Positions 1-24,529 of a DNA stretch of 24,529 nucleotides are shown here, in pieces. The notes below the pieces were generated by a model. The model was not told the DNA's origin. It saw only the letters and a program-made list of their open reading frames with translations, and searched no databases. The translations under genes were made by a program, and so were the position numbers. Positions within the stretch are counted from its first letter, which is position 1. The number at the start of each line of letters is the position of its first letter. The DNA comes from a virus. Location: the IMG/VR virus record IMGVR_UViG_3300022188_000054, positions 1 to 24,529 of that record, one strand, 5' to 3'.

Positions 1-423
1 GAGTACTACCTCATCGATAAATCACTTTGGAGAGGCTTGATCGACATGTTCAACTACGCGAGGGGTAGATGGCGCGAAGTGACAATCGCAACATGGGCTG
101 CTGATCTGCGCACCGCGCAAAATCACGTTGCGGGTGAAACTCTCATCAAATGCTATCCGCAGGAGTTCGCAAATTACGCTTCGATGTACTCGCAGTTGCT
201 CATAGACTATAGAACCTCGACTCAGTTGGTCAACATAACGGGAGTATCGATCGAATCCGATGTGGTGAATATCTCGATTGACCCTGCTCTCGAACGCGAT
301 CTGCCAGCCGGGTCTCCTGTGCACTTGGTTCTCAATGCTTACTTCAGTGACGACACGCTTGAGCTTGAGTTCAAAAACGAGCTATTTTGTATTGTGAAAG
401 TTGGTTGGGAGGAGAAAGTGTGA
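1..423 (+). CDS. Minor tail / tail-tip protein, C-terminal part (5' truncated by window)
   Basis: The frame is open from base 1, so the true start lies outside the window; an internal ATG at 46 is not needed. The visible part is about 140 residues. It opens with an RGRWREVTIATW segment and ends with a beta-rich stretch (DDTLELEFKN). This resembles the ends of phage minor tail proteins found next to BR0599/gpL genes, where an aromatic-rich [F/W]WxPTW motif is followed by a closing RFxSDxxEL strand. By position it would be the lambda gpM or gene-transfer-agent gp12 slot, but I cannot confirm the family. Its TGA overlaps the GTG of the next gene (GTGA), so the two are probably translationally coupled. 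Confidence 0.6.
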   Translation, partial: EYYLIDKSLWRGLIDMFNYARGRWREVTIATWAADLRTAQNHVAGETLIKCYPQEFANYASMYSQLLIDYRTSTQLVNITGVSIESDVVNISIDPALERDLPAGSPVHLVLNAYFSDDTLELEFKNELFCIVKVGWEEKV

Positions 424-1220
424 TTGACGGGATCATCATAACCTACGGCACTTACGAGAAGCGCTACGTGTTCACGAACGCACCTATAACTACCCCCGAC
501 GAGAAGGAATGGCAGCCCATTATCGGTAAACCACCTCAACTTGAGATTAACGAAATGGAAAAACGACAAGAGCTAACCGTTGCACTCAACGTCGATACCG
601 TTCGAGACGAACTGAGTTGGCTAACAGGAAGGGTTGGAGGAATGGAGGTAACTTTTGCTGACGTAAGCAGTTCTGGGTGGTCTCCGCTTTTTCGAGGGAA
701 AGTGACCAAGTGGACTGTCGACACACATTACCTTACTCTTACTGTGGAAAGTATTATGGCCGCCGGTTTGAGAACGGCGAACCGTGTGCGTTTGTCGGCG
801 GGCTGCATACGGTTGCTCGGAGATCAAGGTTGTGGTGTTTTAATTGCGAACTACAGAGTTTCGGGTGTAATCTCACACATTTCTGGTTCTCAAGTTACCG
901 TTGACGTGACGTTCTCTGGTCCTTCGGTCCCGTCACCTATTCCCGATAACTTCTTCCAGTTTGGTTACATCGACGCGCAAGGTGAGGTGAGAATGATCAT
1001 GGCCTCAACTGGTACAACCCTTACGCTTAAGTTCCCTTTGAAACGTGCCGAAGTTGGTGATCCGTGCACTGTTTATCCAGGATGTGACAAGACTCTGGAT
1101 ACTTGTCAAAACAAGTTCAATAACAAGGAGAACTTCCTGGGGTTTCCTTACACACCCCTTGAAGACATGGTCTTCCGAGGAAAGACTGGGGAGATAGAGA
1201 CTGGTGGTGGGTCCTCTTAA
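420..1220 (+). CDS. Tail-tip protein, BR0599/DUF2163 (lambda gpL-like)
   Basis: This is a 266-residue structural protein of the distal tail. The C-terminus carries the BR0599 signature GCDKTLDTCQNKF followed by ENFLGFPY. Cysteines fall at residues 129, 138, 216, 222 and 229. The 129-138 spacing (9) and the 222-229 spacing (7) match the pairs that bind an iron-sulfur cluster in lambda gpL, so a [4Fe-4S] site is likely here. I chose the GTG at 420 because GGGAGGAG (407-414) sits 5 nt upstream and the start overlaps the previous stop. An ATG at 387 lacks a good ribosome binding site and would overlap further. The next gene overlaps its 3' end by 17 nt, as in the L-K-I-J order of lambda and the g13-g14-g15 order of gene transfer agents. 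Confidence 0.88.
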   Translation: MIDGIIITYGTYEKRYVFTNAPITTPDEKEWQPIIGKPPQLEINEMEKRQELTVALNVDTVRDELSWLTGRVGGMEVTFADVSSSGWSPLFRGKVTKWTVDTHYLTLTVESIMAAGLRTANRVRLSAGCIRLLGDQGCGVLIANYRVSGVISHISGSQVTVDVTFSGPSVPSPIPDNFFQFGYIDAQGEVRMIMASTGTTLTLKFPLKRAEVGDPCTVYPGCDKTLDTCQNKFNNKENFLGFPYTPLEDMVFRGKTGEIETGGGSS

Positions 1221-1668
1221 GCCAAAATGTGCTAACTGTAAACTTTGGCAAGTAATTTCGCAGTGGCTGGGTACTCCTTTTCGTTACGGGGGTAAGACAC
1301 CGCAGGTTGCTGCAGACTGCACGACTTTCCCGCTTTTGGTTATGGAAGGTGTGGGTGTACTCCCTAAAGGCTACTGGCGCGAGGTTTACGAACCTTCGAA
1401 GTGGAAAAGAGGAAAAATTGACGTCGACTATCTGGTAGAGAAATTCAAAGATTACGCGGAGTTTGTAGAGGCCCCGACTCGATGTGGTGACGCGCAAGTA
1501 CTTTTCAACTTGTCCACAAGAAGGCTTCATATACGTATCTCGCTCCCCGACAACCTGGTTGTGGAGGCGTTACCCGATCTTGGGGTGGTAATAGGTGCGG
1601 ACACTATTCAAGGTCCTCGGGGGTTTCTCGCTACCTTGAGATTCTTTGACTGGGGGTGTGAGCGTTAA
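1204..1668 (+). CDS. NlpC/P60-type tail peptidase (lambda gpK / GTA gp14-like)
   Basis: The protein has 154 residues. The N-terminal WLGTPFRYGG segment followed by AADCTTF is the NlpC/P60 pattern, in which the Cys (residue 39) is the nucleophile; LHI supplies the likely histidine (residue 109). In related phages this enzyme is a tail component that cleaves peptidoglycan stem peptides during entry. The start is GTG at 1204 (or GTG at 1207), inside the end of the gpL-like gene and about 10 nt after GGGGAG (1188-1193). The length matches GTA gp14 and it lacks the N-terminal Mov34 domain of lambda gpK. Its TAA overlaps the next ATG (TAATG). Confidence 0.82.
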   Translation: MVGPLKPKCANCKLWQVISQWLGTPFRYGGKTPQVAADCTTFPLLVMEGVGVLPKGYWREVYEPSKWKRGKIDVDYLVEKFKDYAEFVEAPTRCGDAQVLFNLSTRRLHIRISLPDNLVVEALPDLGVVIGADTIQGPRGFLATLRFFDWGCER

Positions 1669-1916
1669 TGCTTTTTTTGCTAGTTTATGCGGCTCTCTTT
1701 GGTTTGTATTATCTTTTGGCGGGAAGAACTAAACACAGAGAAAAAGTTGGGGACGAGCTCGCCCCTGAGGGACACATGCAAAGGAACCGCGCGGGCGCTA
1801 CTATCCCTATTCTGTACGGGAGAGCGTTGCTCAGTGGGATTTATATTGACGCGAACAAGAGTTCCTGGAGAGAACACCGGCACGAGGAAGAGGTAGGAGG
1901 CGGAGGCGGTAAGTAA
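1668..1916 (+). CDS. N-terminal piece of split tail-tip host-specificity protein (membrane-anchored head)
   Basis: The protein has 82 residues. A hydrophobic helix (about 1-18) is followed by GATIPILYGRALLSG, which matches the 'GAPIPxVYGxVRxxG' element near the start of gpI/gp15/TipJ-type tail-tip proteins. It ends in a five-glycine linker. In intact relatives that linker runs directly into the sequence that here begins the next gene, so the host-specificity protein appears to be made as two chains. Overlap with the next start (TAATG at 1914-1918) suggests termination-reinitiation and roughly equal synthesis. There is no sign of decay, and both pieces keep good coding character. Confidence 0.7.
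   Translation: MLFLLVYAALFGLYYLLAGRTKHREKVGDELAPEGHMQRNRAGATIPILYGRALLSGIYIDANKSSWREHRHEEEVGGGGGK
1895..1906 (+). promoter_or_regulatory. Ribosome binding site encoded by the glycine linker
   Basis: AGGAGGCGGAGG lies 9-15 nt before the ATG at 1916. In the upstream reading frame the same bases encode part of the Gly run that ends the 82-residue protein. The linker codons thus double as Shine-Dalgarno sequence for the second half of the tail-tip protein. Confidence 0.6.
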
Positions 1917-3994
1917 TGAGTGCGCCAAAAGCTGAACGCGTTTATTACACTTATTCCTTTGTAAGCCGTATCGCGTTCTGCTTAGGGCCAGTTGACAAAC
2001 TTTATGGGTATAAGGTTGAGCGGGTCCACAAAACAATGAACGTAACACGGTCAGGGGACTACTACACTTTTCCGTCGTCAGGTGGATGCGACCAGTACGA
2101 TCGCGGCAAGCTTATGAGCGGAAGGTTGTATTGGGGGACCGACACTCAGGTGTCCACGGACGGGATACTCGGACACGACTTGAATTACCGCGGGGTGTGT
2201 TACTTTGCTGGTACATTCTGCCTGGGTACCTCACCAAACCCCCTCACCGTAGTATTTGACTTATACCGTAAAGTCCAACCTTTGAGTGAATTACCGTACG
2301 GGAGTGGTGATCATTTGAACCCCGTGCAAATCCTCTTCGACATTCTGACGAACGATTACCTGTTAGGAATCCCGACAGATTTAATCGACCGAGACTCGTT
2401 CGTGGAGGCGGGAAACATTTTGGAGAACGAGGGGATATACATTTCGTTGGTTGTTCGTGAGTCCAACGACCTGTCACGCGCAATAAAGACGATTCTCGAG
2501 ATAATCGACGGGAAGTTGTACTGGAAAGACGGAAAAATTGCGCTCAAGCTCCTAAGACCAGAGTCGTCCTCGTACACACTTGATGACTCGTACCTCAAGG
2601 ATTTGCAAATCACTGGGAGGACCTGGGCGGGGGTCCCTTGTGGTGTTTCTATCGAGTGGATTGACCCCGACAGAGAATTTGAAACGAACTGGATTTACAT
2701 TACCGATCCCGCGGCACAAGCTTGCGCTCAGGTGTTCTCGCTGTCCGAGTTTTCTTGGGATGCAATTTTCACAAAAGAAGTCGCGCAAAAAATTGCGCAA
2801 AGAAAGCTGAAGTTGGTTACCTTCCCCCGGCTGGAAGCGCGATTTGTAACACGTTATCCGGTCAGTATTTTTGACGTTTTTACTCTTTCGTCCAGCTTGT
2901 ACAATTTCGAGGGCACCTTTAGGGTGACTTCGGTTTTGAGGCGGGACAATGGGATTTACGAAGTAGAGGCAGTTGAGGAAGTCGAACTCGAGGCGGGGAC
3001 CTTCGTATGGCAACCTGAGTACGCAGAGGTCGCGCGCGAAACGTTCGTTCACGATTATCCACCCTACGGAATCAAGGAAAATCCTTTCGGCAACATCTTC
3101 GTTTGGGTGGAAAGAAACGCGAGCAACCCCACCTTGGTTGGTGCCGAAGTTTGCGTGTACGTGACTGACCGTCTGATCGAACGCAGAGAGATCCCGCACG
3201 CCGTCATCGGGACTTTAAAGGATCCCTTGCCGCAGAACACGTACACGTCCGGCCAGGATCTTTCAATCGAGGCGCAAGGCGAGTGGTGGGATCTCGAGAT
3301 GGCCTCCACTGATGAGGAAGGTTGGTGGAACGGTACGAATGTGTTGTTGATCGACAACGAGATCATTTTTGCGAAAGATGTCGAAGAAACGACCGAGGGC
3401 TGGAGATTCACAGGGTTAATTCGAGGCGCCTACGGAACGGAGAAGGCCTCACACAGTGCGGGGGCACGGGTTATCAGGGTATCGCCTGGCGCACTGTTCA
3501 ACATATCCGAGTCTTACATCGGACAAAGCTTGGACTTCACTATTGTTCCACTCCATTTTTGGCTCGGTATCAAAATTCGAGACCCAGACTACGCACAGTC
3601 AACCACCTTCAGTTGGCAAGGTTTAAGGTACAGACCTCTTCCTGTTCACAATCTCCACGCCAACAACTCCAAAAACATAGTTCCTATTTCGTCCGATGCT
3701 CAAATCTCGTGGTATTTGACCTCACGAAATGGCGGAGCTGGCACCACCGTTGCGGGATCCTCAAAACCCGGGGATGGAACGCCGGAGCACAGTAAAATAC
3801 TTTTGCAAATCTGGAACGATTCGGGGTCTACCTTGTTGCGCGAAGTTGAACTGAGCAGTGGAACCACTTCCTGGACTTATACTGTGGACATGCAAAACGC
3901 CGATGGAGTTTCTTCCTCACCTTTCCGTGTTAAAGTCTTTCAAGTGGGAACATATGAGTCCCCAGTGTCCGAGATTTATGTGACGAGGTCGTGA
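1916..3994 (+). CDS. Tail-tip host-specificity protein, main chain (TipJ / GTA gp15-like)
   Basis: The protein has 692 residues. It starts with the segment that normally follows the Gly-rich linker of TipJ proteins (VYYTYSFVSRIAFCLGPVD, then YRGVCYFAGT). Next are the central hub domains (DGKLYWKDGKIALKLLRPE and a region with the 'ARFVTRYP' strand) and a WNGTNVLLIDNEIIFAKDVE/RGAYGTEKASHSAGA segment typical of the family. Residues 575-692 look like a fibronectin-type-III beta sandwich. It should form the tip hub that contacts the host surface. It is coupled upstream by TAATG, and its TGA overlaps the next ATG (3994). Relatives are usually longer and uninterrupted at the N-terminus; here about 80 residues are supplied by the preceding gene. 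Confidence 0.85.
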   Translation: MSAPKAERVYYTYSFVSRIAFCLGPVDKLYGYKVERVHKTMNVTRSGDYYTFPSSGGCDQYDRGKLMSGRLYWGTDTQVSTDGILGHDLNYRGVCYFAGTFCLGTSPNPLTVVFDLYRKVQPLSELPYGSGDHLNPVQILFDILTNDYLLGIPTDLIDRDSFVEAGNILENEGIYISLVVRESNDLSRAIKTILEIIDGKLYWKDGKIALKLLRPESSSYTLDDSYLKDLQITGRTWAGVPCGVSIEWIDPDREFETNWIYITDPAAQACAQVFSLSEFSWDAIFTKEVAQKIAQRKLKLVTFPRLEARFVTRYPVSIFDVFTLSSSLYNFEGTFRVTSVLRRDNGIYEVEAVEEVELEAGTFVWQPEYAEVARETFVHDYPPYGIKENPFGNIFVWVERNASNPTLVGAEVCVYVTDRLIERREIPHAVIGTLKDPLPQNTYTSGQDLSIEAQGEWWDLEMASTDEEGWWNGTNVLLIDNEIIFAKDVEETTEGWRFTGLIRGAYGTEKASHSAGARVIRVSPGALFNISESYIGQSLDFTIVPLHFWLGIKIRDPDYAQSTTFSWQGLRYRPLPVHNLHANNSKNIVPISSDAQISWYLTSRNGGAGTTVAGSSKPGDGTPEHSKILLQIWNDSGSTLLREVELSSGTTSWTYTVDMQNADGVSSSPFRVKVFQVGTYESPVSEIYVTRS

Positions 3995-4155
3995 TGGTCT
4001 GGTGGGGTGAGTTACACGATTTCCTGCTTTTTGCGTTGGGCGTTGTTTTGGGTATGCTGGGAGCACACTACGTTAATCAAAGAAAGATTAAGCAACTCAG
4101 ACGAGAACTACGAAGGGTGCAAACACAGTTTCTCAGACTCATTGGAGGATTTTAA
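3994..4155 (+). CDS. Small membrane protein with C-terminal basic helix (53 aa)
   Basis: The start ATG shares bases with the stop of the tail-tip gene (GTGATG), giving tight coupling. Residues 8-25 form one membrane helix (FLLFALGVVLGMLGAHY). It is followed by a basic amphipathic helix (QRKIKQLRRELRRVQTQFLRL) that could form a short coiled coil. Function is not recognised. The layout (N-terminal TM, C-terminal helix) is that of inner-membrane spanin subunits, but its position among tail genes argues for an assembly or envelope role just as well. Confidence 0.7.
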   Translation: MVWWGELHDFLLFALGVVLGMLGAHYVNQRKIKQLRRELRRVQTQFLRLIGGF

Positions 4156-4173
4156 ACGAAAAGGAGGTCACAG

Positions 4174-4452
4174 ATGGCTAAGGTAAGTTTTCCTTTAATC
4201 CGACTCAACGAGACGCCCACAGGGCGGGAGATCGTCTTCCCTTACGGCAACGACTGGTACAGGATGCCGTGGGAAGATGTTCCCGACAGGTACAAACAGC
4301 TCTACGCTGCTTATCTGAAGCTTCAGGGAATTGAGATTCCAGACTGGCTTGCACCGTATGATGTTGGAACGATAGACCTGACGACCACCGATGTTGAGAT
4401 TGACCTGAGCAAGTGCACTCAGGTTCCAGAGGATTATCCTTTAGGGGTCTGA
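4174..4452 (+). CDS. Unknown protein next to fibre gene (92 aa)
   Basis: A perfect AAGGAGGT-type ribosome binding site lies just before the ATG. The protein is acidic and tyrosine/proline-rich (MPWEDVPDRYKQLYAAYLKL), with no membrane segment or recognised domain. It ends one base before the fibre gene, so it is probably co-translated with it. A fibre chaperone, an adaptor or a baseplate-to-fibre connector would fit the position, but nothing in the sequence proves any of these. Base composition matches the upstream tail genes, unlike the first half of the gene that follows. Confidence 0.65.
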   Translation: MAKVSFPLIRLNETPTGREIVFPYGNDWYRMPWEDVPDRYKQLYAAYLKLQGIEIPDWLAPYDVGTIDLTTTDVEIDLSKCTQVPEDYPLGV

Positions 4453-4453
4453 A

Positions 4454-6529
4454 ATGCCGATTACTTACAACAGTAGCACCAACACCATTACGGTAACCGG
4501 ATTCTCCGAGTCCAGTCCCTGCACATTTAAGGATATTTACAATGCTTCAGTTACTAATGGTTGGGGAGTTGTGGATAAACCTACTGATGATAGTTATGTT
4601 ATTAGGTCTAAACTGGTAATAGGGGATGGATCTACATGGACATACTTTTCTGATATTAGAAAAACATCAATCTTCACCAGTGATGTTACTCTTGATTATG
4701 GCGAAACACTTATAGATGTAAAAAGACATGCATACTTTAGGTTGGGTGTTGGAGATGTAGATAAAAGAAGTGGAACAGGAGGATGTGTAATAGATGCACG
4801 AGATATAACGGTTAATAGTTGGTCTGTTTTAATAAAAGGTGAAGAAGAAAGTAATGTAGAGCTATACGGCTCAGCAATAATTTCTGAAAGGTATCAAGGG
4901 CTTCTAAATGTATTAAACTTAAATGGAACAATAGCGAGAGTTTATGATTGTTTAATACAGGGTGGTGGTTCTGCTGTTACCCCAAGACCAAATTTAGATA
5001 TGAACCATGTAACAATAGAGGATGCAAGTTACGGTATGAGCTATGGTTACCAGCCAGCATATCCATTCACAAATATTGTGATAAAGTTCTGTTACTATGG
5101 CGTTTATTGGTATTCTGACCGAGTTTATAACCTAAACAACGCTATATTTAAAGATGTAGAGTATATAGAGATACTTACAGCAAGTTTAAGTGCACCTGCA
5201 AGACTAACAGATTGTGAACTGGAGAGATGGAGTATTAATTGGGGTGGTTCTCCAACCGAAGATGCAAAAATTGAACGAGCTTATACCTTCAAGGTCAAGG
5301 TTACAGATAAAGATGGTAATCCTATTCAAAACGCTTTAGTAGAATTGTATGATAAGAACGGTGGTTTAGTCTTTGCTGAATTAACTAATCCCAATGGAGA
5401 AACAAGTGAACATTCAATAGTCAGTATAACCTACACCCCAACGGAAACCATAGACAACAACCCCCACACAGTAAGGATTACAAAAGACGGATATACTCCT
5501 TTGGAGGTTCAAATTACGATAGACAGAACGATGAAAAACCTTGTGTGGCAGTTGGATGCTTTGGATTACACGCTGGACGAGATTATGAATGAGCTTCAGG
5601 CCCATCGCAATGCCGTTGAACCAAACATTGACGCCCAAATCTCTTCCCGCGCATCTGAAGCAACTGTGCAGGCCATAAAGGCAAAAACTGATAACCTCCA
5701 ATTTGATGCCTCTAACAATGTCCAAGCTCGCATCAATGATAAGGGCGTCCTAAACGATCCGTCCGCTGACGAGATAGCAGATGCAGTATGGGATGAAGTA
5801 ATAACTGACCACCAAACTGCCGGGACATTCGGAGAGAAAAATCAAAGGGCGGTGCCCAGCGAGAACATCGATGACTACAAAGCCAATGTTTCTGCTCTTG
5901 CTCTGGAGGCCACCGTCCAAGCGATAAAGGCAAAGACTGACAATCTGCCGTCAGATCCAGCGTCTCAATCGGCCATCGAAAGCAAGATCGACCAGGCCGA
6001 GGCTAACATCAGGGGAGCCGACGGCGACGACTTGAAAGCCATTAGTGATCAGCTTGATGCTGTTCAGGCTGATCTCGACAATCCCGACCAGTATAAAGCG
6101 GATGTAAGCGGTCTGGCCAAGGAAGCGACCGTTCAGGCCATCAAGGCAAAGACTGACAACCTACCATCAGACCCAGCCTCTCAATCCGCCATCGAGAGCA
6201 AGATTAGTCAAGCCGAAGCTAATATAAGAGGAGCCGATAACGATGATTTAAAAGTATTGAGTGATCAGCTCGATGGTATCCAAGCCGACCTCGATAATCC
6301 GGATCAATATAAGGCGGATGTAAGCGACTTGGCCAAAGAGTCTACTGTCCAAGCCATCAAACAGGCGGTCGATTTCATCAAGGGCATAGAGGGCGGGCGC
6401 TGGAAGATCGAAAACAACCAAATGATCTTTTACGACGAGGACAACTCCACCGAGTTGGCTCGATTTGATCTCTTTGACAAGGACGGAAACCCCTCAGAAG
6501 AGAATGTGTACGAACGAAGAAGGGTTTAG
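4454..6529 (+). CDS. Tail fibre / receptor-binding protein with beta-helix, Ig-like domain and tandem coiled-coil repeats
   Basis: The protein has 691 residues. About 1-275 is a Ser/Thr/Asn/Tyr-rich region suited to a right-handed beta-helix. About 277-360 is a carboxypeptidase-regulatory-like beta sandwich (VKVTDKDGNPIQNALVELYDK). A helical zone follows with DEIADAVWDEV, a motif common in phage fibres, then two 72-residue repeats plus a partial third (ATVQAIKAKTDNLPSDP and NPDQYKADVS). The end, IENNQMIFYDEDNSTELARF then NPSEENVYERRRV, is a recurrent C-terminal phage-fibre cap. The DNA for about 4540-5560 is clearly AT-rich, with many ATA, TTA and AGA codons, unlike its flanks, which suggests a receptor-binding module acquired from elsewhere. 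Its TAG interlocks with the TAA of the opposite-strand gene (TTAG at 6526-6529). Confidence 0.8.
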   Translation: MPITYNSSTNTITVTGFSESSPCTFKDIYNASVTNGWGVVDKPTDDSYVIRSKLVIGDGSTWTYFSDIRKTSIFTSDVTLDYGETLIDVKRHAYFRLGVGDVDKRSGTGGCVIDARDITVNSWSVLIKGEEESNVELYGSAIISERYQGLLNVLNLNGTIARVYDCLIQGGGSAVTPRPNLDMNHVTIEDASYGMSYGYQPAYPFTNIVIKFCYYGVYWYSDRVYNLNNAIFKDVEYIEILTASLSAPARLTDCELERWSINWGGSPTEDAKIERAYTFKVKVTDKDGNPIQNALVELYDKNGGLVFAELTNPNGETSEHSIVSITYTPTETIDNNPHTVRITKDGYTPLEVQITIDRTMKNLVWQLDALDYTLDEIMNELQAHRNAVEPNIDAQISSRASEATVQAIKAKTDNLQFDASNNVQARINDKGVLNDPSADEIADAVWDEVITDHQTAGTFGEKNQRAVPSENIDDYKANVSALALEATVQAIKAKTDNLPSDPASQSAIESKIDQAEANIRGADGDDLKAISDQLDAVQADLDNPDQYKADVSGLAKEATVQAIKAKTDNLPSDPASQSAIESKISQAEANIRGADNDDLKVLSDQLDGIQADLDNPDQYKADVSDLAKESTVQAIKQAVDFIKGIEGGRWKIENNQMIFYDEDNSTELARFDLFDKDGNPSEENVYERRRV
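5879..6310 (+). repeat. Two tandem 216-bp coding repeats in fibre gene (plus partial third to about 6360)
   Basis: Unit 1 spans 5879-6094 and unit 2 spans 6095-6310; a third copy begins at 6311 and diverges after about 17 codons. Each unit encodes 72 residues with near-identical protein but many synonymous base differences, so the repeat is old and kept by selection on protein. An isolated copy of the SEATVQAIKAKTDNL core also occurs upstream, near 5655-5697. Confidence 0.85.
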
Positions 6530-7365
6530 TGTGTCCACCACTCGGAAAAAACCTTACCTACAGGTCCTTCTTTCAAAGAAATGCAACTTCTTACGGCGAC
6601 GTCCTCCAACGCGTAAATCAGTGGATCCTCACCCCGCAGGTGTTCCGCATAACGTACATGTCCTTCGTCATCAAGACACAAACTTTCTTTCTCCGACCAA
6701 TATGCGATTTGCGCTACAGCGCGAGTTACCGCTGTCTCTATCCACTCGTCCCCAAGATCATAGACCACAACAAATTTGCGAGTCAAATGTGTGGAACTCA
6801 GCAACCGTTTTCCCTTCTCAGGAGGCTTTGCACCTATGAGCGCGACTTTTACAGGATCTCGGAAGCGTTTTGGTATTTTTTTGAGGGTAGGAAACCTCCT
6901 GATGAGCTTTTTCCAGCCGATTGCGGAACGCTTCCCTGGTTTCGCTTTCCTTTCGTCGACAAAACAGAGAATACGAGGTAGTTCGAACCTCACAACAAAA
7001 GCTGCGCGGTCGAAGGTGGCGCACCGCTCCCAATCTTCCGTAACAAACAAAGAGCGAACGCTCTCGAGGGTGGCGACCGCCTTGGGTTGCTTCTCAACAA
7101 CAAGCTCCCCGCGCCAAGGCTCAGTGTACACATCGTCTATGACAGCGACCAACTTCGCGGGTAAAACCTCTTGCTCAATTAAGCCCTTTAGTACTGGAAT
7201 AGTTACGTACGCGTATTCTCCTTCGACTTTTCCTTTTACGCTGAAGTCGACGCTTTCGCGAAAGGGGAATTGCAGCGCGACCTCGGGTGCTTTCTGTGTG
7301 CCCGAGACTGTTAACTTGAATTTGAGCGTTGTTGGTTTCACTAAGCTAATCTTGATGGAATCCAT
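6526..7365 (-). CDS. Unknown phage protein, second gene of minus-strand cassette A (279 aa)
   Basis: The start ATG (7363-7365) is preceded on the minus strand by GAGGTGG with a 7-nt spacer. The first ~95 residues form a beta-rich domain (LKFKLTVSGTQKAPEVALQF, later KLVAVIDDVYTEPW). It recalls a small beta domain seen in proteins of T4-like phages, but that is a weak resemblance. The middle is basic (KKLIRRFPTLKKIPKRFRDP). The C-terminal part is helical and acidic (TRAVAQIAYWSEKE, then YALEDVAVRSC). No membrane segment and no complete catalytic motif is visible; TRAVAQIAY lies where a zincin would have HExxH but lacks the ligands. The opposite frames give only arginine/serine-rich shadow ORFs. 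It overlaps the end of the 60-codon gene by 25 bp. Confidence 0.72.
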   Translation of the reverse strand: MDSIKISLVKPTTLKFKLTVSGTQKAPEVALQFPFRESVDFSVKGKVEGEYAYVTIPVLKGLIEQEVLPAKLVAVIDDVYTEPWRGELVVEKQPKAVATLESVRSLFVTEDWERCATFDRAAFVVRFELPRILCFVDERKAKPGKRSAIGWKKLIRRFPTLKKIPKRFRDPVKVALIGAKPPEKGKRLLSSTHLTRKFVVVYDLGDEWIETAVTRAVAQIAYWSEKESLCLDDEGHVRYAEHLRGEDPLIYALEDVAVRSCISLKEGPVGKVFSEWWTH

Positions 7366-7523
7366 TTGGCGTCCACCTCAATCTTCTTGCGCTGTTCCTT
7401 TTTCGCGACCAAAACAGCGCGAACTTCGACTTCAGGAGGCATAAGGTAACGGTAGCGGGTAATTTCTTTTTCTACAACACGCGCAACTGCAGGTCCCAAG
7501 CCACGGGTGATGAGCAGGCTCAC
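7341..7523 (-). CDS. Small protein, first gene of minus-strand cassette A (60 aa)
   Basis: The protein begins MSLLITRGLGPAVARV, resembling the short 'LVTRGLG' proteins of phage head/tail clusters, and continues into a beta-rich KEITRYRYLMPPEVEVRAVL segment. The GTG start has no Shine-Dalgarno, but a promoter-like TTGATT-N17-TACATT ends 6 nt before it, so transcription would begin at or next to the GTG (leaderless). It overlaps the 279-residue gene by 25 bp, so the pair is probably one transcript. Function is unknown. Confidence 0.6.
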   Translation of the reverse strand: MSLLITRGLGPAVARVVEKEITRYRYLMPPEVEVRAVLVAKKEQRKKIEVDAKWIPSRLA

Positions 7524-7529
7524 GTGGTA

Positions 7530-7558
7530 AATGTAAAAAAGAGTCGAAAGACAATCAA
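7530..7558 (-). promoter_or_regulatory. Predicted leaderless promoter of cassette A
   Basis: On the minus strand, -35 TTGATT (7558-7553), 17 nt, then -10 TACATT (7535-7530), then 6 nt to the GTG at 7523. The start codon lacks a ribosome binding site. Element quality is only moderate (4/6 each), but the same layout recurs at 18995-19023. Confidence 0.5.
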
Positions 7559-7582
7559 GAATCGCACCAAGGAGGAAAAGCC

Positions 7583-8467
7583 GTGAAGCCCGATTTCGTT
7601 CTCTTTCTTGAAGGGGGGATAGGAAAGATCATTTCCTCAACGCCTTTTGTGCGCTGGATATCTGAGCAGATCGGGTACCCAGTCGACCTGATTTGTTCTT
7701 GGGCAGAAGTGTACGCGCACAATCCCTTTGTTGGCGAGGTACGACGTCCTGACTCTGACTTGTATCCTCTCTTGGAGTCAAAGGACTTGATCAAAGTTGA
7801 CCCCTACTTTGTGGCGGACTTCAGGAACAAGAAAGTACATATAACGGAAGCCTGGTTCCGCAGTTGGGGTACCGAGCCCCCTCCCCAAAGCAAGTGCGTT
7901 TCCCTCTACTTTGAGGATCGCGAACTGGAATGGGCGCAAAAATACCTGTCAAAGTACGACAAACCGGTGATCCTATTTCAACCCTGGGGTGCGTCAACAC
8001 ACTTGGGTTGGGAAACATTTCAGGTAAGGTCCCTGAAAAAGGAAACCGCGGAAGTGCTTGCGAAGGAGCTATCCAAGCACGGGACGGTGTTGGTTTTGCG
8101 AAATCTGCAGCAACCGCATCTGCAAGGCTTTATACACCCCGACCTAGAGTTGCGATACTCTATGGCGCTGGTTACCGCCGCTGATGCCATCGTTGGGATC
8201 GACAGTTGGATGTGTCACGCGTCGGCGGCAGTCAAAAAACCCGGATTCTTCATCTTCATGGCAACACCCCCGCAGATTTTGTCGTACGACATCCACTGGA
8301 ACTACATAGAGGAGAACGTGTGTCCTTTGCACCCTTGCAACAGACCTTGGGCTGGTGTCCCCGACCAGTTCCATTGTCCTTTTGGAGGTAAGTGTCAAAA
8401 TCTCAACCTTGATAGGCTGCTGGAGAGTTTAACAGAATATCTTAGTAGTACATTGAAGGAGGGATAA
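7583..8467 (+). CDS. GT9-like (heptosyltransferase family) glycosyltransferase
   Basis: The protein has 294 residues of GT-B type. The N-terminus has the GT9 pattern LFLEGGIGKIISSTPFVRW. The second Rossmann domain has VILFQPWGAST (about 129-138) and the donor-site pattern VGIDSWMCHASAAVKKP (204-220), the counterpart of DxGxxHxAAA in heptosyltransferases. Four cysteines near the end (247, 252, 265, 271) may bind a metal or pair as disulfides, as in several GT9 relatives. GTG start with AAGGAGG 6-12 nt upstream. It lies apart from the main sugar cluster, between the fibre genes and divergent from cassette A, so it could decorate the virion or the host glycan recognised by the fibres. The substrate cannot be read from sequence. 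Confidence 0.75.
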   Translation: MKPDFVLFLEGGIGKIISSTPFVRWISEQIGYPVDLICSWAEVYAHNPFVGEVRRPDSDLYPLLESKDLIKVDPYFVADFRNKKVHITEAWFRSWGTEPPPQSKCVSLYFEDRELEWAQKYLSKYDKPVILFQPWGASTHLGWETFQVRSLKKETAEVLAKELSKHGTVLVLRNLQQPHLQGFIHPDLELRYSMALVTAADAIVGIDSWMCHASAAVKKPGFFIFMATPPQILSYDIHWNYIEENVCPLHPCNRPWAGVPDQFHCPFGGKCQNLNLDRLLESLTEYLSSTLKEG

Positions 8468-8468
8468 A

Positions 8469-8687
8469 ATGTGGTACGTGTTAGCGTTTGTGATTGGGGT
8501 TTTAGCGGGCGTTGCTTTATGCGTTGTCGCACGAGTAACAGGGCGCACGCGAGCGCTGCGCGAGCAACTCGAAGAAGAGCTGAGAAAGCTTCATGATGAG
8601 GTGGTGAAGAACTTAGACGGTGATGCACAGGCCGCCGCTCTTAACTTCCTTACAAAGGTAAAGTTCCTTCTCAGGAAGATCCTTTAA
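8469..8687 (+). CDS. Membrane-anchored coiled-coil small protein (72 aa)
   Basis: Residues 2-22 form a membrane helix (WYVLAFVIGVLAGVALCVVA). A charged helix rich in Glu/Lys/Leu follows (LREQLEEELRKLHDEVVKN) and then a second amphipathic helix. The start follows AAGGAGGG. It resembles an inner-membrane spanin or a phage membrane anchor in layout, but there is no outer-membrane lipoprotein partner nearby and the holin and endolysin are 2.4 kb away. Function is not assigned. Confidence 0.7.
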   Translation: MWYVLAFVIGVLAGVALCVVARVTGRTRALREQLEEELRKLHDEVVKNLDGDAQAAALNFLTKVKFLLRKIL

Positions 8688-8699
8688 CAAGGAGGTCAC

Positions 8700-10004
8700 A
8701 TGGCGTTCCTCGATCCATACGATCTGGAAACTATGGGTAATATTCTCAACTGGCACCTTCTTTACAACTCCAATTTAGAGAGGCTACTTGACGCAATCGG
8801 TGCGCCTTGTTTCCAAGCTACAGCCGGTGAAAACCTAAGCGAAGGCCAAGTCGTATGTATTGACGCCTCCTCAGGTCAGGTTTATAAAGCGGATGCCGAC
8901 AACCCGGACAGAAGACCCGCTGTTGGAGTTGTGTATCAGGGCGCCAGCGCTGGGGGAACTGTCTGGGTGCAATTTGCAGGGAAGTGCTCCAAGTTTTCGG
9001 GACTGTCCGCGGGGGCTTTGTACTACTTGTCAACTTCGGCAGGTGAGATCACCACTACACCTCCAGCGTCTTATCGGCAGGTTATAGGGAGAGCAATTAA
9101 CTCTTCCACCATAGTGCTCAACTTAACCGCCGAGTTTAACGTCGCGGCGATAGACCACGGAACTCTTACGGGACTTTCGGATGACGACCACACACAATAC
9201 GTACACACTTCAACTGCTCGAACAATATCCGCTCAACACACTTTCAACCCCCCTTCCACGGGTGCTCCCTTTGTATTAGGCGCTAACGCGCAGGGACAGC
9301 TTGTAACGGGGTTGAATGCGGATCAGCTTGACGGGCAGCATGCATCCCACTTTCTCGCTGTAGACGGTTCCAATTCCCCAACCGCGGACATGGATTGGGG
9401 AGGACACAGAATAACGAACTTGGCCGATCCAACCGGAGCACAAGATGCTGCAACCAAAGCCTACGCGGACACAAAGGCGGACACAGATTTGAGTAACGTT
9501 GACGACACTACTGTGCTCAACAAGGTCAAAAACGTAGATGGGACAGGATCAGGACTTGACGCGGACCTACTGGATGGACACGATTCGTCCGATCAACCTG
9601 TCGCGGGTCAAATCCCGGTGCTGGACTCCAACGGGCACCTTAGATTACCTGAGCGGTTGATCGTGGGGTCTACAACGGCAGACCCACACTCGGTTTTGCA
9701 GTCTCAGGGGTCTCTCGCTGTCGCAGTCACCGCAATTACCATGAGTACCACTTTGGGAGCCACTCACTGTGTGGTCGCGGTCGACGCCTCAGGCGGAACG
9801 GTCACAGTAACGTTACCGGGAGCTTCAAACTGCGAAGGGCGCCTTTATGTAATCAAGAAGACCGATTCTTCTTCCTATGGTGTTACGATTGACGCTGGGT
9901 CTTCGACCATCGATGGAAATTCTTCCGTTTCTCTTTCGTCGCAGTGGAACTCCGTCACGATAGTGAGTGACGGGACCAACTGGCTAAAGATCGCAGAAAC
10001 GTAA
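8700..10004 (+). CDS. Phage tail fibre / virion surface protein (434 aa)
   Basis: Residues 40-145 resemble the small beta domain of DUF2190-type virion proteins (TAGENLSEGQVV, VYKADADNPDRRPAVGVV). Next are the classic fibre motifs DHGTLTGLSDDDHTQY (152-167), two copies of the 'ADxLDG' element (NADQLDGQHASHF near 206 and LDADLLDGHDSS near 286), and a short TKAYADTKADTDL helix. The end is a beta-structured tip (YGVTIDAGSSTIDG) common in phage fibre C-termini. A strong AAGGAGGT ribosome binding site lies 5-7 nt before the ATG. It is probably a second receptor-binding or side fibre, or a decoration fibre. Confidence 0.85.
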   Translation: MAFLDPYDLETMGNILNWHLLYNSNLERLLDAIGAPCFQATAGENLSEGQVVCIDASSGQVYKADADNPDRRPAVGVVYQGASAGGTVWVQFAGKCSKFSGLSAGALYYLSTSAGEITTTPPASYRQVIGRAINSSTIVLNLTAEFNVAAIDHGTLTGLSDDDHTQYVHTSTARTISAQHTFNPPSTGAPFVLGANAQGQLVTGLNADQLDGQHASHFLAVDGSNSPTADMDWGGHRITNLADPTGAQDAATKAYADTKADTDLSNVDDTTVLNKVKNVDGTGSGLDADLLDGHDSSDQPVAGQIPVLDSNGHLRLPERLIVGSTTADPHSVLQSQGSLAVAVTAITMSTTLGATHCVVAVDASGGTVTVTLPGASNCEGRLYVIKKTDSSSYGVTIDAGSSTIDGNSSVSLSSQWNSVTIVSDGTNWLKIAET

Positions 10005-10012
10005 AGGATACA

Positions 10013-10228
10013 ATGAACAGAAGTCTAGCGCAGCTGTCCTTACTTTTTATCAAGACCATCACAAGAGAGTATGACATTATGTTGCACGAGTACGCTGGAT
10101 GTCCGCGTTCCAACCTGGAGTACAATGAACTGGGGCTCCGCAAGGGTTGTCTTCTTTGCCTGCTCTTGAAGGCAATTGATGATGAGTTGAAAACCTCACA
10201 GGACCATAATTCGGGAGGTGTATCATGA
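10013..10228 (+). CDS. Unknown small protein (71 aa)
   Basis: AAAGGA precedes the ATG by 6 nt. The product is helical with three cysteines (GCPRSN at 28-33, GCLLC at 45-49) and no clear membrane segment. Its TGA overlaps the protease start as ATGA (10225-10228), which supports its reality and suggests coupled translation. No family is recognised. Confidence 0.6.
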   Translation: MNRSLAQLSLLFIKTITREYDIMLHEYAGCPRSNLEYNELGLRKGCLLCLLLKAIDDELKTSQDHNSGGVS

Positions 10229-11031
10229 GGCTCACAGAAGCGCAAAGAAAAGAGTTTTACGAAAAGGCCCTCTACCCTTGCGTGAGGGTCAGAACAAACA
10301 AATCGGGCGGATCTGGTCAAGTGATATGGTCCAACGAACGAGACGGAACGTTTGTGCTGACTTGCGAGCATGTGGTTGACGACGCGATCACCATCAAGGA
10401 AGAGTGGTCTTCGGTCCTTCAGAGGATGGTGAAGAAGGACGTTTTGAGCGAGGTTTACGTTGACTTTTTCAAGTACGACCTGAAAGACCGAGCAGTTGGT
10501 GCTGAAGAGATAAAAGCGGAGATAATTGCCTACGACAAGAACGAAGACCTCGCTCTCCTGAGACTGCTGGACCCCACACCTCGCAAATACGTCGCGAAGG
10601 TCGCACCAGATGACTACGAAGTGAAGTATTTCGAAGAAGTGGTTACTATCGGTGCTGCTCTGGGTCACGAACCAATCGCTACAGTGGGGAACATTTGTGG
10701 GTTTAAAGATGTGATAGACAACAGGGACTATATGCTCTCAACAGCCCCGTCAGTATTCGGTAACTCAGGAGGTGCCACCTTCGCAACAAAGGACTGGACC
10801 TTAATTGGGATGCCCGCCAGAATTAGCGTCATTCTCACGGGTTTTGCGGCGGATCCGATCACTCACATGGGCTATATCATTCCTTACTGGAGGATCAACA
10901 AGTTCTTCCGCGATCAGATGATGGACTTTCTGCTCGACCCCTCCGTGTCGTATGAGGAGTGCTTGAAGAGAAGGGAAGAGGCCAGAAAGAAGTCCGAGCT
11001 GGAATTACTTCTGAAAGAAGGGAAGAAATAA
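10225..11031 (+). CDS. Trypsin/HtrA-like serine protease (phage-encoded)
   Basis: The protein has 268 residues with a chymotrypsin-fold catalytic triad in the correct order: His49 in LTCEHVV, Asp108 in NEDLALLRL and Ser181 in GNSGG. There is no signal peptide, PDZ domain or membrane helix, so it should act in the cytoplasm or within the virion. The charged C-terminus (REEARKKSELELLLKEGKK) may mediate assembly. It sits directly before the holin and endolysin and after the fibre. Possible roles are maturing a structural protein, cleaving a host or defence protein, or helping lysis; the sequence does not decide. Phage prohead proteases are usually of other folds. Confidence 0.82.
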   Translation: MRLTEAQRKEFYEKALYPCVRVRTNKSGGSGQVIWSNERDGTFVLTCEHVVDDAITIKEEWSSVLQRMVKKDVLSEVYVDFFKYDLKDRAVGAEEIKAEIIAYDKNEDLALLRLLDPTPRKYVAKVAPDDYEVKYFEEVVTIGAALGHEPIATVGNICGFKDVIDNRDYMLSTAPSVFGNSGGATFATKDWTLIGMPARISVILTGFAADPITHMGYIIPYWRINKFFRDQMMDFLLDPSVSYEECLKRREEARKKSELELLLKEGKK

Positions 11032-11058
11032 ACCAGAGTAACGAGGAGGTGAACGTAC

Positions 11059-11526
11059 ATGATTGCTGGTGCAATCTTGGGGCTCGTCGGTTCAGTGGTT
11101 CCCGAACTGATTAAGATATGGAAGGAAAAGCAGGAGCACAAACAGGAATTGGAAATGCTCGAGCTACAGCTCAAGTACCAAAAGGAAATGGCACAGATTC
11201 GCGTGGCTGAAGCGGAAACGATGGCCGCGATCGAAATGGATAAAGCAGCCTACGAGTTCGCAAAGCCCGAACCAATAAGACCTACCGGCAAGTTCTGGGT
11301 TGACTTGCTACAAGTAATAGGGAACTTGTACAACCAAACAGTGAGACCTACGCTAACATACCTGATCGGAGCATGTTGGCTGATAGTCAAACTAGAACTG
11401 GCAAAACAGGCGGGTAGTTTGGCAACCGTTTGGACTCCGATGGACCAGGAGTTCGTTGCTTTGATTTTGACATTCTGGTTTGGTCGAAGGGCACTCAAGA
11501 GGACGTTTGGGAGGAAGGAGGGATGA
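11059..11526 (+). CDS. Holin, three-TM type (GTA-holin-like)
   Basis: The protein has 155 residues. An N-terminal hydrophobic helix (IAGAILGLVGSVVPELI) is followed by a long charged coiled coil (EKQEHKQELEMLELQLKY, to about residue 70). A conserved FWVDLLQVIGNLYNQTVRPTLTYL stretch then leads into two more membrane helices (about 98-118 and 131-145). This is the pattern of the Holin_3TM family of gene transfer agents and phages. AGGAGGTG precedes the ATG. Its TGA overlaps the endolysin ATG (ATGA), giving the usual holin-endolysin pair. It should form the membrane lesions that release the endolysin. Confidence 0.78.
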   Translation: MIAGAILGLVGSVVPELIKIWKEKQEHKQELEMLELQLKYQKEMAQIRVAEAETMAAIEMDKAAYEFAKPEPIRPTGKFWVDLLQVIGNLYNQTVRPTLTYLIGACWLIVKLELAKQAGSLATVWTPMDQEFVALILTFWFGRRALKRTFGRKEG

Positions 11527-11972
11527 CACCAAGATGTGTGGAACTCGTAAAACGATTTGAGGGATTTGTTCCACACATCTATCGGTGTCCTGCAGGATAT
11601 CCCACAATCGGATATGGACACGTGGTGAGACCTGGTGAGGAGGAGCTTTTCAAAGACGGAATTACAGAAGAGGAAGCGGAAAGATTGCTAATCACAGATT
11701 TGGCAAAAGTGGAACTAAAACTGTGGCCCCTGATAAAGGTCACGATACACCCGTGGATGATGGATGCTCTTATCAGCTTCTCGTTCAACGTCGGTCTCTA
11801 CGCCTTCAGAGCCTCCACCCTGCGCCGCAAACTGAACAGCAAGGATTTCGGTGACGCAGCGGATGAGTTTCTCAGATGGGTGTATGCGGGTGGGAGGAAA
11901 CTAAGGGGACTAGTAAGAAGGAGGAAAGCAGAAAGAGCGCTGTTTTTGGAAGGCTTGGAAGAAATGTTATGA
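11523..11972 (+). CDS. Endolysin, T4-lysozyme-type muramidase (GH24)
   Basis: The protein has 149 residues. Glu13 in LVKRFEGF is the catalytic acid, and PTIGYGHVV is the family signature. The active-site spacing is E-8x-C-5x-T: Glu13, Cys22 in place of the common Asp, and Thr28. This Cys variant is known from P1-type lysozymes and is compatible with activity. It has no signal-anchor sequence, so it needs the upstream holin. I chose the ATG at 11523, which overlaps the holin stop and follows AAGGAGGG, over the in-frame ATG at 11430. A perfect 13-bp inverted repeat lies in codons 4-19. The next gene overlaps by ATGA. Confidence 0.9.
   Translation: MTPRCVELVKRFEGFVPHIYRCPAGYPTIGYGHVVRPGEEELFKDGITEEEAERLLITDLAKVELKLWPLIKVTIHPWMMDALISFSFNVGLYAFRASTLRRKLNSKDFGDAADEFLRWVYAGGRKLRGLVRRRKAERALFLEGLEEML
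11532..11580 (+). repeat. Perfect 13-bp inverted repeat at start of endolysin gene
   Basis: The left arm AGATGTGTGGAAC (11532-11544) and right arm GTTCCACACATCT (11568-11580) are exactly complementary, separated by 23 nt. In mRNA this would fold into a stable stem beginning about 7 nt after the AUG, where it could slow initiation or early elongation of the endolysin. Confidence 0.8.
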
Positions 11973-12247
11973 GAGAGCAACGACCAAACTGTCCTGAGTG
12001 CGGTGCTCCAAATCCTGTTTCGCACGGTAACAGCTGGCGTTGCCGACAGTGCGGGCGTAAGTGGGTTAAGGTAAGGCACCCTCGCACACCTCTTCCCCCT
12101 GACCGCCCTCGTTGTCCAGAGTGTGGGGCTATCCCCACTTCGTCAGGAAGGGATTGGAGGTGCAATGTTTGTGGTAGGAGCTGGCGCAAAGTCTACCGAC
12201 GTCCACCCGTCCCCGAACCTGCTTCGACGGAGGTGGAAGTGTTATGA
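11969..12247 (+). CDS. Tandem double zinc-ribbon protein (92 aa)
   Basis: Two near-identical ribbons are spaced 40-41 residues apart: C8/C11 with C25/C28, and C49/C52 with C65/C68, each as CPECG followed by WRCxxCGRxW. The pattern resembles the zinc-binding N-terminus of IS1-type InsA and other nucleic-acid-binding ribbons, so it may bind DNA or RNA or act as a regulator. The start ATG at 11969 shares ATGA with the endolysin stop; an in-frame start at 11876 would run through the endolysin gene. The basic linker (RHPRTPLPPDRPR) suits nucleic acid contact. The end overlaps the next gene by ATGA. The two ribbons probably arose by internal duplication. Confidence 0.75.
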   Translation: MREQRPNCPECGAPNPVSHGNSWRCRQCGRKWVKVRHPRTPLPPDRPRCPECGAIPTSSGRDWRCNVCGRSWRKVYRRPPVPEPASTEVEVL

Positions 12248-13038
12248 GAAGATCTATCGCTTTTGTAGGTGACCTACACGTAGGAAGTCGCTTCGCTATC
12301 GCACCTGAAAACTACACGACACGTGAGGGGAACGTCCTCCGAGTCAATGAAGGGCAACTCACACTCTATAAGTATTTCCAAGACTTCTGTGAGAAGTGTG
12401 ACGAACTCGAAGTTGACACCATTTTCCTCATGGGAGATCTTGTGGAGGGCCCCAATCCGAGAGGGTTTGGGCGTAACTTGGTTATGGTCGATTTAAACGA
12501 CCAGATAAACATGGCTGTGGAACTGTTGCGCCCACTGTGTGAAGGGCGCAAAGTGTACGGCGTTGAAGGCTCCGGGTATCACGTCTTACCCGGTGGGGTG
12601 AGCGCTGATCAAACAGTGGTCCAGCTCTTAGGTGGCGAGTGGAAGGGGTCGGTGTCTGTGTGTCAGTTTGCGCCCTCCAAACTGGTCTTTCTGATTCTAC
12701 ACGGAACTGGAGGAGGCATTGTGTACCGCGCAACATCTCTCGATAGAGAGAACCTATTTGTGAACGCCGCCATTGGTATAGGGAAAATCCCCCCGATACA
12801 CGTGATCGTGAAGGCACACAGACACTTTTACCTTTACATGGAGCAGAACAACCAGTACATGCTCCACATTCCCTGTTGGTGTACTTGGGTACCGAATAAA
12901 GTTTATCTCAGGTTGTATGGTAGGATGCAACCGGATGTTGGTGGTTGCATCCTACAGATTACGGATGACGATCGGATTGTTCACCATGTTTTTCTTTATG
13001 ACCCGCCTCGCATAGCGGATCAAAAGGAAACCTTATGA
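12244..13038 (+). CDS. Calcineurin-like metallophosphoesterase
   Basis: The protein has 264 residues with the metallophosphoesterase metal-site motifs in order: GDLH (9-12), GDLVEG (64-69), GSGYH (109-113, in place of GNHD/E), HG (153-154) and AHRH (191-194, in place of GHxH). Phage members of this superfamily often carry such variant third motifs, so activity is plausible but the usual Asn is missing. Substrates in the family range from DNA ends to cyclic nucleotides and phosphoproteins, and the sequence does not tell which applies. No fused nuclease cap is visible. It is coupled to both neighbours by ATGA. A perfect 13-bp inverted repeat lies at codons 226-238. Confidence 0.82.
   Translation: MRRSIAFVGDLHVGSRFAIAPENYTTREGNVLRVNEGQLTLYKYFQDFCEKCDELEVDTIFLMGDLVEGPNPRGFGRNLVMVDLNDQINMAVELLRPLCEGRKVYGVEGSGYHVLPGGVSADQTVVQLLGGEWKGSVSVCQFAPSKLVFLILHGTGGGIVYRATSLDRENLFVNAAIGIGKIPPIHVIVKAHRHFYLYMEQNNQYMLHIPCWCTWVPNKVYLRLYGRMQPDVGGCILQITDDDRIVHHVFLYDPPRIADQKETL
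12920..12955 (+). repeat. Perfect 13-bp inverted repeat inside metallophosphoesterase gene
   Basis: GTAGGATGCAACC (12920-12932) pairs exactly with GGTTGCATCCTAC (12943-12955) around a 10-nt loop. No U-tract follows, so it is not a standard terminator. It could be an mRNA processing or stability stem, a protein-binding site or chance. Confidence 0.8.
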
Positions 13039-13208
13039 TGAAGGTCGAAAGCGTTCTTTGTTTTGTTGTCGCTGAGGGTTATACCCTAAAGGAGGACGAC
13101 GAGGAAGAAGACAAGTACGTCTTGGTCAGAGAATTTGACGGGAAACCAATCGCAAAGGTTCGACTGGAGGTAGAGATTCTCGAGGACCAATACGAAGCGA
13201 CAGCGTAA
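13035..13208 (+). CDS. Small acidic protein (57 aa)
   Basis: The start ATG (13035, or the adjoining 13038) overlaps the metallophosphoesterase stop. The product has an acidic centre (KEDDEEEDKY) between two beta-type segments (VESVLCFVVAEGYTL, KPIAKVRLEVEIL). It lies tightly between two operon genes, so it is probably real, with unknown function. Small acidic phage proteins often inhibit host enzymes, but that is only a guess here. Confidence 0.55.
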   Translation: MMKVESVLCFVVAEGYTLKEDDEEEDKYVLVREFDGKPIAKVRLEVEILEDQYEATA

Positions 13209-13221
13209 AGGAGGTACGCGT

Positions 13222-14190
13222 GTGAAGGTCTTAGTTTGTGGTGCAGGCGGCTTTATCGGAGGTCACCTCGCAAAGTTCCTGTACAAAAAGGGTCTCTATG
13301 TGATTGCGGTTGACATCAAGTGGGACGGCTTTATCCCAGAACCCTTCTGTCACGAAAAAATAACAGGCGATTTGCGCGAATTCGAGATATGTATGGCGCT
13401 CACCAAAGGTGTCGATTGGGTTTTTCAGTTGGCCGCCGACATGGGTGGAATTGGATACATTACTCAAGTGGGTGCGGACATAATGAAGAACAACGCGCTC
13501 ATCAACATCAACATGCTGGAAGCCTCCACTCGAAACGGTGTTAAACGCTTTTTCTTTTCGTCCTCTGCGTGTGTTTACCCAGAGTACAAACAACTCGATC
13601 CCAACGTCACTGCGTTGAAGGAAGAAGACGCAATACCTGCGCAGCCCGATCAATTTTACGGGTGGGAAAAACTCTTCACAGAGAAATTGTGTGAAGCCTA
13701 TAAAAGGGACAAAGGCTTGGATGTGCGCGTGGCGAGGTTCCACAACATTTACGGTCCCTACGGAGTCTACGAGGGTGGTAGGGAGAAGGCACCTGCGGCC
13801 TTATGCAGAAAAGTGGCGCTAGCGAGGGACGGCGACGAGATTGAGATTTGGGGAGACGGGAAGCAAACGCGTTCCTTCTGTTACATCGACGACTGTGTGG
13901 AAGGGATCTGGAGGCTCATGAACTCGGACTACGACCAACCACTGAACATTGGGTCGGACGAGTTAGTCGCGATCGAAGACCTCGCAAAAATGATTATCGA
14001 AATCTCAGGGAAAAAACTCAGGCTAAAATACGACCTCTCGAAACCACAAGGAGTCAGAGGGAGGAACTCTGACAACACCAAAATCAAACAGGTTTTGGGT
14101 TGGGCGCCTTCTACTCCTTTAAGGGTGGGGATTGAGAAAACCTACAGGTGGATCGAACAACACATAAAGGAGCGCCTCCGCAAAGGATGA
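13222..14190 (+). CDS. GDP-mannose 3,5-epimerase-like NAD-dependent epimerase
   Basis: This is a 322-residue short-chain dehydrogenase/epimerase of extended type. GAGGFIGG (7-14) binds NAD. The GDP-mannose 3,5-epimerase hallmarks are unusually complete: QLAADMGGIGYI, FFSSSACVYPE with Cys117, YGWEK with Tyr146/Lys150, RFHNIYGPYG, GGREKAPAA with Lys189, WGDGKQTRSF, LNIGSDE and GVRGRNSDN. In plant GME the equivalent Cys and Lys do the acid-base epimerisation that converts GDP-D-mannose to GDP-L-galactose or GDP-L-gulose. The GTG start follows AAAGGAGGT by 5 nt. It is the first nucleotide-sugar gene of the window and probably feeds the glycosyltransferases downstream. Its TGA overlaps the next ATG. 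Confidence 0.88.
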   Translation: MKVLVCGAGGFIGGHLAKFLYKKGLYVIAVDIKWDGFIPEPFCHEKITGDLREFEICMALTKGVDWVFQLAADMGGIGYITQVGADIMKNNALININMLEASTRNGVKRFFFSSSACVYPEYKQLDPNVTALKEEDAIPAQPDQFYGWEKLFTEKLCEAYKRDKGLDVRVARFHNIYGPYGVYEGGREKAPAALCRKVALARDGDEIEIWGDGKQTRSFCYIDDCVEGIWRLMNSDYDQPLNIGSDELVAIEDLAKMIIEISGKKLRLKYDLSKPQGVRGRNSDNTKIKQVLGWAPSTPLRVGIEKTYRWIEQHIKERLRKG

Positions 14191-14654
14191 GCGAAACACT
14201 AAAAATACACCCCAGAGTCACCTACCTGAAATGGACGTCAGATAACGAATACTCTACCTTTTGTCTCCTCAACACAACCAAAGACGGAGAGAAAGTCGAA
14301 GTGTGCATCAGGAAAAAAGGGGAACAGTCCTTTCACGTTTGGATGACAAAAGAAAAGTTTTGGGAATGGCTCGGCGAAGGAGAGATTCTCGAGGTAGTAC
14401 CAGTGGAACACCCTGTTGAAGTACCGAAGCAAAGGAGGTGCGTACACTGTGGTGAGTATCTCCAGTTTAAGGCTGACCGCGGTTGGGTTCACCCTGAGGG
14501 AGGTCTCCACATGCAAAAGTGTTTGTCGTGCGGGTGGAAGGGAGCACCTCACCCACCTGCTATAGTCTGCCCCAATTGCGGTGCGCGCAGAATTTGCATT
14601 GATCACACAGCACAGGAGGGCAAAGATGGAACACCTAAAGCAGAAGGGTTCTGA
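14187..14654 (+). CDS. Zinc-ribbon protein with N-terminal beta domain (155 aa)
   Basis: Residues 1-80 have no recognised domain (TYLKWTSDNEYSTFCLLN, HVWMTKEKFWEWL). The C-terminal half has two likely zinc sites: C85/C88 with C112/C115, and C128/C131 with C137/H140 (CPNCGARRICIDH). The start at 14187 shares ATGA with the epimerase stop. It probably contacts nucleic acid or a protein partner; no specific function can be given. It overlaps the DUF3310 gene by 29 bp. Confidence 0.7.
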   Translation: MSETLKIHPRVTYLKWTSDNEYSTFCLLNTTKDGEKVEVCIRKKGEQSFHVWMTKEKFWEWLGEGEILEVVPVEHPVEVPKQRRCVHCGEYLQFKADRGWVHPEGGLHMQKCLSCGWKGAPHPPAIVCPNCGARRICIDHTAQEGKDGTPKAEGF

Positions 14655-14853
14655 GCACTATAAGGTGGACGGGGTCGAACCGATTGATCTGATGCGAAGC
14701 GGAGGCATGCTTCGGGATTTTTGTATCGGTAACATCATCAAGTACGCTTTTCGTAACCGCTCGCAACTCGGGCGCCCAATCTCAAAGAAAGACATGGACA
14801 AAATAATACACTACGCGGAAATTTTGAAAGCGTTGGCGGACGAAGAAACTTGA
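14626..14853 (+). CDS. DUF3310-family phage protein (75 aa)
   Basis: The DUF3310 core is clear: HYKVDGVEPIDLM, then FCIGNIIKYAFRN, then KKDMDKIIHYAEIL. The family is widespread in tailed phages and sometimes labelled nucleotide-kinase-like, but its role is unproven. I chose the ATG at 14626 because AGGAGGG lies 5 nt upstream; an in-frame ATG-like start at 14581 lies deep in the previous gene. This gene is good evidence that the sugar genes on both sides belong to a phage. Confidence 0.85.
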   Translation: MEHLKQKGSEHYKVDGVEPIDLMRSGGMLRDFCIGNIIKYAFRNRSQLGRPISKKDMDKIIHYAEILKALADEET

Positions 14854-14876
14854 CTTCCCGAACCATCACGTAAAAA
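14850..14876 (+). promoter_or_regulatory. Weak candidate promoter before the poly-Arg-tail gene
   Basis: TTGACT (14850-14855) and TAAAAA (14871-14876) are 15 nt apart, a short spacer, in one of the few small gaps in the operon. The gene at 14885 would start just downstream, with GGAG before its ATG. The case is weak. Confidence 0.25.
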
Positions 14877-14884
14877 ATGGAGAC

Positions 14885-15829
14885 ATGAAAGGAATCGTAG
14901 TTGCACCAAAGAACGTCAACCCTAAGGTCACCTCATTTGTGTGTCCCCGCGGAATCGGGTTGGGTGTTTTCGTTACGTTCCGTGACGCTTTTCTGAAGCG
15001 CAAAGAAGAAATCTTGCGAACACTTCGTCGCGTTGGTTCCATCGACAAAGTCGCTCATGTGTACCAGAAGTTAGGAGACGTTACGTGGATCCAATCAAAC
15101 TACGCTCAGTACTGTGTTAAGCGTTTTAACAAAGAACGAGTCCCTCAAGCACTGCACGAAATCTTCAGTCAAATCGAAGAGGAGATAAAGCGCGCAGAAC
15201 CACAAGACTTTGTACCAGAGAGGGATGAAGCGATCAAACTGTTCGCCATACATCTCACTTCTAGGTTCACACCCACGACTGAGTCTAACGCCGCTCTTAC
15301 TCTCTACGACATAGTCGACACTGACTCAGGTTTGATATTCTTTGAAGTTGCAGTCGACCGCGCCAACTTGACACAACATAAACTTTTGGAGCAATTCAAA
15401 CGCGCCACGGACGAGGAGGAAGTAAGGGCTCTGAAGATCGTCACTTGGAGAGGAAAGCGAGGGGCGTGGGTAACGACCAAAACAGGACAAAAAGTTTTCA
15501 TTGAGGAAGAGAAAATCCGACAGTACCGAAACTGGACGGATTCACTCATACGAGCGGGAGAGCTTCTCAGCTTGGTTAGTCTCGCCGATTTCGGACTGTA
15601 CGCCGCCTCTGACATGACTTGGATGACCTTCAGAAAGATGGCGAAACGCGCTGCCGCGGCGGGAAAGGGAAGGCGAGCGAGTGTGTATCTCCGTATCGCT
15701 AGACTTCTTGAAACCATCAGGATCCGTGCGTTCGAGTTCAACGTACTAACGCTTATGGCTGGGGTCGGTTCACTCGCTGTGGGCCTCCTCGGAAGGTACT
15801 TTGCGACAAGAAGGCGTCGTCGCAGGTAA
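14885..15829 (+). CDS. Unknown protein with WVT-GQK motif, C-terminal membrane helix and poly-Arg tail (314 aa)
   Basis: The N-terminal half is mixed and basic (LRTLRRVGSIDKVAHVYQKL). Residues 193-211 (GAWVTTKTGQKVFIEEEKI) carry a short motif of the kind seen in phage virion and toxin proteins (GGWVTIxGxxVFI). The helical C-terminal part has an Ala-rich segment and a hydrophobic helix (about 284-302) that ends in ATRRRRRR. The same WVT-GQK-FI motif and an Arg-rich C-terminus occur in the ADP-ribosyltransferase-like protein at 17502-18812. It could be an internal virion protein delivered to the host or an envelope-associated protein. GGAG precedes the ATG. Confidence 0.65.
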   Translation: MKGIVVAPKNVNPKVTSFVCPRGIGLGVFVTFRDAFLKRKEEILRTLRRVGSIDKVAHVYQKLGDVTWIQSNYAQYCVKRFNKERVPQALHEIFSQIEEEIKRAEPQDFVPERDEAIKLFAIHLTSRFTPTTESNAALTLYDIVDTDSGLIFFEVAVDRANLTQHKLLEQFKRATDEEEVRALKIVTWRGKRGAWVTTKTGQKVFIEEEKIRQYRNWTDSLIRAGELLSLVSLADFGLYAASDMTWMTFRKMAKRAAAAGKGRRASVYLRIARLLETIRIRAFEFNVLTLMAGVGSLAVGLLGRYFATRRRRRR

Positions 15830-15863
15830 CAACTTACGTTGAAACCTTTGGCGGAGGGTCTCG

Positions 15864-16202
15864 ATGAAGGGACTCAATGATACCGTTAAGGAGTACGTTA
15901 GGCTTGTTGAAGGGGCGAGAAAACGAGGCGAAGAGATCATCGAGGTACTCACCGAGGTTCTAAAACCTTTTATCCCTGACGTTTGCTTTACCCTCGGGTG
16001 GGACGACTCAGGTACCGACGTTATATGTTTGTGGTCGAACACATACATGAGCAGAACAGAAGGCGTGAGTCTCCTTGATATCTTGAGAGAAGAACTCGGC
16101 GAGCTCGCTCCTTACATAGATTGTCTCACGTCGATTTGCGTCCCAGAGGAAATTGCTAGTAAGGTGAGGAAGGCTTTACAAGAGGTCGTCACCCACTCTT
16201 AA
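15864..16202 (+). CDS. Unknown protein coupled to PaaK/CapK-like enzyme (112 aa)
   Basis: GGAGGG precedes the ATG. The product is alpha/beta with helices at both ends (MKGLNDTVKEYVRLVEGARK; EEIASKVRKALQEV) and a central VCFTLGWDDSGTDVICLW strand pair. It is not an acyl carrier protein, since no DSL-type attachment motif occurs. Its TAA overlaps the adenylating enzyme ATG (TAATG at 16200-16204), suggesting a 1:1 partner or linked function. Confidence 0.65.
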   Translation: MKGLNDTVKEYVRLVEGARKRGEEIIEVLTEVLKPFIPDVCFTLGWDDSGTDVICLWSNTYMSRTEGVSLLDILREELGELAPYIDCLTSICVPEEIASKVRKALQEVVTHS

Positions 16203-17482
16203 TGGTACACAAAGACCTCACCAACCCCCATTACGTTCGGTGGAAAAGTTTTCTCTCTCGCGCCCAGCATTGGTCAGTCGACCAAATCAAAACCTGGCAA
16301 CTGCAAAAACTACGCGAGGTAATCTCGAGGGCTCTCCTCACCCCAGGGTACAGGAGGAAGTTCGAGACAGCCGAGCTAAAAACCCTGGAAGACATTCGAA
16401 ACTTCCCCACCACCAGCAAGTACGAGATGATGAAGAACGTCGAAGATTTCACCTTGGAGTGTGGCGACTATGTTACCACCGGAGGCACGACAGGGCATCC
16501 CTTTGGTTTTTACCGCTCATGGTTGGCGTTTTCGCGCGAACTCGCCTCCAAAGCTCACCAGTACGAACGGGTAGGTTGGAAGGAAGGTGACCGTCAAATC
16601 GTGTTCAGAGGTTTGGTCCTGGACAATTTGACCGTCGAGGTTCCTGAGTTGTTCGAGCTGCGGTGCTCCTCCTACCATCTGGACGAAGAACACTTATCGC
16701 TGTTTGTTGAGGCGGCATGGAAATATCGACCTTTGTGGTTGAAGTGTTACCCCAGTGCCGGGTACCTTTTGGCGAAGCTGTTGGAGGCAACTGGGTTGGA
16801 ATTCCCGCCTCTGAAAGGCATACTGCTTGCCTCCGAAAACGTGTATGATTTCCAGCTGGAGAAGCTCAAAAAAGTGTTTGGTTGTACGATTTTCTCACAT
16901 TACGGACATTATGAGTGTGCCGCACTAGCTGGCTGGTGTAAGTACACAACCGATTACCACGTGCTCCCATTCTACGGTTATGTTGAGCTTCTGCGCCCCG
17001 GAACCGACACACCAGTTACTGAACCCGGAGAAGTGGGCGAGATTGTCGCAACCTCTTTTATCATGGACGCGACACTGTTTGTTCGTTACCGTACTGGGGA
17101 CTTGGCAGTTTACAAAGGTGAGGGGTGTCCCAAGTGTGGATTACCTTACCAGATCTGGGAGAGGGTCGAAGGCCGTGAACTCGAGTTCATCGTCACCTCA
17201 AAAGGCAGGTTAATCCCGCTCACGTGCATCAACATGCACGATGATGTGTTTGACGCCTTTTGGCAATTTCAACTGCGTCAAAGGACCCCGGGGGTAGTTG
17301 AGTTTCACTTCGTTCCACGCCTCGAGGGTAAAGCGCTGGAAAAGGGAATCGAGAAAGCGCGCAAAGCACTATCCGCAAAACTACCGGACACCCACCTTTT
17401 ATTCAGAAAGGTCAACGAGATACCGAGAACTGGTCGGGGAAAACACAAGTTTTTGGTGCAAGAGCTAAAGTTACCTTTTTAA
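16202..17482 (+). CDS. PaaK/CapK-like adenylate-forming enzyme
   Basis: The protein has 426 residues with the acyl-adenylate signatures of phenylacetate-CoA-ligase-like proteins: VTTGGTTGHPFGFYRS (from 91), YGHYE (234-238), RYRTGD (295-300) and a C-terminal RTGRGKHKF (409-417). The CPKCG pair (309-313) is where family members often carry 'CxCGR'. Members in capsule and polysaccharide clusters (CapK-type) are thought to activate a carboxylate as an acyl-AMP, possibly to acylate or amidate a sugar. With the dehydrogenase downstream making a uronate, amidation of that uronate is one possibility, but this is inference. It is convergent with cassette B, 19 nt apart, with no visible terminator between them. 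Confidence 0.83.
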   Translation: MVHKDLTNPHYVRWKSFLSRAQHWSVDQIKTWQLQKLREVISRALLTPGYRRKFETAELKTLEDIRNFPTTSKYEMMKNVEDFTLECGDYVTTGGTTGHPFGFYRSWLAFSRELASKAHQYERVGWKEGDRQIVFRGLVLDNLTVEVPELFELRCSSYHLDEEHLSLFVEAAWKYRPLWLKCYPSAGYLLAKLLEATGLEFPPLKGILLASENVYDFQLEKLKKVFGCTIFSHYGHYECAALAGWCKYTTDYHVLPFYGYVELLRPGTDTPVTEPGEVGEIVATSFIMDATLFVRYRTGDLAVYKGEGCPKCGLPYQIWERVEGRELEFIVTSKGRLIPLTCINMHDDVFDAFWQFQLRQRTPGVVEFHFVPRLEGKALEKGIEKARKALSAKLPDTHLLFRKVNEIPRTGRGKHKFLVQELKLPF

Positions 17483-17501
17483 GGTACCAAAGGAGACTCG
17501 C

Positions 17502-18812
17502 TTAGGTCCTTGGGTAAATCTTTCTGCGCCTTCTCACCCTCGAGTACTGCTTGATGACTTCCACGGTCCTCTTAGGAGAAACCTCCAAAAGGAACACATC
17601 TGGATCAGGGAGGCAAAGATAACAGTGCTCGATGTTTCGCAAAAAAGGACTCCCAAGTTCTCTGGTTCTCACGAGAGGGGCGATGTCCTCAAGGGGAATA
17701 AAGTAGTGGAAAACGTCGAACTTGAGAGGGTCAATTCGGCGAGGAATCACACCGCCGTACATTTTCTTCTGCTGAAGGAGTAAGCGGAAGTATTTTTCGG
17801 GGAGCAAGAATACTGAGTTGTCGTTGTACAGTGCGATGTAGTCAGTGTATCGAAGGACCGACTCCCAAGTCAACTCGTTTCGTGAGATCTTCTTCAGCGC
17901 TTTCTGTCTGAGGACTTTGGTGTTGTACCCCGCGAGTGTTTCAGTTCGCGCGAGAAAAGTGAGGTTCAGAACGCCATAGTCGGTTTCAACCTCCGCCACT
18001 CCTTTCGGGTACAGTTCAACAAACCGTGGGATTACAATGTCACGCGGCTTCACGACCTGCTGTTTCACTAAAAGTTCTTGTCCCGTACCCTTTCCCGCGA
18101 TTCTCCAAGAGAAGAAAATGTTGGAAATCGGTACCTCCTTTTTCACCACGAGTCCAGCGCCGCTCCTCTCAATCGTTGCGCGGTCTGCACCGGCGATCGC
18201 GTGAATCCGTGCCAAGTCTCTACTCTCGGTGAAAACGGTCAAGTTGTAGGTCTTTAGACCCACGCCGCGCATCAGATTTCGCATTACGCGCAACGAGCTC
18301 TCGGCATTGATCGCTCGATACAGGGTTATCTTGTTAGTGTTTGGGTACAACTTACGGTAGACTGCTTGGGTTAACGCCCAAAGGTCACACAGGTAACTAT
18401 GAGTAAGGGGATCTAACTTAATCTGCTGGTTTGCGAGAGCGCGTGCGGCGCTCAGATCAATTTTCTCGGACCAAAACCACCACAGTATTCTGTCGGCCTT
18501 CCGTACCACGTAAGGAGGGTACATGCTGCGGAGCAATCTGAAGGCGGGAATGCACGGAATCTCCTTGCCAAGAATCGTCTCGTGCACCACGCGGTTTAAG
18601 TTCGCCCTGGTGAGTTTCTCGGACCAGAACTCAACGCGACTTTCGAGAAGCTTGAAGTCCCTTGGGTACGAAAGCTTAAAGATTTTGTCTAGGGGGATAA
18701 AGCGTTTCTGCCCCGCAATAGTTACCCAGAATCCTTCCTTGATCTCGTTCCCGATTCGCAGGCGTACGATCTTCCTCCACGCCCCGAACAGGTAAATTAC
18801 CCTCTCGGTCAC
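17502..18812 (-). CDS. Putative ADP-ribosyltransferase-fold protein, second gene of minus-strand cassette B (436 aa)
   Basis: Residues 26-43 (EGFWVTIAGQKRFIPLDK) carry the WVT-GQK-FI motif shared with the protein at 14885. Residues 145-262 fit the R-S-E type ADP-ribosyltransferase core: ITLYRAIN with Arg166, then LTVFTESRDLARIHA (191-205) as the 'STS' strand and helix, and GTGQELLVKQ with Glu246. It lacks an ExE motif, so arginine specificity is not implied. The C-terminus is Arg-rich (SRVRRRRK). If active it would transfer ADP-ribose from NAD to a host target, as T4 Alt/Mod proteins do. The GTG start overlaps the 59-codon gene's TGA (GTGA), indicating coupling. The fold assignment is tentative; that this is a gene is clear. 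Confidence 0.7.
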   Translation of the reverse strand: MTERVIYLFGAWRKIVRLRIGNEIKEGFWVTIAGQKRFIPLDKIFKLSYPRDFKLLESRVEFWSEKLTRANLNRVVHETILGKEIPCIPAFRLLRSMYPPYVVRKADRILWWFWSEKIDLSAARALANQQIKLDPLTHSYLCDLWALTQAVYRKLYPNTNKITLYRAINAESSLRVMRNLMRGVGLKTYNLTVFTESRDLARIHAIAGADRATIERSGAGLVVKKEVPISNIFFSWRIAGKGTGQELLVKQQVVKPRDIVIPRFVELYPKGVAEVETDYGVLNLTFLARTETLAGYNTKVLRQKALKKISRNELTWESVLRYTDYIALYNDNSVFLLPEKYFRLLLQQKKMYGGVIPRRIDPLKFDVFHYFIPLEDIAPLVRTRELGSPFLRNIEHCYLCLPDPDVFLLEVSPKRTVEVIKQYSRVRRRRKIYPRT

Positions 18813-18988
18813 TTTTCCTGCTCCTTGATTTTCGCGAGAGCTTTTTTGAGAAACTCTCTGTCGAAGCGTTCAACAATCTTGTCGAGCTCGTTGGAATCGA
18901 CCCAGCAAATCAAGTCAACAGGATACGCTTTTGCTTTTGGGTCACGAAACCAAACGAACCATTCGAAACTGAGATCATCAAGGTTCAT
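18809..18988 (-). CDS. Small protein, first gene of minus-strand cassette B (59 aa)
   Basis: The frame reads MNLDDLSFEWFVWFRDPKAK on to a charged helical end (ERFDREFLKKALAKIKEQEK). Its TGA overlaps the GTG of the ADP-ribosyltransferase-like gene. The start has no clear Shine-Dalgarno, and a TTGAAA-N17-TACAAG promoter ends 6 nt before the ATG, so the transcript is probably leaderless. By position it could be an immunity or partner protein for the larger gene, but nothing shows this. Confidence 0.6.
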   Translation of the reverse strand: MNLDDLSFEWFVWFRDPKAKAYPVDLICWVDSNELDKIVERFDREFLKKALAKIKEQEK

Positions 18989-18994
18989 GTCTTT

Positions 18995-19023
18995 CTTGTA
19001 ACAGAGAGGAACGAGGTTTTCAA
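18995..19023 (-). promoter_or_regulatory. Predicted leaderless promoter of cassette B
   Basis: On the minus strand: -35 TTGAAA (19023-19018, 5/6), a 17-nt spacer, -10 TACAAG (19000-18995, 4/6), then 6 nt to the ATG at 18988. It has the same geometry as the cassette A promoter. It lies in the 36-nt gap between divergent genes and almost touches the DUF362 start at 19025. Confidence 0.55.
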
Positions 19024-19024
19024 G

Positions 19025-20335
19025 GTGAGAGTCGCGATCACGAGAGTGAAACCACTTTATCCGTCAAAGGCACCTTTTCATCCGAGCGAAAAGTACCCGG
19101 AGATGAACTCTCCAGTCCTTACCGAGTCAGACAACTTTGTGTACGGGGGAGTCAGAGAAATTTTTCGTTTACTGGGTTACGATGCCAAACACTACGGTAC
19201 GAAAGACTGGAACCCGTTAGGGGAAGTTATCAAACCAGGAGATACAGTCTTGGTTAAACCGAACTTGGTTTTCTCGAGATCGAGGAACATAGAAGCGACT
19301 GTAACACATCCTTCTGTGGTGCGCGCGGTTGTCGACTACGCACTAAAAGCAATTGGACCGACAGGGAAAGTCATAGTGGCGGACGCACCTCAGTACAATT
19401 GCAACTGGAGTGAGCTTCTCGATCGCACCGGTTTGAGCTCCTTAATTGAGTGGTATGGGTCAAAAGTAGAGTTTCTCGATCTACGACCTTATTGGAGCGA
19501 GGACTTCCATTGGTACTCGAGGATCAAACCGTTGGCGGGTGATCCACTTGGCGAGGAAACTATCGACTTAGGAACAAAGTCAAAATTGGAAGAATTGAAT
19601 TACCTTGATAGGTTGTATGGCGCGGCACCTTGGGTAAAAGAGACCCGCGAGTTCCACAAAAAAGGTACACACAAGTACGTGGTGTCTCGCACCTTTCTCA
19701 AGTCAAACGTTCTGATCCTTTTACCCAAGCTCAAGACACACAAGAAAGTCGGGATAACTTGCTGTGCAAAAAACCTGGTTGGAATTGTGACAAACAAAAA
19801 CTGCGTTCCTCATTTCCGAGTGGACGTAGACCAATATCCTCCAAACATTCCACGGCGGTCAAAACTTCTCTCGCGACTCGAGATGTTTATGTACGAGAAG
19901 TTCTTGGGCAGGCGCAAGTGGATATGCGACCTCCTGTATCGGGTTTTGTACGGGGTTTGGTTCAAAGATCTGCTAGGTCTCAAACTTCATCCTCACGACC
20001 GTGGAGGGTGGTACGGAAACGACACACTATGGCGCGCAATCCATGACCTACTGTACATCCTGCACAATTACGGTCCGCGAAGGGTTGTCTGCTTAGTCGA
20101 CGCGGTTGTTGCGGGGGAAGGTGAGGGTCCTCTAAACCCAACACCTAAACCTTTGGGACTTTTAATCGGGGGGTCTTCGATTGAAGCGGTTGACTGGGTC
20201 ACCGCTTCTCTGGTGGGGTTCGATCCCAAGAAGTTAAGATTCAAAGAACCAGACGAGAAAGTGGAGGTAGTCGGAGATGTCCCAAGCAAACCTATCAAAC
20301 TCAAGCCCCCAAGCGGGTGGATCGGATATCTTTAG
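19025..20335 (+). CDS. DUF362-family protein
   Basis: The protein has 436 residues. DUF362 hallmarks are VLVKPNLV (75-82), THPSVVRAVVDY (94-105), GKVIVADAPQ (114-123), LLPKLKTHKKVGIT followed by CCAKNLVG (from about 237), and GLLIGGSSIEAVDW near the end. DUF362 proteins often lie in polysaccharide and cofactor gene clusters, and no general reaction is established. No ferredoxin-type CxxCxxC cluster is present. The GTG start has GAGG 8 nt upstream (19013-19016). It opens the right-hand sugar operon and is divergent from cassette B; I could not see a convincing + strand promoter. Confidence 0.82.
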   Translation: MRVAITRVKPLYPSKAPFHPSEKYPEMNSPVLTESDNFVYGGVREIFRLLGYDAKHYGTKDWNPLGEVIKPGDTVLVKPNLVFSRSRNIEATVTHPSVVRAVVDYALKAIGPTGKVIVADAPQYNCNWSELLDRTGLSSLIEWYGSKVEFLDLRPYWSEDFHWYSRIKPLAGDPLGEETIDLGTKSKLEELNYLDRLYGAAPWVKETREFHKKGTHKYVVSRTFLKSNVLILLPKLKTHKKVGITCCAKNLVGIVTNKNCVPHFRVDVDQYPPNIPRRSKLLSRLEMFMYEKFLGRRKWICDLLYRVLYGVWFKDLLGLKLHPHDRGGWYGNDTLWRAIHDLLYILHNYGPRRVVCLVDAVVAGEGEGPLNPTPKPLGLLIGGSSIEAVDWVTASLVGFDPKKLRFKEPDEKVEVVGDVPSKPIKLKPPSGWIGYL

Positions 20336-21620
20336 CCGGGTCTCGGTCATTGGGCTGGGACGCCTAGGCGCACCTTTTGCTCTCTGCTGTGCCTCACGAG
20401 GTATTGAAACCATTGGGGTGGACAAAAACGAAGTTCGGGTTCTTCAGCTCAACTCAGGCGATTTTCCCTGGTACGAACCCAAAGCGCAAGATCTTCTCAC
20501 CTCGCACCGTTCTTTGTTGCACTTCACCACTCAGTACCACGAGGCAATCGAAAAAACCAACATCTCGGTCATCTTGACCCCCACTCCAAGCAAGCGAAGC
20601 GGAGAATTTTCTTCCGTTCACGTCACAGACGCGATTTCCTCATTGATCGACGCGCAAATTGAAGCTCGGAAACCAATACACTTGTACATTGTAGGTAGCA
20701 CGCTTTTCCCAGGGGCATCTCAAACCGAGATCCTTCCTTTGTTCCAGCGACTGGAAGAGAAAGGCCTTCAGTACCTCTACGCGTACTGCCCCGAGTTTGT
20801 CGCTTTAGGTTCAGCGATCGACGACTTTCTCAAACCGAGTTTTGTAGTGATCGGGGAAAAGGACAGTGTCTCAGGGGAAGCAGCACAAGCTTTCTACCAA
20901 CAGCTCCTGCTAAAAGAAGCGCACATCATCCGGACCAACCTGATTACTGCGGAGCTCGCCAAAGTCTTCTTGAACGTATTCCTCACTATTAAAATCTCTT
21001 TTGCAAACCTCGCAGGAATTCTGTGTGAAATGTTTCCCGGTGCGGACGTAGATGTAGTAACTCACATTTTGGGGAAGGACCCCAGAATCTCCCCGAAGTT
21101 TCTCAAGTGCGGTGCACCTTTCGGAGGGACATGTTTTCCGCGAGACGTAAACGCCTTCAGGGCCTTGATGTCAAAGTTCAACCAACATTTGCCCTTCCCC
21201 GAAGCCGTTCAAAAAGTTAACGAACTTGTGTTGTGGTATCTCGTGCGAAGGGTCGTCGAAACGGGGAAGCGCCGCGTTTGTGTGCTTGGTACTTCCTTTA
21301 AACCGGGAACGTCAGAAACCACTGAGTCACCCTCCCACAAACTGATCGACCTACTGCTTGCACACGGATTGCAAATTGTCGTGAGCGACCCCCTCGCGTT
21401 GGAACGCACAAGAAACATGTTTGGCGACCTTATTCAGTACGAAGAAGATCCAAAAGACGCAATCAATCGTTCCGAGGTCGTCATAGTAATGGTTCCACAC
21501 AAGGAATACAAAAAACTCTATCGTGCGTTCACATCACAACACATTGTGTTTGACGTCTGGAGAATCTACAGGGGAAAAGAGCTCCAGTGCGCCTATAATG
21601 GTTTCGGCCTTGGGACATGA
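20277..21620 (+). CDS. UDP-glucose/GDP-mannose dehydrogenase family enzyme
   Basis: The protein has 447 residues. It has an NAD-binding VIGLGRLGAPFA (GxGxxG at 26-31), ILTPTPSKRSGE, YCPEF, AELAKVFLN with Lys229 and Asn233, and the catalytic cysteine in GGTCFPRD (Cys286). The C-terminal domain has VCVLGTSFKPGTSETTESPS, the family's second signature. It oxidises an NDP-hexose twice to the uronate. UDP-glucose, GDP-mannose and UDP-N-acetyl-aminosugars are all possible substrates. The start at 20277 overlaps the DUF362 gene by 59 bp; GGAGG lies 10 nt upstream and no later in-frame start keeps the Rossmann strand. It is coupled to the next gene by ATGA. Confidence 0.88.
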   Translation: MSQANLSNSSPQAGGSDIFSRVSVIGLGRLGAPFALCCASRGIETIGVDKNEVRVLQLNSGDFPWYEPKAQDLLTSHRSLLHFTTQYHEAIEKTNISVILTPTPSKRSGEFSSVHVTDAISSLIDAQIEARKPIHLYIVGSTLFPGASQTEILPLFQRLEEKGLQYLYAYCPEFVALGSAIDDFLKPSFVVIGEKDSVSGEAAQAFYQQLLLKEAHIIRTNLITAELAKVFLNVFLTIKISFANLAGILCEMFPGADVDVVTHILGKDPRISPKFLKCGAPFGGTCFPRDVNAFRALMSKFNQHLPFPEAVQKVNELVLWYLVRRVVETGKRRVCVLGTSFKPGTSETTESPSHKLIDLLLAHGLQIVVSDPLALERTRNMFGDLIQYEEDPKDAINRSEVVIVMVPHKEYKKLYRAFTSQHIVFDVWRIYRGKELQCAYNGFGLGT

Positions 21621-22651
21621 AAGTCGCTTTTATAAAGCAACACTGGGACGTATTTGGTCCCTGGTCGAGTGTTCCCTGGCAAGATTGGGAAACTCTCTTT
21701 AAGTTTTGGCCTGGGAAAGCCTCGTTGTGGGAAGCAACGTGCCTACTGAAAGCCGACTGGTACGTAATTCCACAACAAACATCAAACTGGTACATCCAGG
21801 AAGTGATAAAGTACAGGCTCAAGCTCCTTACAGAGAAATACGTCACCAATATTACAAAAACTGACGAACTCCCCTTGCACCAATACGACATTGTGATCAC
21901 TCTCGATCCTATTCTCCCTCACCTTGTGGTTCCGCCTGGCGTTGTCTTTGCATATTTCTGCAACGAGAACAGCGATCCTAACTACATTGCTTCCTTGCGA
22001 AAACCCTTTGGGAAGTACGATTTGTTTCTCGCACACGCTCTGGACGCGCCAAATGACTTCGACCATCTCCCCGCTGCAGTCTCCTTCCCGTATCCTCGAC
22101 ATCCAAAACTGGTGCGCAAGCTGTTTGCGAAACACAAAGAAGAAAAAGTTTGGGTTGAATGGAGAACGCTCACAACGCTTGCGCGTACGGAGCTATACGG
22201 TCCAAAGGCGGAAGGCGTACTGAATGACCTACAGAAAAAGCTGAAGTGCAAGACGGTATGCTACAGCAGAGTTAACAGGTCCCCTTACAGTATAACCGAC
22301 CCACCCGCGTTTGGGGACGCAAAAACCTATCTCCAACAATTGGGGACATGTAAATACTACATCGCGGTTGGTCGGAAAGGTGGCGCAGGACAAGGCATTG
22401 TTGACGCAGCGTCCGCAGGGTGTTTGTGTATCGGGGACAAGACACGTCCTTATCACCGCATTATCTGTTACCCCGATATGTTGTGTGACAGCATCGAAGA
22501 GGCGATCCAGAAGTTTCGCAAACTGCACGAAGACTCTCGATTGCAAAAGAAAGTTCGAACCTGGCAGGACATTAAGCTGTTTGACGAGTTCGTAAAACGA
22601 CCCTTGAGGCTTCTGAAAAAAGCGGTAAGACTGAAACGAGGGAACGCGTGA
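21617..22651 (+). CDS. GT-B-type glycosyltransferase
   Basis: The protein has 344 residues. The N-terminal half has FGPWSSVPWQDWETLFKFW and LLKADWYVIPQQ, then YDIVITLDP and GVVFAYFCNENSD. The C-terminal half has the donor-side pattern YYIAVGRKGGAGQGIVDAAS, then SAGCLCIGD and a final charged helix. This is the shape of GT4-like or 'exostosin-like' GT-B transferases, although the usual GT4 EX7E motif is not clear. ATG overlaps the dehydrogenase stop (ATGA), and its TGA overlaps the next GTG (GTGA). Donor and acceptor are unknown. Confidence 0.65.
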   Translation: MKVAFIKQHWDVFGPWSSVPWQDWETLFKFWPGKASLWEATCLLKADWYVIPQQTSNWYIQEVIKYRLKLLTEKYVTNITKTDELPLHQYDIVITLDPILPHLVVPPGVVFAYFCNENSDPNYIASLRKPFGKYDLFLAHALDAPNDFDHLPAAVSFPYPRHPKLVRKLFAKHKEEKVWVEWRTLTTLARTELYGPKAEGVLNDLQKKLKCKTVCYSRVNRSPYSITDPPAFGDAKTYLQQLGTCKYYIAVGRKGGAGQGIVDAASAGCLCIGDKTRPYHRIICYPDMLCDSIEEAIQKFRKLHEDSRLQKKVRTWQDIKLFDEFVKRPLRLLKKAVRLKRGNA

Positions 22652-23379
22652 TTAGCGTAGGGACAGCTCCCAAGCGGTTCGTCGGGAAGCTTGCGAAGCT
22701 CCAAGAACTCGCGATACGAAGCTGGTTTGAGTTCACCGACGACATAATTTTGTTCGCAAAGTTTGTGCCTCCACTTGAAGGGGTACGTGTTTTCGAGGTG
22801 AAAACAAGCGACAGGTCCGACGCTCCCATTGTAAGCGAGTTGTTCAAATCTCTGGATTGCCTTGGTACTCACTCAGTTTTAATGTACACAAATGCAGACA
22901 TCGTCTTTCTAGGCGGGGTTGAGAAAGCGGTTCGATCGGTTCTTAATCGGACGGAGAAAAACTTCCTGATTGTAGGGCAACGGTGGGATTGCGATTGGGA
23001 AGACACAATGACGTTGGAGGATATACGAAGGGCGCCCAAAAAGCTTCACGCGCCAACAGGGATTGATTACTTCATCTTTCCCAAAGGCTTTTGGGGTAAA
23101 ATCCCACCTTTTGTGTTAGGTCGAACTTGCTGGGACAACTGGCTTCTTTCGGATGCGCTCAGACGCGGTGCGTTCGTCGTCGACGCAACCCAATGCATTT
23201 GGGCGGTCCACCTAAACCACGATTGGTCACACCTCAAGGGAGGGAAGGAAGAAGCATGGTCGGGACCTGAGGCAATGTTCAACCGTTCGCTGCTCACGCG
23301 CGAGGAGCTAGAACGTGGAAGAATTGACCGCACAAAATGGATCCTAACCTCAGAAGGGGAGGTGATCGAGCGTGGATGA
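22648..23379 (+). CDS. GT-A-like glycosyltransferase (TNADI/WDNW family)
   Basis: The protein has 243 residues. LMYTNADIVF (79-87) fills the place of the DxD metal motif. The later GIDYFIFPKGFWG, VLGRTCWDNWLL and VHLNHDWSHLKGG followed by GPEAMFN are hallmarks of a family of small GT-A transferases common in polysaccharide and metagenomic clusters. The GTG start shares bases with the preceding TGA. It should transfer a sugar to a surface glycan or virion protein; the substrate is unknown. It overlaps the GT2 gene by 8 bp. Confidence 0.75.
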   Translation: MISVGTAPKRFVGKLAKLQELAIRSWFEFTDDIILFAKFVPPLEGVRVFEVKTSDRSDAPIVSELFKSLDCLGTHSVLMYTNADIVFLGGVEKAVRSVLNRTEKNFLIVGQRWDCDWEDTMTLEDIRRAPKKLHAPTGIDYFIFPKGFWGKIPPFVLGRTCWDNWLLSDALRRGAFVVDATQCIWAVHLNHDWSHLKGGKEEAWSGPEAMFNRSLLTREELERGRIDRTKWILTSEGEVIERG

Positions 23380-24241
23380 TGTAAAAATTTCCTTCATCAC
23401 TATTGTTCTCAATGGCATGCCTTTTCTGGAGTACTCCCTGAAAGCCATTTATCCTTTTGCGCACGAAGTAATCATTGTTGAAGGGGCGGTTAGTGCAGCA
23501 AGATTTGCAGCAAACCCCGATGGGTCATCAAAAGACGGAACCGTAGAGTTTATCAAAAAGTTCCCCGATCCTGACAGGAAGATCAAACTCATCCAAGGCC
23601 TCTGGCCCGAAAAGGTCGATATGCAGGATACCGCACTCAGATACGTCACCGGAGATTACATATGGTTGGTCGACTCGGACGAAGTTTACAAAAGAGATCA
23701 CATTTTGCGCATCAAGCAATTTTTGCGCGACAACCCCGACGTTACCCAAATCAATTTCATTCCTTACAACTTCTGGAAAGGCTTGGATTACATCTTTGTG
23801 TCTTCGGTTTTCGAACTGCCTTCCATGCATTACAGGCGGATCTTCAGGTTTAGAAAGGACGCTCGATTTATCAGTCACCGTCCACCCACCTTACTGTACA
23901 CTTCCTCCGGTGTAACCGCCGACAGACTGAAAGTCGTTGACGGGTTTCAGACCAGACGGATGGGCCTCGAAATGTTTCACTACAGTTATGTTCTAAAAGA
24001 ACAAGTGTACCAAAAAATCCAACTGTACTCTCGTTACGGATGGGGGAACATTTGGGGTGTTGACTTGAGAAGATGGTACAACGAATGCTTCCTGAAGTGG
24101 ACACCTGAAAACAGAAGAGAAATCGAAAAGGAGTGGGGAGTTTGGACCGGCGACAAACTATCCTACACCGTAAAGTTCGAAGGAACCCACCCCGAAGTGA
24201 TGGAAGACTTCGTTAAAAAGTACGGGAGGAACTTTTACTAA
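23372..24241 (+). CDS. GT2-family glycosyltransferase
   Basis: The protein has 289 residues. It has the N-terminal GT2 Rossmann start (ISFITIVLNGMPFLEYSLKA), KDGTVEFIKKF, and the metal-binding DSD (101-103) in YIWLVDSDEVY. No membrane helices are seen, so it is a soluble or peripherally bound transferase. GTG start after GGGGAGG in the end of the previous gene. Part of the same head-to-tail operon as the genes around it. Confidence 0.83.
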   Translation: MDDVKISFITIVLNGMPFLEYSLKAIYPFAHEVIIVEGAVSAARFAANPDGSSKDGTVEFIKKFPDPDRKIKLIQGLWPEKVDMQDTALRYVTGDYIWLVDSDEVYKRDHILRIKQFLRDNPDVTQINFIPYNFWKGLDYIFVSSVFELPSMHYRRIFRFRKDARFISHRPPTLLYTSSGVTADRLKVVDGFQTRRMGLEMFHYSYVLKEQVYQKIQLYSRYGWGNIWGVDLRRWYNECFLKWTPENRREIEKEWGVWTGDKLSYTVKFEGTHPEVMEDFVKKYGRNFY

Positions 24242-24244
24242 CGG

Positions 24245-24529
24245 ATGACATTGGACCTAGTAGGCAAAACAATCGTTTGGATACGGACCGATTCAATTGG
24301 TGACAACGTGTTGGCGCTCCCAGTTCTCGATCACATCATAATGTGCGGAAGACCCTCTCGTGTTATAGTTGTGTGTCAAAAACACATCGCCGAGCTGTAC
24401 GCACCCTATGCGGACCGTATCATCGGGTTTGTCAAACCCGACATCTACGTAGACTCTGTTTATCGAAACTGGATCGTTAAGCAGATTCAAAGCGAGAAAC
24501 CCGATGTAGCTATAAACACTGTGTACTCG
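24245..24529 (+). CDS. GT9-like (heptosyltransferase family) glycosyltransferase, N-terminal part (3' truncated by window)
   Basis: The visible part is 95 residues. The start KTIVWIRTDSIGDNVLALPVLDHI is the characteristic GT9 N-terminus ('RxDxIGDxxLxxPxL'), followed by a Rossmann beta-alpha pattern (RVIVVCQKHIAELY; KPDVAINTVYS). The ATG lies 3 nt after the preceding stop. It is the second GT9-like gene in the window after 7583-8467. The rest of the gene and probably more of the operon lie beyond the window. Confidence 0.8.
   Translation, partial: MTLDLVGKTIVWIRTDSIGDNVLALPVLDHIIMCGRPSRVIVVCQKHIAELYAPYADRIIGFVKPDIYVDSVYRNWIVKQIQSEKPDVAINTVYS

Follow-up and report, generated by a model that had tools for sequence, protein, structure and literature searches.

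The window analysed here is the whole of IMG/VR record IMGVR_UViG_3300022188_000054 (24,529 bases), a record that may itself be a fragment. On its plus strand, positions 11523–11972 encode a 149-residue endolysin of the GH24 phage lysozyme type, which matched PF00959 (E = 3.7e-40; 137.6 bits against a curated cut-off of 22.3) and the endolysin family phrog_7 (E = 1.1e-51). Its AUG lies at 11523–11525, and codon 13, GAG at 11559–11561, specifies a glutamate that showed no variation across the 10 sequences of alignment A1 and that we take, by the GH24 family, to be the catalytic residue. Residues 16–20 form a segment that varies across the family, Tyr20 excepted, and the motif of eight relatives (L244, L245 and L247–L252) reads YEG. 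The upstream gene (11059–11526, plus strand) ends in a TGA that overlaps the endolysin ATG by 4 nt (ATGA, 11523–11526), an arrangement that makes the two a candidate coupled pair and that the earlier note on this DNA had correctly recognized. The product of the upstream gene is likely a holin, as that note had assumed from sequence, although the family that it matches, phrog_6637, has no assigned function and its score against GTA_holin_3TM (PF11351) was 14.9 bits (E = 0.038), under the cut-off of 24.8. The upstream gene of the relative L240 also scored under this cut-off (19.2 bits, E = 0.0018), and GTA_holin_3TM was absent from the matches listed for L246, L243, L252, L019 and L124. A Shine–Dalgarno-like GGAGGA (11510–11515, plus strand) precedes the endolysin AUG. 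Within the window, Rfam gave no match at the gathering score and no tRNA was found. Directly 5′ of the probable lysis genes lies a gene for a trypsin-like protease (10225–11031; PF13365, E = 1.1e-15).

The endolysin coding sequence opens with a perfect inverted repeat. Its 13-nt arms, AGATGTGTGGAAC at 11532–11544 and GTTCCACACATCT at 11568–11580, are 100% complementary and are spaced by a 23-nt loop (11545–11567); the first arm begins 7 nt past the AUG, and the loop contains the codon for Glu13, all of which agrees with how the repeat had been described. The predicted fold extends beyond that description by six outer pairs, in which GACACC (11525–11530, beginning with the G of the AUG) pairs with GGTGTC (11584–11589), parted from the inner stem by a one-base/three-base internal loop. 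The whole hairpin comprises 19 pairs with a predicted energy of −30.6 kcal/mol over 69 nt, and the stem is predicted to retain −17.5 kcal/mol at 60 °C. Judged as sequestration of the kind found at T4 gene e, the G alone of the AUG is paired, and the Shine–Dalgarno-like motif lies outside the hairpin and is left unpaired by it.

None of 200 dinucleotide shuffles was as stable as the 69-nt hairpin (z = −6.03), whereas the 161-nt context around it gave a z of only −1.04, with 25 of 200 shuffles as stable. Against codon-shuffled versions, the comparison that had been proposed for it, the hairpin was unusual: 4 of 20,000 synonymous resamplings with the codon usage of the window folded as stably as the hairpin segment, as did 64 of 20,000 permutations of synonymous codons within the gene and 211 of 20,000 permutations that also kept dinucleotides. 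Of 1,777 windows scanned across 28 genes, the hairpin had the lowest z (−4.61, followed by −3.98), and among the 28 gene starts the runner-up had a z of −2.07. Perfect repeats within genes (arms of at least 13 nt, loop of 3–60 nt) numbered two in the window against a mean of 0.026 in 1,000 resampled genomes; 26 of these genomes had at least one, none had two and none had one less than 20 nt from a gene start. Across 1,652 ORFs from 241 non-redundant fetched loci there were 10 repeats with arms of at least 13 nt, none of them within 20 nt of the start, and a single synonymous resampling of the same ORFs gave three, one of which was within 20 nt of the start. Because the hairpin segment and the window length were picked after the hairpin had been seen, these significance figures are somewhat optimistic; the hairpin is unusual at a level of roughly 0.3–1% for one chosen place, and the place was chosen after the fact.

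Some of this structure is dictated by the protein. Codons of residues 1–3 and 21–23 form the outer pairs, and synonymous permutation would be expected to yield 5.17 of the six; the encoded sequence imposes most of the outer stem. The inner stem has 13 pairs compared with 10.36 expected (P = 0.014). The hairpin thus illustrates that the outer part of a striking stem can follow from the protein sequence.

The phage is only distantly related to the annotated phage collection, in which the best endolysin identity listed was 47.8%. Single-protein searches gave a best relative that was only 51% identical, and searches of viral contigs with the upstream, tail, protease or phosphoesterase protein alone found no relative. 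Endolysin alignment queries, with the best 80 loci taken for each, yielded a clade with 13 distinct starts and 59–78% endolysin identity. These are the 13 relatives counted here; L248, which is the same as L247 over the stretch, was left out of alignment A3, and L241 and L160 are one contig, as are L242 and L161, and L246 and L162. L240 and L241 share the upstream gene (78% and 79%) and the phosphoesterase gene (76% and 71%) with the window, and L240, the nearest relative, has 67.6% nucleotide identity over the endolysin gene. Among the best 80 loci of each query there was no relative above 78% amino-acid identity, so that the comparison bears on older rather than recent selection.

None of the 13 relatives has the hairpin stem; they keep 5–10 of its 19 pairs and 3–7 of the 13 inner pairs. 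In the alignment of 14 sequences, 47.0% of cells were paired (shuffles, 45.4%; as high in 47 of 500), seven pairs had changed on both sides compared with 7.0 in shuffles, and RNAalifold returned no consensus pair. The conserved pairing and compensatory base changes that the earlier note had named as a check were therefore not found in these relatives, with double changes at the level of shuffles. On the evidence of the 13 relatives, the hairpin is probably lineage-specific. The 3′ arm is the more diverged side: it matches the relatives at 2–7 of 13 positions (mean identity 0.27, compared with 0.52 among the relatives), whereas the 5′ arm matches at 7–12 of 13 and has an ordinary mean identity (0.73 compared with 0.71), and divergence in the loop and flanks is also ordinary. 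The 4-nt overlap with the upstream ORF is kept in nine of the 13 relatives; elsewhere, L242 has a 1-nt overlap, L243 a gap of 2 nt and L253 a gap of 39 nt, and L245 has no long ORF ending near the endolysin start. Because these nine relatives have the overlap without the hairpin, the conserved feature is the overlap and not the hairpin.

Two further candidates were rejected. A conserved stem in a shifted register (L245 and L247–L252) forms all 10 inner pairs, but 7.8–8.7 of these are expected from the protein (P = 0.02–0.19) and the seven relatives are one lineage. For a mobile or repeated element, the hairpin's 12-nt arms at 10–40-nt spacing occurred in no viral contig, and the 5′ arm occurred in none of 238 fetched loci besides the window's own.

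Structure at the start is no family trait of endolysins. In a first look, based on codon usage across each locus and on relatives that included redundant ones, 10 of 54 relatives had z below −2 and four below −3, and across 30 viral loci the endolysin starts had a mean z of −1.06 compared with −0.17 for 124 other starts. This apparent excess vanished when each cluster contributed one sequence and codons were permuted within the gene. Of 186 anchored loci, we removed 80 that lacked a Shine–Dalgarno-like motif and 31 that lacked a start; the 75 kept fell into 48 clusters including the window, and in 47 clusters the mean start z was −0.01 and 0.03, compared with 0.09 and 0.20 for 104 control starts. 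Without the motif filter (266 anchored loci, 42 dropped and 224 kept), 114 clusters had a mean start z of −0.18 (P = 0.10), with seven below −2 and two below −3, and structure was stronger in the mid-gene segment 240–309 (mean −0.38, P = 0.001) than at the start. The start in the window ranked third of 115 in this unfiltered set, behind L124 and L243.

At 37 °C, opening of the endolysin initiation region was predicted to cost 19.2 kcal/mol, the highest value of 28 starts and nearly tied with gene 1916 (19.1); at 60 and 75 °C it ranked second. When 11509–11538 was held open in the model, as by a ribosome at the upstream UGA with an assumed footprint, the stem was gone; with 11509–11535 held open, nine inner pairs persisted. 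In this model, ribosomes translating the upstream gene could free the start of the endolysin gene. Of the suggested effect of ribosomes on the hairpin, the physical part is supported, in that the stem unfolds in the model under a ribosome halted at the upstream UGA, whereas selection for the hairpin is not. A delay of the endolysin relative to the holin, which had been drawn from it, does not follow: if the upstream ribosome opens a hairpin in cis, the dependence of the endolysin on the upstream gene and the ratio of the two would change, with no reason for a change in timing.

At T4 gene e, the nearest precedent, an RNA helix where the lysozyme gene begins cuts synthesis 100-fold on early transcripts (PMC3014915), and the window hairpin resembles it as an RNA helix at a phage lysozyme start that would limit initiation. 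In T4 the 5′ strand of the helix precedes the gene, and late-promoter transcripts lack it (PMC3014915), whereas both strands of the window hairpin lie in coding sequence and its Shine–Dalgarno-like motif is free. Promoters in the window were sought by consensus scan only. For MS2 lysis and f1 gene IX, ribosomes on the upstream gene open a downstream start that RNA structure limits (PMC12548453); the window is like the MS2 coat–lysis and f1 VII–IX pairs in having a start predicted to be limited by structure and openable from the upstream gene, but the coupling in those systems is experimental, whereas that in the window is modelled, for a structure absent from relatives. The modelled opening by upstream ribosomes fits the view, presented in that review, that coupling works through RNA unfolding. 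A screen that the review cites, in which coupling was weaker where structure was predicted just 3′ of the upstream stop, speaks against the hairpin as a coupling device. The 4-nt overlap, kept in most of the relatives, is like that of termination–reinitiation at ATGA (PMC6728339); what sets the window apart from the plain case is that its relatives have the overlap without the hairpin. Among the open-access papers that full-text searches listed, judged by title and the opening of the abstract, none described a hairpin at the endolysin coding start for this group.

Two accounts of how the repeat arose are compatible with the overall explanation that we favour below. The first, that chance point changes alone made it, is quite possible, and we hold it tentatively. 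At least one such in-gene repeat was found in 26 of the 1,000 resampled genomes, the 1,652 ORFs of other fetched loci contain 10, and no mutation cluster was seen relative to L240, from which the 3′ arm differs at six of 13 positions, a level met by 117 of 431 windows. The presence of two such repeats in one 24.5-kb record, found in none of the 1,000 resampled genomes, counts against chance. The second perfect 13-bp inverted repeat (12920–12955; 14 pairs in the fold, −23.4 kcal/mol) sits in the middle of the gene at 12244–13038, which had no Pfam match and which we take to be phosphoesterase-like, and it is absent from L240 and L241.

The other account, which we find doubtful, is that a template switch in replication rewrote the 3′ arm by copying the 5′ arm in reverse-complement form, in the manner of a quasipalindrome and with no selection on the RNA. 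It would account for divergence on the 3′ side beside an ordinary 5′ arm, and a gapped comparison with L240 at the 3′ arm revealed a common GTTCC with a one-base shift. The nine of 13 differences from L241 are a level met by only 19 of 431 windows, and the second repeat lies in the same record. Perfect inverted repeats were also 1.7 to 3.3 times as frequent in the ORFs of the 241 non-redundant fetched loci as in one synonymous resampling (139 and 81 for arms of at least 10 nt, 57 and 21 for at least 11, 24 and 8 for at least 12, and 10 and 3 for at least 13). The process is documented (PMC8794818, PMC8604942 and PMC7202029), and the window is like the hairpins described there in having a perfect stem in coding sequence with one arm more diverged; it differs in that its nearest comparison, L240, is no close ancestor and shows no mutation cluster at that arm. 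The lack of a cluster relative to L240 tells against a template switch, as do window-specific changes at the 3′ arm that are equalled in 115 of 432 windows and quasipalindromic matches at only two of 13 positions in L240 and L241. For the second repeat these matches were 8 of 13 (L240) and 7 of 13 (L241), with no mutation cluster at its 3′ arm.

On balance, we consider it probable, with moderate confidence, that the hairpin is young and lineage-specific, was most likely not selected as a regulator and is tolerated through the overlapping start. The outer stem would arise almost free from the encoded protein, and the inner stem would have arisen when the segment coding for residues 16–20 came to match that coding for residues 4–8. 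The ATGA overlap would let ribosomes finishing the upstream gene unfold the hairpin, which may be tolerated because the endolysin start overlaps the upstream stop. Any physical effect would be to hinder independent initiation of the endolysin and to make its synthesis depend more closely on translation of the gene before it, probably the holin gene. In favour of an incidental hairpin we counted the lack of the stem and of any consensus pair in the relatives that mostly keep the overlap, the protein-forced outer stem, the diverged 3′ arm, the modelled opening, a second repeat that is likewise absent from L240 and L241, and the finding that start structure is no family trait. Against it we counted a position where a hairpin could matter, its first rank among the 1,777 windows, the lack of start-near arms of at least 13 nt in all 1,652 other ORFs (one in the resampled control), and the separate start folds of L243 and L252 described below. 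A conserved regulator of lysis timing is not borne out, given a stem found in none of the 13 relatives. We take the hairpin to be real, unusual and ordinary in kind, with a function that is at most putative. As it stands, the main lesson is that a perfect hairpin can be conspicuous, sit where it might matter and yet be confined to one lineage.

It is rather unlikely, in our judgement, that the hairpin was instead selected within this lineage, closing the start on messages untranslated from upstream, keeping the endolysin in step with the upstream gene and guarding against early synthesis. The stem is favoured by codon choice more than the protein requires, as the gene-internal permutations and the excess of inner pairs indicate, the opening cost is the highest of 28 genes by a narrow margin, T4 gene e (PMC3014915) and MS2 lysis (PMC12548453) provide precedents, and L243 and L252 have separate start folds. 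The pairing is missing in the 13 relatives, though, more permutations are as stable once dinucleotides are kept, the general excess of start structure failed to replicate, and the hairpin sits just past the upstream stop, where structure accompanied weaker coupling in the screen cited in PMC12548453. If functional, it would add a further case of a phage lysozyme gene in which RNA closes the start and translation from upstream opens it.

A broader proposal, which we regard as improbable, is that endolysin starts of this clade repeatedly gain start-closing hairpins of differing sequence (in the window, in L243 and in the L245–L252 group), with structure outliving sequence turnover, so that the endolysin would strictly need upstream ribosomes. 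In L243 (1100–1153) the AUG itself lies within a long stem, with 3 of 2,000 permutations as stable, and L252 has a start fold of its own, different from that of the window, with 27 of 2,000 as stable; row L298, which started from an incorrect codon, was excluded from these tests of relatives. The statistical basis is weak: with one value per lineage and the window excluded, the Fisher P value was 0.027, and 0.38 without L243. If hairpins do turn over in sequence, column-by-column covariation tests would miss them.

An RNase III-type processing or decay site within the endolysin message is highly improbable: a 19-pair stem is in principle long enough for RNase III, but no Rfam family reached threshold in the window, cleavage there would break the message and the stem is unconserved. 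A terminator was rejected, as there is no U-run 3′ of the stem and a consensus scan of 10000–13500 gave 4 compared with 3.9 in shuffles. The endolysin of L124, which ranked ahead of the window in the unfiltered set, bears a different hairpin, with about 15 pairs, at codons 12–23 (L124:1465–1533; z = −4.1, 1 of 2,000 permutations as stable). Further along the record, 13222–24241 holds what we take, from the translations, to be a cellular-like gene run with epimerase, UDP-sugar dehydrogenase, glycosyltransferase and DUF362-like types. The protein make-up of the 28 window genes (IVYWREL 0.42, charged minus polar 7.1) presumably points to a moderately thermophilic host, which by the formula relating IVYWREL content to growth temperature would grow at about 60 °C.

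What the first reader, a model, noticed from the sequence alone, without database searches (positions are those of the whole stretch)
17502..18812. Candidate ADP-ribosyltransferase in a minus-strand cassette
Arg166 (LYRA), FTES (194-197) and Glu246 (QELL) occur in the right order and spacing for the R-S-E ADP-ribosyltransferase fold, with a WVT-GQK module in front and an Arg-rich tail behind. A 59-residue gene is translationally coupled upstream. Such enzymes in phages reprogram host transcription or act as toxins.
Basis: partly seen in the sequence, partly recalled or inferred. Interest (0 to 1): 0.68.

Follow-up and report, generated by a model that had tools for sequence, protein, structure and literature searches.

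The report
Diverged phage ADP-ribosyltransferase with altered active site
This virus carries a gene whose middle part is distantly related to enzymes that attach ADP-ribose to proteins, nearest among those tested to the bacterial nitrogenase-inactivating enzyme DraT; two normally invariant active-site residues are replaced, so it is probably an unusual member of a known kind of phage enzyme, with its target unknown.

Summary
The gene is real: GTG start, AAGGAG ribosome-binding site 8 nt upstream, 436 codons, GTGA overlap with a 59-codon gene. It has no detectable close relative in viral contigs, phages, plasmids or species genomes. Its residues 141-262 are a remote relative of the catalytic half of DRAT (PF07357). 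Pfam gives E 0.0015-0.008, below the curated cut-off. hhalign against 27 DRATs scores 38, against at most 22.6 in 300 shuffles, 10-21 for the 20 other window proteins tested, and 12-34 for nine genuine ModA/ModB enzymes. ITLYR, NL..FT.....A, VP..(K/N)IFF and ELLV line up.

The ADP-ribosyltransferase (ART) reading is therefore right in kind. The motif reading is only half right. R166 and E246 align with the invariant Arg and Glu. 'FTES' is not the catalytic Ser: that position (27/27 DRAT, 9/9 Mod) is Val193, and the first Glu of E-x-E is Gly244. Both AlphaFold2 runs failed (mean pLDDT 37 and 33), so the fold test is undecided. The coupled 59-residue gene says little, because most neighbouring genes here overlap. 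It is probably a diverged ART or NAD-consuming accessory ('moron') protein acting on an unknown host target: a new variant of a known kind.

The parts
17502..18812 (-). 436-aa basic protein (pI about 10) with a central diverged ADP-ribosyltransferase domain
18027..18392 (-). diverged ART domain, residues about 141-262, homologous to the catalytic half of DRAT
18315..18317 (-). Arg166, in ITLYR; aligns with the Arg invariant in DRAT (27/27) and Mod (9/9)
18222..18236 (-). V193-F-T-E-S197: motif II; canonical Ser position is Val193, T195 kept, A201 (just downstream) matches the invariant Ala
18105..18134 (-). VPISNIFFSW (residues 227-236), matches DRAT VP..KIFF
18069..18083 (-). G244-Q-E246-L-L: motif III; Glu246 aligns with the catalytic Glu, residue -2 is Gly instead of Glu
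18681..18740 (-). N-terminal WVT-GQK segment (residues 25-44)
15455..15517 (+). second copy of the WVT-GQK segment, in gene 14885-15829
   Evidence: shuffle frequency 0.049: suggestive only
18809..18988 (-). 59-aa acidic (pI 5.0) gene upstream; its stop overlaps the GTG start (GTGA)
   Evidence: no family match
18821..18826 (-). AAGGAG Shine-Dalgarno of the 436-aa gene, 8 nt before GTG

Best explanation
A minus-strand two-gene accessory ('moron') cassette sits in the accessory/sugar-gene region downstream of the lysis genes of a tailed-phage contig. Its main product is a 436-residue basic protein. The central domain (about residues 141-262) is a highly diverged ADP-ribosyltransferase, nearest among the families tested to the catalytic half of DRAT. 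It most likely binds NAD+ through Arg166 and the FT/VP..IFF scaffold, activates it with Glu246, and either transfers ADP-ribose to a host macromolecule or hydrolyses NAD+. The loss of the motif-II Ser (Val193) and of the first Glu of E-x-E (Gly244) suggests an acceptor other than the classical arginine, or NADase activity. Shown here: the ORF, its translation signals, the remote homology, and the residue substitutions. Inferred: NAD+ binding, catalysis, accessory role. Unknown: target, timing of expression, role of the 59-residue protein.
For: Pfam DRAT is the only family hit to the domain (E 0.0081 whole protein, 0.0015 for the domain). hhalign of the domain against 27 DRATs: score 38.2, E 3.9e-5, against a best of 22.6 in 300 shuffles. 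The 20 other window proteins tested score 10.4-21.0. Genuine phage ARTs (ModA/ModB) score 11.6-33.5 against the same DRAT profile, so the window protein is at least as close to DRAT as proven ARTs are. An ordered four-motif pattern is absent from 20,000 shuffles and from the other window proteins tested. R166, T195, A201, VP..IFF and E246 align with conserved columns. Even the weak single-sequence model puts a helix before R166 and alternating strands at the three motifs (very low confidence).
Against: The Pfam score (15.8-18.3 bits) is below the curated 25-bit cut-off. Invariant Ser and first Glu are replaced. No confident structure, and the fold search on the poor model gave no ART (uninformative). 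No close homologues, so conservation of R166/E246 in its own family cannot be tested. The hhalign probability is 48-70%, not above 90%. The patterns were written after seeing the sequence.
Confidence: 0.6

Rival explanations
1. A pseudo-ART: the fold is kept but catalysis is lost, and the domain serves to bind NAD+, ADP-ribose or a protein partner, for example as an inhibitor or decoy against NAD-using host defences.
For: Two positions invariant in DRAT (27/27 Ser, 26/26 Glu present) and Mod (9/9) are replaced: Ser to Val193 and the first Glu of E-x-E to Gly244.
Against: The Arg and the catalytic Glu, which matter for NAD+ orientation and oxocarbenium stabilisation (PMC10789625), are both kept. 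ARTs tolerate drift at the other positions, and that review calls the triads only partially conserved.
Confidence: 0.2
2. A toxin-antitoxin or immunity pair: the 59-residue protein (pI 5) binds and neutralises the basic ART-like protein (pI 10), with the antitoxin gene first and translationally coupled.
For: Small gene first, GTGA overlap, opposite charges. ART toxin-antitoxin pairs exist in some phages (PMC9503650).
Against: No match of the 59-aa protein to any family. No ADP-ribosylhydrolase or macro-domain family was hit among the window proteins scanned. Most neighbouring genes in this contig overlap, and a second minus-strand pair (60 aa + 279 aa, 7523-6526) has the same layout, so layout alone says little.
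Confidence: 0.12
3. A virion-packaged ART injected with the DNA, like T4 Alt, with the WVT-GQK segment as a packaging or processing element.
For: About 44% of phage ARTs lie in contexts that suggest head packaging (PMC9503650). The WVT-GQK segment is shared with another window protein.
Against: The gene is on the opposite strand to the structural genes, and no head gene was recognised in this contig. No MuF or portal domain. The shared segment is reached by 4.9% of shuffles.
Confidence: 0.12
4. Chance resemblance: the protein is an unrelated orphan with short ART-like motifs.
For: Only sub-threshold family scores, no homologues, no confident model.
Confidence: 0.13

Closest known systems
DRAT / DraT, dinitrogenase reductase ADP-ribosyltransferase (PF07357)
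   Same: Catalytic half aligns over about 110 residues: ITLYR, NL..FT.....A, VP..(K/N)IFF, KG..ELLV.
   Different: The DRAT N-terminal half has no convincing counterpart. Insert of about 12 residues between motif II and VP..IFF. Ser to Val193, first Glu to Gly244. N-terminal WVT-GQK segment and a C-terminal extension of about 170 residues. No nitrogenase context, no DraG.
Phage T4 ModA/ModB mono-ADP-ribosyltransferases
   Same: Phage-encoded ART superfamily with LYR, SF(S/T)-type motif II and a catalytic Glu; also score against DRAT.
   Different: Window protein scores only 21.4 against the Mod family (shuffle maximum 18.8) and lacks Mod's invariant Ser and E-x-E.
T4 Alt/VIP2 and MuF-fused or polyvalent-protein ARTs of phages
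   Same: ART embedded in a longer phage protein (described in PMC9503650).
   Different: No MuF, portal or other head domain; not compared directly by sequence here.
ART-ARG (DraT-DraG-like) toxin-antitoxin pairs reported in some Aeromonas phages
   Same: Phage-borne ART in a system comparable to DraT-DraG (PMC9503650).
   Different: No ADP-ribosylhydrolase found next to it; the partner is a 59-aa orphan.

Membership tests
DRAT (PF07357) | Whole-protein score above the curated cut-off of 25 bits | tested here: not met
   15.8 bits whole protein, 18.0-18.3 bits for the domain
DRAT (PF07357) | Catalytic-half homology | tested here: met
   hhalign 38.2 against a best shuffle of 22.6; collinear motifs
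DRAT (PF07357) | N-terminal half (NLCNLPPWVIAS...IQGVR...NSYLRFLRGW) | tested here: not met
   The HMM hit starts at profile position 152-157; hhalign extends weakly over residues 43-140 without those motifs
DRAT (PF07357) | Acts on nitrogenase Fe protein | not testable with these tools
   No nitrogenase genes recognised in the window; target unknown
R-S-E clade ART | Motif I Arg ([LIV][YF]R) | tested here: met
   R166 aligns with the invariant Arg
R-S-E clade ART | Motif II Ser | tested here: not met
   Val193 at the position that is Ser in 27/27 DRAT and 9/9 Mod
R-S-E clade ART | Motif III [EQ]-x-E | tested here: not met
   G244-Q-E246: catalytic Glu kept, residue -2 is Gly
R-S-E clade ART | Split-beta ART fold | tested here: inconclusive
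   AlphaFold2 single-sequence models, mean pLDDT 37 and 33; fold search meaningless
R-S-E clade ART | NAD+-dependent ADP-ribose transfer | not testable with these tools
   needs an assay
Type II toxin-antitoxin pair with ART toxin | Known antitoxin domain (ARG, macro, NADAR, Dmd) next to the ART | tested here: not met
   Family scans of the 59-aa protein and neighbours

The most novel reading that the evidence does not exclude
A new ART family in viruses (possibly of hot-spring bacteria): a DRAT-related catalytic core with an R-V-E active site and G-x-E in place of E-x-E, which modifies a non-arginine acceptor or degrades NAD+, controlled by a coupled 59-residue partner.
Probability: 0.2. Interest if true: 0.6.

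Novelty: new variant of a known kind. Interest (0 to 1): 0.36.

Why it matters
ADP-ribosyltransferases are a recurrent phage tool for taking over host machinery, and many are fast-evolving and hard to name by family searches. This one links a phage orphan to the DraT branch, known from nitrogen-fixing bacteria. It also has substitutions at two positions thought to set NAD+ orientation and acceptor choice, so if active it would test how far the R-S-E active site can change.

Tried and rejected
Homologue searches with the ART protein found nothing usable: viral contigs, species genomes, phages, plasmids (one E=5 hit antisense to an annotated gene). Scans with other window proteins gave only two remote tail-module relatives, a WVT-GQK DNA pattern gave one hit, whose locus showed nothing related, and an ART+DRAT alignment scan gave nothing. 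ART protein against 12 genomes holding epimerase relatives, the phylum of the WOR-3 genome and the phylum of the Kapabacterium genome: only noise. DRAT-type profile A1 against the phyla of G007 and G003: nothing but one frame with stops. A consensus DRAT domain against phages found no real hit. AlphaFold2 without homologues failed twice, so the fold search was discarded. The idea of a second, degenerate ART repeat in the C-terminal half was rejected (29.6% of shuffles as good). A direct comparison with ADP-ribosylating toxin families was left out as unnecessary.

Full report
THE OBSERVATION. The window is the whole of a 24,529-base virus record. ORF 17502-18812 on the minus strand is open for 436 codons from GTG. 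An AAGGAG Shine-Dalgarno lies 8 nt upstream, and the start overlaps the stop of a 59-codon gene as GTGA. Base composition is the same as in the rest of the contig (about 50% GC), with the skew reversed as expected for a minus-strand gene. The cassette lies between a PaaK-like adenylate-forming gene (ends 17482) and a DUF362 gene (starts 19025), both on the plus strand, in the accessory region downstream of the lysozyme gene at 11430-11972. The loose ordered pattern is rare in shuffles (5 of 20,000), but a stricter R-S-E pattern is not matched.

HOMOLOGY. Pfam-A gives one hit, DRAT PF07357: E 0.0081 for the protein, 0.0018 and 0.0015 for two versions of the domain, all below the 25-bit curated cut-off. 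PHROGs, NCBIfam and PADLOC give nothing relevant. To test this weak hit, DRAT genes were collected from 395 genomes of the phylum of a proteobacterial genome and 27 were aligned. With filters off, the window protein outscored all 2000 of its own shuffles against that profile (9.4 bits, 12.0 for the domain, against 7.1). hhalign of the domain gave score 38.2 and E 3.9e-5, against a best of 22.6 in 300 shuffles. The other 20 window proteins tested gave 10.4-21.0. As a yardstick, nine genuine phage ARTs of the ModA/ModB family gave 11.6-33.5 against the same DRAT profile, and the window domain gave 21.4 against the Mod family (shuffle maximum 18.8). The window protein is thus as close to DRAT as proven ARTs are, and closer to DRAT than to Mod.

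ACTIVE SITE. The alignment is collinear over about 110 residues: YPNTNKITLYRAI with ..P....ITLYRG; NLTVFTESRDLARI with NLNSFTSDFERAWE; EVPISNIFFSW with VP..KIFF; KGTGQELLV with KGEEEVLV. R166 and E246 match invariant residues. The first Ser of motif II, invariant in 27 DRAT and 9 Mod sequences, is Val193. The register is fixed without gaps by T195 and by A201, an Ala invariant in both families. The first Glu of E-x-E is Gly244, allowing a one-residue shift in the loop (without that shift Gln245 would face the catalytic Glu, but ELLV then falls out of step with E-[VY]-L-V). According to PMC10789625 the Glu stabilises the reacting NAD+, and Arg-Ser hold NAD+ in its strained form. Keeping Arg and Glu while losing Ser and the second acidic residue is compatible with an altered enzyme or with a pseudo-enzyme.

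STRUCTURE. Two single-sequence AlphaFold2 jobs gave mean pLDDT 37 and 33. The secondary structure of the first is compatible with an ART core (helix 135-155, short strand at 163-165, strand 188-195, strands 213-228, 235-239, 246-250), but at this confidence it is not evidence. The Foldseek result was discarded.

RELATIVES AND HOST. No close relative was found anywhere searched. The epimerase gene 13222-14190 is most like genes from WOR-3 (71% identity), Aerophobetes, HR21 and Kapabacteria, several of which are known from hot springs (general knowledge), so a thermophilic bacterial host is possible but not shown.

FUNCTION. Phage ARTs are well documented: T4 Alt/ModA/ModB, MuF-fused and polyvalent ARTs, rare toxin-antitoxin forms, and an ART-ARG pair in Aeromonas phages compared with DraT-DraG (PMC9503650). 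Here the gene is on the opposite strand from the structural genes and is not linked to recognised head genes or to an ADP-ribosylhydrolase. An independently expressed accessory gene acting on the host is therefore the best reading. The 59-residue protein is acidic and the 436-residue protein basic, which fits binding. But most neighbouring genes here overlap, and another minus-strand pair at 7523-6526 has the same layout, so a toxin-antitoxin reading is not favoured.

VERDICT. ART superfamily membership about 0.85; active NAD+-using enzyme about 0.6; classical R-S-E active site not met. New variant of a known kind, moderate interest.

Noticed in passing
6526-7523 (-): A second minus-strand pair with the same layout: a 60-aa gene (7341-7523) overlapping a 279-aa orphan (6526-7365), no Pfam, PHROG or PADLOC match, no viral relatives.
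   Followed up: partly
14885-15829 (+): 314-aa orphan sharing the WVT-GQK segment with the ART protein; it ends in a hydrophobic stretch followed by an Arg run (ATRRRRRR).
   Followed up: partly
13222-24529: Dense set of sugar and cofactor genes for a small phage contig: epimerase (closest to WOR-3, 71%), UDP-glucose/GDP-mannose dehydrogenase, GT2-type glycosyltransferase, PaaK-like ligase, DUF362.
   Followed up: partly
4454-6529 (+): Tail-fibre-like protein with imperfect repeats of a ..ATVQAIKAKTDNLPSDPASQSAIESKI.. coiled module; its 5' part has unusually low GC (0.37 at 4501-5500).
   Followed up: no
10225-11031 (+): Protein matching a phage protease family (phrog_9683, E 8e-11), followed by a holin-like gene and a phage lysozyme.
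   Followed up: no
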